From the NCBI RefSeq assembly GCF_900113335.1, contig NZ_FOOX01000002.1:335635-399634 (forward strand): 64,000 nt of DNA, in the 5' to 3' direction. The notes beneath the pieces are model-generated. The model was not told the origin of the DNA. It made no database searches and saw only the letters and a list, made by a program, of their open reading frames with translations. This document shows, one piece after another, positions 1-64,000 of this stretch (its first letter is position 1; every line of letters starts with the position of its first letter). A program made the translations under genes and the position numbers. The DNA comes from Desulfotruncus arcticus DSM 17038 (GTDB taxonomy: Bacteria; Bacillota; Desulfotomaculia; Desulfotomaculales; Desulfallaceae).

Positions 1-836
1 TCATAATTTGCATCATCGAACACAGTAACCATGGTTGCCTGATTTTCTGGTATATCTGTTTGGGCAAAAGGAATATTATATTGCTCTGTAAATTCCTGTA
101 CGGAAATTGTTTTTTCCCGGTAATAATTTCTGTCGGCAATATTTCCTTCCATATATGCGAATACATCGGTGTAATAAAGTTTTTTCCCTATCAGTTGGCG
201 GGCAATTTCGGTGTCAGCATCACCTGATGCGGCTAATAGCCGTTGGATTTTCCATATGCCATAGAATTTTTTGTCCTCGCTTTCGTTGTTAATAGGCTTG
301 AATGATTTTAAGACAACGTCTAAAGAAGAAATAATTTCTGTATATTCCTTCTTATCGGTAGGACTTTTATCGTCATAGGGAAAATCGAAGGAAGGCATGC
401 CGGCAAAAACGTTTCCATTTATAACTCCCAGTTTTTCATACGGAAAAGGCTCATCTTTCTTGTTGGCATCCTGCTCCCATTTTTTCTCACTTCCATAATT
501 TATGACATTGAGTATTACAGGATTCTTTGCGGATACATTCTTGGAAGTTGTCCTATGCTTAACCGTAAAACTGTCATTTTCTTCACTTATAACTACTCTG
601 CCGCTCCAAAACATGGGCGCTTCCAGATAAAAACCGTATTTTTCACTTATAAGGTAAACCAGATTTTCTTGCAGCTCTTTTGTGACTTCCTCACCGGCAG
701 CTGTGTTTTGGTTTTGGTTTGCCGGCACATTTGTAGTTGAACCTTGAGTGGACGAATGCTTGCTGCAAGCTGTTAACCCCAAAATAACAAGCGCAATGAT
801 GGTGATTCTTACCGTCAATACCATGACCTTTTTCAT
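1..836 (-). CDS. Putative lipoprotein, 3' end outside window
   Basis: A minus-strand reading frame runs from ATG at 836 off the left edge of the window (about 278 codons visible, no stop seen). The N-terminus is a typical lipoprotein signal: MKK, a hydrophobic stretch and the lipobox LGLTAC (Cys near residue 24), followed by a Ser/Thr/Asn/Gln-rich linker. An excellent Shine-Dalgarno (GGGAGGT) lies 7 bases upstream of the ATG. The body is hydrophilic and soluble-looking, with no motif I recognise. It is probably an extracytoplasmic lipid-anchored protein; function unknown. It is separated from the upstream feo operon by a hairpin terminator at 1077-1100, so it is likely a separate transcript. 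Confidence 0.85.
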   Translation of the reverse strand, partial: MKKVMVLTVRITIIALVILGLTACSKHSSTQGSTTNVPANQNQNTAAGEEVTKELQENLVYLISEKYGFYLEAPMFWSGRVVISEENDSFTVKHRTTSKNVSAKNPVILNVINYGSEKKWEQDANKKDEPFPYEKLGVINGNVFAGMPSFDFPYDDKSPTDKKEYTEIISSLDVVLKSFKPINNESEDKKFYGIWKIQRLLAASGDADTEIARQLIGKKLYYTDVFAYMEGNIADRNYYREKTISVQEFTEQYNIPFAQTDIPENQATMVTVFDDANY

Positions 837-1076
837 GACTTTTACCTCCCTAATTAGTTCTTGCCTGATTGAGCTTTTATGACAAGTTGTTCTGTTTCCT
901 TGCGGCCTTTAGCTTTTTCTCATTTTTTTTGTATTATTGTTTGAAAATGTGGCTTTACTCCAGCTTTGCATTAGCCTCTTTATGTTAGTACGTTGTAATC
1001 AGTTTTTCATTACACTTTTTATTAACCACCTTTCCCGGATTTTTTAATAGTCCCTTTATTTTTAAATTAAACAAAA
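837..1076. other. Gene-free AT-rich leader region
   Basis: This stretch between the lipoprotein gene and the feo terminator is strongly AT-rich with T runs on the plus strand. It should contain the minus-strand promoter of the lipoprotein gene, but I cannot single out a convincing -35/-10 pair. No ORF with a plausible ribosome binding site is seen. Confidence 0.4.
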
Positions 1077-1100
1077 GCAGGTGTATAAATTTACACCTGC
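1077..1100 (-). terminator. Hairpin terminator of feo operon
   Basis: A 9-bp perfect stem (GCAGGTGTA / TACACCTGC) with a 6-nt loop is followed on the minus strand by a T-rich tract (TTTTGTTTAATTT). It lies about 120 bp downstream of the last feo gene and fits an intrinsic terminator reading leftward. Confidence 0.7.
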
Positions 1101-1202
1101 TAATTAAGACTTACTTTTCAATTTGTATATTTATTTCCAATTGCTCGGCAGTCGGTGCTTTTTATAGCTTGCGTCATGCAGCAATTAAATCAAGCATATT
1201 TG

Positions 1203-1227
1203 AATAATGATAGTCATTATCATTATC
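1203..1227. promoter_or_regulatory. Fur-box-like repeat at feo operon end
   Basis: On the minus strand the segment reads as two direct GATAAT hexamers followed by ACTATCATTATT, matching the hexamer-array form of the Fur box. It overlaps the stop codon of the small Cys-rich gene and has no gene start close downstream on either strand. It may be a Fur site without a promoter, or it may regulate an unannotated transcript. Confidence 0.5.
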
Positions 1228-1459
1228 TGGTCGAAAAATCACCCGGTTTTTTGGTGTTTGTGGAGCTTTGCTGCGCGTCTTCAGTATGGCAACTGGAGCC
1301 CTGGCAATTACCGCTGCAATTGCAGCAAGAGCTTTCGGAACCACAACAAGTGCCATTTTTCAGGTTGGCTGCTTCCCGGCGAAATCCCCGGAAGGTGAAA
1401 AAGCCAATCACCGCCGCCAGGATTACGGTTGAAAGCACTCCTGAATAGCCTTCCATCAT
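1223..1459 (-). CDS. FeoB-associated Cys-rich membrane protein
   Basis: A 78-residue protein with one N-terminal transmembrane helix (about residues 8-22, VLSTVILAAVIGFFTF) and a short cytoplasmic tail crowded with cysteines (CC, CCNC, C, C between residues 38 and 57). This is the layout of the small FeoB-associated Cys-rich membrane proteins that follow feoB in Firmicutes; the cysteines are thought to bind iron or assist FeoB. It is the last gene of the minus-strand feo operon, 49 bp after feoB. A start at the second Met (1456) is equally possible. The exact role in transport is unknown in the family. Confidence 0.85.
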   Translation of the reverse strand: MMEGYSGVLSTVILAAVIGFFTFRGFRREAANLKNGTCCGSESSCCNCSGNCQGSSCHTEDAQQSSTNTKKPGDFSTR

Positions 1460-1508
1460 AACAACCTCCGTTCATAATTTTTTTACCCCAATGAAATTTA
1501 AGTCTGTA

Positions 1509-3404
1509 TTATCCGCCAAAACCCAACAATAAGCCAATCCAGTAAATCAAAAGGGAGACAAGCCAAGCTACGGCAAAGGTATATGCGGCTGCAAATAAAG
1601 CCCATTTAAAAGAACCCAATTCCTTTTTAATTGTCCCCAGAGCAGCCATGCACGGGGTGTACAGCAGTGTAAATACCAGGAAAGCATAGGCCGAAAGGGC
1701 TGTAAATGTCGCACCTATGGAACCTTGCAGCTGCGTGGCCGCCTGTACTGCTTCCTCTGCCACTTCGCTGATGCCGTAAATTACGCCCAGGGTGGAAACC
1801 ACTGCCTCTTTGGCCAGTATGCCGGTTAACACTGCAACACCCGTTTGCCATGTACCAAATCCATGGAGGGCAAAGAGGGGGGCGATAACGCCGCCGATGG
1901 CAGCAAGAAAACTGTCGGCGATATCCGCCGAACCTGATAAATTATAGCTGGAAAGAAACCAAATAATCACCGACATGCTGAAAATAATGGTACCTGCTTT
2001 AACCAAAAATCCTTTGCCTTTTTCCCAGGTCTGCAACAGAACAGTCCTCAGGGTGGGAATCCGGTAAGGAGGCAATTCCATTAGAAATGGCTCCGCATCT
2101 CCTTTGAAATAGGTAGATTTGAATATTAACCCCATGACAATTGCTATTACTATACCAAGAAGATATAAAGAAAGAACCACGGTGCTTTCACTGCCGGGAA
2201 AGAATAATGCGGCAAACAACGCATATACCGGAAGCCTGGCGCCGCAAGACATAAAGGGTGCGATCAAGATGGCAATCCGGCGGTCTTTTTCAGTGTCAAG
2301 GGCTCTGGCGCCCATAATAGCCGGAACGCTGCAACCAAAGCCCACCAGCATGGGCAGAAAAGCTTTACCGGATAAACCGATTCTGCGCATGGCCCGGTCC
2401 ATAATAAACGCCACTCTAGCCATGTAGCCTGTTCCATCCAGAAAGCTGATCAAAAAGAAGAGGGTAAAAATTAAAGGAACAAAGACTACCACGCTGCCGA
2501 CGCCGCCGATGATGCCGTCTGCTACCAGGGATTGCAGCCATTCGGCAGTCCCCATTGCCGCCATGGCGCCGCCAACCCATTCTAGCAGGGTTCCGTTGAC
2601 GAGTTCGTCCAAAAGATCTGAAACCGGCTGGCCTACCCAGGCGAAGGTTAACTGGAACATCATATACATAATGCCGATGAAAATAGGAATCCCCAGTAAA
2701 CGGTTGGTAAACAAATTATCCAGTTTATCGTGCCATGATTCTACAGCTTCATTAATAACCAGGGCCTTTTCCAGAACTTTATTAATGAATTCATAGCGGG
2801 CTTCAATGATTCTTTCCTCAATTAGCTCAGTGTCTTTTTCAGTTTTCTTAATGTTCTCTATCTGTTGGAGATGTTCAGCCAACAGCCGGCTGTCGGCCTT
2901 GCCGGGCAGCAGCGCGGCAGAGGGGTCCAACGAATTGACCAGTTGGTTTAATCCTTGTTTATTGGTTGCCACCGAGGATATAACCGTCACTCCCAGTTGT
3001 TTGCCCAGAGCGTTCAAATTAATGTCATAGCCTTTGCTTTTAGCTTCATCCATCATGTTCAGGTTGACGATGGTGGGGATGCCCATTTCCAGTAATTGGA
3101 CCGTCAGGTACAGATTGCGCTCGATATTGGAAGCATCTACCACATTAACTACCATATCAGGCTTTTCCTGCACTAAATAATCTTTAACAATTTTTTCTTC
3201 CAGCGAATAGGCACTTAGGCTATATGTACCCGGCAAGTCGATAATGTTGATTTGTTTATTGCCTTTGGCATATTGGCCCATTTTTTTGTCGACGGTAACC
3301 CCCGGCCAGTTGCCTATATGTTGCCTGGCTCCGGTCAGTGCGTTAAAAATAGTGGATTTACCGGTGTTGGGGTTGCCCGCTAGAGCTACGTTTAACACTG
3401 ACAT
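1509..3404 (-). CDS. feoB: Ferrous iron transporter FeoB
   Basis: FeoB imports Fe(II) across the cytoplasmic membrane using an N-terminal GTPase domain. Visible motifs: G1 GNPNTGKST near residue 10, G3 DLPGT near residue 56, G4 NMMD near residue 115, then a helical spacer and a multi-helix membrane domain with the two Gate regions (GFGCSVPAIMG and a second similar block near the C-terminus). At 631 residues it is a compact, full-length Firmicutes FeoB. A GTG at 3416 gives four extra residues but abuts the Shine-Dalgarno (AAGGAG), so I choose ATG at 3404. The operon order is feoA-feoA-feoB-Cys-rich peptide, under Fur boxes upstream of the first feoA. Confidence 0.96.
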   Translation of the reverse strand: MSVLNVALAGNPNTGKSTIFNALTGARQHIGNWPGVTVDKKMGQYAKGNKQINIIDLPGTYSLSAYSLEEKIVKDYLVQEKPDMVVNVVDASNIERNLYLTVQLLEMGIPTIVNLNMMDEAKSKGYDINLNALGKQLGVTVISSVATNKQGLNQLVNSLDPSAALLPGKADSRLLAEHLQQIENIKKTEKDTELIEERIIEARYEFINKVLEKALVINEAVESWHDKLDNLFTNRLLGIPIFIGIMYMMFQLTFAWVGQPVSDLLDELVNGTLLEWVGGAMAAMGTAEWLQSLVADGIIGGVGSVVVFVPLIFTLFFLISFLDGTGYMARVAFIMDRAMRRIGLSGKAFLPMLVGFGCSVPAIMGARALDTEKDRRIAILIAPFMSCGARLPVYALFAALFFPGSESTVVLSLYLLGIVIAIVMGLIFKSTYFKGDAEPFLMELPPYRIPTLRTVLLQTWEKGKGFLVKAGTIIFSMSVIIWFLSSYNLSGSADIADSFLAAIGGVIAPLFALHGFGTWQTGVAVLTGILAKEAVVSTLGVIYGISEVAEEAVQAATQLQGSIGATFTALSAYAFLVFTLLYTPCMAALGTIKKELGSFKWALFAAAYTFAVAWLVSLLIYWIGLLLGFGG

Positions 3405-3420
3405 TGCGCTAATCACTCCT

Positions 3421-3648
3421 TTATACTATATTTACAATAATTTGCTCCGCTTCGGTTTTACGAAAAGACAGGTTATAAGATTTTACCAGCACCTCTATGG
3501 GGTCACCTAATGGTGCCACTTTAATAACTTTCAGCCTGGCTCCTTTCATAATTCCCATGGCCATAAAACGTCCCCTGGCCTGTCCTGTGACCTGAACACT
3601 GTCCACAAGTGCCGTTTGGCCCGGTTTCACATCTTTTAAGGTAGTCAT
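3421..3648 (-). CDS. feoA: FeoA domain protein (second)
   Basis: A 75-residue SH3-like FeoA domain protein, the small cytoplasmic partner of FeoB. The sequence has the typical GQTALVDSV start, the RGRFMAMGIMKGARL core and the V-APLGDPIEVLVKSYNLSFRKTEAEQIIV end that define the family. It lies between the first feoA and feoB with short gaps, so it is co-transcribed with them. Unlike its neighbour it has no cysteines. Two tandem feoA genes are common in anaerobic Firmicutes. Confidence 0.93.
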   Translation of the reverse strand: MTTLKDVKPGQTALVDSVQVTGQARGRFMAMGIMKGARLKVIKVAPLGDPIEVLVKSYNLSFRKTEAEQIIVNIV

Positions 3649-3668
3649 TTCTTACACCCTCTCCAAAA

Positions 3669-3890
3669 TTATTTGACCAAAATATACCTGGCCATTTCCT
3701 GTCCAAGCATAACTTTTCCGCCACGTATGGCCACAACAAGGGGACCTTTATTACAACAGCGGCAAACTTCCACGGGAGTACCGGGGATAAATCCCATCTC
3801 TTCCAGGTGGCGCTTGCAATGAGAACAATTATCAATGCTCTGAATGTGAACGGTTCTACCTTTTTTAATGCAGTTTAACGACCTTGGCAT
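3669..3890 (-). CDS. feoA: FeoA domain protein (first), Cys-containing
   Basis: A 73-residue FeoA-type protein, first gene of the feo operon. The FeoA core is visible (HLEEMGFIPGTPVEV, then GPLVVAIRGGKVMLGQEMARYILV). It differs from the second FeoA in carrying CSHC near residue 22 and CRCC near residue 45, which could bind a metal or Fe-S cluster; this is an inference. An in-frame GTG at 3899 overlaps the Shine-Dalgarno GAGGTG, so the ATG at 3890, seven bases downstream of it, is preferred. The Fur box at 3922-3940 is 30-50 bp upstream. Confidence 0.9.
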   Translation of the reverse strand: MPRSLNCIKKGRTVHIQSIDNCSHCKRHLEEMGFIPGTPVEVCRCCNKGPLVVAIRGGKVMLGQEMARYILVK

Positions 3891-3921
3891 AAGATTCACC
3901 TCAATTGTAATTATTTAGTTT

Positions 3922-3940
3922 ACTAATGATTATCATTATC
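3922..3940. promoter_or_regulatory. Fur box upstream of feo operon
   Basis: The 19-mer matches the palindromic Fur consensus GATAATGATTATCATTATC at 17 of 19 positions. It lies about 32 bp upstream of the first feoA start, where it would block transcription when iron-loaded Fur binds. Confidence 0.85.
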
Positions 3941-4059
3941 AGTGGTATTGGAAAAAAACTCGCCCCAAAGGGTGTCAGACCTCTATAATCCTTCTGGAAT
4001 TTCTGGGACTTCAACGTCAAGCCTTAGCCAATGATTGACTGACCGGCCGGGGAATAAAT

Positions 4060-4078
4060 GATAATGATAATGATTATC
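4060..4078. promoter_or_regulatory. Second Fur box
   Basis: GATAATGATAATGATTATC differs from the classical Fur consensus at only one position. It is 170 bp upstream of feoA and 120 bp from the first box, so it may serve a distal feo promoter or an unannotated transcript. Both boxes together make iron regulation of the operon very likely. Confidence 0.85.
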
Positions 4079-4167
4079 GTATTCATTGTATCTCTTATGA
4101 GCCATTTAATCAAGCCCAACTCAATTTCTTTTTAAAAAAATTTGTATTTTTAAAGCTTATGATCATG

Positions 4168-4226
4168 AAATGTGCCGGCGACGACGCATGCAGCCGAGCA
4201 GGAAAAAACCGGCGACAGGCACATTT
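4168..4226. terminator. Imperfect hairpin behind Usp gene
   Basis: AAATGTGCC at 4168-4176 pairs with GGCACATTT at 4218-4226; a direct CCGGCGAC motif lies inside each arm. The minus-strand side continues into a modest T-rich stretch. It could end the Usp transcript or be a REP-like relic. Confidence 0.4.
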
Positions 4227-4248
4227 TTAATTTACGTCACCTTGGCCC

Positions 4249-4277
4249 GGGGACGGGTTGTCAGCAGCCCCGTCCCC
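4249..4277. repeat. GC-rich REP-like hairpin
   Basis: GGGGACGGG (4249-4257) pairs with CCCCGTCCCC (4268-4277) around a loop containing GTCAG. It overlaps the stop region of the Usp gene. A similar GGACGGGG / CCCCGTCC hairpin occurs at 12651-12694. Confidence 0.45.
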
Positions 4278-4734
4278 TTGACATGTTGCCGCCCAGCCAA
4301 ACGGGGCATTTGATCGCCCGGAGCAATTTATTGAGATTAAATTTCAACCCGGCCTCGGCAGGGTGTCCGGCTGCGTAAGGATTGGGCAGCACCAGCAGGT
4401 CCGCTTCCCGGGCAAGAGAAATAAGCAGCTTTGCGGTATTGCCCGCCAGTAGTTGTTTTTGCACTTGCACCTGACGGGATTTCGCCAGGTCACAAAATTC
4501 ATCCAGCACGGCAGAAGCCTGTTTTTGCAGGCCTTCCCCGAGCCAGCTGAAAAATTTGGCCCGGGTAACGGCCCCGCTCATCCACTCATCTCCCAGGATA
4601 TGAGCCCAGCTTTGATCAATGATAAAAACGGCCCGTATGGACGCGTTCCATAAGCCGGCCAGTTCCAGCGCCGTCAAGCCTGCTTCGCGGGCCGACGGTG
4701 AGCCGTCGGTTACATATAATATTTGCGCCGGCAT
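4261..4734 (-). CDS. Universal stress protein (UspA) family
   Basis: A 157-residue single-domain Usp-like protein of the HUP alpha/beta fold. The N-terminal ILYVTDGSPSAREAG strand-loop is the usual Usp start with the conserved Asp, and the end has the ADLLVLPNP, HPAEAG and RAIKCPVWLGG blocks. The canonical ATP-binding G-2x-G-9x-G(S/T) loop is not clean, so it may be a non-ATP-binding member. The start is set at ATG 4734 because AGAAGGG lies a few bases upstream; a longer frame to 4767 lacks this. It stands alone and its stop codon lies inside a GC-rich hairpin. Confidence 0.8.
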   Translation of the reverse strand: MPAQILYVTDGSPSAREAGLTALELAGLWNASIRAVFIIDQSWAHILGDEWMSGAVTRAKFFSWLGEGLQKQASAVLDEFCDLAKSRQVQVQKQLLAGNTAKLLISLAREADLLVLPNPYAAGHPAEAGLKFNLNKLLRAIKCPVWLGGNMSRGRGC

Positions 4735-5062
4735 GGCATCCCTTCTTTCAGCGTTATGGCGGGTCACTATGATAATATTTGACCAGGGAGTATGTTGTAT
4801 CCCAACTCAGACAGGTAAGCAATAGTTATAATAAAATGAAATTGCTAAATGACGCTATACTTGTCAACAAAAAGCCGGCCCGGGAAATCCAGAGCACAGT
4901 GTGTGGCTATTGTGTTGTGTTGCATGATATAATAAACTTCAATAACAAATTTAAATAACCTTGCACGGACATGATTTAAAGATCGGGCGGAGCCGTGAGG
5001 ACGGCTGGGCGTCCGGCGGTTTTACGTTCCGTAAACTGTTGCGAAAGGCCGAAGGGAAGACG
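4735..5062 (+). promoter_or_regulatory. Upstream region with extended -10 and structured leader
   Basis: TGATATAAT at 4926-4933 is an extended -10 promoter element for the plus-strand gene at 5063. The ~125-nt leader that follows can fold: GCC-GTGAGGAC-GGC, an outer GGAC...GTCC pairing, and GTTTACG / CGTAAAC hairpins precede the ribosome binding site AAGGGA. I recognise no known riboswitch class. The upstream part (4768-4900) holds no gene. Confidence 0.45.
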
Positions 5063-5431
5063 ATGGATAAAAATAATATTACCTGCATTCAAAAAGCCAA
5101 ATTTATCTTTGAGTTTTATGAAAAAAGAAAGTGGCAGCCGGGAGAAGAACCTCCGTTAAGCCGGGTTGTTAATGCTGCCACGGTTGACCCCGGGGCGGTC
5201 AGGAATTTAGGTACTTTCCTGTCCGGGCGGCTTGATCGTATCGCCCGCATGATGGAAATCCTGCTGGCCGCCCATAACCGGTGGGGAGTAAGCGGCAAAA
5301 AAGATAGGGTAATTATGGAAACTGACTCCTTTGATTTTAACGATGCGCTGAAACTGCTCAAGGAAAACGGCTTTAACGATGATGAATTTGTGCTTAAGGT
5401 GGAGTATGAGCGTAAATGGGGACTGCTGTAG
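5063..5431 (+). CDS. Hypothetical protein, 122 aa
   Basis: A 122-residue soluble protein I do not recognise. It is charged and probably helical: an N-terminal segment (AKFIFEFYEKRKW), a middle resembling a small helical bundle (AVRNLGTFLSGRLDRIARMMEILLAAHNRWG) and a C-terminal DFNDALKLLKENGFNDDEF stretch. No cysteine motif, signal peptide or membrane helix is visible beyond one Cys near the N-terminus. The start at ATG 5063 is supported by AAGGGA 6-7 bases upstream; the frame is open upstream to 4961 but without a good site. It is monocistronic between its own promoter and the bidirectional terminator at 5562. Confidence 0.7.
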   Translation: MDKNNITCIQKAKFIFEFYEKRKWQPGEEPPLSRVVNAATVDPGAVRNLGTFLSGRLDRIARMMEILLAAHNRWGVSGKKDRVIMETDSFDFNDALKLLKENGFNDDEFVLKVEYERKWGLL

Positions 5432-5561
5432 CACCTGTCATTCGTATGCCTGATCAAGCTGCGCTGCAGTCAGCTCATTGCAGTCAACTTCGCCGTCGGG
5501 GAATGAAACGCGGCCAAAAAAAATAAAACGATGTGCCAATCCATAATTTGCGATTACGGCA

Positions 5562-5603
5562 AAAAGTCCCCGGGTACACGATAGTGTGCACCCGGGGACT
5601 TTT
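5562..5603. terminator. Bidirectional intrinsic terminator
   Basis: A near-perfect hairpin (AAAAGTCCCCGGGT / ACCCGGGGACTTTT) has A/T runs on both sides, so it can stop both the plus-strand gene ending at 5431 and the minus-strand exporter gene ending at 5632. Confidence 0.85.
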
Positions 5604-5631
5604 ATCGTGGTAATTGTTTGGTTGAATTGAG

Positions 5632-6969
5632 TTATTTGACGGCCACGGCGACCCAGTAGCCGCCCAGTACCAGGATGGAGAAAATGTAACCCAGCGGCAC
5701 GTTGATTAATACACCGGTGGTGAAGGCCGCGAAGGGACGCCAGCCCACCGAGGTCAGTTCTTTAAAACGAGTGGTCAGGCCGATGGCCAGGAAGCAGAAT
5801 ATGAAAGCCCAGGTTCTTAAGGTGGTAATGGGTTTAATGATATTATCAGTTATCGATTGGGATGTTGGCGCGTCGCTGCCGGCGATAACCATTGTGATCA
5901 GCGCGGAGGCCACAAAGAAACCAAGTACAAATTTAGGGAACCTGAACCAGATTTCCGAAGTCTGGGGTTTGGTTCCGTCTTCCCTTTTCTCCCACATGGT
6001 GATGGAAACAATGGCCAGGATAAAGCACCAGATACCCACGAACATATCACGGCCCACAACCTTCATCAAAGTAAAGGTGGTGATGGCCTGGTCGCCTATG
6101 GCGGCCGCCGCGGCCATACCGGCGGCGTCGGCGAATTCCGAGGTGCCGATCCAGGCCCCCGCGGGGCCGGCGGGAATGCCAAAGACGGAGATGAATACCG
6201 GCAGGGCGTAAATCATGATAATAGCCCAGACAACCACCAGTGATATGGCTACGGACACGTGCTGCTTATCAGCTTTTACCGCGCCGCCGATGGCGATGGA
6301 GGCGGAAACGCCGCAAATGGAACCGCCTGCGCCCAGGGTGGCGGCAAATCTTTTATCTAGGCCGAACAACCTGGAACCCGCAAAATAAATGGTTAAAAAT
6401 GTGGAAACGGCAATAATCGTGGCCTGAGTAAAAGCCACCGGGCCGGCTTGCACGATTTTGGTAAAGGGCAGGGTGGCGCCCAGTAAAACAATACCAACTT
6501 TAACGTAAAACTCTGTGCGCAATGAAGCTTCCATCCACTTTGGCATTTTTACAATGTTGCCGATGATGAGCCCCAGGGCCAGGGCTACCAGCGGAGCTTC
6601 CAGGTTATATTTGCTCGCCCATTCCCAGGCGCCGAAAATTGAGACCAGCACGCTGGCGATAAAGATCAGGATAAAGCCGGGAATGAACTCGCTTAATTGG
6701 TGTCCCAGAATTTTCACGGCGATGGAGAAAACCACCGCGAAGGCTATGAACATTAATACCAGCGAGCCGAAATTGGCGCCCAGGAATGAGGTAACGGAGC
6801 CGAATTCCGACCATTTGGGGATAGATACACTGATGGAGCTGATGGAACTGCCGGAAAGCCACAGCAGCAGCGCGGCGATTACCAGGCCGAGTCCAAGCCA
6901 TACCGCCCACCAATCTTCTTTTTTGTAAAGGTCTGACCAACCTCCGCTTACGGCAGGTTTGTTGGACAT
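5632..6969 (-). CDS. YeiH-family putative sulfate exporter (first)
   Basis: A 445-residue integral membrane protein of the YeiH/UPF0324 family, annotated as putative sulfate exporters although transport has rarely been shown. About eleven hydrophobic segments are visible, with the family signatures GLIIGNIVKMP, the ATLGAGGSICGVSASIAIGGAVKAD block and the C-terminal GLTTRFKELTSVGWRPF. It is longer than typical members because of an N-terminal extension (WSDLYKKEDWWAVW plus an extra helix). A second family member lies at 11426-12556 on the other side of a two-component system, which suggests common control. A strong bidirectional terminator follows. Confidence 0.85.
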   Translation of the reverse strand: MSNKPAVSGGWSDLYKKEDWWAVWLGLGLVIAALLLWLSGSSISSISVSIPKWSEFGSVTSFLGANFGSLVLMFIAFAVVFSIAVKILGHQLSEFIPGFILIFIASVLVSIFGAWEWASKYNLEAPLVALALGLIIGNIVKMPKWMEASLRTEFYVKVGIVLLGATLPFTKIVQAGPVAFTQATIIAVSTFLTIYFAGSRLFGLDKRFAATLGAGGSICGVSASIAIGGAVKADKQHVSVAISLVVVWAIIMIYALPVFISVFGIPAGPAGAWIGTSEFADAAGMAAAAAIGDQAITTFTLMKVVGRDMFVGIWCFILAIVSITMWEKREDGTKPQTSEIWFRFPKFVLGFFVASALITMVIAGSDAPTSQSITDNIIKPITTLRTWAFIFCFLAIGLTTRFKELTSVGWRPFAAFTTGVLINVPLGYIFSILVLGGYWVAVAVK

Positions 6970-7226
6970 GGCATAATTCCTCCTTTAAATGTACTAATGA
7001 AATGCACTAATTTTAATGTACTGATACAATTTTAATAATCAGTTGATCAGTGATAAGTAAAGGGCCTGTAACAGCCGGCAGTTAACAGGCGCCATACACT
7101 GCCCGGGCTAAAGCTGTGCAAACAAATATTACCGGAGCTTATGGCTGAAATAATCAGGGCTAATAATTGCTATAAAAATCTTACCTTATTTTTTAACGCA
7201 TTCATATCCTTGGGGTGCAGGATGGT

Positions 7227-7254
7227 TTGTTTCTGCTTGCTACTTGGATATAAT
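7227..7254 (+). promoter_or_regulatory. Putative sigma-A promoter of the sensor operon
   Basis: TTGTTT at 7227-7232 and TATAAT at 7249-7254 with a 16-bp spacer point toward the kinase gene at 7474. The double-hairpin repeat lies between promoter and gene and would be part of the 5' leader. Confidence 0.5.
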
Positions 7255-7325
7255 GATGCAAGAGGGTGAACACTTTGGTTCAATTAGCAGATCGTTATGA
7301 TTCACAAAGGAAATAAACGTATAAT

Positions 7326-7451
7326 AATAAAGAAGACTTGGTTCAGGTGGGGTTTTGACCCCACCTGAACCTTAGCTGCACTTATTTCGAGTTTATCGCC
7401 GCTAAGACTCCTGCCTATAGAGGCGGGAGTCTTAGCGGCGGTTAACGAGAT
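7326..7451 (+). repeat. Double-hairpin repeat, copy A
   Basis: One of five ~126-bp copies. Order: AATAAAGAAGACTT, hairpin 1 (GGTTCAGGTGGGG / CCCCACCTGAACC), the core TTAGCTGCACTTATTTCGAG, hairpin 2 (GCCGCTAAGACTC / GAGTCTTAGCGGC plus inner CTGCC / GGCGG), then GGTTAACGAGAT. In this copy hairpin 2 has one T-G wobble on this strand. It sits between promoter and start codon of the kinase gene. Confidence 0.9.
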
Positions 7452-7473
7452 GAAATAGGTAGTGGGGTGAAAA

Positions 7474-9078
7474 ATGATGGCCATAAGCAAAAGGGTGCGC
7501 AGCTGGTTTTACGCCACCCTGGTTCTGTTATTGCTGGTGCCGGCATTGCACCTGTACAACATACAGGTAACGGCGGCGAGTATTAAAGCCTTGTCCGGTG
7601 ATTTTGAACTGCTGGCGGAAAATTATGCCCTGTCACCGGATATGGGGCTGCTGGTCTATTATGCTCAGGCCTATATTTCGTATAACGATCAAAATTTTTT
7701 AGACAAGTTCAATGAAATGGGCGCCACGTTAATTAAAAAAGAGCTGGACCTGTTAAACCGGGCTGATGAAGATGCCAGAAAAGCCGAGCTGAAAAAAATG
7801 GTCCTGTTAACCCAGGATTACGTTGCCTATGTGCGCGGGGAAGTGGCGCCGCTGATCCGGTCCGGCAACCGGGGGGATTTCGAGGCGTTGTACCGGGAGC
7901 AGTATGACCTGCTGGCTGCGCAGCTGCTGGATGCATCCCGGCGCTTGCTGGCTGAACGTCAAAACACCGTTGCTAAGACGGCTGCCGGTGAAGTGCAGTT
8001 ACTGGGTAAAACCGGTTTTTTAGCGTCTATTTTGGTTTTGCTTGCCCTGGGCATTACGGCGCTGGGCGCCCGGCACCTGATTTACCCCCTGTCAATAAAC
8101 TACAGCCACGCGCAAAAGTTGCTTGATTACACCAGAGATGCCGCGCTGGTGATTGATCCCAGGGGCAACATCACCCGGGTCAACCCGGCCTGGGCGGAGC
8201 TGATGCATATTCCCGTTTCTGAAATCGAGGCCGAATCACTTAACAGCCTGCACGTGAAATATCCCAAAACTCAGGGGTTGACCCAGCCGCTGTTTAATGT
8301 GCTGCTGGACCATAATAAGATATTAAATAACCAGGTCATTTTAAATGAGGCGGAAGAAAAAACATTCATCAATATTGATTACTACCCGCTGCTGAATTTT
8401 AATAAGCTGACCGGGGCGGCTATGCTGGCCCACCCCGTGGAGATGCACAAAAATAAGCAATATTTGTTTGACACCATTGAGGCGGAGCGCAAGAAAATAT
8501 CCATTGAAATACATGACTGGATCGGCAGGGGCATGTCCCCCATCATCCACTCGCTGGACTATATACTGCGGGCGCACCGGCAAATCCCCGAGGAGGTTTA
8601 CGCCGACCTGGCCAAGCTAAGGGAACACTGTCAGAATGCCGCCATGGATATGCGCAGTATTATGAATGACATCCACCCGTACTTAATTGACAAAGTGGGG
8701 CTGATCCAGGCCCTTGAGTCTTATGTGTCCAATTTTGAACAGATGCAGGGTGTTAGGGTGTACATGTTTTACAAGGAACGGACCTTTAATGTGAGTAAAA
8801 CCGCGGAAATTGTTATTTACAGGATAATCCAGGAGGCGCTGAGCAATGTGGTCAAGCACAGCAGCGCCACGGAAGTGGACATTTATTTTAAAGTTGAAAA
8901 TGATATTCTTAAGATAGAAATAATGGACAACGGCCGGCCGCCGGAAAATTTAACGGCGGGCAAAGGAATGTGGGGCATGAAGGAAAGGGCCAATTTAATC
9001 GGCGGCGACATGGTTTACGCCGGTGATGAAGGCGGTTTTGCCCTGACCTTGACCATTCCCGCCCAGCCGAAAGGGTAA
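7474..9078 (+). CDS. Membrane sensor histidine kinase, NarX type
   Basis: A 534-residue kinase. It has an N-terminal membrane helix (about 13-33), an extracytoplasmic helical sensor segment, a second helix (about 178-200), a PAS domain (about 215-310, AALVIDPRGNITRVNPAWAEL), a HisKA_3 dimerisation domain with the phospho-acceptor His in EIHDWIGRGM, and an HATPase domain with the N box (IIQEALSNVVKHS), DNGRPP and GMWGMKERA. This is the NarX/DegS class that pairs with LuxR-type regulators. The response regulator gene overlaps its stop codon by one base, so the two are translationally coupled. Location between two YeiH exporters suggests a sulfur oxyanion or related signal; that is inference. 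Confidence 0.93.
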   Translation: MMAISKRVRSWFYATLVLLLLVPALHLYNIQVTAASIKALSGDFELLAENYALSPDMGLLVYYAQAYISYNDQNFLDKFNEMGATLIKKELDLLNRADEDARKAELKKMVLLTQDYVAYVRGEVAPLIRSGNRGDFEALYREQYDLLAAQLLDASRRLLAERQNTVAKTAAGEVQLLGKTGFLASILVLLALGITALGARHLIYPLSINYSHAQKLLDYTRDAALVIDPRGNITRVNPAWAELMHIPVSEIEAESLNSLHVKYPKTQGLTQPLFNVLLDHNKILNNQVILNEAEEKTFINIDYYPLLNFNKLTGAAMLAHPVEMHKNKQYLFDTIEAERKKISIEIHDWIGRGMSPIIHSLDYILRAHRQIPEEVYADLAKLREHCQNAAMDMRSIMNDIHPYLIDKVGLIQALESYVSNFEQMQGVRVYMFYKERTFNVSKTAEIVIYRIIQEALSNVVKHSSATEVDIYFKVENDILKIEIMDNGRPPENLTAGKGMWGMKERANLIGGDMVYAGDEGGFALTLTIPAQPKG

Positions 9079-9698
9079 TGCAGATGGGTAAGATAAAAAT
9101 AATGCTGGTGGAAGACCACAATATAGTGCGCGAGGGTCTGAAAAGGCTGATTGAAATGGAAGAGGGGATGGCGGTGGTAGCCGAGGCCGGCACCTGTGCC
9201 CAGGCCAGGGCCAACCTGCCGGATGATGCGGATGTTATCCTGCTGGACATCAAACTGCCCGACGGAGATGGGCTGGAGCTGTGCCAGGAAATCAGGCAAA
9301 AGGCTTCGCGGGTAAAATTTATCGCGCTGACCACCTATGACGATGCACTGTTTATTAAAAAAGCCCTGGAGCACGGTGTGCATGGGTTTATCCCCAAGTA
9401 CGCCTCTTTTGACGAAATCAAATCGGCTATCCACATTACGCTGCGGGACGGCCGTTACCTTTATCCCGGGCTGAACATGCAGGCCTTGATGGGACTTTCG
9501 GGAACGGGCCTTTCGGAGTTTGAAATACAGATACTGCGCATGATTGCCGACGGCGAAAACCAGAAAAATGTTGCCGCCGCTCTGTTTATCAGTATCTCGA
9601 CCTTAAGAAGAAGGATCAAGGGAATTTGCACTAAAATGGGCGTGGATACCATTGAGGAAGCCCTGGCCTCCGCGGTTAAAAAGGGGTTGATTCAGTAG
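9078..9698 (+). CDS. NarL/LuxR-type response regulator
   Basis: A 206-residue response regulator. The receiver domain (residues 1-120) has the acidic pair in LVEDHN, the phospho-acceptor Asp in VILLDIKLPDGDG, Thr in ALTTYDD and Lys in GFIPKYAS. The C-terminal DNA-binding domain resembles the LuxR/GerE helix-turn-helix (LSEFEIQILRMIADGENQKNVAAALFISISTLRRRI) but with an unusual recognition helix, LRRRIKGIC instead of the common VKxHxxxI. It overlaps the kinase stop codon (TAATG) and is followed directly by a PAS membrane protein. It probably controls the two flanking exporter genes. Confidence 0.93.
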   Translation: MQMGKIKIMLVEDHNIVREGLKRLIEMEEGMAVVAEAGTCAQARANLPDDADVILLDIKLPDGDGLELCQEIRQKASRVKFIALTTYDDALFIKKALEHGVHGFIPKYASFDEIKSAIHITLRDGRYLYPGLNMQALMGLSGTGLSEFEIQILRMIADGENQKNVAAALFISISTLRRRIKGICTKMGVDTIEEALASAVKKGLIQ

Positions 9699-11165
9699 GT
9701 GGAGAGCTTGACCAGCAAAAAAAAAATTCTGGTTTATTTTGCCGTAATCTTCTTTTTAACGCTGATAATCTTTTTTTTCATCCTGGAATTCCGTTATCTT
9801 AACCGGGTGGTCACGGAAAACCGGGGCAATATCAGGCAGATCGTGTTAACCGAAGTATACTCTTACCTGCGCGACCTGCAGCTGTTTACCGAAGATGCGG
9901 CCAATTTCGTTGAGGACGAAAACGGGCCGACCGGCCAGGCGCTGCGGTCGGTTGCCGGCAGGGATAAAAGGATTACAGCCGTCTGCCTGCTGGATCGGAC
10001 GGGGAAAATAATCAGCTCGTTTAAAGGAAACGCACCCGGAGGGAATGAACCCGGAGCAGATGAACCCGGGCTCTACCGGGGTGCCCTGGCCGGCAGCGCA
10101 CAGGGCATTCCTTATATCTTCGGCGTGGAAAAAAACGGCCGCCTGGACCAGGTGGGGGCTGCCGCAGTTGCCGTGGGGCAGGCGGGCAACCGTTACCTGG
10201 TGGTTATTTTCAATGTTAATGACTTTGTAAATCAGTTTATGCTCAAGTACAATACCGGTCAGGTCAAGGCGGGTATCCTGAACCGGGCGGGGGTGCCGCT
10301 GGTTTGGCCTTTTGAACAGTCCTCTCTGGCCAATTTCAGCCCCGGCGCTGAAACATTCAAGTTCCAGGCCGATCGTTACAATGTCAGCAGGGCGGACCTG
10401 GAAAACTCCTCCCTGGAGGTCTACTTTTTTGACCGGCAAAGCAATTTTGCCGCTTACAGAATCATCACCATCATGTTTTTGCTGTTTACACTTTATTTCT
10501 TGATTTACCAGTTTATCGTAGAATTGCTGAACGCCAACAATATCCAATCCTATTTTGAAAACATTGATTTTAATATTTTCAATCATTTAAAAGAGGGCAT
10601 CATCCTTTCCAATAAGTTTAACAGAGTGGTATTTGCCAACAATGTCATTCACGAGCTGTTTGCCGAAAAGGAAATAATTTTAAAGAAAACCTCTTTGAAG
10701 GAAATAACCGGGCCTTTGGATAGCTTTGAGAGCAAGGTGACATTAAAAAAAGCCAATAACCTGCTGGAGATTATTTCCGCCCCGATTGTGAAAAACGGCA
10801 GGCTGCTGGGCGCGCTGGTGGTGGTTAGTTTAAGCCATGAAAAAGAAAAACTGTACGGCCGGGCACTGGACAAGGTAATTGAGTTTTCTTCCGACGGGGT
10901 GGTTTTTGTGGATAAGGACGGCAAGGTGGTTACCTGTAACATGATGGCCAGTTATTACCTGGGCAGTGTCAAGCCGGATGCCGATATTAATCATGTGAAC
11001 ACTGAACTGGCCGGCCTGGTTGAAAGCAATATCGGGTCGGGTTCTGTAACCAGAAGGAATTTATCCTTCGGGGATGTTTACTGTGAACTGGCGCCCCTGT
11101 ACGACGCCGGCGGGTTTTATGCCGGCACGGTGGTGTTTTTAAAAGACAGCGGCCAACCGGGCTAA
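9699..11165 (+). CDS. Membrane protein with tandem PAS domains, no kinase
   Basis: A 488-residue protein with a membrane helix (about 10-30), a 220-residue extracytoplasmic region resembling a Cache-like sensor, a second helix (about 251-275), and two cytoplasmic PAS-like domains (about 285-380 and 385-480: EGIILSNKFNRVVFAN and DGVVFVDKDGKVVTC). It ends there, with no histidine kinase, GGDEF or methyl-accepting domain. It follows the response regulator stop codon without a gap and is probably an auxiliary sensor for the kinase. The GTG at 9699 touches the previous stop; TTG at 9708 with AGGTGGAG upstream is an equally good start. Confidence 0.82.
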   Translation: MESLTSKKKILVYFAVIFFLTLIIFFFILEFRYLNRVVTENRGNIRQIVLTEVYSYLRDLQLFTEDAANFVEDENGPTGQALRSVAGRDKRITAVCLLDRTGKIISSFKGNAPGGNEPGADEPGLYRGALAGSAQGIPYIFGVEKNGRLDQVGAAAVAVGQAGNRYLVVIFNVNDFVNQFMLKYNTGQVKAGILNRAGVPLVWPFEQSSLANFSPGAETFKFQADRYNVSRADLENSSLEVYFFDRQSNFAAYRIITIMFLLFTLYFLIYQFIVELLNANNIQSYFENIDFNIFNHLKEGIILSNKFNRVVFANNVIHELFAEKEIILKKTSLKEITGPLDSFESKVTLKKANNLLEIISAPIVKNGRLLGALVVVSLSHEKEKLYGRALDKVIEFSSDGVVFVDKDGKVVTCNMMASYYLGSVKPDADINHVNTELAGLVESNIGSGSVTRRNLSFGDVYCELAPLYDAGGFYAGTVVFLKDSGQPG

Positions 11166-11296
11166 TGAAACAGCAGCACCAGGATTAAAATCAGGGCCGA
11201 TACGGCCAGGGCGGCGTAATCCTCCAGCCGGTCGGAATTAAAAAGCAAATTTAAATTATCCTGTTCATAATTGTGCCGGTCGTGTTGGTCTGACAA
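11162..11296 (-). CDS. Small one-helix membrane protein, 44 aa
   Basis: A short frame with TTG start at 11296 and a good Shine-Dalgarno (GGGAGG, 8 bases upstream). The predicted protein has a charged N-terminal half (SDQHDRHNYEQD) and one C-terminal membrane helix (DYAALAVSALILILVLLF). Its EDYAALAVSALIL stretch resembles EDWWAVWLGLGLV in the N-terminal extension of the first YeiH protein, so it may be a free-standing version of that module. It lies downstream of the second YeiH gene on the same strand, 129 bp away, and overlaps the end of the converging PAS gene by a few bases. Confidence 0.5.
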   Translation of the reverse strand: MSDQHDRHNYEQDNLNLLFNSDRLEDYAALAVSALILILVLLFH

Positions 11297-11335
11297 TACA
11301 ATGCCCTCCCTTGCAAGCAACTTTATCCAATTCTG

Positions 11336-11366
11336 AGACTCCCGCTTCTATAAGTGGGGGTTCCAT
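11336..11366. repeat. Solo hairpin, possible repeat relic
   Basis: GACTCCCGCTTCTATAAGTGGGGGTTCC can fold into a stem of about 9 bp and resembles hairpin 2 of the double-hairpin repeat, but the rest of the element is missing. It lies between the small membrane-protein gene and the second exporter. Confidence 0.35.
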
Positions 11367-11425
11367 TTTTCTGCCTTGGGTGGGGTAGAGTCCCCCGCTG
11401 AAGTTTCGCTGTTCGGCTGGTGCCG

Positions 11426-12556
11426 TTACGGTTGCTGGCGAATGAACAGCAGCACCATCACCAGCGCCCCCACGGCTTTGACCACGGCGGCGGCTGTACC
11501 CACCACCAGCGGTTTACCACCTGCTTTACGCAATTCATCGAAGGATATCTGCATACCCAGGCCTGAAAGGCCGATGGCAAAAAACCAGTTGTACAGGTTG
11601 CGGATAAACACCAGCTCGGCGGATGGCGGGGATGTTTCACCCAGCAGGCCAAATGAGGTCAGCAGCACCACGACGAAAAACCCGATTACGAACAAAGGAA
11701 ACTTCTCCCAAAAGCTCGTGTGAATGGCGTACTCGTTTTCTTCCTCCTCCAGCCGGCGGCTGTTATACACCGCCAGGGCCAGTACGACAAACGGGAGAAA
11801 GATGATCCTGGTTAAATTGAAAATTTCTCCCGTTTTTAAACTCTCGGAAACCCTGTGGGCGGTGCCGTGGTCGAAGGCCAGAGCGGCTGCCAGCACCTGG
11901 CCGGAATTGACTATGCCCGTGCCGGCCCAGACCCCGAACTGGTGGGGACTCAGCCCCAGCACCGTGCCGATGGTGGGGAAGGTTAATAAAAAAATCAGTC
12001 CCACGGCCAGGATGGTGGCTATGGAATAAGCCACGTCGGATATTTTGGCCCTGACGGCGGGAGCCGCGGCTACAATTGCCGAGACCCCGCAAACGGCCGT
12101 GCCGGCTGCCAGCAAAGAAGCGGCGGCCGGGGACATGCCCGCCTTTTGGCCCAGGTAAAGGGTAAATAACAGGGTCAGGGAAATAAACAAAAAGATGATT
12201 AAAAAGGCGGTCAAGCCCAAGCTGGCCAGGTCGGAGACGCTGTATAACGAGCCCAGCAGAATTACGCCGATTTTGATAAACAGCCGGGAAGTCCTTACGC
12301 CCGGCATGAGAACCTCCGGCAGCCCCACCAGGTTTCTTAGCAGCATGCCGGTTAAGATGGAAATGAGAATATAATTCAGGTGCAGTACGTCAATTAATAT
12401 TTTGCTGGTCAGTGGTTCTGAGGCGAATATCGTTTCCAACCCCGGCCATTGGGGAAAGCCCAGGTCGGCACCGCCTCTGGCCAGCACGGCTACCGCCAGC
12501 ATCAGGGCTATGCCCGGTAAAAGTTTGGATATCAGGTAAAGCATTCGCACCAGCAT
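11426..12556 (-). CDS. YeiH-family putative sulfate exporter (second)
   Basis: A 376-residue multi-helix membrane protein of the YeiH/UPF0324 family. Family blocks seen: the ILTGMLLRNLVGLPEVL segment, the central LLAAGTAVCGVSAIVAAAPAVRAK motif, GIVNSGQVLAAALAFD and the C-terminal GLSGLGMQISFDELRKAGGKPLVVG. It lacks the N-terminal extension of the first exporter (5632-6969), and a small membrane protein resembling that extension is encoded just downstream. The ATG at 12556 is preceded by AGAGGG. It converges on the kinase/regulator/PAS operon. Confidence 0.85.
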   Translation of the reverse strand: MLVRMLYLISKLLPGIALMLAVAVLARGGADLGFPQWPGLETIFASEPLTSKILIDVLHLNYILISILTGMLLRNLVGLPEVLMPGVRTSRLFIKIGVILLGSLYSVSDLASLGLTAFLIIFLFISLTLLFTLYLGQKAGMSPAAASLLAAGTAVCGVSAIVAAAPAVRAKISDVAYSIATILAVGLIFLLTFPTIGTVLGLSPHQFGVWAGTGIVNSGQVLAAALAFDHGTAHRVSESLKTGEIFNLTRIIFLPFVVLALAVYNSRRLEEEENEYAIHTSFWEKFPLFVIGFFVVVLLTSFGLLGETSPPSAELVFIRNLYNWFFAIGLSGLGMQISFDELRKAGGKPLVVGTAAAVVKAVGALVMVLLFIRQQP

Positions 12557-12650
12557 AAAAAACCCTCTAAAAGTTATTTAATCCAACTTAAACTAAGTAT
12601 AATAACTTTTACCCGGGGTAGCAAGGCAGATAAAAAAAGACCGGGCGACC

Positions 12651-12694
12651 AGAGGACGGGGTTTCTGACAACTATGTCGGTAACCCCGTCCTCT
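12651..12694. repeat. GC-rich hairpin, REP-like
   Basis: AGAGGACGGGGTT pairs with AACCCCGTCCTCT around a 17-nt loop with TCTGACA. No T-tract follows, so it is more like a REP element than a terminator. It resembles the hairpin at 4249-4277. Confidence 0.55.
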
Positions 12695-12777
12695 TGTCAC
12701 TTGGGTTATATTTCTTGTAAAACTTTGTAATAATTTTAAATATATATAAAATAAAACATTGTTTGTGGGTGATTAAT

Positions 12778-12903
12778 GTGAGCGGAATCGTTATCAAAGC
12801 AATGCTTGCAGCGCTGGTGTTTACTATCGCAATTACCCAGCGGATTAGGATTTTCGGCATCTTGCGGAACCGCAGCAAGCATATGCACAAAATGTTAAAA
12901 TAG
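12778..12903 (+). CDS. Small membrane peptide, 41 aa
   Basis: A short frame from GTG 12778 with GGTGAT four bases upstream and TAG at 12901. The product begins with a hydrophobic helix (IVIKAMLAALVFTIAI) and ends in a strongly basic tail (RIRIFGILRNRSKHMHKMLK). This is a believable small membrane-associated protein but I know no family for it. It stands alone between the second exporter and the AIM24 gene. The upstream region is AT-rich and could hold its promoter. Confidence 0.45.
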   Translation: MSGIVIKAMLAALVFTIAITQRIRIFGILRNRSKHMHKMLK

Positions 12904-12939
12904 CCTACTTTGCATTAACACCGTTAATCCCGTTATTTT

Positions 12940-13620
12940 TTATTTTCTTTGTGGGATGAATTGTTTGATCCAACTACCAAAGCCTCTGGGGTTCCTTGTT
13001 TGGATAATCACCGGGCCGGGACCCCGGAATTTGCAAACAGCAACCTCACCGGAGGTAAAGGTGGAGATCCAGCCCTGGGAGGCTTTCTCAATGCTGTATT
13101 GCATATAATCGGGCCAGGCAACCAGGTGGCTGTTATCTACTATATATTCCTGACCCTGTTCAAGATTGATGACATGGATGCCGCCGTAAGAGTTGACAAA
13201 CACCATGCCCTTGCCGCTAACCTTAACCACAAAGAAACCTTCCCCTGAAAATAGCCCCTGTGAAAGGTTTTGCATCTTGGTGGACACTTCCAACCCCGCG
13301 GAGCCAGCCAGAAAGCCATCTTTTTGTATTACCAGGCTGTAGGAGCCGTCTAATTCCACATCAACAATGTCTCCGGGAGCGGACGGGGCCAATAGCACCT
13401 CTCCCGGACCTCTGCGGGCGGTAAGGGTTTGGAAGAAAAAACTTTCCCCCGCTATCATCCGGCTAAGCCCGCCCAGCAACCCGCCGTCCATTTTTCCTTC
13501 CACGTCCACTGTGGTGGACATGGCAACCATGGCATCGGATTCCGCCTTGATGGTTTCTCCTTTTTGCAGGTTTACTTGCACCAACGGGAAAGCACCCTGG
13601 TAAAGAATTTTATAATCCAC
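12940..13620 (-). CDS. AIM24 / TIGR00266 family protein
   Basis: A 226-residue beta-rich protein of the AIM24 family, whose fold resembles the tryptophan RNA-binding attenuator protein. Family features visible: the early KGETIKAESDAMVAMS block, the Gly-rich MDGGLLGGLSRMIAGESFF segment, and later FSGEGFFVVKVSGKGMVFVNSYGGIHVI and the DNSHLVAW motif. Function is unknown; it is a cytoplasmic protein found widely in bacteria and often near stress genes. It lies just beyond the last gene of the Ter block on the same strand, but a gap of about 100 bp leaves co-transcription open. Confidence 0.9.
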   Translation of the reverse strand: MDYKILYQGAFPLVQVNLQKGETIKAESDAMVAMSTTVDVEGKMDGGLLGGLSRMIAGESFFFQTLTARRGPGEVLLAPSAPGDIVDVELDGSYSLVIQKDGFLAGSAGLEVSTKMQNLSQGLFSGEGFFVVKVSGKGMVFVNSYGGIHVINLEQGQEYIVDNSHLVAWPDYMQYSIEKASQGWISTFTSGEVAVCKFRGPGPVIIQTRNPRGFGSWIKQFIPQRK

Positions 13621-13719
13621 AGCTGATCTCTCCTTGTATGACAGTTCTTATTCACGATACTTGATTACTGGTGGCCGGAATTCATAATACTGCGATACGA
13701 TAAACGGTTCTCATTCCGA

Positions 13720-14529
13720 CTACTGACTCCTGACTCCTGACTCCTCCTGTATCGTTTTTAACAGCTCTTCGCCGGCCAGTATGCCTGATGCTGCTGTAAA
13801 CAGCCAATTGCCCTGCAATCTGGCCGGTGCATCGCCAAATTGCTCGAAAAGTTCGCCGTGAGCGGGGGATAGGGCCAAATCCGCGCCCCGGATAAGGGGC
13901 AGGTCCAACAGAGAATCGCCGCAAGCTACTACGTAATCATCACCTGTGAGCTCGGAGACTTTTCTTAACGCCACCCATTTATTGATAACTTCAGGGGTCA
14001 GATAAAGCTTCCTGCCCTGTATTGACACAACCCATTTTTGGTCCCGCGCCCAGTTGCTAAAAGCAGCCAGCTCTGTTAGAGGCGTTTTTGACCTGTCAAT
14101 AAGGCAATAATAAAAAACCCCATCGGCATTACGCATTGGCTGAGCCCATTCACCGGCTTCCAGCCTGCTGAATTCCGTTAATATATCCTGCCCCGCCAGG
14201 CACTCACGCTGCAGCGTTTGTAAAACGTCATTGTGGTAAGTAATATCCACAGCGCCATCCACCAGGAGATTGGCTCCGTTACTGACAATAGCATACTTGG
14301 GCACAACTTCGCTTTGGAAAAAACCAATGCGCAAGTATTGTTCAATCGTTCTGGTGGTGCAGGGAACAAAAAAAGCTTTGCCGGCAATGCTTTTTAGCAG
14401 CGCTGCTGCGGTTTTAGTCATGTAGGAACTGTATTTACCGGTTTCCACGGCTACAACTTGGCCGGAAAAGTTCCGGGTGAACTTATCGGAATAGATGAGG
14501 GTGCGGTCAAGGTCGCTGGCAAAAATCAT
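13720..14529 (-). CDS. HAD hydrolase of Ter biosynthetic module
   Basis: A 269-residue HAD-superfamily phosphatase. Motif I is DLDRT at residues 6-10 and the late motif is GDSLLD near residue 220, with a Cof/sucrose-phosphatase-like cap. It is the last gene of a minus-strand operon (terC, CitE-like, phosphoribosyltransferase, StiP-PELOTA, HAD) known from comparative genomics as the Ter-linked biosynthetic module predicted to make a nucleoside-like metabolite; there it would remove a phosphate. Its start overlaps the StiP stop codon (TAATG). The last eight residues (EESGVRSQ) are encoded by a tandem GGAGTCA heptamer array, so the natural C-terminus was altered by repeat invasion. Confidence 0.9.
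   Translation of the reverse strand: MIFASDLDRTLIYSDKFTRNFSGQVVAVETGKYSSYMTKTAAALLKSIAGKAFFVPCTTRTIEQYLRIGFFQSEVVPKYAIVSNGANLLVDGAVDITYHNDVLQTLQRECLAGQDILTEFSRLEAGEWAQPMRNADGVFYYCLIDRSKTPLTELAAFSNWARDQKWVVSIQGRKLYLTPEVINKWVALRKVSELTGDDYVVACGDSLLDLPLIRGADLALSPAHGELFEQFGDAPARLQGNWLFTAASGILAGEELLKTIQEESGVRSQ
13724..13748. repeat. GGAGTCA heptamer tandem repeat
   Basis: Three tandem heptamers (read GGAGTCA on the minus strand) overlap the 3' end of the HAD gene and supply its last codons and stop. Related arrays occur at 19827-19860 and 19921-19952. Confidence 0.75.
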
Positions 14530-15716
14530 TAATTATCCCCCATCGGCTGAATCAGCCCGTAACAGGAATAGCTCATGTCGGGATACTCGATTACCTGCAC
14601 CCCCCGGGCCTGAGCCAGGATTAAAACATGCTTGATATTAGGGCTGGCCATGTCTTTGACTAGTATTTTCCAGGGGACCCGGCGCAAAAGGACTCTGGTC
14701 GTTTCTCCCACGCCGGGTTTTACCAGATTGATGTTTTTTATGCCAAATGCGGCCATGATTTTTTTAGTTTCTTTCCTGCCCCGCCAGGCCGGTCTTTGAT
14801 CCACCCCGATTGCGGGTTGTTTGGTTAAAAGGTGTTGTGCCTGTATCCGTGCGGTATTAAAGTGACCGGTAATACTGTCGACAAAATAATTGGAGAGGTC
14901 TTCCCCGGCAAGCTCTCGATAAAACTTAACCCCGTGGAAATCCGCAGGTCCCACCAGGTCATCCCGGTATATCGTTCTGGACACCAACCCGGATATAGTT
15001 GCGTTAAGGCAGGCGCTGGGAATTAAAAAATCGTCTCTGGTACCAAAGATATTGGCGCAGCAGCCCGGGTCCGCCAGCACGGCGATATCTTGGCAAATGG
15101 TGTTTTCCGCCAGCCCGAATTCCCTGGCGAAGCCGGCAATTGAGTAAAGCAATTCCCTGGTAATGGTACCTTTGCCGGTCCACCCGTCAATAAACTGCAG
15201 CTCATAATTCATGTGCCTTTGGAGGATATAAAGCAGGGCATTTTTATCAATGCCCTTGTCACGAATAATCGAAATGCTGTAATGCGGAGCGTTAATTCCG
15301 TAAAAGTGTTTGATATAGCGCTTAATCAGCACTCCTACCGGCGTGCCGGCCCTGGCCAGGGAAACCAGCACCACATTCCTGCCGCGCTTGTTAAGGATTG
15401 TCTCAGCCACAATAGCCGTGGCCAGTGCCAATCTATAGCTTGTTTCCTTTAAAGCCTGATGGAAAAGGTCAATATATTCTTGATTGGGTTTATATTCAAT
15501 CGGCAGCATTTCAGAATAGTGCCGGCCGCTTTGCATGGCCCTTTCTCTTTCCTCATTGCCTTGCTCTTGAATCAATGGGCCAATGTCTTTTAATAGGAAA
15601 ATGACATCATCTGCCGGGTAACTTCCCAGCGGGGCCGGGTCATTTATTCTGGGATAATCCTGCAGCTGCTGACAGAGGTGGGCTTTAGCCGGAATGTTTA
15701 TTTTTAACACCTCCAA
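14529..15716 (-). CDS. StiP-type cysteine protease fold with PELOTA domain
   Basis: A 395-residue protein of the Ter biosynthetic module. The first ~300 residues fit the StiP family, a predicted cysteine-protease-like domain (VVLVSLARAGTPVGVLIKRY, CQDIAVLADPGCCANIFGTRDDFLIPSACLN, SGLVSRTIYRD and DDLVGPADFHGVKFY blocks). The last ~75 residues (GIKNINLVKPGVGETTRVLLRR to the end) look like the PELOTA RNA-binding-type domain usually fused or adjacent. The start is uncertain: TTG 15716 opens the frame but has no Shine-Dalgarno, whereas GGAGGTG lies just inside it without a standard start codon at the right distance. Repeat copy B replaced the leader sequence exactly here. Confidence 0.85.
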   Translation of the reverse strand: MEVLKINIPAKAHLCQQLQDYPRINDPAPLGSYPADDVIFLLKDIGPLIQEQGNEERERAMQSGRHYSEMLPIEYKPNQEYIDLFHQALKETSYRLALATAIVAETILNKRGRNVVLVSLARAGTPVGVLIKRYIKHFYGINAPHYSISIIRDKGIDKNALLYILQRHMNYELQFIDGWTGKGTITRELLYSIAGFAREFGLAENTICQDIAVLADPGCCANIFGTRDDFLIPSACLNATISGLVSRTIYRDDLVGPADFHGVKFYRELAGEDLSNYFVDSITGHFNTARIQAQHLLTKQPAIGVDQRPAWRGRKETKKIMAAFGIKNINLVKPGVGETTRVLLRRVPWKILVKDMASPNIKHVLILAQARGVQVIEYPDMSYSCYGLIQPMGDN

Positions 15717-15840
15717 TAAAGAAGACTTGGTTCAGGTGGGGTTTTGACCCCACCTGAACCTTAGTCGCACTTATTTCGAGTTTATCGCCGCTCAGGCTCC
15801 CGCCTATAGAGGCGGGAGTCTGAGCGGCGGTTAACGAGAT
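15715..15840 (+). repeat. Double-hairpin repeat, copy B (inside Ter operon)
   Basis: A full 126-bp copy between the phosphoribosyltransferase and StiP genes. Its right end overlaps the phosphoribosyltransferase stop codon and its left end the first codon of the StiP frame. Against copy A, hairpin 2 has an A-T to C-G compensatory change (CTAAG/CTTAG to CTCAG/CTGAG) plus one G-T wobble. It is inserted opposite to the operon's direction. Confidence 0.92.
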
Positions 15841-17183
15841 TAATTGCATAAGCTAACGAAGTGAATTTTATCAATCCCCAATTGTTTAAATGATTGGACT
15901 AATGGCGCCGCCTGCTGCGGCAAGGCGCGCCTTTCCCAAAATACAAATACCTCATCGTAACAGCCGGGAGGAATATTATAAACAAAATTTTTGATTCCCG
16001 GGTTAAAAGGGTCCTCGAAGGTTATGGCATATTGGACGGCGTAGTCCTTTTTTAAAAGAGGGTGGACCGGACTCCGCGTTGTTGACTGCACCCGGACACC
16101 ATCGCCCATAAACGACGCTATTAAAAAAGGCAGATACATAAATTCACCGGTGCCAAGACACAGGGTTTTGTTGCCCTGCCTGATTTTACAGAGTTTTTCT
16201 CCCAGTTCCCCGGCCTTGACCAGCAAATTGCTGTTGTCTTTTGCAGTTAGGCCAAAGCGTCCGGTGTAACCAAGATAAGTGACTTTTTCCCCGTTGGAGT
16301 TGATTAGCTCAATTTGGGGTTCTAGTTGGGGCTGCAGGATATGAACCTGGGGAATTGCCCCTCCGGTTGCGATAAAGGAGCTGTTGACCACCGGGGAATT
16401 TCCTTTTGACCAAAAACGTCCTTTTAAGAGGGATAAGACTTCGATTGGCGCCCCCAGCTCCTGTTCCATCCGGCGGAATTTTTCTTGAAAATCTTTGGAG
16501 CGCCAGTCAAGAATGGTTAAAATGATATACTTTGGTTGGGGATATTTAGCGTGAATAGATTTGATGATATTCAGACAGGTATTGCCTGAAGTGACTTCAT
16601 CGTCGATAAGCACTACCAGCTCATTATCCTTGACGATATCCAAACTGTTGATTAATAGCCTTTGGTCCGGTGCGTGACAGTGATCTTCAGTGAAATAGAC
16701 AGTATCGTGGAAACCTTTAATATTTTCCCTCGTTGTATGCAAATAGCCGGTGTTGCCGGAAAAGCTGCCAAACACCGAATGGCCGAGGGCGGTGGCGGTT
16801 TCGGCGAATCCGACAAAAAGTGTCTTGCCTGGCCAATGGTAGGGTTGTGGCTTAAAAAAGTGCGCCATATCATGCGTCAAACAGCTGACGGCTTGAGCTA
16901 TTGCTTTTTTGCTGACTGGCAGGCCCAGGGTTTGCGCCAGCCTGGAAGCTAAAAGGTATCCTGTAATAAATGGGACCCGGGGGTGAACCGGAATATGCTT
17001 GCCAATTAATTTACTTACGAATAAGTAACTTCTTTTGGCATTATTTCTGGCCGCCATGGCAAAGAGGTGCCCGGGTGATAAATGATAAAAGCTTTCTTCA
17101 ACGCTGATGCCAACTTCGAGATTATCCAATACCGTGTAGCTTTTCTCCCTCGTAAATAATGCTGGTGTAATCATAGTGTTCAT
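15840..17183 (-). CDS. Phosphoribosyltransferase with TRSP domain
   Basis: A 447-residue protein of the Ter biosynthetic module. The N-terminal half is an orotate-PRTase-like phosphoribosyltransferase; the PRPP-binding loop is visible as NELVVLIDDEVTSGNT near residue 195. The C-terminal half fits the TRSP domain (LCLGTGEFMYLPFLIA, VRVQSTTRSPVHP). Such enzymes are predicted to attach or exchange a base on ribose phosphate. The gene begins inside the 3' end of the aldolase gene (about 60 bp overlap), indicating tight coupling. Start chosen at ATG 17183, with GGAG six bases upstream; ATG 17195 is also in frame. Confidence 0.88.
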   Translation of the reverse strand: MNTMITPALFTREKSYTVLDNLEVGISVEESFYHLSPGHLFAMAARNNAKRSYLFVSKLIGKHIPVHPRVPFITGYLLASRLAQTLGLPVSKKAIAQAVSCLTHDMAHFFKPQPYHWPGKTLFVGFAETATALGHSVFGSFSGNTGYLHTTRENIKGFHDTVYFTEDHCHAPDQRLLINSLDIVKDNELVVLIDDEVTSGNTCLNIIKSIHAKYPQPKYIILTILDWRSKDFQEKFRRMEQELGAPIEVLSLLKGRFWSKGNSPVVNSSFIATGGAIPQVHILQPQLEPQIELINSNGEKVTYLGYTGRFGLTAKDNSNLLVKAGELGEKLCKIRQGNKTLCLGTGEFMYLPFLIASFMGDGVRVQSTTRSPVHPLLKKDYAVQYAITFEDPFNPGIKNFVYNIPPGCYDEVFVFWERRALPQQAAPLVQSFKQLGIDKIHFVSLCN

Positions 17184-18309
17184 TGAGCACTCCATAAATT
17201 TTTGATAGTAGCATGATCCTTTTGGCCCAGTTGGTGTGGGGCTTGGGTTCGTTCATCTTATTGTTATAGACGCTTTTGGTAACCCCGCCGGTATCGCCGT
17301 TGGCCAGGATGTCGCCGGCGTCACAGTATTCCTCATGGGTTACGGCATAAAGCGCCTGGACCGGCAAAATATGGGACGGATGTATTATGGTCTTGCCAAT
17401 TAAGCCATTGGCTTTATCAAGCATTACTTCTCTGATTAGCCCGTCAATGTATCTGCCAATCAGACTCTGCCGCACTCTTCTGCCTTCATTGCCGTAGTGT
17501 TCCTGGAAAGGGGTTTGCCTTAACTGCGGCTTTAACATTCTTGAGCCCGAGGGAAAGTATTCCCAGACCGGACCCGAAATTACATAATTATCCTGCGGTC
17601 TGCCGAAAACATTAACCAGGTCGGCAATAAAGTCCCTGATAACCGCTATATCATAGATGGTCAATTCAGGGCTCCTGCGGAGGCTGTATAATCCAGATAA
17701 ATCAGTGGCCCCTATCCTGATATTGAGCACAAGGTCTTTGTAGCTGTCCAGCAGTTGTTTTAAATTAAGGATGTGTTTAGCCCTGGATTCCAGATATATT
17801 GTTTGGGGCCCCTCAAATATAGGCATACCGTAAAGTGTTCGGCCAATTAATTGATTGGTTGCGATAAGCTGTTCAAAATACTCATGTCCAACCTCAATAT
17901 TGAATTTGGGGAACACAAAGCCGGTTAAAACCTGCAAGGCCGGTCCAAGATGAGTTACCAGTCTTTTAAACTGCTGCGGATTTCTAACCCTAATAAAGAT
18001 AAAGGGGAGCGAACTCCCCTTCTCTTTTAAAGAAAGTAAAGTTTTCAGCTGCATCAAAAGATTCTTTTCCGCAACATCAACTTCTCTGTCATTTATGGCA
18101 TCTTCCAGGCAGATGACGGCGGACATCAGTCCGGGTATTTTATTATTAATAATGTCGTTCAATGCTTTGTTTGATGTTCCGGGCATATAAAGGGTTGCAC
18201 CCAACGCATGGGCTAGCGTTTGCTTGTCTGCATTCAGGGGACCCTGCGTTGGTGGAAGATAAAAGATCTTTTTCTTTTGCTCCTTGCTTAAATAATCAAA
18301 GTGAATCAT
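17122..18309 (-). CDS. HpcH/HpaI aldolase, CitE-like, Ter module
   Basis: A 395-residue member of the HpcH/HpaI aldolase / citrate-lyase-beta-like family in the Ter biosynthetic operon. The TIM-barrel landmarks are visible: LYMPGTSNKALNDI, the acidic metal-ligand block SAVICLEDAINDREV, FIFIRVRN, TGFVFPKFN, and IRIGATDLSGLYSLRR. The reaction is unknown; a C-C bond step building a sugar-like precursor is predicted from the family. The frame is open to 18438, but ATG 18309, which overlaps the terC stop region by 14 bp, begins the family-like MIHFDYLSKEQKK sequence and is preferred. Confidence 0.88.
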   Translation of the reverse strand: MIHFDYLSKEQKKKIFYLPPTQGPLNADKQTLAHALGATLYMPGTSNKALNDIINNKIPGLMSAVICLEDAINDREVDVAEKNLLMQLKTLLSLKEKGSSLPFIFIRVRNPQQFKRLVTHLGPALQVLTGFVFPKFNIEVGHEYFEQLIATNQLIGRTLYGMPIFEGPQTIYLESRAKHILNLKQLLDSYKDLVLNIRIGATDLSGLYSLRRSPELTIYDIAVIRDFIADLVNVFGRPQDNYVISGPVWEYFPSGSRMLKPQLRQTPFQEHYGNEGRRVRQSLIGRYIDGLIREVMLDKANGLIGKTIIHPSHILPVQALYAVTHEEYCDAGDILANGDTGGVTKSVYNNKMNEPKPHTNWAKRIMLLSKIYGVLNEHYDYTSIIYEGEKLHGIG

Positions 18310-19057
18310 GCTTCTTTTTACCACCTTCACGCAAGTGATGAAGAGCAATGGTTCCAAGTAATACAGCTCCCATGACAGAGAAGAGAACAACATGAGGTAC
18401 ATGGATATCAAATGTTTGGGCAAAAAGCTTGCCACCAATCAAGGCGATTAAAACGTAAGCTGCAGATTCCAACTCGGGATATTTGTCCAGCAGCTTAATG
18501 AAGAGTTGAGCGACACCCCGCATCATTAAAATTCCTAACATACCGCCGATAAACAATACCCATACTTTATCGCTCATGGCGAATGCAGCCAGGATGCTGT
18601 CAACACTAAAAGAAATATCCATTAGCTCAACTGTAACCACAGTACCCCAGAAGGAAGTCCAAAAACCACTACGCTTATTAAGTACGGCTTCATCGTCATC
18701 TTCTGCAGTCTTTTTGAATTTTGAATAAAAGAATTTGGCCGACATCCATAATAAATAGCCGGCACCTAAAATGGCAACCCACTTGAACTTAATTAAATAA
18801 GTTCCAAGCCCTATAGCAATAAAACGGAAGAAGTAAGCGCCCCAGATACCGTAGATTAATGCTTTTTTACGTTGTTTTTCGGGTAAATGATTAACACACA
18901 CTGCCAGCACAAGAGCATTGTCGCAGGATAGTAAGCCTTCTAAAATAACGAGCCAAAATACAATACCCCAAGTGACAGGATCTGTTATTACTCCGTATAG
19001 GGCGTCCCAGGAAAAGAATTGTGCGTAATTAGCTAACAATCCGGTTATAAAGTCCAC
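18296..19057 (-). CDS. TerC family membrane protein
   Basis: A 253-residue integral membrane protein of the TerC family, linked to metal-ion efflux and tellurite resistance. Signature acidic segments lie in membrane helices: LEGLLSCDNALVLAVCVNHLP near residue 40 and VTVELMDISFSVDSILAAFAMS near residue 145, the paired Asp/Glu motifs typical of TerC. About seven helices are visible. The GTG start is preceded by GGGAGGT. It leads the operon terC, aldolase, PRTase, StiP, HAD. A strong terminator between it and the upstream terD genes shows that it has its own promoter, or read-through. Confidence 0.95.
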   Translation of the reverse strand: MDFITGLLANYAQFFSWDALYGVITDPVTWGIVFWLVILEGLLSCDNALVLAVCVNHLPEKQRKKALIYGIWGAYFFRFIAIGLGTYLIKFKWVAILGAGYLLWMSAKFFYSKFKKTAEDDDEAVLNKRSGFWTSFWGTVVTVELMDISFSVDSILAAFAMSDKVWVLFIGGMLGILMMRGVAQLFIKLLDKYPELESAAYVLIALIGGKLFAQTFDIHVPHVVLFSVMGAVLLGTIALHHLREGGKKKHDSL

Positions 19058-19168
19058 TTAAAGTATAGACCTCCCTAAAATTGATTGATTGGTTGCTGAA
19101 TTAAAATACTACGATGTTTTGTTTGGTTTTGGTACAGTTAGCATATAGTAGTGGATGCCGGGTTATTT

Positions 19169-19196
19169 TAAAAAAGGGTGCCATAGCGGCACCCTT
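19169..19196 (-). terminator. Terminator between terD cluster and terC
   Basis: AAGGGTGCC / GGCACCCTT with a 5-nt loop is followed on the minus strand by a run of six T. It lies 18 bp past the last terD stop and should end the terD transcript before terC. Confidence 0.88.
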
Positions 19197-19214
19197 GCAT
19201 GTAATCAAGCTGCC

Positions 19215-19793
19215 CTAGCCCGCGCTTAACCCGTAGGAAGCGGCAAGCGCACCCAGACCGCCCTGGAAACCGCTGCCCACCGCACTAAATTTCCACTCGC
19301 CGTTATGCCGGTATATTTCCGCGGCAACCAGCCCTGTTTCGATGGAGTAATCTTCACTCAGGTCGTAACGGAGCAGTTCTTCGCCGTTGTCGTCATTTAC
19401 AACCCTTACAAAAGAGTTGGCAACCTGGCCGAAATTTTGGTTGCGGGTATCGGCCTCATGGATATTAATGCAGATAGCTATCTTTTCTACATCAGCAGGA
19501 ACACCGGCGAGGTTGATTTTAATGGTTTCATCGTCGCCTGCGCCCTCACCGGTACGGTTATCGCCGGAAAGAACAATGGAGCCGCTGGGGTCCTGTTTAT
19601 TGTTATAGAAGATGAAAGCGCCATCGCCGGTGGCTTTACCGTCTTTATTTACCAAAAAAGCCACTGCGTCCAAATCAAACTCATTGCCTCCATCATACTT
19701 GTTCAGATCCCAACCAAGGCCGACCATAATTCTGGTTAACCCGGGATTAGTCTTGGTTAAATCAATTTTTTGACCTTTGGACAGAGAAATCAT
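19215..19793 (-). CDS. TerD family stress protein (third in cluster)
   Basis: A 192-residue TerD-domain protein, a cytoplasmic calcium-binding beta-sandwich. The family pattern is complete: SLSKGQKIDLTKTNPGLTRIMVGLGWD, DLDAVAFLVNKDGK, the acidic GEGAGDDETIKINL calcium-site loop, and [28 protein letters not shown]. It is close in sequence to the copy at 20589-21161. The ATG has GGGAGG upstream. It ends the three-gene terD unit just before a strong terminator. Confidence 0.96.
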   Translation of the reverse strand: MISLSKGQKIDLTKTNPGLTRIMVGLGWDLNKYDGGNEFDLDAVAFLVNKDGKATGDGAFIFYNNKQDPSGSIVLSGDNRTGEGAGDDETIKINLAGVPADVEKIAICINIHEADTRNQNFGQVANSFVRVVNDDNGEELLRYDLSEDYSIETGLVAAEIYRHNGEWKFSAVGSGFQGGLGALAASYGLSAG

Positions 19794-19826
19794 CTGGGTA
19801 ACCTCCCGTTAATCATAATTAATTTT

Positions 19827-19952
19827 GAGTACTCAGGAGTCAGAAGTCAGGAGTCAGAATAAAAAACCGGGGAAAAACGGAAATCCAGATGAAAGAAAAA
19901 GATGCTTCGTCTTGAATTATTCTGAATTCTGAATGCTGACTCCTGAATTCTG
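19827..19952. repeat. Inverted heptamer-repeat pair between terD genes
   Basis: An AGGAGTCAGAAGTCAGGAGTCAG array (about 19834-19857) and an inverted array (CTGAATTCTGAATGCTGACTCCTGAATTC, about 19922-19950) flank a ~65-bp spacer. They are the same heptamer family as at 13724 and could pair as a long hairpin in the terD mRNA. Confidence 0.65.
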
Positions 19953-20573
19953 CTATAAAAACCGCCTGGTCAGGCTTTTCAGGCCTGGATCGGTAGTAGA
20001 TTCTCCGAGCGCGGCAAATTTCCACTCGCCGTTATGACGGTAAACTTCTCCGGTAATCAATGATGTTTTGCCCTCATAGCCCTCGGAAAGGTTAAACCGG
20101 CATAATTCCTGACCGTTGGTGCTGTTGACGATACGGATAAAGGCGTTGCGGATCATGCCAAAGTGCTGCTTGCGTTTTTCGCATTCGTAAATATTTACTA
20201 CAAACACCAGGCGGTGGACATCAGCCGGCACTCTGGACAAATCGACATTAATCTGCTCATCATCACCGTCACCGGCCCCGGTCAGGTTGTCGCCGGAATG
20301 GCGGATACTGCCGCACGGGCTGGTCAGGTTGCCGAAGTAAACCAGGTTTTTGGGGTTGGCCAATTTACTGTTGGCGTTTAACAGGTATACTGAAGCGTCA
20401 CAGTCAATGTTGGCTTGTTTGTTGCCTCCGCCAAACAAACCTCCCAGGAGCCCGCCTCCGCCGCCTCCTTTGGCGTTTTCTACGGGGTCCCACCCCAAAC
20501 CTACCATAATATTTTTTAGTCCCGGGTTGGACTTGGTGAGATCTATTTTTTGCCCTTTTTGTAAGTTAATCAC
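19953..20573 (-). CDS. TerD family protein with Gly-rich insert
   Basis: A 206-residue TerD-domain protein. It has the family start INLQKGQKIDLTKSNPGLKNIMVGLGWD but then carries a flexible insert, AKGGGGGGLLGGLFGGGNKQ, at about residues 34-53 where the other TerD proteins have a short loop. The calcium-site region GAGDGDDEQINVDL and the C-terminal LITGEVYRHNGEWKFAALGE are intact. The insert widens the loop next to the metal site and may mediate oligomerisation or membrane contact (inference). GTG start with AAGGAG upstream. Middle gene of three. Confidence 0.94.
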   Translation of the reverse strand: MINLQKGQKIDLTKSNPGLKNIMVGLGWDPVENAKGGGGGGLLGGLFGGGNKQANIDCDASVYLLNANSKLANPKNLVYFGNLTSPCGSIRHSGDNLTGAGDGDDEQINVDLSRVPADVHRLVFVVNIYECEKRKQHFGMIRNAFIRIVNSTNGQELCRFNLSEGYEGKTSLITGEVYRHNGEWKFAALGESTTDPGLKSLTRRFL

Positions 20574-20588
20574 TTATAAGCTCCTTTC

Positions 20589-21161
20589 TTATTCCAGCCC
20601 ATAAAGACGAACCAGGCCGGCCAGCCCATCATTAAAACCTTGTCCCACGGCAGCAAACTTCCATTCGGAGCCGTGACGGTAAAGTTCGGCGAAAACCAGA
20701 GCCGTCTCAATACTGTAATCTTCACTCAGGTCGTAGCGCAGCAGTTCTGCACCCGTTCTTTCGTCAACTACCCGGACAAAAGCGTTGGAAACCAGGCCAA
20801 AATTCTGGTTGCGTTCCTTGGCCATGTGAATGGTAACGGTGATGGCAATTTTGTGGATGCCGGCGGGAACCTGGCTGAGATCAATTTTGATCTGCTCATC
20901 GTCACCTTCACCTTCGCCGGTGAGGTTGTCCCCCAAATGTTCAACAGAGCCGCTGACATGCTTTAAATTATTATAAAACACAAAATCTTCGGCACCGGTG
21001 CATTTACCGTTTTCAGCCAGCAGGAAAGCGGAAGCATCCAGGTCAAAGTCGGGTCCGTCAAATTTGTTGGTATCCCAACCAAGCCCTATAACAACTTTGG
21101 CAAGACCGGCATTACCCTTGGTTAAATCGACTTTTTGCCCTTTTTGTAAGTTAACAGCCAT
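20589..21161 (-). CDS. TerD family stress protein (first in cluster)
   Basis: A 190-residue TerD-domain protein, first gene of the terD unit. All family blocks are present: [57 protein letters not shown] and [31 protein letters not shown]. The ATG follows AAGGAGGG. TerD paralogues usually occur in sets and are induced by metal, oxidative or phage stress. The next gene starts 16 bp downstream, so they form one transcript. Confidence 0.96.
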
Positions 21162-21562
21162 AAAAAGCCCTCCTTTTTAATTTTTTGGTATTGCTTTCAA
21201 GTATGATTAATTTTAAGTGCATTACAAAATCTGTTTAATATTGTTTAGGTTGAATCTTCGTCTTAAAAAGTCGTAAGACTGCTATTGAATCAGCTATTAT
21301 AAAAATTATAAACCAAAACAATACCCAATCATACTCTAAAAAAATGCCAGAGTGGAAACGGTGGACGAAATAATCCCGCCATACCCGGATCAACTCATGC
21401 GATTAGTCATGAGATGATCTAATGACGGTTTTTCTCCATAATGTGCTGATAACCCTTCTATTTTGATAAAAAAGTTATATATTTCACCAGTTGCTTGATA
21501 ATTCGACGTAGAAACGTTTTAAAATGTTCCCAAAATAATAAGCTCTTTATTAAAGAACCTAT
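21162..21562. other. Promoter region of terD cluster, no gene
   Basis: A 400-bp AT-rich region. A weak minus-strand pair (TTGTAA, 17 bp, ATACTT) can be found around 21190-21220, and two short dyads lie at 21260-21279 (GTCTTA/TAAGAC) and 21405-21435 (ATTAGTCAT/ATCTAATGAC). I see no reliable promoter call and no ORF. Confidence 0.4.
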
Positions 21563-21601
21563 TAAAAAAAAGCGAGTCAATCACTTCATATGATTGACTC
21601 G
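21563..21601 (-). terminator. Terminator of amidohydrolase gene
   Basis: An 11-bp perfect stem (CGAGTCAATCA / TGATTGACTCG) is followed on the minus strand by eight T. It stands 29 bp past the amidohydrolase stop codon and insulates the terD genes from it. Confidence 0.9.
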
Positions 21602-21629
21602 TCCCATGTAAGCGCAACCAAGACGACAT

Positions 21630-23051
21630 TCATTTAGTTATATACAACGGGCGGTATTTTTCCATGGCAGAGCAATTTAGCTTAAACGGTGGTTTAACCG
21701 AATCCGGGATAAGTGACTTATAACTTCGCCCGGCGAGCCGTTCTTTTAGTTCGTTTTTCGCATTTTCGATAATTTTAGGATATTGTACAAGGTCTATAGC
21801 TGAAGCTGCCAGCACTTTGGCTGCTGTATCCATGCTCTTTTTGCCGATACTGCTCCCCGCACAGGCAGTAACCATCCAGTTATGGAAGCCAACCCCCGGG
21901 GGCGCCATCGAAATCCAGGCTGTGGCGTACGGAGCATGCCAGCTGTATTCCGATGTATCGCACACTGCTGTACCTCCACTTCCGAATGGAAGAATGTTTT
22001 CCATTAAGCCGGTATCCGCTACCCCGGCATTCCTTTGCATTTTTTTGGCAAATTCATGTTCCTCTTTGGTAAATTTAGGGGTACCAATGGTATCTAAATT
22101 TTTATGAACCACTTCAGCAAGTGTTTTATTAGGTATTTTTTCGTGGGTTGCGCTTATTAATTCTATCACAACTTCGGTTTCGGTTGCCATTGCCGCGGCT
22201 TCGGCGCACTTGTGAATACGGGAAATGATGTTGGCCGCTTCTTCTGCCGTAGTAATCCTGCCGATATACCATGCGGTTGCTCGGTCTGAAACTACACTTG
22301 GAAACTCGGGCCCAACATCAGAAAAAGTATAATTGATCGTGTTGGCTGCATCGGCTGTGCCAGGTGGAATGTGCTCCCTGAGCATTTCAACGGCATGTGC
22401 TTGGAGCATGGCCGCGTCGAGGGCACTGCGACCATACCATGGGGCGTTACCATGAGAGGTTCTTCCTTTAAAATGATAATATATACTGAAATATGCATTA
22501 CAAGTATCGTAATCCGCCCGGTTATAATGCCAAGGATGCCAATCCAGGAAGGCATCCACTCCTTCAAACAGGCCACTGCGGGCCATAAAAGGTTTACCAA
22601 CGCATAGTTCTTCAGCTGGTGTACCAAAAACCTTGATCGTTGCGGCAAGATTAAAATGTTTTAGGGCTTCCTTAAGCGCAATGGCAGCTTCTATGGCACC
22701 GGCTCCCAACAAGTTATGACCGCAGCCATGTCCGGGAGCCCCCTCAATAACAGGATTCTTTTCCGCGCTTATTTTCTGGGACAAGCCGGGCAAACAATCA
22801 TATTCAACGCTAAAACCAATTACCGGCTTGCCGGAGCCGTAAGTGGCAACAAAAGCCGTAGGCATATCGGCTACTTTTTTTTTCACGCTGAAACCGTTCT
22901 TTTCCAATAGATCAGCCAAAAGCGCAGATGACTTAAATTCTTCCATTCCCAATTCCGGATAACTCCAGATGCAATCGGCTGATTGATGAAAAATAGACTT
23001 GTTTTGCTCAATCCACTCTATTACAAATTGCTTGATATTGTTTCTTTCCAT
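21630..23051 (-). CDS. M20 amidohydrolase, AbgB-like
   Basis: A 473-residue zinc-dependent amidohydrolase of the M20D type, closest in pattern to AbgB (p-aminobenzoyl-glutamate hydrolase subunit B). Visible: WSYPELGMEEFKSS, EYDCLPGLSQK, the metal-ligand block EGAPGHGCGHNLLGAGAIEAA, FGTPAEELCVGKP, FKGRTSHGNAPWYGRSALDAA and the C-terminal CDTSEYSWHAPYATAWISMAPPGVGFHNW. It probably cleaves an acyl-amino-acid or peptide-like amide. ATG 23051 with AAAGGGG upstream is the start; the frame extends to 23120. A -24/-12 promoter lies at 23116-23131, so expression should need the adjacent sigma-54 activator. Confidence 0.9.
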   Translation of the reverse strand: MERNNIKQFVIEWIEQNKSIFHQSADCIWSYPELGMEEFKSSALLADLLEKNGFSVKKKVADMPTAFVATYGSGKPVIGFSVEYDCLPGLSQKISAEKNPVIEGAPGHGCGHNLLGAGAIEAAIALKEALKHFNLAATIKVFGTPAEELCVGKPFMARSGLFEGVDAFLDWHPWHYNRADYDTCNAYFSIYYHFKGRTSHGNAPWYGRSALDAAMLQAHAVEMLREHIPPGTADAANTINYTFSDVGPEFPSVVSDRATAWYIGRITTAEEAANIISRIHKCAEAAAMATETEVVIELISATHEKIPNKTLAEVVHKNLDTIGTPKFTKEEHEFAKKMQRNAGVADTGLMENILPFGSGGTAVCDTSEYSWHAPYATAWISMAPPGVGFHNWMVTACAGSSIGKKSMDTAAKVLAASAIDLVQYPKIIENAKNELKERLAGRSYKSLIPDSVKPPFKLNCSAMEKYRPLYITK

Positions 23052-23115
23052 AAAGCAAAACCCCTTTTGTATAATCAGTTGATGCCAAACCGGCCAGGTT
23101 TTTATCTGCATGCCA

Positions 23116-23131
23116 TGCAATATATATGCCC
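23116..23131 (-). promoter_or_regulatory. Sigma-54 (-24/-12) promoter of amidohydrolase
   Basis: On the minus strand GGGCATATATATTGCA has GG and GC elements exactly 10 bases apart, with GGCAT and TTGCA cores close to the consensus TGGCACG-N4-TTGCA. It lies 65 bp upstream of the amidohydrolase start. Confidence 0.7.
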
Positions 23132-23193
23132 AAAAACATTAGCTCTAAAAAAACCGGTTTTTAATGGACATTATAAAAAAAGAAAATCCTGCA

Positions 23194-23214
23194 TAACCCG
23201 ATAATGAATTAAAC
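23194..23214. promoter_or_regulatory. Candidate activator site 1
   Basis: TAACCCGATAATGAATTA is one of three near-identical motifs around this activator gene. It lies about 65 bp upstream of the minus-strand -24/-12 promoter, a usual place for enhancer-type binding sites. Confidence 0.5.
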
Positions 23215-23317
23215 AGGAATTTTTGTTTTGATGTTTGACCTATACGAAAATAGGATGACAACTTAAAATAACACATAAAATTAATTTTAATTTCACATAA
23301 GTTATTCCTGAGTTAAA

Positions 23318-23337
23318 TAACCCAAGAATGAATTACC
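23318..23337. promoter_or_regulatory. Candidate activator site 2
   Basis: TAACCCAAGAATGAATTA matches site 1 at 16 of 18 positions. It lies directly behind the activator gene's stop codon and about 190 bp upstream of the amidohydrolase promoter. Confidence 0.5.
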
Positions 23338-23340
23338 AAA

Positions 23341-25152
23341 TCAATCTTTTTGAATGTATTCTTGAATTTTCCGGTGTGCGCTAGATTGGCTGATGCCTAG
23401 TATTGACGCTATCTTATAACTGTTTTCCGAAATTTTATAGGCCATGTGAACAAGCTGTCGTTCGACTTCCCGTGTTGCTTGCTTCAACGGCATAATTTTA
23501 TTAATAACAATTTGATTATCCGGGTAAAAAACATTGGTCATGAATTGAGGAGGTAAATCTTCCTTTTTAATTATGCCGCTGTTATTAGTAACAACCATTC
23601 TTTCAACAAAATTTTCCAGTTCTCGGATATTACCGGGCCATTCATAGACAAGTGCTTCTTGATATAAATCTTCCGTGAATTTAACTTGTCTATGATACTG
23701 TTTGTTGAATTTATGCAGAAAATAATCTATAAGAGGAATGATGTCATCTTTTCTTTCCCTCAAAGAGAAAATATGCAATGGCACCACATTTAAGCGATAA
23801 AATAGGTCGTGTCTGAATTTTCCTTCCTCAATTAATTTTTTCAAGTCTTTATTAGTAGCAGCAATAATTCTAATATCAATATCGATTAATTTTGTCCCAC
23901 CGACACGAATTATTTGCCGATTTTGAATTACTTGTAATAGTTTTACCTGTAAGTTTAAAGGCATTTCACCGATTTCATCCAAAAAAACGGTCCCTTTATT
24001 GGCTATTTCCAGCAAGCCCGGTTTCCCATCCGTTTTTGCTCCTGTAAAAGCCCCGGATTCATAACCAAAAAGTTCCGATTCTAAAAGAGAATCCGGAATC
24101 GCTCCGCAGTTAATTTCAATTAATTTTTCATTTGCTCGATTGCTTTGTTGGTGAATTAGCCTTGCTATTACACCTTTGCCAACTCCTGATTCCCCGGTAA
24201 AAAGAATGGTTGAGTCTACTGTAGCGATCTGTTGAATTAAATCTATCAGTTCTTTCATTTTCTGGCTTTTGTAAATAATGCTGTTTTCCGACATATCATC
24301 GTTTTTATTAAAAGTAGGTTTTTTATTTTTATAACCTAAATACTCATTTAGTATTTTAAGATCTTCAAAATCCTTTGAATTGCAAACTATGCGGAATATG
24401 TTTCCTTTAGTGTCGTAAACGGGAACACCCGTTACTACGGCCTCTCTTCCATTCCTCATTTTTTGGATGATGGTAATTTTCCGTTTTTCTTTCATTACAA
24501 GTGCACTTACGGACGGGTAAAACAGCCCTTCTTTCTCTAATTTTTTGGCGTTTTTTCCTAACACCTCCTTTCGTTTTACTCCGGCCATTTTTTCAAAGGC
24601 TATGTTTGCTCGCAAGGTATTCCCCCGCCCGTCAGTTACATAAATACTGTCGGATGAAGCTTCAATAATTTCATTTAATTCTTGGTTTGAATTTTTTAGT
24701 TCATTCAGTTGGTCAAATAAACGGATTAATTTATTTTCGTTGGGCAAGCTTGTAAGTTCATCATCCGTTTGCTGATCATAAAAATGTTGAAGCAAAGTAT
24801 CTAAATAACTCTCCAAAAAAATTTTTTTTGATAAAATTCCTTTTACTTTCCCGTCATTACCCAGGACAACTATGTTATGGCTTTTCTCGAAGACTTTTTC
24901 AAGCGGTTGATCTTCTTTGACCTGGACATAGCTCCGGTCCAAAATGCACTCTACAGGTAATTGCACAGAAACCTGTTGCTGATAAGCATCTAATATTTGT
25001 TCTTTGGAGATGATGCCAATTAATTGGTCAGATTGGTTGCGGACTAATAAAAATTCCGCCGCCTGCTCTTTAAATAACACAATGGCTTTTTCTATTGGAG
25101 CACTGTTTGCAATAAAATGTGCTTTTGCAAAGGTAAGGTCTTTAACCAGCAT
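23341..25152 (-). CDS. Sigma-54 activator with CBS and PAS domains
   Basis: A 603-residue enhancer-binding protein. N-terminal tandem CBS domains (about 1-115, KAIVLFKEQAAEFLLVRN and LEKVFEKSHNIVVLGNDGK) may sense a nucleotide or metabolite. A PAS domain follows (about 160-265, ASSDSIYVTDGRGNTLRAN). The AAA+ domain has Walker A GESGVGKG, the sigma-54-contacting GAFTGA loop and Walker B GTVFLDEIGEM. The C-terminal HTH (YKIASILGISQSSAHRKI) resembles TyrR/Fis type. Start at ATG 25152, with GGGGGAG upstream. It lies between its two likely targets: the amidohydrolase and, divergently, the peptidase-Liv operon. Three shared motifs are candidate binding sites. Confidence 0.94.
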   Translation of the reverse strand: MLVKDLTFAKAHFIANSAPIEKAIVLFKEQAAEFLLVRNQSDQLIGIISKEQILDAYQQQVSVQLPVECILDRSYVQVKEDQPLEKVFEKSHNIVVLGNDGKVKGILSKKIFLESYLDTLLQHFYDQQTDDELTSLPNENKLIRLFDQLNELKNSNQELNEIIEASSDSIYVTDGRGNTLRANIAFEKMAGVKRKEVLGKNAKKLEKEGLFYPSVSALVMKEKRKITIIQKMRNGREAVVTGVPVYDTKGNIFRIVCNSKDFEDLKILNEYLGYKNKKPTFNKNDDMSENSIIYKSQKMKELIDLIQQIATVDSTILFTGESGVGKGVIARLIHQQSNRANEKLIEINCGAIPDSLLESELFGYESGAFTGAKTDGKPGLLEIANKGTVFLDEIGEMPLNLQVKLLQVIQNRQIIRVGGTKLIDIDIRIIAATNKDLKKLIEEGKFRHDLFYRLNVVPLHIFSLRERKDDIIPLIDYFLHKFNKQYHRQVKFTEDLYQEALVYEWPGNIRELENFVERMVVTNNSGIIKKEDLPPQFMTNVFYPDNQIVINKIMPLKQATREVERQLVHMAYKISENSYKIASILGISQSSAHRKIQEYIQKD

Positions 25153-25205
25153 ATAGCTCCCCCCAAAGGTGTGTTTTTTCATCTCCAATTTATTTGTGGG
25201 TTTAT

Positions 25206-25225
25206 TAACCCAATAATGAATTAAC
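25206..25225. promoter_or_regulatory. Candidate activator site 3
   Basis: TAACCCAATAATGAATTAAC is the third copy of the motif seen at 23194 and 23318. It lies 150-170 bp upstream of the plus-strand -24/-12 promoter and just before the activator gene, so it could also mediate autoregulation. Confidence 0.55.
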
Positions 25226-25374
25226 GCTAAAATTAAAAATATATTGCTTTAAAAGTAGAATAATGTATAACCATGTTAAATTTAATTCATTTGTGAATTG
25301 CGCTTGACTGGTTATCTAAATACAAAGCCTAGTAAATTCAGGTTAATTCCATACTTTTGTGGATTACTGATTAT

Positions 25375-25390
25375 TGGAATGCTTCTTGCA
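25375..25390 (+). promoter_or_regulatory. Sigma-54 (-24/-12) promoter of peptidase-liv operon
   Basis: TGGAATGCTTCTTGCA fits TGG-3-G-N4-TTGCA with correct 10-base spacing between GG and GC. It points toward the peptidase gene at 25779. Confidence 0.68.
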
Positions 25391-25656
25391 ATTAAGTATT
25401 GACTATACTCAATTTCAGGACATTTAAGTCTTTATACGCCAAAATACAACAACAAAACACCTTTATTATCGCTATTTTTGTAAATAGATGGAGAAAAGAT
25501 AATTTCTTACGCTGATTAATTCTATCAAATTGTAATATAATTGAACAGAAAAGGTTTTTTGGGGCTTATATAATGTTGTGTTAAGGGCGAAGATGTACTT
25601 GGTAAGGTCAAAAATTTGAAACATAATTGTGCAATGAAGTACGGTTTGGCAAAGAA

Positions 25657-25700
25657 GCCGGTGCAGGGTCTGTTTACAGGCCCCTGCACCGGTTTTTAAT
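25657..25700 (+). terminator. Strong hairpin plus T-tract upstream of peptidase
   Basis: GCCGGTGCAGGG pairs with CCCTGCACCGG and is followed by TTTTTAATTTTT on the plus strand. No plus-strand gene precedes it, so it is either an attenuator in the peptidase-liv leader or the end of a small RNA started at the -24/-12 promoter. Confidence 0.8.
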
Positions 25701-25778
25701 TTTTGTGCGTGGTATGTCAGGTTATTAAGCACAGGGGGAGCAGGTTTATAAATTTTGGAATGGGGGTTAGCGGTATTA

Positions 25779-26939
25779 ATGAATAATAAATGGGGTTTCT
25801 GTGCAGAAAATCTAGTCAATTTTACTCAAAAGCTAATCCAAATCCCCAGTTTAAGCACGCAAGAGCAGGAGATAGCTAAAGCAGTAGCCGGGGAAATGAA
25901 AAAATTAAATTACGATGAGGTATATATAGATGAAAAAAACAACGTTGTTGGAACAATAAAGGGCGTTGGAGGTGGCCCAACTTTATTATTCAATGGTCAT
26001 ATTGATCATGCTGGTGTGGGAAATATGAAAGAGCCATTTTCAGGTAAAATCCTGGATGGAACAAAATATGGTCATCCCGGACCTGTTATTTATGGACGTG
26101 GGGCCAGTGATATGAAAGCCGCTATTGCAGCCATGGTCTACGCCGCCGGTGCAATTAAGGAGCAGGGTATTTCTTTGCGGGGTGATGTTTTGGTAACAGC
26201 CGTGGCCATGGAAGAGATGGCCTACGGGGAAGGAATTTCATATCTGCTGGATAACGGCCTTAGAGCTGATTTTGCTGTTAGTGGTGAGGCTACAAATCTC
26301 AATGTTTATGTCGGCCACCGGGGCAAAATAGAGTTCAAAATCATAACGAAAGGCAAAACCTCGCATGCAGGTTTTCCTGCCGGCGGGGTTAATGCGATAT
26401 TTCTGATGAATAAATTCTTAAATAAATTACAGGAAAAATACTCGCTGCCAAATCACCAGTTTCTAGGCAAAGCTTCATATACAGTAATTGATATTGCCGC
26501 AAGCCCGGGTCGTCTGACGCCAATTGTTCCCGATCACTGTGAAATTATCTTGGACCGGCGCTTTTTGCCGGAAGAAACGCCGGAAATGTTAGCTGAACAT
26601 ATATGGAAAATTATAGGGGAAGTTAAAAATGAAGATCCCTTGTTTGATGCAGATGTTGAACTGGTTAAAGTGTTTCCGGCCATGTTGACCGACCCCGGAG
26701 GCAAAATAGTAACGGCCGTTAAGGAAGCTCGCCGCATGGTAATGGGGGATGAAGGGGAAATAGGTGCCTGGTATTTCGGGGTGGACGGAACATTTATCGA
26801 GCGTGCGGGAATTCCTTGTGCCGGTTTTGGTCCGGGTAATGAACACTACGCTCATACGCCGGAAGATCATGTTCCTGTGGATCATGTAGTAACTGCAGCG
26901 AAAGTATATAGTCAATTAATTATTAAGTTATGTTGTTAA
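25779..26939 (+). CDS. M20 family metallopeptidase / deacylase (ArgE/DapE type)
   Basis: A 386-residue zinc-dependent hydrolase. Metal-site motifs: LLFNGHIDHAG near residue 70, GRGASDMKAAIAAM near 105, VAMEEMAYGEG near 140, SGEATNLNVYVGHRG near 166, GKTSHAGFPAGGVNA and the C-terminal GNEHYAHTPEDHV. It resembles the YgeY/ArgE/DapE group acting on acyl-amino acids or dipeptides. ATG 25779 is chosen; TTG 25755 is also in frame. It heads the operon with a branched-chain-amino-acid-type ABC importer, so it likely processes the imported compound. The sigma-54 activator on the opposite strand is the expected regulator. Confidence 0.88.
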   Translation: MNNKWGFCAENLVNFTQKLIQIPSLSTQEQEIAKAVAGEMKKLNYDEVYIDEKNNVVGTIKGVGGGPTLLFNGHIDHAGVGNMKEPFSGKILDGTKYGHPGPVIYGRGASDMKAAIAAMVYAAGAIKEQGISLRGDVLVTAVAMEEMAYGEGISYLLDNGLRADFAVSGEATNLNVYVGHRGKIEFKIITKGKTSHAGFPAGGVNAIFLMNKFLNKLQEKYSLPNHQFLGKASYTVIDIAASPGRLTPIVPDHCEIILDRRFLPEETPEMLAEHIWKIIGEVKNEDPLFDADVELVKVFPAMLTDPGGKIVTAVKEARRMVMGDEGEIGAWYFGVDGTFIERAGIPCAGFGPGNEHYAHTPEDHVPVDHVVTAAKVYSQLIIKLCC

Positions 26940-27050
26940 TTAGTACAGATCAATCATTATTGAGGAGGTGGTTTATAAGGAGGTAGCCGGGTGTAGGGGA
27001 TAGTTGAATTTATGGCTGAACTTAAACAGAAAAAGCAGGAGGTGCGTTTG

Positions 27051-28304
27051 ATGAGAAAATTAGCAATAGTGTTTGGTTTGTTATTAGTTTCCCTGTTGGC
27101 TGTGGGATGCGGTTCTTCCGGCAAGAGCGGCGGCTCTGCAGATGTAATAAAAATTGGTATGGTTGGCCCGTTAACAGGCCCGGCGGCAGAAGCCGGCATT
27201 GCGCTAAAACAAGGTGCCCAGCTTGCTGTTGATGAGTGGAATGAAAAAGGCGGCATAGCTGTTGACGGGAAGAAAACCAAGGTGGAAATATTGTTTGAAG
27301 ACTCGCAAAGTAAACCGGAAGCAGGAGTCAGTGTTGCTGAAAAATTAATTACCCGGGATAAGGTAAATGTTTTAATCGGGGATGCTTTTGCGAGCTCGGT
27401 AACCATGGCGGTTATGGAGTTGGCTCCCAAGTACGGCATTCCGGTAATGAGTATTGAGCCTGTTAGTGGCGAAATAGCCAAGAAAGTAAAGTCCGATCCG
27501 GAGAAATATGCTACTTATTGGAAAGGTGATTTTAACAGTGATGCATATGGACAAACAGTATTTGAAACATACCAATACTTAGTTGAAAAAGGATTATTTA
27601 CTCCAAAAACAAAAACGGTTGCCTTTGTTGTTGAAGATACCGACTATGGGAGATCAAATGCGGAAGTTGTGAAAAATCTCTTTGCGGGTATTGGCTGGAA
27701 TTCTGTGGCTCTAGAGACTGTTCCGTTGGGTTATACTGATTTTTACCCGCAGTTGAATAAAATTAAGAATTTAAATCCTGATGTTCTGGTATCTTGCTTT
27801 ACATCACTATCCTCCGGAGTTGCTTTGGTTAAGCAGTTCCAAGAAATTGGTTTAACCGCCAGTCACATGGCCATTTATTACCCACTCAGACCGGAATTTA
27901 CCGAGCAAGCAGGTAGTGCTGCGGAAGGATTGCTGTGGACTCCGCTGATTTTTGATCCCGAGAATCTGGATCAGCAAAAAGCAATGGCGGATCAAATTAA
28001 ATCCAAGTATGATGCTGTTCCTAATTACGACCACGCTGCCGGTTATGATGGGATCAACAACATGCTTAGCGCAATTGAGGCTGCCGGTTCCTTGGAACCT
28101 AAAGCGATTGTGGCAGCTCTGAGTGAAACTGACCGCAAGGGTGTTCAGGGCCGGTTTGTTTTTGACCAGGAAAGCCATACCATCAAGGCTGGCGAAGAGT
28201 TCGTTCCTGTACCCACTGCTCAAATTGAGGGAGGTAAAAATTGCATTATCTGGCCTGAAAACGTTGCCTCTCATGAATACACTAAACAATCTTGGGTGAA
28301 ATAG
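27051..28304 (+). CDS. ABC transporter substrate-binding lipoprotein (LivJ/K type)
   Basis: A 417-residue type-I periplasmic-binding-fold protein anchored by a lipid: signal MRKLAIVFGLLLVSLLAVGC with the lipobox LAVGC at residue 20. The start of the mature domain (IKIGMVGPLTGPAAEAGIALKQGAQLAVDEWNEKGG) is typical of branched-chain amino acid or amide/urea receptors. The start at ATG 27051 has AGGAGGTG upstream. Ligand unknown; given the neighbouring peptidase and amidohydrolase an amino-acid derivative or short peptide is a reasonable guess. It is followed by livG-, livF-, livH- and livM-like genes in tight order. Confidence 0.93.
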   Translation: MRKLAIVFGLLLVSLLAVGCGSSGKSGGSADVIKIGMVGPLTGPAAEAGIALKQGAQLAVDEWNEKGGIAVDGKKTKVEILFEDSQSKPEAGVSVAEKLITRDKVNVLIGDAFASSVTMAVMELAPKYGIPVMSIEPVSGEIAKKVKSDPEKYATYWKGDFNSDAYGQTVFETYQYLVEKGLFTPKTKTVAFVVEDTDYGRSNAEVVKNLFAGIGWNSVALETVPLGYTDFYPQLNKIKNLNPDVLVSCFTSLSSGVALVKQFQEIGLTASHMAIYYPLRPEFTEQAGSAAEGLLWTPLIFDPENLDQQKAMADQIKSKYDAVPNYDHAAGYDGINNMLSAIEAAGSLEPKAIVAALSETDRKGVQGRFVFDQESHTIKAGEEFVPVPTAQIEGGKNCIIWPENVASHEYTKQSWVK

Positions 28305-28307
28305 TTT

Positions 28308-29054
28308 ATGAGTCAAAATATAATTCTTCAAGTTGATGAGGTTTGGAAAACTTTTGGCGGGCTGGTTGCCCTTGGTGGAGTTTCATTGAAACTCCACCAA
28401 AATGAAATTTTAGGTCTGATCGGACCAAATGGAGCAGGCAAAACTACACTATTTAATGTGATCGCGGGGGCATTTCGACCCGATAGGGGGACCGTTATCT
28501 TTAAACATGAGAACATAACCGGTCTTAAGCCTAATCGCAGGTGTCATTTGGGGATTTCCCGAACCTTTCAAATTCCGAAACCATTTTTAGATATGTCCGT
28601 ACTGGATAACGTAGTTGTCGGCGCTTATTTTGGGTCGGCCCGCCGGATAGGGATTGAGGCAGCCCGGGATGCCGCCGTGGAAATTCTAAATTTCGTAGGT
28701 CTGGATAAGCAAAAGGATTATCCGGCCAAAAATTTGACCATCGGTGAGAGGAAAAAATTAGAGTTATGCCGGGCTTTAGCTGCCAAACCTGATGTACTTC
28801 TCCTGGATGAAGTGGTGGGCGGTCTTCACTCTTCCGAAGTAAAGGAAATAATGGAAGTTATCAAAAGAATTAACCAATCGGGAGTTGCTATTTTAATGAT
28901 CGAACATGTGATGAAAGCAGTTATGGGTGTGTCGCAGCGCATCGTTGTACTGCAGTACGGCAAGAAATTGGCAGAGGGTACACCTGACGAAATTGTGCAA
29001 AATGAAGAGGTAATAGCTGCTTACCTGGGAGGCAAAAGGGATGCTGCAAGTTGA
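28308..29054 (+). CDS. ABC transporter ATP-binding protein, LivG type
   Basis: A 248-residue ATPase subunit of the Liv-type importer. Walker A is GPNGAGKT near residue 38; the LivG-specific GISRTFQIPKPFLDMSVLDNV stretch follows. The signature loop is altered to LTIGERKKLELCRAL instead of LSGGQ, and Walker B reads LLLDEVVGGL, where the usual LivG sequence has EPxAGL. The changed signature motif is common in some Liv-like systems but worth noting. It overlaps the next gene by 14 bp. Confidence 0.93.
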   Translation: MSQNIILQVDEVWKTFGGLVALGGVSLKLHQNEILGLIGPNGAGKTTLFNVIAGAFRPDRGTVIFKHENITGLKPNRRCHLGISRTFQIPKPFLDMSVLDNVVVGAYFGSARRIGIEAARDAAVEILNFVGLDKQKDYPAKNLTIGERKKLELCRALAAKPDVLLLDEVVGGLHSSEVKEIMEVIKRINQSGVAILMIEHVMKAVMGVSQRIVVLQYGKKLAEGTPDEIVQNEEVIAAYLGGKRDAAS

Positions 29055-29748
29055 TTCGATCAACGTTTATTATGGAGACGTTCAGGTACTATATAATGTG
29101 TCTTTGCAAGTCGGCTGTCAAGAAATCGTTGCCCTGCTAGGCTCTAACGGTGCCGGTAAAACAACTACCTTAAAAACTATAACAGGACTGTTAAAGAAGC
29201 AAACAGGGAATATTTCCCTGCAGGGAAAAACACTGGAGAAAATGCCGGCCTACCAGATGGTTTCTCATGGGATAGCTATGGTTCCGGAAGGTCGCAAGCT
29301 ATTCCCCAATATGACTGTGCGTGAGAACCTTATGATAGGAGCGTTCCATCCTGAAGCTTTTGCCAGGGCCAAGGAAAGCATGGCATGGATTTTGGACATG
29401 TTTCCCCGGGTCAATGAACGTCTTAATCAATTGGCCGGTACGCTATCCGGTGGCGAGCAGCAGATGGTGGCCATCAGCAGGGCATTAATGTCCCGCCCCA
29501 GGTTATTATTGCTGGATGAACCTTCCCTGGGTTTAGCCCCTAACTTGGTGGAACAAATTTTTGATACGATACAGGAGTTGAATATAAAACAAGGGCTAAC
29601 AGTATTAGTGGTTGAGCAAAATGCCCAGATGGCTCTTCAAATAGCCCACCGGGCCTATGTACTGGAAAATGGGGAAATTGTATTGTCCGACAATGCCGAT
29701 CAATTGCTTAACAGCGAAAAAGTGCGAGAGGCCTACCTTGGCCTATAG
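29041..29748 (+). CDS. ABC transporter ATP-binding protein, LivF type
   Basis: A 235-residue ATPase subunit. Walker A GSNGAGKTT, the LivF motif GIAMVPEGRKLFPNMTVRENLMIGA, signature LSGGEQQMVAISRALMSRP and Walker B LLLDEPSLGLAP are all intact, followed by the H-loop region VLVVEQNAQ. It pairs with the LivG-type subunit whose gene overlaps its start; GGGAGG lies upstream of the ATG. Confidence 0.95.
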   Translation: MLQVDSINVYYGDVQVLYNVSLQVGCQEIVALLGSNGAGKTTTLKTITGLLKKQTGNISLQGKTLEKMPAYQMVSHGIAMVPEGRKLFPNMTVRENLMIGAFHPEAFARAKESMAWILDMFPRVNERLNQLAGTLSGGEQQMVAISRALMSRPRLLLLDEPSLGLAPNLVEQIFDTIQELNIKQGLTVLVVEQNAQMALQIAHRAYVLENGEIVLSDNADQLLNSEKVREAYLGL

Positions 29749-29765
29749 TAAGGTGGTGAAAATAG

Positions 29766-30638
29766 TTGGGTTTAGAAGTCATAGAACAAATTGTTAACGG
29801 GCTGGTTTTGGGTTCAATGTACACTCTTGTAGCAAGTGGCCTCTCACTAATCTGGGGCTCCTTAAAGATGTTAAATTTTACGCATGGGGAATTTTATATG
29901 CTGGGTGGATTTATGACCTATCTTGCCATTACTTCAATGAAACTGCCACCCCCCATTGCTTTGTTGTTTGCGGTTATTGTAGTGTTTATTCTCGGCGCTT
30001 TTTTTCAAAAGGTATTCATACGCCCGCTAATTGATAAACCGGGATGGGATGTCAGTCATATTGTAATGACCCTTGGCCTCTCAATATTCTTACAAAACTT
30101 TGCGTTAAACGTTTGGGGAGAGAAAATTCAAAATGTGCCGTATTTTATTTCCGGAAACCTTGAGGTCTTGGGGTTGCGCCTGTCTTATCAAAGGATAATG
30201 ATATTGCTGGTGACTATCATAGTTATGTTTCTGTTATCCTTCCTGCTTAAAAAAACCCGGTTGGGTTGGGCTCTCAGGGCAACGGCACAAGACCGGGAAT
30301 CAGCTACGCTGTACGGCATCAATATTCATAATGTTTATATGTGGACTTTGGGACTAAGCGCCGCATTAGCTGCATTGGCAGCGGCAATGTTGACACCTAT
30401 TTTCTCTGTTAACCCCTGGATGGGCAGCGCCATACTGACTAAGGGCTTTATTGTTTGTGTCCTTGGCGGGCTGGGAAGTCTCGAGGGAGCTATTTTAGGA
30501 GGAATTATCCTCGGAACAGCGGAAAGTTTATGCGTCTTAGTTTGGTCATCTGAATGGAAAGACGTTGTTTCCATTGCCATTCTGGTACTGGTGCTATGGT
30601 TTAGACCTGCAGGATTATTTGGCACGAAAGAGTGGTGA
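29766..30638 (+). CDS. ABC transporter permease, LivH type
   Basis: A 290-residue inner-membrane permease with about eight helices. The N-terminal QIVNGLVLGSMYTLVASGLSLIWGSLKMLNFTHGEFYMLGGF and the C-terminal TKGFIVCVLGGLGSLEGAILGGIILG blocks are diagnostic of LivH. The TTG start at 29766 follows AAGGTGG. It is 17 bp from the livF-like gene and 6 bp from the livM-like gene. Confidence 0.94.
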   Translation: MGLEVIEQIVNGLVLGSMYTLVASGLSLIWGSLKMLNFTHGEFYMLGGFMTYLAITSMKLPPPIALLFAVIVVFILGAFFQKVFIRPLIDKPGWDVSHIVMTLGLSIFLQNFALNVWGEKIQNVPYFISGNLEVLGLRLSYQRIMILLVTIIVMFLLSFLLKKTRLGWALRATAQDRESATLYGINIHNVYMWTLGLSAALAALAAAMLTPIFSVNPWMGSAILTKGFIVCVLGGLGSLEGAILGGIILGTAESLCVLVWSSEWKDVVSIAILVLVLWFRPAGLFGTKEW

Positions 30639-30644
30639 TAAATA

Positions 30645-31646
30645 TTGAATCCAATTACCAAACAAAACCCCGCAAATCTGCTAAAGGATTTGATTAACAG
30701 CCGGTGGCTGGTGGCAGCCTTTTTGATCTTATTGCTGATTATGCCTTTTCTGGTCCCGGACCCGTATGTAATCCATATTCTTATCTTGGCTATGATGTAT
30801 GCCGTGCTGGCCGGCAGTTGGAATTTTCTTTGTGGTTACGTTGGTATTTTTAGTTTTGGGCACCAGGCTTTTTTTGGCATAGGAGCATATGTTTCCGCGT
30901 TGTTAAGTATGCATCTGGGAGTTTCGCCGTGGCTCGGGCTAGTCATTGGCGGTATGGCAGCCGCAGCGGTTAGTGTTATAATTGCCATTCCTTGTTTACG
31001 CCTGCGAGCTGCGCCATATATCGCCATTGCTACATTAGGCATGGCAGAGATTATCCGGGTTGTAGCTCAGAATCTGGTGAGCTTGACTCGTGGAGAATTA
31101 GGGTTATGGGGTATTCCCGGATTTACCAAATTTACTCTGCCTGTATTGGGTGAAGTAAATTTTAGTGGTAATAGAACTCCCTATTATTTTGTTATGCTAA
31201 TACTATTCTTTTTAATTACCGGAGGCATCTCCTGGATTGTCAGATCTCCTTTTGGTTTGTCTCTTAAATCCATTCGGGAATCCCAGGATGCTGCCGAAAG
31301 CTTGGGTGTAGACGTGGCGTTCTATAAAATATTAGCTTTCATTATAAGTTCCTTTATTGCAGGGGTAGTCGGCAGTTTTTATGCCCATTATATTTTGATA
31401 CTCACACCCTCGGCTGTTTTAAGCACCGGGGTTGTAGTTGAAATTATTACTATAACCCTGGTTGGGGGGCTTGGGATTATCTGGGGTCCGGTGATGGGAG
31501 CCTTTGTGCTAACATTTGCCCTTGAGCTCCTTAGATTTCTTGGAGATTATAGATTGCTTTTCTATGGAGCCGTACTGGTATTGGTTATTTTGTTTTTGCC
31601 TGAAGGGATAGTTAGAAAGATATTCCCGGAGAAAAAATTGGTATAG
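30645..31646 (+). CDS. ABC transporter permease, LivM type
   Basis: A 333-residue permease with about nine helices. Diagnostic LivM blocks are LAGSWNFLCGYVGIFSFGHQAFFGIGAYVSALL, ARTE-like LKSIRESQDAAESLGVDV, and the C-terminal VEIITITLVGGLGIIWGPVMGAFVL. TTG start at 30645 with GGTGAT upstream. It is the last gene of the operon; a strong terminator follows at 31705-31748. With its partners it forms a complete importer. Confidence 0.94.
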   Translation: MNPITKQNPANLLKDLINSRWLVAAFLILLLIMPFLVPDPYVIHILILAMMYAVLAGSWNFLCGYVGIFSFGHQAFFGIGAYVSALLSMHLGVSPWLGLVIGGMAAAAVSVIIAIPCLRLRAAPYIAIATLGMAEIIRVVAQNLVSLTRGELGLWGIPGFTKFTLPVLGEVNFSGNRTPYYFVMLILFFLITGGISWIVRSPFGLSLKSIRESQDAAESLGVDVAFYKILAFIISSFIAGVVGSFYAHYILILTPSAVLSTGVVVEIITITLVGGLGIIWGPVMGAFVLTFALELLRFLGDYRLLFYGAVLVLVILFLPEGIVRKIFPEKKLV

Positions 31647-31704
31647 AAGGTGCCGGCAGGTGAAAGCAATAGCTAAAAGCGCCAGAAAGTTTCTTGATCA
31701 AACA

Positions 31705-31748
31705 CGAACCCACGAGACTGCTGCTACACTGGCGGTCTCGTGGGTTCG
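31705..31748 (+). terminator. Terminator of peptidase-liv operon
   Basis: A 14-bp perfect stem (CGAACCCACGAGAC / GTCTCGTGGGTTCG) with a 16-nt loop is followed by AAGTTTTT on the plus strand. Confidence 0.85.
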
Positions 31749-31830
31749 AAGTTTTTATGGGCTTACAGAAAATACGAGCTGATGTTTCCTGGCAGGCGAT
31801 CGTACAATAACGATACTCGTATATCTAACA

Positions 31831-32940
31831 TTAATTAAGCATTTTTTTATTTTTAAATTCTTCCTTGAAAGCAAGCAGCTTTTTGCTGTCTTCAATTCTT
31901 TTCTGGCGCATGTCCTCTTGAATTTGCTTGGTATCTTCAATCCCCTTGACGATTGTTTGCCAGGATTTTTGCAATGTTTCCACGCTGACAAAACTGCCGG
32001 AGGCCAGCTGGGCTGTCATTTTGGATTGGAGAGCCGTATTTTCGGCATTTCTTAAAAGGAGTTCGTTGGTTTTTTGATCCAGCGCTTGCATCGCCTTGGC
32101 TTGAACGGCTTGTCTCTTTAACATAATAGATTGGATCAGGCACTGCTTGAATATCGGCAGCGTAATAATGAAGGCGGAATTTATCTTACGCACTAAATTA
32201 TAGTTGCCGTTTTGAATGGACTTGATGCTGGGCATGGTTTGAATGGCAATATTTTCAGCCAATTTTAAGTCATGCACCCGCTGCTCCATCATCTCCAGCA
32301 TTCTGCCGGCATTATTCACCGCCACCTGGTCAAGCTGGTTGCCGCTGGCTTCGGCTTTGCTTTGCATTTGGGGAATGATATTATCTCTCATTTCATTAAT
32401 CGCCAGTTCTCCGGCGTAGATGTATTGCTCTAGCTGCTCGTAGTATTCCAGGTTTTTAACGAACATTTCCTCCAGGTCGGCATTGGTTACGTTAATTTCA
32501 GACTCGTATTGTTTCAAGGTGACATAGATTTTATCTACTTCGTCACCCATAGTGTGGTACTTTTTAAATAATGCCTCGATAGAGTCTTTCGCTTTGTTGA
32601 ACAGCTTGCTTAAGAAGCCCTGTTTATTTTCTTCGAAGTCCTTGATGTCAAACTTGTCCATGATCCGGTTAAGCTGCATCAGCATATCACCGGAGTCTTC
32701 CACTTTGGTGGTTTCCATGCTGTGTAAAATTTTGTCGGAAAACCTGGCTATTTCCTCAGTAACGTTGGCGCCAAAGGTCATGATGGTATTGGCATTGTCA
32801 AGATCAATTTGTTCTATAATATTGTCCACTTCAGGCGATCTTTCGACTTTGACTGCAATTTCCTGTTTTTGTTTCTCCAAATCAAAAGGAGCTACTTCAA
32901 TCGCCTGTTCATTTTGCCTTTCGGGTCTATTAATTTTCAA
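31831..32940 (-). CDS. telA: Toxic anion resistance protein TelA
   Basis: A 369-residue cytoplasmic, mostly helical protein of the TelA (toxic anion/tellurite resistance) family. Family features: the VDNIIEQIDLDNANTIMTFGANVTEEIARFSDKIL start, IPQMQSKAEA, and the C-terminal LVRKINSAFIITLPIFKQCLIQSIMLKRQAVQAKAMQALDQKTNELLLRNAE. TelA belongs to Ter systems, but here it is 10 kb from the terC/terD genes. TTG start at 32940 with GGAGGAAG upstream overlaps the stop codon of the upstream YceG gene, so the two are coupled. Confidence 0.93.
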   Translation of the reverse strand: MKINRPERQNEQAIEVAPFDLEKQKQEIAVKVERSPEVDNIIEQIDLDNANTIMTFGANVTEEIARFSDKILHSMETTKVEDSGDMLMQLNRIMDKFDIKDFEENKQGFLSKLFNKAKDSIEALFKKYHTMGDEVDKIYVTLKQYESEINVTNADLEEMFVKNLEYYEQLEQYIYAGELAINEMRDNIIPQMQSKAEASGNQLDQVAVNNAGRMLEMMEQRVHDLKLAENIAIQTMPSIKSIQNGNYNLVRKINSAFIITLPIFKQCLIQSIMLKRQAVQAKAMQALDQKTNELLLRNAENTALQSKMTAQLASGSFVSVETLQKSWQTIVKGIEDTKQIQEDMRQKRIEDSKKLLAFKEEFKNKKMLN

Positions 32941-35372
32941 TGAAACTTCCTCCTTATTTTTTGTGAAACATTATTTAGGAAAGCACTAAGTTTATTTTCT
33001 TCAGCCGGCAAATCAGCGAAGTCCGGTACCGGTAAATCCAGCTGTACTGCCGGCAGCTGGTGGACATCCAGCAGTTCTTCCTTCAGTTTAAGCTCAAGGT
33101 TATTGTAGTTGGTTGGTGTAAAAATGGCAATGTCTATTCCCACCAGGTTAAGAAAAGCGATAATTATGGCGTCTTCATCACTGAAAATATCCTTGGTGCC
33201 GTCATAAATAATGAGTTTGGGCACTTCCGCAGGGAAATCAAAGGTTTCTATCAGCCGTAAAATACGATCATCCATAGTTAAAACGGCCATTAGTATTTTT
33301 AATCGCAATTCTTTGTCATTGCCGCTGTTAATAAAAACATCCGCTTTAATCAGCTCATCGGTTTTATTGATGATAAACTCCTGCAGTGCGGTTTTTAAAT
33401 AGCTAAACCGGTAAAATTCACTTTGGAACAGTTTTTCTCTGTCTATCAAGCCGGAGCTGTTGAATAAAAAAGCCGACGCATATAAATCCCGCTTGCTGTA
33501 GCTTACCTTGGTAAAAGGAACGCTTGTTATGACGTAAGTGTTGCCGGCTGTTGCCAGCTCTCTGTAATCATGCCAGTACTGTGGCAATTCTTTATGGGTA
33601 CCCCTGATCTTGGCAAAGAGGTTGGGCACATAAACATTGTTATCGGCCACTTTAAACTCCGGCCGTATCTTTGCTTCTTCCCGCCAGAGAATTTTCAACT
33701 CATCGTAGGTGGTTTTTAACGTTACCGGTTTGGTCAGGCTGTGCTCGAACTGCCAGGGCTTAAATAATCCCACGTCTCCGGTGTAAATAACCTGCTCTAT
33801 TTCCCGGGCGGCGTTATAGGCAACTGTGGCTTTCCTCACTGTTCGTTCATGTTGGGGGAATTGTTCCAGTGCCGCACTATGCTCATGTTGGATCAGTTTG
33901 GTGTGGTTCTGTTCAGGGTCAATTTGTTTAAAGACATGATCTTTTTGTACATCAGAATTAACATATAAAACATCACAGCCGATTTTGGAGAGATAAATTA
34001 ACAAGTATGCTTCATGGCATTTAATGTTGCCATAATATAGGATTTTGGGGCTGTCCTGAAAATCAAAGGACTTATATAAAGCAGCAAAGTATTTATTGAT
34101 CCAGCCAATTAATTTTAACGCAAAATTTTCTGTTTTGGATAGGCTGCTGCCGGCCTCTGTTTGATCAAACAAGTCGATGGTTTCCTTAAAGGCTGTTTTG
34201 ATGGTGTTCTGTAAGGGCTGGCTGGCGGTAGCCGGTAAAATTCCGGCATTGATAATTTTGTTGATTAAAAGCTCCTTCTCGCTGCCGTGCAGCAGTGTTG
34301 TCCGCGCCTGCCCCAGTTTGGATTTATACAGTGCAATTGCTTGATTCCCGGGCATAGCCACATGGTCCGTCAATCTGATAAAGCCGTTTGGTTTGTTTTG
34401 CAGAGTTTTATCCAGCCGGTAGAGGGTATTGTAATATTCGTCCACTGCTGAATCTATGCTTGCGTTGATGCCAATGTGCCTGTAAAAGTATACAGGTATA
34501 ATGGGGGCCGGGTTGCCCAGATAGCCGCTTCTTTTATTTAACGGCAGCAGCAGGTCCCTGAATATGTCACTGGAGCTTTTAAGTTTAACCACGGCGGTAT
34601 GGCCGGTGACGGGCACTACTTGATCCAGCGCATCCAAATTCACCGGCTCTGTTGGCTTGGTTATGGCCTTAACCGGCGGGTGGTCAAGTTTAACTTTGAT
34701 GCTTCCCTCCATGAGCATGGAAAACCGGTTACTGTTATCCACTTTGGAGTAATCTGAATCGGAACAGGGATTAATGTATAAAACATCACAGCCTATTTGG
34801 GACAACAAAATCAGGTAATAAACACAGTGCTTTTTAATGTCGCCATAATATAATATTTTGGGGTTCCAGGGTGAATTGGTTTGGTATAATTGCGGGATAT
34901 GTTCGTGCAGCCATAGCAGCAGCTTGGAAACAAAATTTTTTACCATACTGATATTAACAGACGGTTCATTTTTTAGATACTGGGCAAGGACAGTTTTAAA
35001 AGGCCCTTTTATTTCTGCGGCAGCTGTAGGAAATAAATTGTCCCTTGCCAGGATATCGCACAAAGCGTCTGCCTGGATATCGTTTAACACGGCCAGGGCA
35101 TTGTTGATGCCGCCGGTCAGGTTTTTATTAAAAGGGAGCGGGATGTCTTCAATAAAATAAAGATATAAGCTGCCCAGGTTGCTAAGTCTCTCATGCAGCA
35201 GGGTTGTTTGATTAATAAATTCCGTCTGGTTGTTGAAGCCGATGATTCGGTAAAAGAAAACGCTTTTGCCGTTGTCCCGGGGACGTTCTTTTAAAGGTAG
35301 CAGTAGATCATTATAAATATCCTTTGATTGCTTTAACACAATCTGCCTGTCCCTATTTCTGCTAATCTTCAT
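32937..35372 (-). CDS. YceG-family protein with repeated units, Ter module
   Basis: An 811-residue cytoplasmic protein of the bacterial YceG family (putative component of the Ter biosynthetic module; not the MltG-type YceG). It contains two clear repeats: DIYNDLLLPLKER...VFFYRIIGFNN and DIFRDLLLPLNKR...VYFYRHIGINA, each followed by an ILYYGDIKKHCVYYLILLSQIGCDVLYINP-type strand; a third, weaker unit ends with LIIYDGTKDIF...LVGIDIAIFTPTNYNN. The Bacillus relative is, from memory, near 540 residues, so this one looks extended by one unit. ATG 35372 is chosen over TTG 35375. It is the first gene of the yceG-telA operon. Confidence 0.85.
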   Translation of the reverse strand: MKISRNRDRQIVLKQSKDIYNDLLLPLKERPRDNGKSVFFYRIIGFNNQTEFINQTTLLHERLSNLGSLYLYFIEDIPLPFNKNLTGGINNALAVLNDIQADALCDILARDNLFPTAAAEIKGPFKTVLAQYLKNEPSVNISMVKNFVSKLLLWLHEHIPQLYQTNSPWNPKILYYGDIKKHCVYYLILLSQIGCDVLYINPCSDSDYSKVDNSNRFSMLMEGSIKVKLDHPPVKAITKPTEPVNLDALDQVVPVTGHTAVVKLKSSSDIFRDLLLPLNKRSGYLGNPAPIIPVYFYRHIGINASIDSAVDEYYNTLYRLDKTLQNKPNGFIRLTDHVAMPGNQAIALYKSKLGQARTTLLHGSEKELLINKIINAGILPATASQPLQNTIKTAFKETIDLFDQTEAGSSLSKTENFALKLIGWINKYFAALYKSFDFQDSPKILYYGNIKCHEAYLLIYLSKIGCDVLYVNSDVQKDHVFKQIDPEQNHTKLIQHEHSAALEQFPQHERTVRKATVAYNAAREIEQVIYTGDVGLFKPWQFEHSLTKPVTLKTTYDELKILWREEAKIRPEFKVADNNVYVPNLFAKIRGTHKELPQYWHDYRELATAGNTYVITSVPFTKVSYSKRDLYASAFLFNSSGLIDREKLFQSEFYRFSYLKTALQEFIINKTDELIKADVFINSGNDKELRLKILMAVLTMDDRILRLIETFDFPAEVPKLIIYDGTKDIFSDEDAIIIAFLNLVGIDIAIFTPTNYNNLELKLKEELLDVHQLPAVQLDLPVPDFADLPAEENKLSAFLNNVSQKIRRKFH

Positions 35373-35480
35373 CAAAAACTACCCTTTCCTATCAAAAAAC
35401 TATCTGTTTTTAGTATCTCATGTTTTAGTATCTCATGGTATGGCTAATCTGCCAACACCTTTGACATTTCTTCTTATTTC

Positions 35481-35660
35481 AATAAAGAAGACTTGGTTCA
35501 GGTGGGGTTTTGACCCATACGTTGGGGACATTCCTCGACCCAAAAGTTTAACCCATAAGCAGAGGTGTGTCCCCTGACCGCTAAACCTTAGTCGCACTTA
35601 TTTCGAGCTTACAGCCTGTTAATCCCCGACCTAAGAGGGAGGGGTTTTACAGGCTGTGCG
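35481..35660 (+). repeat. Double-hairpin repeat, copy C, interrupted
   Basis: The left arm of hairpin 1 and the core TTAGTCGCACTTATTTCGAG are intact. The right arm of hairpin 1 is replaced by a ~65-bp insert (about 35517-35582) that itself has GGGGACATTCCTC / GAGGTGTGTCCCC ends. Hairpin 2 has a completely different sequence (ACAGCCTGT ... ACAGGCTGT) but the same place and shape. Confidence 0.8.
35517..35582. mobile_element. Short REP-like insert inside repeat copy C
   Basis: About 65 bp bounded by GGGGACATTCCTC and GAGGTGTGTCCCC (11 of 13 paired). It interrupts hairpin 1 of the double-hairpin repeat. No coding capacity. The shape fits REP-type palindromes mobilised by Y1 (IS200-like) transposases; the mobilising enzyme is not in the window. 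Confidence 0.45.
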
Positions 35661-35678
35661 AAGATTAATAGTTGATCC

Positions 35679-35707
35679 TTGACAATTAATATTTTGCAAG
35701 ATATAAG
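35679..35707 (+). promoter_or_regulatory. Sigma-A promoter of permease operon
   Basis: TTGACA at 35679-35684 and TATAAG at 35702-35707 with 17-bp spacing make a near-consensus promoter. An AGTAATA ... TATTACT dyad (about 35706-35738) follows immediately and could be an operator. Confidence 0.75.
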
Positions 35708-35751
35708 TAATAATAAATTGTAATTAGGAATATTACTATTTAGGAGACGGT

Positions 35752-35829
35752 ATGACCAAGGATGATTATGCCATTGAGCAGTTTTGCGAAGCATGGCTTT
35801 GGGATCTTCGGCTATTGCGAGTTATGTAG
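35752..35829 (+). CDS. Small leader peptide candidate, 25 aa
   Basis: ATG at 35752 is preceded by an excellent AGGAGA site; the frame encodes MTKDDYAIEQFCEAWLWDLRLL and three more residues before TAG. It lies between the promoter and the permease gene (start 35871) and could be a leader peptide or a remnant. No family recognised. Confidence 0.4.
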   Translation: MTKDDYAIEQFCEAWLWDLRLLRVM

Positions 35830-35870
35830 GGAAAAGCGGTAGCAGGATAAGCTTGGGCGAGAGGGGGGAG

Positions 35871-36947
35871 ATGGGATTGCGTGTGTTGATATTAAATGTT
35901 AAAAAAATAGCTGTTTCTTTTTTAATGCTGTCTTTGGGTATATATATTGCCTGGCACCTGGCAAAATTTTTAACAGCGGCAGTACACTTAAATAATACCG
36001 GGATGAATATAGCCTGGTCCGATCTGTTAAATTTTAAGATAATTTTTTTGAGCATAATTATTGAGGCACTGCCATTTATTCTGATCGGAGTCTTTGTATC
36101 CGCTGTTCTGCAAAATTTCGTTTCAGAAGAGACTATCCGTAGAATTCTGCCCCGAAATAAAATGGCCAATTTACTGCTGGCCAGTTTTTTGGGGATTATT
36201 TTCCCCGTATGCGAATGCGGCATAGTTCCGATCACCCGCAGGCTCATCAGTAAGGGGGTACCTCTTTACAGTGCTGTTACTTTTATGCTGGCCGCACCCA
36301 TTATTAACCCGGTAGTTGCCTCTTCGACAGCGGTTGCCTTCAGCGCCGCCCCCCCAATGGTTTGGTTTAGATTGGGACTGGCTTTCTTTGTTTCGTTCGT
36401 TGCCGGGCTGCTTTTAAGCTTCTGGTTCGACAGCAGGGAACTGAAAGGCGGTGCACTGCAAAGCCTCTGTGGCTGCGGTTGTACTCACGATCACCATAAC
36501 TATAATTACCACGCACGACCAACTATGGCGACTAAATTAATTAACACCTTCCAGAATGCCTGCGATGAGTTTTTCGACATGGGCAAGTATCTGATTATGG
36601 GTGCTTCCCTGGCCGCGCTGGTTCAAACCTTTGTGTCACGGGATATTATACTTCATATTGGTCAGAATTCACTGTCATCTATAGCAGCCATGATGACTTT
36701 CGCCTTTGGGGTTTCCGTTTGCTCATCAGCCGACGCTTTTATTGCCGCATCATTTGCAGGCAACTTCACTACCGGTTCACTGCTCGCGTTCATGGTATTC
36801 GGTCCCATGATTGATATGAAAAATATCCTAATGATGCTCAGCGCTTTTAAAACTCGTTTTGTGCTGGCGCTGGTTGTGATTATTGCTCTTTTGGTTATAG
36901 GCAGTACTTATTTGATTAATTATATGTCAACCGGGGGTATGGGGTAG
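35871..36947 (+). CDS. Permease, UPF0718/DUF318 (YcgR/ArsP type)
   Basis: A 358-residue membrane protein with about eight helices in two inverted halves. Signature blocks: IIIEALPFILIGVFVSAVLQNFVSEE, IIFPVCECGIVPITRRLISKGVPLYSAVTFMLAAPIINPVV and VSVCSSADAFIAASFAGNF. The central cytoplasmic loop is metal-binding-like (CGCGCTHDHHNYNYH). Relatives include the ArsP organoarsenical permease and Bacillus YcgR. The next gene encodes the usual YcgQ partner with no gap, so the two form a transporter of unknown, possibly metal-containing, substrate. ATG 35871 is chosen for its strong GGGGGGAG site; the open frame begins at 35784. Confidence 0.9.
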   Translation: MGLRVLILNVKKIAVSFLMLSLGIYIAWHLAKFLTAAVHLNNTGMNIAWSDLLNFKIIFLSIIIEALPFILIGVFVSAVLQNFVSEETIRRILPRNKMANLLLASFLGIIFPVCECGIVPITRRLISKGVPLYSAVTFMLAAPIINPVVASSTAVAFSAAPPMVWFRLGLAFFVSFVAGLLLSFWFDSRELKGGALQSLCGCGCTHDHHNYNYHARPTMATKLINTFQNACDEFFDMGKYLIMGASLAALVQTFVSRDIILHIGQNSLSSIAAMMTFAFGVSVCSSADAFIAASFAGNFTTGSLLAFMVFGPMIDMKNILMMLSAFKTRFVLALVVIIALLVIGSTYLINYMSTGGMG

Positions 36948-37820
36948 ATGCAAAGACAGGTGTCTTATAATAAAGAAGCTTTGTTAAAATCTTTAATTCT
37001 GTTGGGATTTAGTGTGTTTCTCTTTTGGCTTGTGAAAAGTAATAATATTATCTATTATATTAACCCCCGATTTGCAGGGCTTACTAAATTGGCGGCAGTG
37101 CTGATTTTTCTGATGTTTCTGGTGCAGGCAGGCAATTTTTATCTGCAGACGCATTCAGACCATCGTCATGCTCATGCCGGCCGGGGCAGAAGTAAACTGG
37201 TTTTTTTACCGTTCGTGATCACCCTATTGATGGCTTTCCTATTGCCCAACCAAGCTCTTGATGCCGGCATGGCTCAAAATAAAGGAATGGATCTTGGTTC
37301 GCGGACCGCCGTTTCTGTCCAGTCCGGCCAAGCCGGTGCAAACCCGGGTAATGCGACTTCTGCGGAAACAAATAACAGCGATGCGAATAGCCGGGGCTAC
37401 ACCGAACAGGATCAAAATCCCGTGCAGACTAAGATTGATGAACTCCGTCAGGCCAGTTTAATACAAGTCAGCGAAGAGAATTTTACTCTGGTAAACAGTG
37501 AAGTCTACACTTATCCGGATAAATATGCCGGCAAAGAAATCACCATGCTTGGTTTTGTGGTTAAAGATCAAAAGTTCCAGGCCGAACAATTTGGCTTGGT
37601 CCGCTATGTAATTACCTGCTGCTCTGCTGACGCTCTGCCTGCCGGGTTTTTATGCGAATATACCAGTGCGCCTGATTTTAATGAAGGCGATTGGCTGAAT
37701 ATCAGGGGAACAATTGAATTGGGAAAATATGAGGGCGAAACCGCCCCGGTCATTAAGGTTGCTTCTATTAGTGCAGCACAACAGCCTGAAAACCCGTATA
37801 TCTATCCTGTTTATTTTTGA
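36948..37820 (+). CDS. YcgQ-type permease subunit (TIGR03943/DUF1980)
   Basis: A 290-residue protein with two N-terminal helices (about 13-32 and 43-62), a His-rich loop (HSDHRHAHAGRGR), a third helix near 85-100, an extracytoplasmic low-complexity linker (GQAGANPGNATSAETNNSDANS) and a C-terminal OB-like domain (YPDKYAGKEITMLGFVVKDQ, ITCCSADALPAGFLCEY). This pattern is the YcgQ family that always accompanies the UPF0718 permease. The ATG directly follows the permease stop codon. Substrate unknown; the His-rich loops of both proteins suggest metal binding. Confidence 0.88.
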   Translation: MQRQVSYNKEALLKSLILLGFSVFLFWLVKSNNIIYYINPRFAGLTKLAAVLIFLMFLVQAGNFYLQTHSDHRHAHAGRGRSKLVFLPFVITLLMAFLLPNQALDAGMAQNKGMDLGSRTAVSVQSGQAGANPGNATSAETNNSDANSRGYTEQDQNPVQTKIDELRQASLIQVSEENFTLVNSEVYTYPDKYAGKEITMLGFVVKDQKFQAEQFGLVRYVITCCSADALPAGFLCEYTSAPDFNEGDWLNIRGTIELGKYEGETAPVIKVASISAAQQPENPYIYPVYF

Positions 37821-38105
37821 ATTTAAAAAGAAATTATACAAAACACGAGCAAATTACTGCCAACATAAAATGACAGCCGATGTCTGAGTGTTACTTTGGG
37901 TATTTGATACCCTAATAAGGCAATACCCGCAAAACCCAGGGTTTGGTTATAAATGAATAATCTTCAAAAGACAAACATAACAATTAATCATATTCGTCAT
38001 TAATATGTGCCTTCGGCTGTCTAGTGCAGCTACATAAAAGTCTTGCAAGTGAAAGCCAACGCTTTTAAAGCCAAGGGATTTTAAATCTAAGGAATGAGGG
38101 TTTTT

Positions 38106-39290
38106 ATGATTAATCGGGCGTTATTTTTGTTACTGGGCACAGTTATATTGACCATCATGGGCATATCTACGGCTTATGGCCAGGAAAATGAACCGGAAGA
38201 GGATTGGAATGCAGGCCAAATTATCAGGGCCGAGGTTCTCGACGTACATACTGAAATGGAAACCGGAGCGGCAACGGGAATATCGGGAAAAGAGAAAAAT
38301 CAATTGGTTACTGTTAAACTTATAGGCGGCCAATATAACGGACAGTTGCTTCAGCTCCCTCACGTGGTAATGGATCAACCGGGCTACGATATAGAGGTAC
38401 GGCCGGGGGAAGAAGTTATTGTATATGTGGAATATGATGGAAACAACATAAAAAATGCATACATTGAGGATTATGCGCGGGACAAGAAGTTATTTTATCT
38501 CGTAGGGTTATTTGTATTGCTGTTAATATTAATAGGAGGTAAAAAGGGGATAAAATCGGTTATCTCCCTGGCCATTACCGGGGGGGCAATTTTTTTGGTG
38601 CTGCTTCCCTTGATATTTCGGGGTCATGATCCCATCGTAGTAACCATCCTGGTATCTGCCGCAGTGGCTGCAGTAACACTGATCATGATTGGAGGAATAT
38701 CCGTTAAAACAATAGCGGCCATTATTGGCACCACCGGTGGAGTTCTGACAGCGGGAACACTGGCCTTTATTGTAGGTACGGCTGCCCGGTTGACCGGTTT
38801 CAGCGATGAGGAGATGCATATGCTGCTGTATATCCCGCAGCAGGTAAATTTCGATTACCGCGGTATATTATTCGCAGGTATGATTATTGGCGCGCTGGGC
38901 GCCGTGATGGATGTGGGGATGTCCATCGCGTCTGCGGTCGAAGAAATAAAAAAAGCAAATCCCTTCCTGAGGGCAGGTGCGTTAATTCGGGCAGGTATGA
39001 ACGTTGGCCGGGATATTATGGGCACCATGGCAAACACTTTGATTCTGGCTTATACCGGTGGGGCTATTCCGCTCATGCTCGTATTTATGGCTTATAATAT
39101 GCCTTTTATTAAAGCAGTTAATCTTGACTTGATAGCTACTGAAATTGTGCGTGCTTTGGCGGGGAGCATCGGGTTGATACTGGCTATTCCAATTACGTCA
39201 ATTATTGCCGGTTTATTGTTTGGACAAATGAAGGTTCAACCCCAAGAAGTTTATGATTATAGAAATGAGAAGGGCCCTTTAAATTACTGA
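38106..39290 (+). CDS. YibE/F family membrane protein
   Basis: A 394-residue protein with a signal-like N-terminal helix, an extracytoplasmic beta-rich domain (about 25-125, QLVTVKLIGGQYNGQLLQLPHVVMDQPGYDIEVRPGEEVIVYVE) and about seven membrane helices with the family motifs GGKKGIKSVISLAITGGAIFLVLLPLI, LFAGMIIGALGAVMDVGMSIASAVEEI and RAGMNVGRDIMGTMANTLILAYTGGAIPL. Function of YibE/F proteins is unknown; some are linked to manganese or membrane homeostasis. ATG 38106 has GAGGG five bases upstream; ATG 38094 is in frame. It stands alone, with a small hairpin at 39308-39333 behind it. Confidence 0.9.
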   Translation: MINRALFLLLGTVILTIMGISTAYGQENEPEEDWNAGQIIRAEVLDVHTEMETGAATGISGKEKNQLVTVKLIGGQYNGQLLQLPHVVMDQPGYDIEVRPGEEVIVYVEYDGNNIKNAYIEDYARDKKLFYLVGLFVLLLILIGGKKGIKSVISLAITGGAIFLVLLPLIFRGHDPIVVTILVSAAVAAVTLIMIGGISVKTIAAIIGTTGGVLTAGTLAFIVGTAARLTGFSDEEMHMLLYIPQQVNFDYRGILFAGMIIGALGAVMDVGMSIASAVEEIKKANPFLRAGALIRAGMNVGRDIMGTMANTLILAYTGGAIPLMLVFMAYNMPFIKAVNLDLIATEIVRALAGSIGLILAIPITSIIAGLLFGQMKVQPQEVYDYRNEKGPLNY

Positions 39291-39307
39291 TAGGATTTTA
39301 AAAAACC

Positions 39308-39333
39308 ATTGCCGGCATACTGTTTCCGGCAAT
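39308..39333 (+). terminator. Weak hairpin terminator after YibE/F gene
   Basis: ATTGCCGG / CCGGCAAT stem with a 10-nt loop lies 18 bp after the stop codon, without a clear T-tract. Confidence 0.45.
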
Positions 39334-39356
39334 CCTGATGTGTTTATCCGCATACA

Positions 39357-39370
39357 AACCCACCTGAACC
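39357..39370. repeat. Relic of repeat hairpin 1 arm
   Basis: AACCCACCTGAACC is the right arm of hairpin 1 of the double-hairpin repeat (one base shorter in its C run), standing alone upstream of jetA. It may be a chance match or a decayed copy. Confidence 0.3.
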
Positions 39371-39475
39371 ATCCATAACCTAATTTCCATATATCGCTGC
39401 GAAGTAGCGGTCTTTCTGATATATTATTAAATTATAAGTGAAATTCAGACACCAATCAGAAATGGGCAGTGGATA

Positions 39476-40906
39476 ATGCAAATGTACGGCAAGGATTTTT
39501 TTGCGCGGGTTCCGGAAAATTTTTTTTCGATATTTAGCCGCAATCTCAAAGAAATTTATGTGGATTTGATATTTTTGGTCTACCAGGAGTATAACCAAAG
39601 AATTTATACCCTGTCGCGGGATCACATTATCGAGCTATTTACGGAATACCTGGAGAGTATGGGGGAGCAAACCTGGCAGGTTGACGAAGATAGCTCCCCG
39701 GAGGAAGCGGGAAAAAGCGCCCGTGAGCAGGCGCTGCAATATTTGCGCCGGCTGGTGGATTCGGGCTGGCTGAACCTGGAGCCGGAGCTTGATTATACTT
39801 TTAGAATATCCATCCCGGATTACGCCATTGTCATGCTGGAAGCAATGAATAAAATCCGCACGGGTTACCGGGTGGAATTTAAGGGCAGGATACTTAGCAT
39901 TTATCAGAACCTTACCGGCAGCGAAGGGTTTTCCTACGTTGCCCTGCAGCAGGCTTATGAGTCTACGCAGGAGTTAATTGACGGTTTAAAAAGCTTAAAT
40001 CACAGCATTAAAAATTATACCGAGAAGCTTCTGGAAGCTGAAGATGTGCGTGCTGTCTTGAGTCAAATTTTTGATGTGTACCAAACCAAGGTCCTGGGTG
40101 AGCAATACTACAGGCTAAAAACTTCGGAACATATCTCCAAATACCGCGTCGGTATTTTAAAGCGCACCAGGGAATGGCGTTCCAGCAGAGACGAGATCAT
40201 CAGGCAGGCCGCTGTCATGGTGCGGGAAAAACGGGTGCCGGATACGGGAGCAGCCGAAAATCTTTTATATGAATGGACGGAATACATCGATACTTCTTTC
40301 GGCCGGGAGATGGACAGGCTGCTGAGTGAAATTGACCGGCGCAATGCCAGGTATGCCAGGTCGGCGGCTGACCGCCTCAGGTTTAAGCTGCACCAAGGCC
40401 GGGGTGCCGGTCAGCATATCTATACGGTGCTGGCTTATCTGGGTAAATTAGCTAAAGAGTCGGGCGAAAAAACTTTGGTTCCCGGGGAAATTACCGGTTT
40501 CATTGCTCTTTTCCCCCAGGTGGCAGTGGACAACCACAGCCTGAGAAGGCCGCCCGCGGCGCGGCAGACCCATAAACCCCAGCCGCTCCGCGCTGTTGCC
40601 GTGCCGGAGGAGGTACGCAGAAAACAGCTCCAGCAGTTTGGCTCAAGGGTGGCGGAAGAAGTTACGGTGGAACAGGTAAATAATTATGTGGATAATATCC
40701 TGGGTGAAAATGATGTCTGCCCCATTGAGCAGGTACCCCTCAACAGCCGCAACCAGTGGGTAAAACTAATTTACATTATCCTGTTCAGTCAGTCCCCCAC
40801 GGCCAATTACCGCCTGGAAGGGGAAAGGGGAGAAACGGTTGCCATCAAGGAAGGGTCCATTGAGGTGCCCAACCTGGTTATTAAAAGGAAGGGGAGGAAG
40901 CGTTGA
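39476..40906 (+). CDS. jetA: Wadjet system JetA (kleisin-like)
   Basis: A 476-residue protein of the JetA / DUF5716 family, the kleisin-type subunit of Wadjet SMC complexes that restrict plasmids. It has the typical start (FFARVPENFFSIFSRNLKEIYVDLIFLVYQEYNQ), helical middle segments (STQELIDGLKSLNHSIKNYTEKLLEAE; DRLLSEIDRRNARYARSAADRLRFKLHQ) and the family C-terminus (VPLNSRNQWVKLIYIILFSQS). In normal loci jetB and jetC follow directly. Here they lie 15.8 kb downstream on the same strand, behind a catabolic island, and two repeat copies stand just after jetA. The start is ATG 39476; ATG 39482 is also in frame. Confidence 0.88.
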   Translation: MQMYGKDFFARVPENFFSIFSRNLKEIYVDLIFLVYQEYNQRIYTLSRDHIIELFTEYLESMGEQTWQVDEDSSPEEAGKSAREQALQYLRRLVDSGWLNLEPELDYTFRISIPDYAIVMLEAMNKIRTGYRVEFKGRILSIYQNLTGSEGFSYVALQQAYESTQELIDGLKSLNHSIKNYTEKLLEAEDVRAVLSQIFDVYQTKVLGEQYYRLKTSEHISKYRVGILKRTREWRSSRDEIIRQAAVMVREKRVPDTGAAENLLYEWTEYIDTSFGREMDRLLSEIDRRNARYARSAADRLRFKLHQGRGAGQHIYTVLAYLGKLAKESGEKTLVPGEITGFIALFPQVAVDNHSLRRPPAARQTHKPQPLRAVAVPEEVRRKQLQQFGSRVAEEVTVEQVNNYVDNILGENDVCPIEQVPLNSRNQWVKLIYIILFSQSPTANYRLEGERGETVAIKEGSIEVPNLVIKRKGRKR

Positions 40907-40983
40907 GCCGGTACCTGTAACCCTTTGCTTCTTCCTTTCTTAGCTACCATGAAAAAAAGGTTTTAAGTTACTTGTATCTGGCG

Positions 40984-41032
40984 ATCCGGTGGTTCCCTTC
41001 ATGCGCTGCGCTTACTTCGGGAACCACCGGAT
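40984..41032. repeat. Long solo hairpin after jetA
   Basis: A 14-bp perfect stem (ATCCGGTGGTTCCC / GGGAACCACCGGAT) with a 21-nt loop and no T-tract. It lies 78 bp past jetA and is not part of the double-hairpin repeat. Confidence 0.65.
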
Positions 41033-41058
41033 TACCTTGCCCGCGGTATCTATTTTTC

Positions 41059-41183
41059 ATCTCGTTAACCGCCGCTAAGACTCCCGCCTCTACAGGCGGG
41101 AGTCTTAGCGGCGATAAACTCGAAATAAGTGCGACTAAGGTTCAGGTGGGGTCAAAACCCCACCTGAACCAAGTCTTCTTTAT
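41059..41183 (-). repeat. Double-hairpin repeat, copy D
   Basis: A full copy in reverse orientation, with perfect hairpin stems and the conserved core. It is nearly identical to copy E 267 bp further on. Confidence 0.92.
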
Positions 41184-41450
41184 CATCTATCGTCCAAAAT
41201 GCTCTGCCGGCGTATTCCTCTCACCCGCACGCGCATTATAATGATCTATCCCCCATATGGTATATCTCGTTTTCACTTTCCTCCCCAGCCTTTTTAATGT
41301 TTCTTGGCGCTGTAGCCGGAGGTTTAACTGCTTCCCGGCGCTATAGGTTCTATTAGGGCTTTCAATAGGCTTTCAAAGATCGCCTAATAATCTCCCAATA
41401 AGCTCCTTTTGGCGGGCTGTAAATAACGTTTAACAGTCTGTTGTTGGCTA

Positions 41451-41576
41451 ATCTCGTTAACCGCCGCTAAGACTCCCGCCTCTACAGGCGGGAGTCTTAG
41501 CGGCGATAAACTCGAAATAAGTGCGACTAAGGTTCAGATGGGGTCAAAACCCCACCTGAACCAAGTCTTCTTTATT
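41451..41576 (-). repeat. Double-hairpin repeat, copy E
   Basis: A full reverse-orientation copy. Its one difference in hairpin 1 (GGTTCAGATGGGG on the plus strand) reads as a G-T/G-U wobble on the element's own forward strand. It ends 16 bp upstream of the sigma-54 promoter of the catabolic operon. Confidence 0.92.
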
Positions 41577-41592
41577 GCGCCTGTTGGGGCAG

Positions 41593-41607
41593 TGGCACAA
41601 AAATTGC
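41593..41607 (+). promoter_or_regulatory. Sigma-54 (-24/-12) promoter of catabolic island
   Basis: TGGCAC-AAAAA-TTGC is an almost perfect -24/-12 promoter. It lies 85 bp upstream of the first island gene, and the same operon encodes a sigma-54 activator (53156-55321), so the island appears substrate-induced through it. Confidence 0.9.
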
Positions 41608-41691
41608 GAAACATGAAAATTGTGAAATATAGTGAAATTGGATTAGCGTCCAATGTTATCAAAATACCACAAATGGAGAGAGGGAGAAGAG

Positions 41692-42798
41692 GTGGCAAAA
41701 TATAGTATCGGAATTTTGCAGGGCGATGATATCGGACTGGAAGTTGTGCCGGTGGCGGTTAAGGTTTTGCAGGAAGCGGTGGACAGATATCCCGGAGTGA
41801 AAATTGACTGGTTGGACCTGCCGATAGGTTATCCTTCCTATCTTGAATGTGGTGAAACTATGCCCCAAAGGACACTGGATGCCCTTTATGATTTGGACGG
41901 CTGGTTCCTGGGGCCCATTGGCCACATGGCCTACCCGCGGGATGATCCCAAAGCGATGAATCCGCACCCGTTCCTGCGCCGGGAATTTGATTTGGTAAGC
42001 AACATACGGCCGACAAAATCATTTTCATCCTTGCCCTGTTTGCATCAGAGTGTCGATTTGGTCATTATCAGGGAGAATAATGAGGGCTTCCAGCCTGACC
42101 GTAATATGTTCAGAGGGACGGCCGAGTATATGCCCACACCCGATCTGGCGATGTCGGTGCGCGTCATTACCAGGAGAAACTCGGAATTCGCAGCCCGTAC
42201 CGCTTTTGAGCTGGCCAGGCAGCGCAATAGCCTGAAGAAAGTAACGGCCATTCACAAAAACACTGTTTTTAAGTTAGGCTGCGGATTATTTATCGACACC
42301 TGCCAAGAGGTGGCAAAGGAGTACCCTGATATCGAATTTGAAACCATGGTGGTGGATACATTTGCCATGGCTCTGGTGATGCGGCCGCAAAAATACGATG
42401 TAGTGGTGAGTACAAATATGTTCGGTGATATCTTAACCGATGAGGCCGCCGGTTTGGTCGGCGGTCTGGGCATGGCCCCCGGGCTTTGCGTCGGTCCGCG
42501 CTACGTTATGGCCCAGGCCACCCACGGTTCGGCTCCGGATATTGCCGGCAGGCATATAGCCAATCCTTATGCGATGATCATGTCGGGGCAAATGATGCTT
42601 TCCTGGCTGGGGAATAAAAAGGGCGACGGTGAGGCAATCCAGGCCGCCCGGGACATCGAGCTGGGCGTAGGCAAGGTATTGGATGAGCTGGCAGCTGTTA
42701 CGCCTGATTTGGGCGGCAAGGCCTCCACGGGAGAAATGGGAGAAGCCGTTTGTGCCGCTATGCGCAATCTGCCGCCGGGGGCAGGCAGCATTTACTAG
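41692..42798 (+). CDS. Tartrate/isocitrate/isopropylmalate dehydrogenase-like
   Basis: A 368-residue NAD(P)-dependent beta-decarboxylating hydroxyacid dehydrogenase. Family landmarks: IGILQGDDIGLEVVP at the start, LVIIRENNEGFQPDRNMF (substrate Arg/Glu region), ITRRNSEFAARTAFELA, TAIHKNTVFKLGCGLF with the catalytic Lys, the metal-ligand Asp residues in VVSTNMFGDILTDEAAGL, and ATHGSAPDIAGRHIANPYAMI with the NAD-binding loop. It oxidises and decarboxylates a 2-hydroxy-di/tricarboxylate; substrate unknown. The GTG at 41692 has GGGAG upstream; the frame opens at 41653. It is the first island gene behind the sigma-54 promoter. Confidence 0.88.
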   Translation: MAKYSIGILQGDDIGLEVVPVAVKVLQEAVDRYPGVKIDWLDLPIGYPSYLECGETMPQRTLDALYDLDGWFLGPIGHMAYPRDDPKAMNPHPFLRREFDLVSNIRPTKSFSSLPCLHQSVDLVIIRENNEGFQPDRNMFRGTAEYMPTPDLAMSVRVITRRNSEFAARTAFELARQRNSLKKVTAIHKNTVFKLGCGLFIDTCQEVAKEYPDIEFETMVVDTFAMALVMRPQKYDVVVSTNMFGDILTDEAAGLVGGLGMAPGLCVGPRYVMAQATHGSAPDIAGRHIANPYAMIMSGQMMLSWLGNKKGDGEAIQAARDIELGVGKVLDELAAVTPDLGGKASTGEMGEAVCAAMRNLPPGAGSIY

Positions 42799-42935
42799 CA
42801 GGAAGTTTTATTTTCTGCATGAAAACAGTAATGCCGGCCCGGTTCACCCCACCCTTGCGTATTGTTGCCGATCGCGGCGGTTGTTGGGGTTGCTTGGTAA
42901 AAAAATTGAACAATTAGTGATTGGAGGATTTTATC

Positions 42936-44033
42936 GTGAAAATTAAGTCAGTTGATGTGTATGCCACTGACTTGGATCTCTCGGGTGAGCACCGCAGTGC
43001 GCATACCCGGTATACCGTGACCCAGGACGTTTTTGTACGGATTGTAACCGATGAAGGCAATTGCGGGTATGGTTCCACGGCACCCAAATATTATATCACC
43101 GGAGAAACCCAGGATACCGTCATTGCTGTTTTAAAGAAAAGGCTGATACCGGCCGTAATCGGCCAGAACCCTTTTGATCTGGAAAAAATTCATGATGCCA
43201 TGGACCATGCCATCAAGGGCAACACATCTGCCAAAGCGGCGCTGGATACAGCCATATATGACTTGATGGGCAAGGTTTTAAATGTACCGGTTTACCAACT
43301 GCTGGGCGGCGCCTACCGTATTGAAATGCCTGCTTTTGACCTTATTGGACTGTGGTCCCCCGAGGAGGCCGCTGCCAAAGTCGAGCAGCGGCTTGCCGAA
43401 GGTTACCGGGAGTTCAAAATCAAGGCCGGGCCGGACCCGGCAGCCGACCTGCGGCGGGTGGAGGCGGTGAGTAAGGCGGCGCCCGGGATACCGCTGAAAG
43501 TGGATGCGAACCAGGCCTGGAGCACCAAACAAGCAGTGGAGCTGACGCGTAAATTCGGCGAGTTGGGCGTATCGGTGATTGAACAGCCCGTGCACATGGA
43601 TAATATCGAAGGCTTGTGCATGGTGAGAAACGCCTGTCCGCAGGTGGAAGTAATGGCCGATGAAAGTATGAAATCCCTGGGTGACGCCCTGCGGCTGATC
43701 CGGAGTCAGGCTGTGGATATGTTCAATATTAAGCTGATCAAAGCGGGGGGCATTTACCCGGCCAGGAAGATAGCGGCGGTGGCCGAGTCGGCCAACATGT
43801 GCTGCATGGCCGGCGGGACCATTCAGAACAGCTTGCTTGATGCCGCCACGGCACACTTTCTGGCCGCCACCCGCAATATTATTTTCAATGAAATCAAGTC
43901 TCCGCAATGGATTAAAAATGACATTGCCAGCGGCCTGAAAATTGTAGAGGGCATGGTGCGTGTCCCCGACGGGCCGGGGCTGGGCATGGAAATTGATGAA
44001 GAACGTTTGCAAGCCTGCCGCGTGGCCGGCTAG
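42936..44033 (+). CDS. Enolase-superfamily enzyme, muconate cycloisomerase subgroup
   Basis: A 365-residue member of the mandelate racemase/muconate lactonizing family. The barrel shows the KxK pair in REFKIKAGPDPAAD near residue 160, metal ligands in LKVDANQAW, VIEQPV and VMADESM, and a second catalytic Lys in FNIKLIKAGG. This lysine-lysine layout is the muconate-cycloisomerase / dipeptide-epimerase subgroup. The lid domain begins KIKSVDVYATDLDL. It could form or open a lactone, or epimerise a carboxylate, in the island's pathway. The GTG start at 42936 has GGAGG eight bases upstream. Confidence 0.88.
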   Translation: MKIKSVDVYATDLDLSGEHRSAHTRYTVTQDVFVRIVTDEGNCGYGSTAPKYYITGETQDTVIAVLKKRLIPAVIGQNPFDLEKIHDAMDHAIKGNTSAKAALDTAIYDLMGKVLNVPVYQLLGGAYRIEMPAFDLIGLWSPEEAAAKVEQRLAEGYREFKIKAGPDPAADLRRVEAVSKAAPGIPLKVDANQAWSTKQAVELTRKFGELGVSVIEQPVHMDNIEGLCMVRNACPQVEVMADESMKSLGDALRLIRSQAVDMFNIKLIKAGGIYPARKIAAVAESANMCCMAGGTIQNSLLDAATAHFLAATRNIIFNEIKSPQWIKNDIASGLKIVEGMVRVPDGPGLGMEIDEERLQACRVAG

Positions 44034-44063
44034 CTTTAAGATGTAAAATGGGAGGGAACAGTT

Positions 44064-45323
44064 TTGGGTAAGACTTTAGTTGAAAAGATAATTTCCCGCA
44101 ACGCAGGGCGCGAAGTCAGCGCCGGGGAACTGGCCGTCTGTCCGGTGGATGTGGTAATGATTCATGACGGCACAGGAATTTTAAGCATCAAGGAATTTCA
44201 GCGTTTGGAAGAGGCGGGGCTGACCCTGGCCAAGCCGGAGCGCACGCTGGTCTTTCTGGACCATGCCGGGCCGTGCCCGCGCATGGAACTGGCCACCGAC
44301 CATGTCAAGCTGCGGCATTTTGCCCGTGAGCGCAATGCCGTTCTTTATGATGTAGGACAGGGGGTCTGCCACCAGATTCTGGTGGAGAAGTGGGTCAGGC
44401 CCGGCACTGTGGCGCTGGGGGCGGACTCCCATACTACCACGGGGGGAGCGCTGGGAGCTCTGGGGACAGGCATGGGCTCAACCGATGTGGCCATGGCTAT
44501 GGCCATGGGCGAAAACTGGTTCCGGGTGCCTGAAACCTTGCGGATTGAACTCGGCGGGCAACTGCCGGACGGAGTTTACCCCAAAGATGTTATTTTGTAT
44601 CTGGCCGGGCAGATCGGCAGCGACGGCGCCACGTACAAGGTGCTTGAATTCGGCGGTCCGGCCGCTGCGGCGATGGAGATGAGCGACCGCTTTACCTTGT
44701 GCAACATGGCCATCGAGTTCGGAGGCAAGGGAGGTCTTTTCCCGTCGGACGAAAAGACCCGCGCGTATCTGGCGGCCCGGGGAAGGGAAGAAGACTGGGT
44801 CGCCCTGGCGCCGGACCCTGACGCCGTGTACGAACGTGTTATTAATGTCCGGCTTGAAACAATAGAACCCATGATTGCCAAGCCGCATACCGTTGACAAC
44901 GTCTGTCCGGTGGGGGAAGTGCAAGGCCGGCCCGTTGAACAGCTTTTCCTGGGCTCCTGCACCAACGGCCGCCTGGAGGATCTTGAAGTGGCCGTTAACA
45001 TGTTAAAAGGCAAGCGCATAGCCGCTTCCACGCGGCTGCTGGTTATGCCGGCTTCCCCGGCCGTTTACCGCGGCGCCCTCGACGCGGGTTATATCAAGGA
45101 TTTCATGGAAGCCGGAGCGACGGTTTTGCCGCCGGGGTGCGGTCCATGCTCCGGGGTGCACCTGGGAATTCTCGGGGACGGGGAAAGCTGTTTAAGCACC
45201 ACCAACCGGAACTTTAAGGGCCGCATGGGCAATCCCAACGCTTTTGTTTATCTGGCCTCACCGGCGACGGTGGCGGCATCGGCCCTGACCGGCGTAATTA
45301 CGGACCCAAGGGAGGTAATATAA
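44064..45323 (+). CDS. Aconitase-family hydro-lyase large subunit (LeuC-like, first)
   Basis: A 419-residue 3-isopropylmalate dehydratase / homoaconitase-type large subunit. It carries the three 4Fe-4S cysteines in FLGSCTNGR and PPGCGPCSG, the GADSHTTTGGALGALGTGMGSTD block, and the family start KTLVEKIISRNAG. It dehydrates and rehydrates a 2-hydroxy- or 3-hydroxy-carboxylate together with the small subunit encoded immediately after it. The TTG start at 44064 follows GGAGG. A second, distinct LeuC/LeuD pair lies 6 kb downstream in the same operon. Confidence 0.92.
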   Translation: MGKTLVEKIISRNAGREVSAGELAVCPVDVVMIHDGTGILSIKEFQRLEEAGLTLAKPERTLVFLDHAGPCPRMELATDHVKLRHFARERNAVLYDVGQGVCHQILVEKWVRPGTVALGADSHTTTGGALGALGTGMGSTDVAMAMAMGENWFRVPETLRIELGGQLPDGVYPKDVILYLAGQIGSDGATYKVLEFGGPAAAAMEMSDRFTLCNMAIEFGGKGGLFPSDEKTRAYLAARGREEDWVALAPDPDAVYERVINVRLETIEPMIAKPHTVDNVCPVGEVQGRPVEQLFLGSCTNGRLEDLEVAVNMLKGKRIAASTRLLVMPASPAVYRGALDAGYIKDFMEAGATVLPPGCGPCSGVHLGILGDGESCLSTTNRNFKGRMGNPNAFVYLASPATVAASALTGVITDPREVI

Positions 45324-45827
45324 ATGGATTATTTGGAAGGTAAAGCCTGGGTGTTTGGGGATTTCATCTCCACGGACCTGATTGCTCCGGGACGTTATTT
45401 TCACCTTAGATCCAACTTGCCGGAATTCAGCAAGCATGTTTTGGAAGACGCCAATCCTGATTTTCCGCGTCTGGTGCAGCCCGGCGACATTGTCGTGGCG
45501 GGCAAAAACTTCGGCATGGGGTCAAGCCGTGAACACGCGCCGGCCATCATGAAACTGGCCGGGGTGAGCGCGGTGCTGGCCGAATCATTCTCCCGCATCT
45601 TTTTCCGCAACGCTATTAATATCGGGCTGCCGGCCATAGCGGTGCCTTCCGGCGATTTTGTCGCTCAGGGAGAGCGCCTGAGGATTGATCTGGTAAAGGG
45701 CATAATTTATAACCTTGATCGGGATCGGGAAATACATTTTAATCCGCTGGCGCCCTTTATGATTAATATTCTAAATGACGGGGGGGTTGTCGATCACGTA
45801 ATCAAGCACAAGGGTTTTCAGATTTAG
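45324..45827 (+). CDS. Aconitase-family hydro-lyase small subunit (LeuD-like, first)
   Basis: A 167-residue swivel-domain subunit. Family blocks: GDFISTDLIAPGRYFHLR (substrate-loop region), GKNFGMGSSREHAPAIMKLAGVSAVLAESFSRIFFRNAINIGLPA and the C-terminal NDGGVVDHV. The loop after STDLIAPG determines substrate in this family and reads RYFHLRSN here, unlike the second LeuD-like protein (KHRSKAEN), which suggests different substrates. It starts directly after the large-subunit stop codon. Confidence 0.92.
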   Translation: MDYLEGKAWVFGDFISTDLIAPGRYFHLRSNLPEFSKHVLEDANPDFPRLVQPGDIVVAGKNFGMGSSREHAPAIMKLAGVSAVLAESFSRIFFRNAINIGLPAIAVPSGDFVAQGERLRIDLVKGIIYNLDRDREIHFNPLAPFMINILNDGGVVDHVIKHKGFQI

Positions 45828-45882
45828 CCGTTATTGGCAGAAAAGCAGCATTAGAAAATTATTGAGATTAGGGGGTTTGAAA

Positions 45883-46884
45883 ATGAAGTTTAAACGAGGG
45901 ATTTTGGTTTTGGTGTGTATAGCGGCCATCGCCGCGCTGCTGGCCGGATGCGGGCAGGGGTCCACGGACCAGCAGAGCGGGGACAAGGAACAGGCGGCCA
46001 AGGTCACTGATTACCCGAACAAGCCGATCACCATCATAGTGCACAGTTCACCCGGCGCCGGCGCGGACCTTTTCGGACGCCAGGCGGGTAAAGCCCTGCA
46101 AAACGTGCTCGGCAAACCGGTGGTGGTGGAGAATAGAACCGGCGGCTCGGGCGCCGTGGCCCTGCAGTACGTGGCCGATTCCAGGCCCGATGGCTATACT
46201 CTGATTGGGATGACGGATACTTTGATCACCACGCCTTTAAAAAACTCGACCCCGAAGAGTATTCACGACCTTGTTCCGGTAGCCCGGCTGGTGCTTGACG
46301 GAGATGTGATTTACGTTAATTCCGACAGCAATTGGGATTCTCAGAGCGTACTTGACGCCATTAAGGGAGGGTCTGCCAAATTTAAATTGGGCAGTCCGCA
46401 GGTTGGCTCTCCGGAATCCATAGCCGTAAACACATTGCTCAATCAATACAAGGCCAATATTAACGCAGTTACCTACGGCGACGGCTCCGAAGCTTTAATG
46501 GGTGTTCTCGCCGGGGATATTGACGCCGGCATCGCCGAATTGGCCGAGATCCTGCCGCAGCTTGAGGCCGGCAAGGTCAAAGTCGTTCTGGCCTTTAACT
46601 CGGAGCGGAACCCGGCCATACCCGATATCCCGACCTTTGTTGAAAGCGGTTACCCGGATGTGATTGTGGATAAATTCCGCGGCTTCAGCGCGCCCAAGGG
46701 TACGCCGCAGGAAGTTATCGACGTGCTGCAGCAGGCCTTTCAGCAGGTTATGGACGACCCGGATTACAAGAAAGCTTACACTGACAACCAGCAGATTCCC
46801 GCTTACCAGAACTCAGCGGACTTTCAGGCATTTTTGGATGAAACCGAGGCGAAGTATAAAACTTTCTTTGACGCCCAGAAGTAA
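45883..46884 (+). CDS. tctC: Tripartite tricarboxylate transporter receptor TctC
   Basis: A 333-residue extracytoplasmic solute receptor anchored as a lipoprotein (MKFKRGILVLVCIAAIAALLAGC, lipobox LLAGC). Family blocks: YPNKPITIIVHSSPGAGADLFGRQAGKALQNVLGKPVVVENRTGGSGAVA and the C-terminal IPTFVESGYPDVIVDKFRGFSAPKGTP. TctC proteins bind citrate-like di- and tricarboxylates and feed them to TctAB, encoded next. The start at ATG 45883 has AGGGGG upstream. It is positioned between the first LeuCD pair and tctB. Confidence 0.92.
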   Translation: MKFKRGILVLVCIAAIAALLAGCGQGSTDQQSGDKEQAAKVTDYPNKPITIIVHSSPGAGADLFGRQAGKALQNVLGKPVVVENRTGGSGAVALQYVADSRPDGYTLIGMTDTLITTPLKNSTPKSIHDLVPVARLVLDGDVIYVNSDSNWDSQSVLDAIKGGSAKFKLGSPQVGSPESIAVNTLLNQYKANINAVTYGDGSEALMGVLAGDIDAGIAELAEILPQLEAGKVKVVLAFNSERNPAIPDIPTFVESGYPDVIVDKFRGFSAPKGTPQEVIDVLQQAFQQVMDDPDYKKAYTDNQQIPAYQNSADFQAFLDETEAKYKTFFDAQK

Positions 46885-46979
46885 AAGCAAGTTGGCTGGG
46901 GACGTGGAACTGCGTTTGAGGCGTCTGGCCTGATGTGGTTCCACCACCCCATTTGAGATCGGCAAAGGAGGTGAAGACG

Positions 46980-47471
46980 ATGGCACGAGATCGTGTCACG
47001 GCGGTGGCGACGCTTCTGCTGGGCATCTTTGTCATTGTCAGCGGACTGAACATGCCCCGGGCAGCGCTGCACAGAGGACCCGGGCCGGGGGATTTCCCCC
47101 TTTTGATGGGAGTGCTGCTGCTGGTCCTGGGCGTGGCTTTGTTGGTAAACGCCGGACGAAAAAAGGCGTCGAAGGCGCCTGTGGAGGTTGCGGAAGCACA
47201 AAATGAGGTTGTCCAGTCTCCGGATGAGTCCGGGAGACCTTGGATCATAAGTGTCGGCGGTGCGGTGCTTTTACTGGTGCTGTACCTGTTGCTACTGCCG
47301 CTCCTGGGTTTTGTGCCGGCCACGCTTATTTTCAGTATGGCCTATCTTGTATTGTTATACGGACAGCGGTTTATTCAGAGTCTTGCGCCAACGGTATGCT
47401 TTACCGTTTTGTGCTACGTGCTTTTCCAGATAGTTCTTAAAGTGCCGCTGCCGACTTTTCTCAATCGCTAA
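46980..47471 (+). CDS. tctB: Tripartite tricarboxylate transporter small subunit TctB
   Basis: A 163-residue membrane protein with four helices (VTAVATLLLGIFVIVSGL; GDFPLLMGVLLLVLGVALLV; IISVGGAVLLLVLYLLLLPLLG; TVCFTVLCYVLFQIVL), the usual TctB topology and length. The start at ATG 46980 has an ideal AAAGGAGGTG site. A soluble charged loop lies between helices 2 and 3. It is the small membrane component of the tricarboxylate uptake system. Confidence 0.88.
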   Translation: MARDRVTAVATLLLGIFVIVSGLNMPRAALHRGPGPGDFPLLMGVLLLVLGVALLVNAGRKKASKAPVEVAEAQNEVVQSPDESGRPWIISVGGAVLLLVLYLLLLPLLGFVPATLIFSMAYLVLLYGQRFIQSLAPTVCFTVLCYVLFQIVLKVPLPTFLNR

Positions 47472-47502
47472 AAAGCATAACTGATGGAAAGGAGGTTTGT
47501 CC

Positions 47503-49005
47503 ATGGATGGATTTGAACAGCTGCTGCACGGCTTTGCGATTGCCGGTACGCCTGTGAACCTGCTTTACGCCCTGTTGGGGGTTTCGGTAGGCACACTGAT
47601 TGGCGTTCTGCCGGGTGTCGGTCCGGTGACCGGCATCGCGCTCTTGCTGCCGCTGACCTTTGGCCTTAATCCGGTGAGCGCTTTGATCATGCTGGCGGGA
47701 ATATATTACGGGGCCATGTACGGGGGGGCTATTACATCTATCCTAACCAGCATCCCCGGAGACAACCCGGCGGTAATAACCGCTTTGGAAGGGCATCAAC
47801 TGGCCAAAAAGGGGCGTGCCAGTTTAGCTATGGGCGTGGCGGCCATATCATCCTTCACCGCCGGAACCATTGGATTGATTTTGCTGGTTTTACTGGCGCC
47901 GATCATTGCCCAGGTGGCCATCCGGTTTGGTCCGCCCGAGTACTTTTCGTTAATGCTTTTATCCTTTACCCTGGTGGCGGCCCTGTCGACCAATAATTTA
48001 ATCAAGGGCCTGATTGCCACTGTGCTGGGGCTTTTGATTTCCACGGTGGGAATCGATATCATGTCGGGTGAACCCCGATTTACCTTCGGTTTAATAGGGC
48101 TGTTGGACGGTATTGATTTTATCATAGTTGCCATTGGTCTTTTCGCTCTGTCCGAGGTCCTGATCAGCCTGGAGCATAAAGCGCCGCCTATTCAGCGTCT
48201 GACGAACTTTCGCCTGCGGGAAATGATTCCGTCCCGGGCTGAATTCAAACGGTGTATCGGCGCCATCCTGCGGGGTACGGGACTGGGGTTTGTGGTCGGG
48301 ATACTGCCGGGTGCCGGGGCGAGTATCGCTACTTTTCTGGATTACGGCATGGAAAAAAGTATCTCCAAGCACCCTGAGGATTTCGGAACCGGTGTGATAG
48401 AAGCGGTAGCCGGCGCGGAATCCTCCAATAACGCCGCGGCGGATGGTTCTCTGGTAGCCTTATTGACCCTGGGCATTCCCGGTTCCGGTTCGACGGCGGT
48501 GCTCCTGGGCGGGTTCATGCTGTTGGGAATCGCTCCCGGCCCCACCCTTTTTACGCAGCACCCGGACGTGGTCTGGGGGCTGATAGCCAGCATGTATCTG
48601 GGCAATGTAATGCTTTTGGTGATGAACCTGCCGATGGTGTCGGTATTTGTCCAGGTGCTGCGCGTTCCGTATCCGGTGCTTTCGCTGGGGATTATTATCT
48701 TTTCCGTGCTGGGAGTATACAGTGTTGGCAACAACATCTTCCAGCTCTGGCTGCTGGTATTTTTCGGGGTTTTGGGGTACGTCCTGCGCAAACTGGATTT
48801 TCCCCTCGCACCTTTGCTCCTCGGCGTGGTCCTGGGGAAGATTATGGAAAAGTCGTTTTTGCAGTCCCTGCTTCTTTCCGAGGGGAAATGGCAGATTTTC
48901 TTCCAGCGGCCCATTTCGCTGACCCTGTTGATTGCGCTGGGGATTGTGCTGGTTTTCCAACTGGTGCAGATTGCACGGCGTAGCGCCTACGCCGGCGGGA
49001 AGTAG
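47503..49005 (+). CDS. tctA: Tripartite tricarboxylate transporter large subunit TctA
   Basis: A 500-residue permease with about twelve helices. TctA signatures: GVLPGVGPVTGIALLLPLTFGLNPVSALIMLAGIYYGAMYGGAITSILTSIPGD, RGTGLGFVVGILPGAGASIATFLDYGMEKSISKHPEDFGTGVIEAVAGAESSNNAA and TLGIPGSGSTAVLLGGFMLLGIAPGP. ATG 47503 with AAAGGAGG upstream is the start. It completes TctCBA, so the island can import its own di- or tricarboxylate substrate by cation symport. Confidence 0.95.
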   Translation: MDGFEQLLHGFAIAGTPVNLLYALLGVSVGTLIGVLPGVGPVTGIALLLPLTFGLNPVSALIMLAGIYYGAMYGGAITSILTSIPGDNPAVITALEGHQLAKKGRASLAMGVAAISSFTAGTIGLILLVLLAPIIAQVAIRFGPPEYFSLMLLSFTLVAALSTNNLIKGLIATVLGLLISTVGIDIMSGEPRFTFGLIGLLDGIDFIIVAIGLFALSEVLISLEHKAPPIQRLTNFRLREMIPSRAEFKRCIGAILRGTGLGFVVGILPGAGASIATFLDYGMEKSISKHPEDFGTGVIEAVAGAESSNNAAADGSLVALLTLGIPGSGSTAVLLGGFMLLGIAPGPTLFTQHPDVVWGLIASMYLGNVMLLVMNLPMVSVFVQVLRVPYPVLSLGIIIFSVLGVYSVGNNIFQLWLLVFFGVLGYVLRKLDFPLAPLLLGVVLGKIMEKSFLQSLLLSEGKWQIFFQRPISLTLLIALGIVLVFQLVQIARRSAYAGGK

Positions 49006-49035
49006 TCCGATGACGGATAAAGGAGGACCGGGCGA

Positions 49036-50442
49036 TTGAACAAGCAAACAATAGCGCAAATTCTCGGAGATTTTATAAACAAGGTGCAATACGAGGATAT
49101 TGATTCGCCAACGGTGTGGCGGGCTAAAATGTGTATCCTGGATATGGCGGGGGTGATCATTGCCGCGCAAGCGGAAGAGAGCACGCAGATTTTGCTCCGG
49201 TATTTGCAGCGGCATGGCGATAATCCGGAGAGCAGTGTTCTCGGTACTGCATTCCGGCTCCCGGCGGCGCACGCGGCCATGCTCAACAGCACCATGGCCC
49301 ATTCGCTGGAGCTTGAGGATCACCACAGCCACAAGCGTTCACTGAATCATCCGGGAGTATGCACTACTCCGCCCGCCCTGGCCATAGCCGAAAAATTGGG
49401 CAGCAGCGGCCGGGATTTTTTAACGGCGGTGGTTTTAGGTTACGAAATAGGCAGCCGGATCAGTGCGGCAACCAGGCTCGGGGTATTAAATCTCGAACAG
49501 GGATTCCATGAAAGCTCGGTCTGCGGTCCTTTTTCCGCGGCCACGGCAGCAGGAAAACTGACAGGCATTACTGCCGATAGACTGGCCCAGGCTTTTGGCA
49601 TTTGTGGCAGCCTGGCGGCCGGCTCGATGGAATTTAAAAGCAGCGAAGCCTGGTCAAAGCGCCTGCAGGTGGGCAGCGCCAGCCGCAGCGGGGTTATGGC
49701 CGTTGAACTGGCAGACGCCGGGTTTACCGGACCGCCCACGGTTTTTGAGGGCAAACACGGTTTTTTCCATTCCTATGTGCACGAGGGCAACTATGATTTA
49801 AGCAGGGTTACGAAAGACCTGGGAACTTCCTGGGATATCAACAATATCCAGTATAAGCCTTTCGCCTGTGCGGGGGTGCTCCATTCGGCAGTTACGGCGG
49901 CCCAAAAGGCCGGGCGGCTGCATCATCTTCACCCGGATGAAATACAGCGGGTGCTGGTCCGGACGGCCTCCAAGGTGGTGGAAGAGTATGCGCAGCCCCA
50001 TGAGCGGAAAGCGGCGCCGGAAAATCCGGTCGGCGCCCAGTTCAGCCTGCAATATTCAGTTGCGGTAATGCTGGTCCGGGGCAAGGCGCTGCTGGAGGAA
50101 TTTTCGCCGGAAGCTATCCGGGACCCTGATATTCTGCGGGTTGCGGCCCTGGTGACGCCACTGGCCGATTCGGGCATCGACGCGGGGTGGCCGGGAATTG
50201 ACCCGACGGAAATGACGATTATTCTTAAAGACGGCAGAGAAATTTTGACCAGGGTTGAAGAAGCCAAGGGAGACTTGGTTAATCCTGTGACTGACGATGA
50301 ACTGCTGGACAAATTCAGGGAGCTCACCGCGCCATATCTGTCGGCGGAGGCCATTGAAAACGCGCTTGAAATGTTTCAGAAGCTGGAGACTGTCAAGGAT
50401 ATGAGGGAATTAACCGGAGTACTGACACCGCTCTCCCGGTAG
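49036..50442 (+). CDS. MmgE/PrpD family dehydratase
   Basis: A 468-residue member of the MmgE/PrpD family (2-methylcitrate dehydratase, cis-aconitate decarboxylase and related enzymes). Features: ILDMAGVIIAAQ, LNSTMAHSLELEDHH with the family's HxxD-like region, GYEIGSRISAA, HESSVCGPFSAATAAGKL, AFGICGSLAAGSMEF, WSKRLQVGSASRSGVMAVELADAGFTGPP and KPFACAGVLHSAV. These enzymes act on citrate-like tricarboxylates without an Fe-S cluster. TTG start at 49036 with GGAGG upstream. It is the third type of hydro-lyase in the island, beside two LeuCD pairs. Confidence 0.9.
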   Translation: MNKQTIAQILGDFINKVQYEDIDSPTVWRAKMCILDMAGVIIAAQAEESTQILLRYLQRHGDNPESSVLGTAFRLPAAHAAMLNSTMAHSLELEDHHSHKRSLNHPGVCTTPPALAIAEKLGSSGRDFLTAVVLGYEIGSRISAATRLGVLNLEQGFHESSVCGPFSAATAAGKLTGITADRLAQAFGICGSLAAGSMEFKSSEAWSKRLQVGSASRSGVMAVELADAGFTGPPTVFEGKHGFFHSYVHEGNYDLSRVTKDLGTSWDINNIQYKPFACAGVLHSAVTAAQKAGRLHHLHPDEIQRVLVRTASKVVEEYAQPHERKAAPENPVGAQFSLQYSVAVMLVRGKALLEEFSPEAIRDPDILRVAALVTPLADSGIDAGWPGIDPTEMTIILKDGREILTRVEEAKGDLVNPVTDDELLDKFRELTAPYLSAEAIENALEMFQKLETVKDMRELTGVLTPLSR

Positions 50443-50574
50443 CTGCTATTTATAAAGTCAACCGGAGACAAGTGCTTGCGGGGCCGGGGAACGGCTCGAG
50501 CGTCCCCGAAGAGAAAGCCGGCGGGAAGGTGCTGGAACCGTTACCGCGGCGCGGCCAATAAGGAGATAAACAAG

Positions 50575-51270
50575 ATGAGTGCAAAGAAGCTGGAACTTTT
50601 TGTTGATGGACGTTTAGACCAAAAGATTGAATTCATTGCCAGCAAGGTGATTAATACCGGCTATTCCGGCCGCAATCAGGCAGAGATTAAAAAGCATGTA
50701 GATGAGCTGAAGGCCCTGGGAATTCCCGCGCCGGAAAAAACTCCGCTTTTTTTGCCCAAGCCGGCCCAGCTGCTCAGCACGGCCGGCAGTATTGAGGCTA
50801 TTGACCGCAGCAATACCGGTGAGGCCGAAGCGGTGCTGCTGGTAGGCAAGGAAGAAATCTATGTGGCCGTGGGCAGTGACCATTCCGACCGGGAACTGCA
50901 TGCTTTCAACATCCCCAAATCCAAGCAAATTTACCCTAACTTTATTTCCAGAACGGTATGGCGCCTTGCGGATGTGGAAGACCACTGGGATGACCTGATA
51001 CTCAGATCAAGCATCAGCGTGTCCGGGAAACGGCGGGTATACCAGGAAGGCCGGCTGGCAGCGCTGCTGGGCCCCCGTGAACTGCTGGCCTCTGTCAGTC
51101 CGCTGGTCGGTGGGGATTTAACCGGACTGGTGATTTATTCGGGCACTCTGGCCGCCAGGGGAGAGATTAGGTTCAGCGACCGGTTTGAGGCTGAACTGGT
51201 GGACGAGGTGCGCGGGCAATCCCTTTACTGCGGCTATGCAATTGAATTGATTGACTGGTTCCGGAATTAA
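50575..51270 (+). CDS. DUF2848 family protein
   Basis: A 231-residue protein of the DUF2848 family, distantly related to fumarylacetoacetate-hydrolase-fold enzymes. Seen: NTGYSGRNQAEIKKHVDELKALGIPAPEKTPLFLPKPAQLL, the acidic EAEAVLLVGKEEIYVAVGSDHSDREL block (possible metal site) and PNFISRTVWRLADVEDHWDDLILRSS. Members are thought to be hydrolases or decarboxylases of small acids. The start is ATG 50575 with AAGGAGATA upstream. It lies between the PrpD gene and the second LeuCD pair. Confidence 0.82.
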   Translation: MSAKKLELFVDGRLDQKIEFIASKVINTGYSGRNQAEIKKHVDELKALGIPAPEKTPLFLPKPAQLLSTAGSIEAIDRSNTGEAEAVLLVGKEEIYVAVGSDHSDRELHAFNIPKSKQIYPNFISRTVWRLADVEDHWDDLILRSSISVSGKRRVYQEGRLAALLGPRELLASVSPLVGGDLTGLVIYSGTLAARGEIRFSDRFEAELVDEVRGQSLYCGYAIELIDWFRN

Positions 51271-51358
51271 GGCTTGATCCGGCACTGCGGCGCAAGTTAG
51301 ATGTTGGCAAAACCGTAAGCGGAGCCAATAAGCATTTCATTTAGTAGGGGGATAACTT

Positions 51359-52618
51359 ATGAAGCCAATGACCATTGTGGAGAAAATATTAAGCCGTAAA
51401 GCGGGCGCTCCGGTGTACGCGGGGGATTTTGCAACCGTGCCGGTTGATGCTCTGATGATTCACGACAGCAACGCCGCCACCACCATGGAATCTTTCCGTT
51501 CTTTTAAACGCAATGGGATCATGCCGGGAACAGACGTGGTCATGGTTATGGATCACTTTGCGCCCTGCCCCACAGAGGCGGCGGCAAATATGCACCTGAA
51601 AATGCGTGAATTTGCAGCCGGCCACAACCTCAGGCTTTACGGGGAGGGAGACGGCGTAGGACACCAGATAATGTGCGAAGGGCACGTGTTCCCGGGGGAT
51701 ATTGCCGTGGGGACAGACTCCCACAGCTGTACATACGGCGCGCTGAACGCTCTGGGAACGGGCATAGGGTCAACGGAGGCCGCGGGAGTGCTGGCCTACC
51801 GGAGGATGTGGTTTAGAGTGCCGGAAAGCATCCGGGTAGTCTGGCATGGCGAACTGCCGGCCGGGGTGACCGCCAAGGATCTGGCGCTGAAGACGGTGCA
51901 GGAAATCGGACTGCGCCGGGCCATTTACAAGGTGTTGGAGTTTGCCGGAGATGTGGTTTCGCGTCTTCCGGTGGAAGACAGAATGACCATATGTAACATG
52001 GGGGTTGAAGTTGGCGCCAAGGCCGCCATTATGCCCCCCGACGATAAACTGCTGCAGTGGATTGACCGGCGTCCGGGAACTGCCCGTACATTTGAGGCAG
52101 CCGGGGCGGACCCCGGCTGCGCCTACTGCGAGGTGCTGGAGCTGGATGCCGGTCAACTGGAGCCTCTGGTGGCCTGTCCGCCCATGGTGAACCTGGCGGC
52201 TCCGGCCCGGGAGTTAAGCGGCAAGCCGGTGAGCCAGGTGGTGCTGGGGTCATGCACCAACGGGCGGGCCGGGGATTTTCACGCTGCCGCGGCGCTGCTG
52301 GCGGGCAAAAAAGTGGCCCCCGGTGTGCGGCTGATACTGGTGCCGGCCTCCAGGCAGGTGTTGACCGAACTGATCAATGACGGCACGATGGAGGCGCTGG
52401 TCCGGGCGGGCGGACAGCTGATCCCCCCCGGCTGCGGCCCCTGCGCCGGCTATCACGGCGGCATTGTGGGCAAACAAGAGGTGGTAGTGGCCACAACCAA
52501 TAGGAATTTTATCGGGCGCATGGGGAGCCAGGACGCCGAAATATATCTGGCCTCACCCGTTACCGCGGCGGCTGCGGCCCTGACCGGCATGATCACTGAT
52601 CCCCGGGAGGTGCTATAA
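51359..52618 (+). CDS. Aconitase-family hydro-lyase large subunit (LeuC-like, second)
   Basis: A 419-residue large subunit with cluster cysteines in VLGSCTNGR and PPGCGPCAG, and TDSHSCTYGALNALGTGIGSTEAAGVLA. It has the same length as the first LeuC-like protein but is clearly divergent (for example CAYCEVLELDAGQLEPLVACPP where the first has DAVYERVINVRLETIEPMIAKP), so it is not a recent duplicate. It probably catalyses a second hydration/dehydration step or acts on a different intermediate. ATG with AGGGGGGAT upstream; the small subunit overlaps its stop by one base. Confidence 0.92.
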   Translation: MKPMTIVEKILSRKAGAPVYAGDFATVPVDALMIHDSNAATTMESFRSFKRNGIMPGTDVVMVMDHFAPCPTEAAANMHLKMREFAAGHNLRLYGEGDGVGHQIMCEGHVFPGDIAVGTDSHSCTYGALNALGTGIGSTEAAGVLAYRRMWFRVPESIRVVWHGELPAGVTAKDLALKTVQEIGLRRAIYKVLEFAGDVVSRLPVEDRMTICNMGVEVGAKAAIMPPDDKLLQWIDRRPGTARTFEAAGADPGCAYCEVLELDAGQLEPLVACPPMVNLAAPARELSGKPVSQVVLGSCTNGRAGDFHAAAALLAGKKVAPGVRLILVPASRQVLTELINDGTMEALVRAGGQLIPPGCGPCAGYHGGIVGKQEVVVATTNRNFIGRMGSQDAEIYLASPVTAAAAALTGMITDPREVL

Positions 52619-53115
52619 TGTCATTAAAAACGCTATTGCAGGGAAAAACGCATAAATTTGTCGATGATATCACCACTGACTACATTATTGCAGGAAAACA
52701 TCGATCAAAGGCGGAAAATGTACTTGATTTAAAGGATTACGTATTTAACGAAATCCGGCCCGGTTTTGCCGGGAGCGTTACCCGGGGCGACATAATTGTG
52801 GCCGGACATAATTTCGGCTGCGGGTCGTCCCGGGAACATGCCGCCACACTGATCAGGGCCTGCGGTATTGACGCGGTACTGGCCAAGTCCTTCGCCCGTA
52901 TTTTTTACCGGAATGCGATTAATATCGGTTTGCCGGTGATTGAATGCGACACTGACCTGATCGGGGAAGGCGATTTGCTGCAGGTGGACCTGAAAAGCGG
53001 GACGGTCAAGAATCTTTCGACCGGGGCGGCAACATCCTTTAAACCCATACCGGCGTCACTTAAGGTAATATTGGAGGCGGGCGGGCTGGTCAACCACCTG
53101 ACCCGAACCACGTAG
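52618..53115 (+). CDS. Aconitase-family hydro-lyase small subunit (LeuD-like, second)
   Basis: A 165-residue swivel-domain partner: DDITTDYIIAGKHRSKAE, GHNFGCGSSREHAATLIRACGIDAVLAKSFARIFYRNAINIGLPVIEC and the C-terminal ILEAGGLVNHL. The substrate-loop sequence GKHRSK is basic and differs from GRYFHLR in the first pair. Its start codon overlaps the large-subunit stop (TAATG). Confidence 0.92.
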   Translation: MSLKTLLQGKTHKFVDDITTDYIIAGKHRSKAENVLDLKDYVFNEIRPGFAGSVTRGDIIVAGHNFGCGSSREHAATLIRACGIDAVLAKSFARIFYRNAINIGLPVIECDTDLIGEGDLLQVDLKSGTVKNLSTGAATSFKPIPASLKVILEAGGLVNHLTRTT

Positions 53116-53155
53116 CACAGAACGGCAGCAAAAATGACAGCAGGGGGTAAGCGCT

Positions 53156-55321
53156 TTGAGTAAAAAAAAGAAAAGTGTCTGCTTTATTGCGCAGTACAAG
53201 GTAACCTGTGATTTTGTCGCCCGACAGCTCTTGCAGTTTTTGGACAAATTCATTACGGTGAGAACCTGGTGTTTGAAATACGACAGCGCGCCCCCCGGCC
53301 ATTTTTTTGATAATGATATATTTATTGTTTCCTGCAATACCACAATGGAACTGGTGCGCGGTTATTTCCCGCCCGGTAAAGCGGTATTGCTGGCGGCCCG
53401 CAACATTAACATTAAAAGGTTGGAAAAACTGCTTGAATTTAAGCCGGGCACCAAGGCCCTGGTAGTGGCCGGATCGGCGGAGACGGCGGCATCGGCCATT
53501 AATTTAATGAACGGGTTTGGCGTAAATTATCTGGAACTGGTGCCGTATTATCCGGGCAGCTCAATTGAAATCCCCGGAGATATTGAACTGGCCATCACCA
53601 CGGGACTGTCTCATATAGTGCCGGAGCAGGTTAAAAAAATAGTGGACCTGGGGAACAAAGGCATCGATCTTTCTACCTTTGCCAACTTAATGCAGCATTT
53701 AAATATCCCCATTGAGGTGTTAAATGAAATCTCCCACCATTACCTGGAGGCAATTCTCAGTGTCAGTCATAACCGGCTGAAAATAGCCAGGGTCAACGAA
53801 AACCTGAAGCATAACATGGAGGTTGTGTTGAATACCGTTAACGACGCCATCATAGCCGTTGACGGTTCCAATCATATCATCATGTTCAACCCCACGGCGG
53901 AAGAGATTCTGAACATCAAAAAAAGCGAGGTAATGGGTAAAATCGCCGGGGATGTGATTCCCCAGCTTGATTTTACCGGCTGCCTTAAATCCGGGGAAAG
54001 TATTCTTAACGAAGTTAAAAGGATCAACGAGACCCATTATGTTATTACCATCAACCCGATCCGCAACGAACCCGGACTGAACAACGGGGTTGTGGCGACG
54101 CTCAGGCCGGTTGACGAGGTTCAGGAATTGGAGACCAAGGTTAGAAGGGTGCTGAAAAAGAAAGGCAACGTGGCCAAACATACCTTTGCCGATATTATTG
54201 GCGAGTCCGCGGAGCTGAAGAAAACTATCGCCCTGGCTAAAAAGTTCGCGGAAACCGAGCTGACTGTTTTACTGGAAGGGGAAAGCGGAACAGGCAAGGA
54301 ATTGTTTGCCCAGGCTATACACAATCAGTCTTCCAGGCGGAAAGGACCATTCGTAGCCCTTAATTTTGCGGCTCTGCCGGAAAATCTGGTGGAAAGCGAA
54401 CTTTTCGGCTATGAAGACGGGGCTTTTACCGGGGCCAAAAGGGGCGGCAGACCCGGGCTGTTCGAGGAAGCCCATTTGGGCACGATATTTTTGGATGAAA
54501 TTGGCGACTCCTCGCCGGAAGTGCAAAAAAGGCTGCTGCGCGTCCTGGAGGAGCGTGAAATAAGAAGAGTTGGCGGGAGTACGGTTACTCCCGTCGATGT
54601 CAGAGTTATAGCCGCCACCAACCAGAACCTTGAAAGCCTGGTTAAACAAGGCAAGTTCCGGGCGGATTTGTTTTTCCGCCTGTGCGCGCTGCCCGTGTCA
54701 TTACCGCCGCTGCGCAGCAGGGACGGAGATATTATCCTGCTGGTTAATTATTTCTCCGGTAAGATTTCCGGCAGACAAATAACATTGGATGCATCAATTA
54801 AGGACTTTCTACAAAGCTATAGCTGGAAAGGAAATATACGGGAACTGGAAAATGTGGTGAAATATATGTGCAGTGTGCTCGGCTTGAAACAAGTTGCCGG
54901 GCTTGGTGATTTGCCGCCTTATCTGATGAGGAAAAGCTCGCAGCTGTTGGATGCGGCAAATGCCGAACCGGTACGGCGCCAGGCGGCGGACAGGTATAAA
55001 ACATTGGTCTCGGCTTTGAAAAGCGAGGGCAGCCTGGATACGGTGTTAATCATGCTGCAGGAAATACAAAGCTGCTCCCTGCTTAACCGGGGAGTCGGGC
55101 GCAACGCGCTGATGGAAAAGCTCAAAGCCAGCCGGGTGCCTTTTTCTGATTATAAAGTCAGGCAGCTGCTGAGAATGCTTAATGAATTAGGCTATATTGA
55201 CTCCGGCGTTACCCGGCAGGGCAGCAGAATAACCGCATTGGGCGAGGAGCTATTGTCGTTTTTGGAATCAGGGCAGCCGCATTTGGGAAATGATGGTATT
55301 GATAAGCTGTACTTACTTTAA
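53156..55321 (+). CDS. Sigma-54 activator of the catabolic island
   Basis: A 721-residue enhancer-binding protein. The N-terminal ~190 residues form an unfamiliar sensor, loosely like the PrpR N-terminal domain ([48 protein letters not shown]). A PAS domain follows (about 225-325, [17 protein letters not shown]). The AAA+ domain has Walker A GESGTGKE, the sigma-54 loop GAFTGA and Walker [12 protein letters not shown]. The C-terminus lacks a Fis-type HTH; instead, about residues 640-705 look like a winged helix ([11 protein letters not shown]...[18 protein letters not shown]). TTG start with AGGGGGTAA upstream. It probably drives the promoter at 41593. Confidence 0.9.
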
Positions 55322-55345
55322 GTGCTAATCATGGGAGGAGCAGTA

Positions 55346-56602
55346 ATGCCAGTGTCAAGCATATGGCCGATAATAAAAATACTCGCTGTTTTTTTGCTGA
55401 TGATTTTAATGCTGCGGAAAAAAATCAGCCTGGATATAACGCTCTTGGTGTCAACGGGCGTTCTGGGCGTTATTTTCGGCCTTGGCGCAATAGCGCTGTT
55501 CAAGCAGTATGCCTATACGCTTGCCGACATATCAACTCTGGATCTTATTGCCGTCCTGGTGCTGATTATGGTTTTGGAGTCGGTGATGCGGCGTACCGGT
55601 ATGCTTAAGGCGATGACCGATTCTTTAGCCGGCCTGCCCTGGAATAACCGTTTGCTGACCGCCGCCATACCGGCCATCATCGGGGTGCTGCCGTCGGCCG
55701 GCGGCGCCAGGTTTTCGGCGCCGCTGGTGGGGCAAGCCACGGAAGGGCGGCCTTACGTGGTTGAAGACAAGGTCTTTATCAACTACTGGTTCAGGCATAT
55801 TTGGGAGTTTTCGCTTCCTTTGTACCCGGCCCTGATCATTGCGATCAAAATATCCGGTTTTACCATGTCACAGATTTTAGTTTGGCTCTGGCCCTTTTCG
55901 GTGTTATGGGCCTTTCTTGGTTACTGGCATCTGTGGGGGCCGTACCAAAAAGTTAAGCAAGGTGCTTATCCCGGCAACGACCGGCTTCATTCCGGCGCCG
56001 CAACCGGATCATCTCTCAGGATGCTGATCGCCAATACGTGGCCTTTGTGGGCTACCGTAATCCTGGTGTTCTGCCGCGTGCCCATGGCAATTACACTTGG
56101 TATAGTTGTTTTATCGCTAATTATTCAGAAGCGATATGCCTGGCGCTACGTCTTTAAAACTTTGATCGAGCGGCTAACGCTGCGAATTGTCTTTTTAATT
56201 TGGGGTACGATGACCTTTAAAGATGTTCTTGTATTGTCGGGAGCCGTCGACCAGGTAAGCGCGGCAATATCGGCCATGGGTATTCCGGTTCTGGCTATAG
56301 TGGTGATCATGCCCCTGCTGCTGGGGGTAATGACCGGCATGGTTCAGGCCAGCATCGGCATATCCTTTCCCCTGGTGATGTCTATTATTCACCCTTCACC
56401 GGTCTATGTGATGCTGGCCTATGTATCCGGCACCATTGGCGTGATGATCTCGCCGGTGCACCTGTGTCTGGTGTTGACTATCGAGTATTTTAAAGCCGAC
56501 TTTGCAAGATCATATAAGCCGCTGGTGCTGCCGTGCCTGTTCATGGTTTTAATGGCCCTGGTGGTGTTCAAGTCTCAATGGTGGTTAAGTTCCATTTTAT
56601 AG
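55346..56602 (+). CDS. DUF401 family membrane transporter
   Basis: A 418-residue integral membrane protein of the DUF401 family (IT/anion-transporter-like fold). It has about ten helices, with the blocks PAIIGVLPSAGGARFSAPLVG, NYWFRHIWEFSLPLYPALIIAIKISGF, FLIWGTMTFKDVLVLSGAVDQVSAAI and VMISPVHLCLVLTIEYFKAD. It may export a product or import an alternative acid substrate. ATG 55346 has GGGAGGAG eight bases upstream. It is the last gene of the island; a strong terminator follows, and 130 bp later jetB starts. Confidence 0.85.
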   Translation: MPVSSIWPIIKILAVFLLMILMLRKKISLDITLLVSTGVLGVIFGLGAIALFKQYAYTLADISTLDLIAVLVLIMVLESVMRRTGMLKAMTDSLAGLPWNNRLLTAAIPAIIGVLPSAGGARFSAPLVGQATEGRPYVVEDKVFINYWFRHIWEFSLPLYPALIIAIKISGFTMSQILVWLWPFSVLWAFLGYWHLWGPYQKVKQGAYPGNDRLHSGAATGSSLRMLIANTWPLWATVILVFCRVPMAITLGIVVLSLIIQKRYAWRYVFKTLIERLTLRIVFLIWGTMTFKDVLVLSGAVDQVSAAISAMGIPVLAIVVIMPLLLGVMTGMVQASIGISFPLVMSIIHPSPVYVMLAYVSGTIGVMISPVHLCLVLTIEYFKADFARSYKPLVLPCLFMVLMALVVFKSQWWLSSIL

Positions 56603-56625
56603 AAAAAACTAGACATTGTTTCACT

Positions 56626-56672
56626 AAAAGCCGGTAATTCCCGGGTACAGGCTGGGAATTACCGGCTTTTTA
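56626..56672 (+). terminator. Terminator at right end of catabolic island
   Basis: A 16-bp perfect stem (AAAGCCGGTAATTCCC / GGGAATTACCGGCTTT) ends in TTTT. It isolates the island's transcript from jetB-jetC. Confidence 0.92.
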
Positions 56673-56731
56673 ATATATATTATTAAATAATGAAAAAGCT
56701 AACCTGCTATTAGAAGGAAGGGGAATAATCG

Positions 56732-57355
56732 TTGAGCTGGCACCAGGAGTACGAGGAGCTTTCGAATAAGGATAAAGACACCTTCAGTAAAGCGGCAAAT
56801 CTGCTGCTCGGCCAGAGCTTTCTGGTCTACGAGCGGGAAGAAGACCGTCTATTTTACCGGTTTGTTGAGCGTTATTTGGATATCTTCAGCGAATATTTTT
56901 TCCTCTCCGGATGGGATTTGCACCACAACAAACGATTTTCCGTGCTGCAGCTGTACAATCGCTATGGCCGGAACCGGTATCGTTTTACCCTGCAGGAAAC
57001 AATAGTTTTATTTATTCTCAGGCTGCTTTATGATGAAAAGCAGCAAGCCTTGCGGCTGACCCAGGAGGTATTGATATCAGGTGAAGAGATCCAGGGGAAA
57101 TATATGGCCCTGGAGATCAAAAACCGCTTGCCGGCCCGGGATGACCTGGAAAAGGCGTTAAAGCTGTTCAGCAGCTTTTCCATTCTGGACTTAAAGCGCG
57201 GGCAATGGAAGGATCCCGACGCTGTGTATTTATTATATCCGACCATTCTATTAGTTGTTGACGTGCCCAGCCTGGAAAGGCTGGCGGACTGGATCAATGC
57301 AGGCGAATCAAAGGAGGACAAAGAAGATGCTACTGACCGGAATCAAGCTGATTAA
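56732..57355 (+). CDS. jetB: Wadjet system JetB (DUF4194, KITE subunit)
   Basis: A 207-residue protein of the JetB / DUF4194 family, the MukE-like KITE subunit of Wadjet. Features: AANLLLGQSFLVYEREEDRLFYRFVERYLDIFSEYFFLSGWDLHHNKRFSVLQLYN and FTLQETIVLFILRLLYDEKQQ, the winged-helix dimer typical of the family. TTG start at 56732 with AAGGAAGGGG upstream. jetC begins inside its last 29 bp. jetA is 15.8 kb upstream, separated by the catabolic island and its terminator; the jetB-jetC promoter must lie in the AT-rich 56673-56731. Confidence 0.9.
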   Translation: MSWHQEYEELSNKDKDTFSKAANLLLGQSFLVYEREEDRLFYRFVERYLDIFSEYFFLSGWDLHHNKRFSVLQLYNRYGRNRYRFTLQETIVLFILRLLYDEKQQALRLTQEVLISGEEIQGKYMALEIKNRLPARDDLEKALKLFSSFSILDLKRGQWKDPDAVYLLYPTILLVVDVPSLERLADWINAGESKEDKEDATDRNQAD

Positions 57356-60300
57356 CTGGCATTACTTTACTGACGAACACATTCCAATTGCGGGCAGCGC
57401 CTTGATCACCGGCAACAATAAAGCGGGCAAGTCCACGCTGATTGACGCGCTGCAAGTGGTTATTGTTTCCAATATGAGAAAGATTATGTTCAATTCCGCC
57501 GCCTTTGATGAAAAGACGGCCAGGGACCTGAAAGGTTATTTGCGTGGCAGGACCGGCACGGAAGGCAAGTACACCTACTTAAGAGGAAACGATGAGGATT
57601 TCTCCAGCTATATCGTGCTTGAATTTACCCGTTCTTCCAGCAATGAATCTTGCTTAATCGGCGCGGTGTTTGACTATTATTGCGACACCGGGGAAGAGGA
57701 TCACGTATTTTTCAAAATTGAAAATTGCAGGCTGCGGGAGCATCTGTTTTTACAGGACGGTTACCCCCGCAACCGGGAGCAGTTTGTCCACTACATGAAA
57801 GCCAGGGGGCTTAATTTTCGCCAGTACCGCAATGACCTGGAAGGTTACAGAAACGATTTGCGCCAGCTGTTTGGCGGAATCAAGGAGTCCTTTTTTTCGC
57901 TTTTTGTTAAAGGCATTTCTTTTAAACCCATCACCAACCTGAGGACGTTTATTTACAGCTACATTTTGGATGAGCGGCCCGTAGATGTGGATACCATGCG
58001 GGATTACGCCGAAAGATACCGCCAGATGGAAACCCAGCTGTTAAACACCGGCGCTGAAATTATGGCTCTGGAGGAAGAATACCAGGCGTATGAGAAAGTT
58101 GAGCATTTGAGGCGGCAGGAAGCAGCGGGTCGCTATATGTTGCACAGGGGCGACTATGAGCAAAAAGTGCGGGGGCTGGACGAGGCGCAGCAGCAGTGCC
58201 AACAATCGGAGGAACGGCTGCAGTGGCTGTTGACTGAACTAGGCACACTGGAGGCCGGTTATAAAAAGTTAACTGCTGAAAAAGAACAGTTAATCGAAAA
58301 AATAAACGGCATAGCGGTTGTGCGGCAGGAAAACAAATTAAAGCAGCAGATCGGGGCTTTAACGGAACAAATCGCCAAGTTGGAACAAAAACAGCTCAAC
58401 CTGCTGCAGCAGGTCAAGGCAGACCTGCGGGACAGGGAAAAGCTAGTTGATATTTTAAGCCTGCTGCAGGCCCCCGGCCAATTAACGGAAGCGCTCAAAG
58501 AAGACGAACGTGCCTGGAAGATGTTCATGGAGGCGGGGTTCTTTCCGGCCGAACCGGATAAGCATACCCGTTCCTGGAATGAAAGCATGAAATGGCTGAT
58601 CGTACAGGCAGCGGAACTAAAAAAACAGCGGGAAACAGTGCAAAAGCAGGCTCAGGAACTGGCTGAGGTTATTAGAAACCTGGGAAAAAACCGGGTACTA
58701 AACAATGCTTCCGCCACCATGAAATTAAAAAAAATGCTGGAGGAACAGCTTACCCCCCGGGAAGGCCAGAGCCGGGTGCCGGTGGATATTCTTTGTGAAG
58801 CCATCGACATACGTGACCGCCGCTGGCAGAATGCCATCGAGGGCTATCTTTCCACCCAGAAGTTTGATCTTTTGGTGCCGCCCGGCTATTTTGACCGGGC
58901 ACTGAGCATTTACGAGCGCCGTAAATTTACCCACGGCATGGAAAACGTGGGTTTAGTCAATACCGACAAGCTGGTCAAGGAGGTTAAACCACCGCTTGCT
59001 GGAAGCCTGGCCGAGGAAATATCAGCCGATAAAGAGCACATCCGCGCTTACGCCAACTGGCTTTTAGGCGGTTTGATAAAATGTTCGTCAGAGACGGAGT
59101 TCAAACGACACAAGCGGGCTATTACCGCTACCTGCATGGTGTACCAGAATTACACCGCCCGCCAAATTCCCCACAAACGATATGAGGTGCCCTATATAGG
59201 AGCACAGGCGGTAAAGCTGCAGCTAGCCGTAAAACAGGAGGAATTAAGGAAATGCCAGCAAGAGTTAACCCTGTTGAACGAAAAGATCAAAAAAAGTGAC
59301 AGTGTTTTAAGCTTGAACAGCGATAAGCATTATCTTTACCAGCAGTGGTTAACGAATTTCGAGCAGTGCAAAAATTTAGACCAGCTGGAATGGGAACTGG
59401 TACAAACAAAACAAGAATTGCTGCACCTGGACCGTTCGGAACTGGAACTACTGGAAAAGGCCAAAGAAGGTAAAGAGCTGGAATTACGGCAGTGTGAAAA
59501 AGAAATAGCCGGTTTAAACACAGAAAAAGGCCAGGTACAGGCGAAACTTGAATTGCTTGAACAGCAGCTGCGGCAGCTTGCCGGTGAAAAAGATGCCGCC
59601 TGCCGAAAATATCTTGCTTACCTGGATACACTTGCAGATGAATTAAAGGAAACCTGCGAGGCCAAATGGGAGCGGGAAAGCCAGCAGCGCTCGCCTGCGG
59701 AACTGGCGCACAATTATTACATCAGTATTCAGGGACTGGAAACCAAAATTAAAAATAGTATGGACCAGGTAGTCAACGCCAGGCACGATTTTAATAAGAA
59801 ATTTGATTTTTTAGCTGACGTTACCGCCGCCGATAACGAAAAATATGCTGAAAGGCTGCATTTTTTAAAGGATATTCACCTGCCTGAATACAGCAAAAAA
59901 GCCGGTGAGGCCCGGGAAAAAGCAGAGCAGGCTTTAAAAGAGCACTTCCTGTCCCGCTTGCATGAGGCCATCAAGCTGGCCTATGAAGAAATAGACGAAT
60001 TGAATTTTGCGCTGCAGGATTTGAAATTCGGCAGTTATTCCTACCGGTTCAGCCTGTCCCCCAAGCCCGAACTGCGGGAGTTTTACGAAATGATCGAGGG
60101 TTACCAGTTGGGCTCAACCGAGCTGCTTTTCAGCACGGTGTTCCAGGAGCTATATGGTGATAGTTTCAGCCGGCTGTTTGAAGAGATCACCTCCGACAGC
60201 CAGCAGGATAAATTGCAGGAGCTTACCGATTACCGCTCCTACCTTGATTTTGACATCATCATTACCGATGACCGGGGCAACAAAACCTATTTCTCCAAGG

Positions 60301-60668
60301 TGTCCCGGACCGAATCGGGAGGCGGGGCCCAGATTCCCTTTTATGTGGCCATTTTGGCTTCCTTCTACCAGGTTTACCACCTTTACCGCAATAAAGAAGA
60401 TACCCTGCGCCTGGTGGTTTTTGATGAAGCCTTCAACCGGATGGATGCCGACAATGTTGAGGAATGCATGCGCTTTATCCGCAAATTGGGTTTTCAAGTC
60501 CTTATCGTCGAGCCCACCGGTAAAATCCAGCTGGTGGTGCCCTTTGTCAATACCAATATAATTGTGATGCGTGAAGGCTTCAACAGTTTCGTGGAGCGCG
60601 TAACCTGCAGGGAAATCGAGCAGTGGGTCGAACATGAACAGCAGCAGTCAATGGCAGCCGGCAGCTAA
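57327..60668 (+). CDS. jetC: Wadjet system JetC (MukB/SbcC-like SMC ATPase)
   Basis: A 1113-residue SMC-like ATPase. The head begins MLLTGIKLINWHYFTDEHIPI with Walker A GNNKAGKST near residue 27. Long coiled-coil arms (about 260-430 and 620-830, many Gln/Glu/Leu heptads) flank a hinge-like part with RRWQNAIEGYLSTQKFDLLVPP. The C-terminal head has the signature region SRTESGGGAQIPFYVAILASF and Walker B RLVVFDEAFNRMDADN. JetC with JetA and JetB forms the loop-extruding complex that recognises small circular DNA. ATG 57327 with AAGGAGG overlaps jetB. The usual next gene, jetD (nuclease), is missing in the window. Confidence 0.92.
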   Translation: MLLTGIKLINWHYFTDEHIPIAGSALITGNNKAGKSTLIDALQVVIVSNMRKIMFNSAAFDEKTARDLKGYLRGRTGTEGKYTYLRGNDEDFSSYIVLEFTRSSSNESCLIGAVFDYYCDTGEEDHVFFKIENCRLREHLFLQDGYPRNREQFVHYMKARGLNFRQYRNDLEGYRNDLRQLFGGIKESFFSLFVKGISFKPITNLRTFIYSYILDERPVDVDTMRDYAERYRQMETQLLNTGAEIMALEEEYQAYEKVEHLRRQEAAGRYMLHRGDYEQKVRGLDEAQQQCQQSEERLQWLLTELGTLEAGYKKLTAEKEQLIEKINGIAVVRQENKLKQQIGALTEQIAKLEQKQLNLLQQVKADLRDREKLVDILSLLQAPGQLTEALKEDERAWKMFMEAGFFPAEPDKHTRSWNESMKWLIVQAAELKKQRETVQKQAQELAEVIRNLGKNRVLNNASATMKLKKMLEEQLTPREGQSRVPVDILCEAIDIRDRRWQNAIEGYLSTQKFDLLVPPGYFDRALSIYERRKFTHGMENVGLVNTDKLVKEVKPPLAGSLAEEISADKEHIRAYANWLLGGLIKCSSETEFKRHKRAITATCMVYQNYTARQIPHKRYEVPYIGAQAVKLQLAVKQEELRKCQQELTLLNEKIKKSDSVLSLNSDKHYLYQQWLTNFEQCKNLDQLEWELVQTKQELLHLDRSELELLEKAKEGKELELRQCEKEIAGLNTEKGQVQAKLELLEQQLRQLAGEKDAACRKYLAYLDTLADELKETCEAKWERESQQRSPAELAHNYYISIQGLETKIKNSMDQVVNARHDFNKKFDFLADVTAADNEKYAERLHFLKDIHLPEYSKKAGEAREKAEQALKEHFLSRLHEAIKLAYEEIDELNFALQDLKFGSYSYRFSLSPKPELREFYEMIEGYQLGSTELLFSTVFQELYGDSFSRLFEEITSDSQQDKLQELTDYRSYLDFDIIITDDRGNKTYFSKVSRTESGGGAQIPFYVAILASFYQVYHLYRNKEDTLRLVVFDEAFNRMDADNVEECMRFIRKLGFQVLIVEPTGKIQLVVPFVNTNIIVMREGFNSFVERVTCREIEQWVEHEQQQSMAAGS

Positions 60669-61439
60669 TGTTTTACGCAGCCGCCTGGCAGTGGAAAAGC
60701 TAAGTGGACTGTTTCTGTCAACCGTATTGTTATGAACAAAACCCATGGTGAATGGTGATGTTTATTGCAAGGGAAACGGCAGTTGGCAGCCAGTTTGTTG
60801 CTGGCTGAATGGCGGGAACTAAAATTAACAAAAGGAGAAACCGGATTGGATCGGTTATGCTTTGCAAAAAAGATAACCTGTTGATATGTTTCCTCAGACG
60901 AGTCATGTGGAGACAGTGGTAGTGCTATATTTGAAATGAGTTAAAAGCTTTGATCCAGGATGGTTTTAGAATGGATGTGTTCTTTTTAGTGTAAGTTGCG
61001 ATGAAAGGAATATATATTCTGGGTTTCATAACAGGATCGTTTCTAGGTGGTCTGGTTTTTTTATTGGTGTGATATTTTTTTGTACAAGAATTAGAAGGCA
61101 TATTCAGGGAATGTGTTGAATGTTAAAACAAAATGATGTATGCTTTGATAGTTTGCTATAAACCTCATTAATAGCAATTCCACGTTGGGAGCGCTGGTGT
61201 GCCGTGTCGGGCATATTTCAGCCACATCTGGACACCTAAATCGGCGGGACTCTAGGACACATTGTCAAAGGTGAATAAGCCTGTAACTTTCAAAAATATC
61301 ATCGGAGCAAGGTTGATGGCAAAATAAAATATAATAGCTCTAACATCCTTGATAATAGCCTTCCTAATGATGTCCATCTAAACTTTACAGAAGGCTGAAA
61401 TTAGAAGAATAGTTATGTCTTAAGGAGATTACTTGATGT
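60669..61439. other. Decayed region downstream of jetC
   Basis: A 770-bp AT-rich stretch without an intact gene, where jetD would be expected. A 43-codon open stretch (60759-60886, CLLQGKRQLAASLLLAEWRELKL and on) lacks a good start and may be a gene remnant. A 23-codon frame at 61000-61074 encodes a hydrophobic peptide (MKGIYILGFITGSFLGGLVF) with a weak ribosome site. Segments around 61180-61270 resemble insertion-sequence ends but I cannot assign them. Confidence 0.45.
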
Positions 61440-61800
61440 TTTAAGTGACTAATAGATTGGGACAAGGCAATTGTCATCGTCATCATGTTTGTTTTTATTA
61501 CGGGGTTTACCATCGACATAGGTTTCATCTATTTCAATGATAGTATCAATAAATTCCTATTGTTATTGGTTTCCCATTGCAAATTTATTTTGTTGTAACA
61601 TCCTCCAAGCTGTTTTTATTTGTTGCGCCTATTTCACGTTGGAGTTGCAGGGCAGATATGCCCTTCTTATCGTTAAGGAACAAATAAATGGCAAAGAACC
61701 ATTTGCGGAGATCGGCTGAAGATTTCTCGAAAATGGTTCCCTTAAATGGAGTTGGATAGATATGCCGAACTAATTTAATTCTTTTAGAACGAATTCTCAT
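61440..61800 (-). pseudogene. IS1595-family transposase remnant
   Basis: Read on the minus strand, the fragment gives [21 protein letters not shown] then [20 protein letters not shown], after which one extra A shifts the frame; the second frame continues [16 protein letters not shown], two stops, then IIEIDETYVDGKPRNKNKHDDDD. These are the known blocks of IS1595/ISXO2-like transposases, including the catalytic Asp region DETYVDGK. The zinc-ribbon N-terminus and the C-terminal half are missing. It is clearly dead, and it lies next to the start of the NurA-like gene. Confidence 0.85.
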
Positions 61801-61820
61801 TATGTATAGGAGGGAGCGCG

Positions 61821-63014
61821 ATGGCAAGTGCTGACAACACAAGCAAGCGAAAAAAGATAACGCAGATTCTTGCCGAAGAAACAGGCGGCAAGAGCTATAA
61901 GGCTCACAAGTATAGCCTTGACTCAGAACGCTCCACCTTGGATTACAATGAGACCGAAGATCGCACCTTCTTTTGGAAAAAGAGAGGAGAAACCGAACCT
62001 CCGATCACTTATAAATCGCTTGAATCGCTGGCAAAAATGCTCGCAGCCCGAGACGAGCAAGTACTTACGTATTTTCTCGATGGTTCACGACACGTTTACA
62101 AAGTCGATGACATGGCATATTCGCAATCGGGTGATAGGAGTGTAATTTATCCAACTATTGCCGGACAAGTTGGGGTAGGTATCTGCAAACGTGAAAATAA
62201 ACAGATGATGCCGGAAATTTTAACAAGAGAGATTATTATTTCTATTCCAAGCATCGCTGACCCAAGTGGCAAAGGAGGCTTTTTTGAGTCGCTGTCAGTA
62301 AAATTGAATGAGAGCAACGAGTTAGCAAGGATTAAACAATGCGGATGGAAATTCTCCACACCTGTTCCATATGACACGAAACAAGACGAGAGAAAATTTG
62401 AAGACCGAGGTACCGCTCGCATTCAAGAAGCAATGATAGAACGTGAGAAGGAAATGGTTAAGAAACTTGTACGGGAAGGGAAGCTGAATCAGGACAACTA
62501 CCTTGTCAAAGATGGTTCGCTCGAATATCGCTTAACTAAAACCGACAAAGACGATGACAAGAGTTTTCAGACATTCAGGCAGAATTATAACTGGGTAATT
62601 GGAGTATCGAAATCATTTAACCCCGAGGCGTGCTTTGATAAAGGCAAGGCTAACCCCGGTTTAATTGCTGACTTACCGCTATATCATCGAACACCTGTGG
62701 CGTACTTTGGCAGTGAAAAAGAGCCACTTGCTTTTGCTGTTTGGTATGTGAGGCTGAGAGATAAAGGCAGAACGCGAACACCATTTGATGGCATACTCAA
62801 GGTGGAAAAAATTCTTGTACGTGACGACGAAATTAAGAATGGAATGGAAACAGAAACCGTTGATAGGCTTAGCGCATTACTTATTAATGAACGAAATCCA
62901 ACTTGTTATGGTACGGACATACGATGGGCAAATCACATCTACCCGATTTATCTCACAGAGAGATTCATTAAATCTCAGTACCTAAGCGTAGAGAGCTTTT
63001 TACATCTGTTTTAA
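61821..63014 (+). CDS. NurA-domain nuclease-like protein
   Basis: A 397-residue protein whose N-terminal half has [20 protein letters not shown] is the catalytic-Asp motif of NurA nucleases. The C-terminal part has [29 protein letters not shown] and [18 protein letters not shown], typical of NurA partners of HerA ATPases. The ATG has AGGAGGGAGCG upstream. A truncated herA-like frame follows 11 bp later, so this is a NurA-HerA pair of a defence or recombination system whose ATPase is broken. The catalytic identity is inferred from the motif and the neighbour. Confidence 0.7.
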
Positions 63015-63025
63015 GGAGAATTTCA

Positions 63026-63157
63026 ATGGCTAAAAACAAACTTATCGGCAGGGTTCTTGCGACCGAAAAAAATCCGACGACCATTGACGAGTTTTACTTC
63101 TGGACTAACTCAGATACTAAAATTAACGCATTTGACATCGTCCTTTCGCCGCAGTAG
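63026..63157 (+). pseudogene. Truncated HerA-type ATPase, N-terminal fragment
   Basis: The 43-residue product MAKNKLIGRVLATEKNPTTI... then DEFYFWTNSDTKINAFDIV matches the N-terminal HAS-barrel start of HerA-type ATPases, then stops at 63155-63157. The AAA+ domain is absent and the following DNA is unrelated, so the gene was cut by a rearrangement. AAGGAG lies upstream of the ATG. Confidence 0.7.
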
Positions 63158-63373
63158 GCTAACATAGGCCTCCTCCACGTAAAGGGCGACCAGATACTTG
63201 TAGTGTTTCAATGTATAATCAAAACATAGGAATTAGCCATTTACACAAACTTTATTGCACTCCCATGAAAATTGAAATATCAGACCTAAAACATGCCGAA
63301 TACAATCCCCGTAAGGATTTAAAATCTGGTGATGCTGAATTTGAAAAAATCCGCAACAGTATCACAGAGTTTG

Positions 63374-63379
63374 GCTATG
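63374..63379. repeat. Target-site duplication, left copy
   Basis: GCTATG, repeated at 63661-63666 on the other side of the miniature element (the identity extends to GCTATGTG). Confidence 0.75.
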
Positions 63380-63660
63380 TGAGTATGCCGGGTAAGATTG
63401 AACAGTCTAACCGTTTAAAATTGAACACCCTTACCGGCATAATTAAACACCACATATGACCCTTCTGAAGGCAAAATCTCTATGAGGGAACGCAAAGGTA
63501 TTCCAGAAGATAAACGTTAAGCAGCCTTACGGCTGTTGAGGGCTCTGCCCTCAAACTCCCGAGGTTTAACGCATTGGTTTTCCAAAGGGAGTGATGTAGC
63601 CTTAGCGGTTTAGGTGTTCAATTACGACGGTCAAGGTGTTTTTTCCCACCGGTATATTCA
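63380..63660. mobile_element. Miniature IS21-like element in ParB gene
   Basis: A 281-bp insertion that begins TG and ends CA, with imperfect terminal repeats TGAGTATGCCGG / TGAATATACCGG (10 of 12) and AATTGAAC-type motifs inverted near both ends, as in IS21-family ends. A 6-8 bp target duplication flanks it. It has no transposase; the inside carries two hairpins (63522-63535 and 63536-63554). It is a non-autonomous element that needs an IS21-type transposase in trans. Family assignment is by end structure only. Confidence 0.7.
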
Positions 63661-64000
63661 GCTATGTGGAACCGATTATTGTTAATACTGATTTGACCAT
63701 TGTCGGTGGCCATCAACGTTGCAAGGTATTAAAGGAATTAGGATATACCGAAGTTGACTGTGTTGTTATTGATATTGATAAAACCAAGGAAAAAGCCCTG
63801 AATATTGCCCTTAATAAAATCTCCGGCGATTGGGACATGGAATCACTGGCAAAGTTGCTGGATGAATTAAAGGAAAGGGATTTCAACATAGAATTTACCG
63901 GCTTTGATTTTTCCGAAGCAGAAAATTATGGGATGAATTTATGCCAAAGGATGATAAGAAAGAGGAAGATGAGATTCCCGATGTGCCGGATAAGCCGGTA

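Follow-up and report, generated by a model that had tools for sequence, protein, structure and literature searches.

A jetABC locus of the type I Wadjet kind without jetD and with a changed JetC signature motif in Desulfotruncus arcticus and related species

What becomes of a type I Wadjet locus that has no gene for the nuclease JetD? The window analysed here, a stretch of 64,000 nucleotides from Desulfotruncus arcticus DSM 17038 (G000:C30:335635-399634, G000 being the window's genome), contains such a locus. A sequence-only reading had found JetD missing behind jetC at 60669-61820 and had considered either an inactivated system or an SMC complex reused for another task. Type I JetA, JetB and JetC are all present, as judged by the PADLOC profiles JetA1, JetB1 and JetC1:

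39476..40906, plus strand: jetA (kleisin), intact, 476 aa (PADLOC JetA1 PDLC00442, E=2.8e-159)
56732..57355, plus strand: jetB (KITE, DUF4194), 207 aa, TTG start (Pfam DUF4194, E=1.2e-23; PADLOC JetB1 PDLC00502, E=1e-67)
57327..60668, plus strand: jetC (SMC ATPase), 1113 aa, intact (PADLOC JetC1 PDLC00519, E=0)

The jetA gene was missed by a DUF3375 probe and recovered with JetA of a relative; its product is 78% identical to JetA of Desulfallas Bu1-1. Downstream of jetC the following elements were distinguished:

60669..61440, no strand assigned: non-coding sequence behind jetC, JetD remnant undetectable (tblastn, JetD HMM, shuffles)
61441..61842, minus strand: probable IS1595-family transposase relic in several frames (DDE_Tnp_IS1595, 14.9 bits, below the Pfam cut-off)

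The lack of JetD was confirmed by two approaches. With six type I JetDs as queries, tblastn gave no match at E<1 in 60669-61820, and a JetD HMM (--max, six frames, stops as X) gave negative bit scores only behind the window's jetC; two control loci reached 541 and 316 bits in the same test. On the basis of these searches, together with shuffled sequences, a JetD remnant in 60669-61820 was rejected, and the earlier view of 60669-61440 as a decayed jetD is not supported. The 43-codon open stretch at 60759-60886, which had been proposed as a possible remnant, is of chance-level length: shuffling 60669-61440 gave an open stretch at least as long in 498 of 500 cases. Translated, the stretch matches no Pfam family. 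The IS1595 relic of the sequence-only reading is plausible: it contains a motif which we take to be of the IS1595 family, and the match of the minus-strand frame stays below the Pfam cut-off. A 397-aa open frame without Pfam match above cut-off at 61821-63014 looks like the start of mobile-element sequence behind the relic.

The absence of jetD is not local decay. Four further species of the same family (genomes G001, G005, G002 and G013, the locus of the latter being G013a) carry intact jetA, jetB and jetC, with JetC proteins that are 73-97% identical among the five, and neither tblastn nor the six-frame JetD profile detected JetD behind jetC in any of these four. In a wider set of 39 JetC loci, JetD was present behind jetC in 32 and missing in seven, which amounts to none of the five loci of this clade versus 32 of the 34 remaining aligned type I loci. 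A profile search for type I JetD across the whole genomes found none in G000, G001 and G005, while G002 and G013 have one each, located directly behind the second, distant jetC of a complete jetABCD. Such a picture could in principle also arise from a faulty assembly, from contamination or from a divergent JetD that escaped detection, and G000 is indeed rated 5.39% contaminated. Nevertheless, the absence recurs in five assemblies, one of which (G013) is a single contig of 4.86 Mb, the window's jetC lies inside a contig of 495 kb, and the profile search had working positive controls, so that an artefact appears extremely improbable.

In a JetC tree of 37 of the 39 rows (G201 and G002b, with JetC in pieces, were left out) the five loci are monophyletic at 100/100. 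Their sister, G114, has JetD behind jetC; an assembly gap, filled with N, breaks up this JetD. Two further type I jetABC loci without JetD, in G034 and G076 (L090, L095), form a separate pair whose sister, G064 plus G087, has JetD; a profile search for type I JetD was negative in both genomes. As each of the two groups has a JetD-bearing sister, jetD was lost twice. At a threshold of E<=1e-100, JetC was matched at 27 loci in 25 of the 113 class genomes (G036, with adjacent JetD, falls outside the 27 because of this threshold). Type I JetD adjoins 20 of them, and the remaining seven are the five clade loci, G034 and G076. A search at E<=1e-195 in an even sample of 398 genomes from the phylum, which did not include every family member, returned only G000, G005, G114, G163 and G201, the last three all with JetD; no member of the clade turned up outside the family in this sample. 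With five species the clade is small. Carriage on phages or plasmids was rejected: the peptide patterns hit no viral contig, and the 18 plasmid matches were all below 60% identity.

JetD genes are present elsewhere in G000. A complete type II Wadjet (C30:401954-410125) and a complete type III Wadjet (C30:437558-445324), each with its own JetD, are located outside the window, 6-49 kb downstream and within about 50 kb of jetBC. The sequence-only reading had asked for a profile check of the whole genome and had named a JetD gene elsewhere, or related functional loci of the same order without jetD, as evidence against it. In form both were found: the two better PF09983 matches, however, belong to these complete type II and III systems and were rejected as the window locus's own JetD, and the related loci of the same order are the four described above, which are at best putatively functional. 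The type I JetD profile also picked up weak TOPRIM similarity, at E values of about 4e-4 to 3e-3, inside the type II JetD2 gene in G000, G001, G002, G005 and G013. Could JetABC still act as plasmid sensor and borrow this JetD2 in trans? JetD2 is present in all five clade genomes versus one of 11 others in the family (one-sided Fisher 0.0014, a count that ignores shared descent), and in G000 it lies 12.5 kb downstream of jetC. Against this, every type II locus encodes a JetC-like SMC itself, and the JetD2 proteins of G001, G002 and G005 are 72-81% and that of G013 47% identical to that of G000. Moreover, a shared interface is not indicated, since the similarity of JetD2 to the type I JetD profile is limited to the weak TOPRIM match. 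We regard a nuclease in trans as unlikely. A replacement nuclease encoded behind jetC was likewise rejected for the clade: a nuclease gene of the Uma2 family follows closely in G001 only (L052:11865-12521), where it is a candidate replacement in that species, and the other four loci are followed by unrelated genes or none. No conserved neighbours of the clade loci were seen by eye.

The genes in the window do not form the contiguous JetABC that had been assumed, nor a contiguous four-gene operon: jetD is missing, and jetA lies 15.8 kb upstream of jetB. The sequence in between was resolved as follows:

40903..40915, plus strand: remnant of the jetB start, 13 bases directly 3' of jetA, reading ttgagccggtacc
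40916..56700, no strand assigned: metabolic gene cluster between jetA and jetB, about 15.8 kb (by eye and Pfam)
56701..56731, plus strand: remnant of the jetA 3' end, 31 bases directly 5' of jetB (junction comparison)

In the other four clade genomes the order is A-B-C with overlapping ends, jetA and jetB overlap at TTGA, and the metabolic cluster is missing from their junction. The intact junction of G013 and G001, with which 40903..40915 was compared, is TTGAG(C/T)TGGTACC. With a 13-base jetB start behind jetA and a 31-base jetA end before jetB, the junction is present twice in the window. This fits either an insertion of the metabolic genes that duplicated the junction or complementary losses from two operon copies. 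The cluster comprises isocitrate/isopropylmalate dehydrogenase-like, enolase-superfamily, aconitase-like and tripartite tricarboxylate transporter-like genes, as recognized by eye from translations, and MmgE/PrpD, DUF2848, sigma-54 regulator and DUF401 genes according to Pfam. A repeated sequence of about 125-130 bp with many inverted repeats was observed at 7324-7455, 15714-15843, 41059-41183 and 41451-41575 of the window, with a partial copy at 35480-35516; the copies are 96-99% identical and two of them are just behind jetA. The 31-base remnant holds a stretch resembling a ribosome-binding site for jetB (by eye). Expression of jetBC in the window is uncertain, because the operon is split, a promoter scan before jetB found no sigma-70-type site, and a terminator-like hairpin precedes the gene.

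This layout would suit an inactive, decaying system that lost jetD and in which jetABC are mere passengers, and relics of another jetC are indeed found on the same contig. The selection analysis points in the opposite direction. The frames are intact in five species, and the dN/dS check that had been proposed for jetA-C revealed purifying selection: Nei-Gojobori values among the five were 0.08-0.15 for jetA, 0.07-0.17 for jetB and 0.08-0.12 for jetC, with many imprecise dS values above 1. For the closest pair, G000 and G013, jetC gave a dS of 0.12 and a dN/dS of 0.12. The window's own branch is also constrained, since polarised changes in jetC since the split from G013a number 14 nonsynonymous versus 33 synonymous. 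The head regions of jetC are the least changed (mean dN 0.06-0.07 versus 0.19-0.21 in the coils). An inactivated system, one of the two options of the sequence-only reading, is thus quite improbable.

Although G000 and G013 belong to different genera, their loci share 96% nucleotide identity in jetC versus 84.5% in jetA, with a step inside jetB; jetC was recently exchanged between the two lineages. The jetC relics (C30:411544-412002 and 428349-428491; L046, L047) resemble jetC of G001 more closely (85-86%) than they do the jetC of the window (81-84%). This suggests a history in which an older jetC copy decayed while the exchanged jetBC, of the kind without JetD, was kept.

Besides the loss of JetD the clade shows changes in the ATPase. 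The motifs of JetC are encoded at these positions:

57411..57437, plus strand: Walker A, GNNKAGKST (GDNGAGKST in G114)
60312..60332, plus strand: ABC signature, ESGGGAQ
60414..60431, plus strand: Walker B with catalytic glutamate, VVFDEA, conserved

The signature is ESGGGAQ in all five clade proteins and KSGGETQ in all 34 others, and it is retained in the clade despite differing synonymous codons. Of the 72 JetC columns that are invariant in the 34 others, 65 are preserved in the clade, and five differ in all of its members (F870L, D904Y, K996E, E1000G, T1001A). Three of these five fall within the seven-residue signature (hypergeometric P 0.005, for a test chosen after seeing the result). In a check of the canonical motifs, GKST of Walker A and DEA of Walker B were found to be kept and the signature to be changed at three of seven otherwise invariant columns; the Walker A changes D30N and G32K affect columns that are variable elsewhere. 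Also retained are the serine and both glycines of the signature, the lysine of Walker A and the glutamate of Walker B. No invariant column is changed in JetA (0/14) or JetB (0/7), for which 27 and 37 of the 39 loci could be aligned, the remainder being too short or not found. Loss of JetD alone does not bring about the signature change, as the JetD-less loci of G034 and G076 have the normal KSGGETQ. The JetB motif 'IFDR', taken as a JetD-contact marker from a passage of PMC10586767, was rejected as uninformative, because it is absent from the compared JetB N-termini with and without JetD alike.

According to PMC5373644 and PMC5526789, SMC proteins need the signature motif for ATP-dependent head engagement. 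The changes should therefore alter engagement or hydrolysis, in a direction that is not readable from sequence; they could also mean a weak or dead ATPase. No such altered signature is reported in the open-access literature searched, supplementary tables being outside reach. A structure model of JetC (mean pLDDT 78.4, pTM 0.43) has long coils with a middle domain, and its fold is nearest to Wadjet JetC and MukB in the PDB, which serves as a fold check only.

A role as chromosome condensin, with JetABC replacing a missing Smc-ScpAB, was considered as well. In 16 of 16 genomes of the family neither the Smc hinge (PF06470) nor ScpB (PF04079) was detected, and TIGR02168 was found in none of the five clade genomes. 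However, the hinge occurs in only 16 and ScpB in 14 of the 113 class genomes, so that most of the class seems to do without Smc-ScpAB. For the same reason a link between JetD loss and missing Smc was discarded: all seven JetD-less genomes have no hinge match, but neither have 97 of the 113 overall. Since, in addition, 11 of the 16 family genomes do not have this JetABC, it is no general replacement of Smc, and a conserved motor would not be expected to show such a changed signature. We therefore consider a condensin function unlikely.

The locus resembles type I Wadjet (JetABCD / MksBEFG) in its JetA1, JetB1 and JetC1 profiles and in the overlapping A-B-C order of four of the five genomes. It differs in that JetD is missing from the whole clade, in the window genome also by the separation of jetA from jetBC, and in the signature, for which the JetC structure of P. 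aeruginosa PA14 (8dk1_C) has SGGE in register. Two members of the same group, MukBEF and the MksBEF of Pseudomonas aeruginosa, likewise consist of kleisin, KITE and SMC without nuclease; PMC7617805 states that MukBEF and several other members of the Wadjet group have no MksG/JetD, and MksBEF probably arose by JetD loss according to PMC10586767. The JetD loss of the clade appears to be separate from that of MksBEF, as the nearest relatives found are JetD-bearing Bacillota type I Wadjets (in a tree without MukB or MksB rows), and ESGGGAQ sets the clade apart from MksBEF and MukBEF. A natural change of the signature motif in an SMC-family ATPase is also described, in PMC5373644, for SMCL-1 of Caenorhabditis. 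SMCL-1 has no hinge, coils or Walker B glutamate, whereas the window's JetC keeps this glutamate and is modelled with long coils and a middle domain.

We speak of a derivative of Wadjet I and not of a Wadjet, because the nuclease that defines the latter was looked for and not found. The locus is probably a nuclease-free derivative that is kept by selection, has an altered ATPase and holds or organises DNA without cutting it. The reuse for another task envisaged before is the favoured reading. In this scheme jetD would have been lost in the common ancestor of the small clade. Selection would have preserved the remaining kleisin-KITE-SMC complex, whose ATP-binding site was remodelled meanwhile, the signature going from KSGGETQ to ESGGGAQ and Walker A from GDNGAGKST to GNNKAGKST. 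JetABC would still assemble and entrap DNA via ATP-driven head engagement, with engagement or hydrolysis altered, and would act by holding or organising DNA. A more specific version is tentative: ESGGGAQ might turn JetABC into a slow or non-cycling DNA clamp, or into a dominant partner holding other SMC machines back, instead of a loop-extruding cutter.

JetD loss itself is a known step in the Wadjet group. The apparently new element is a branch of type I Wadjets whose JetD loss is placed against a JetD-bearing sister and goes along with a rewritten ABC signature. If the clamp reading is true, the clade would have a Wadjet-derived DNA-holding complex in hosts without Smc-ScpAB. A wider question is how defence SMC complexes become housekeeping ones or vice versa; for MksBEF the route proposed in PMC10586767 is JetD loss. 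For the clade described here the step can be located in a phylogeny, with the JetD-bearing sister G114, five descendants without JetD and a short list of ATPase changes. The transition could thereby be put to the test in the laboratory, by exchanging a few residues and by supplying or withdrawing JetD, and a family without detectable Smc-ScpAB sharpens the question.
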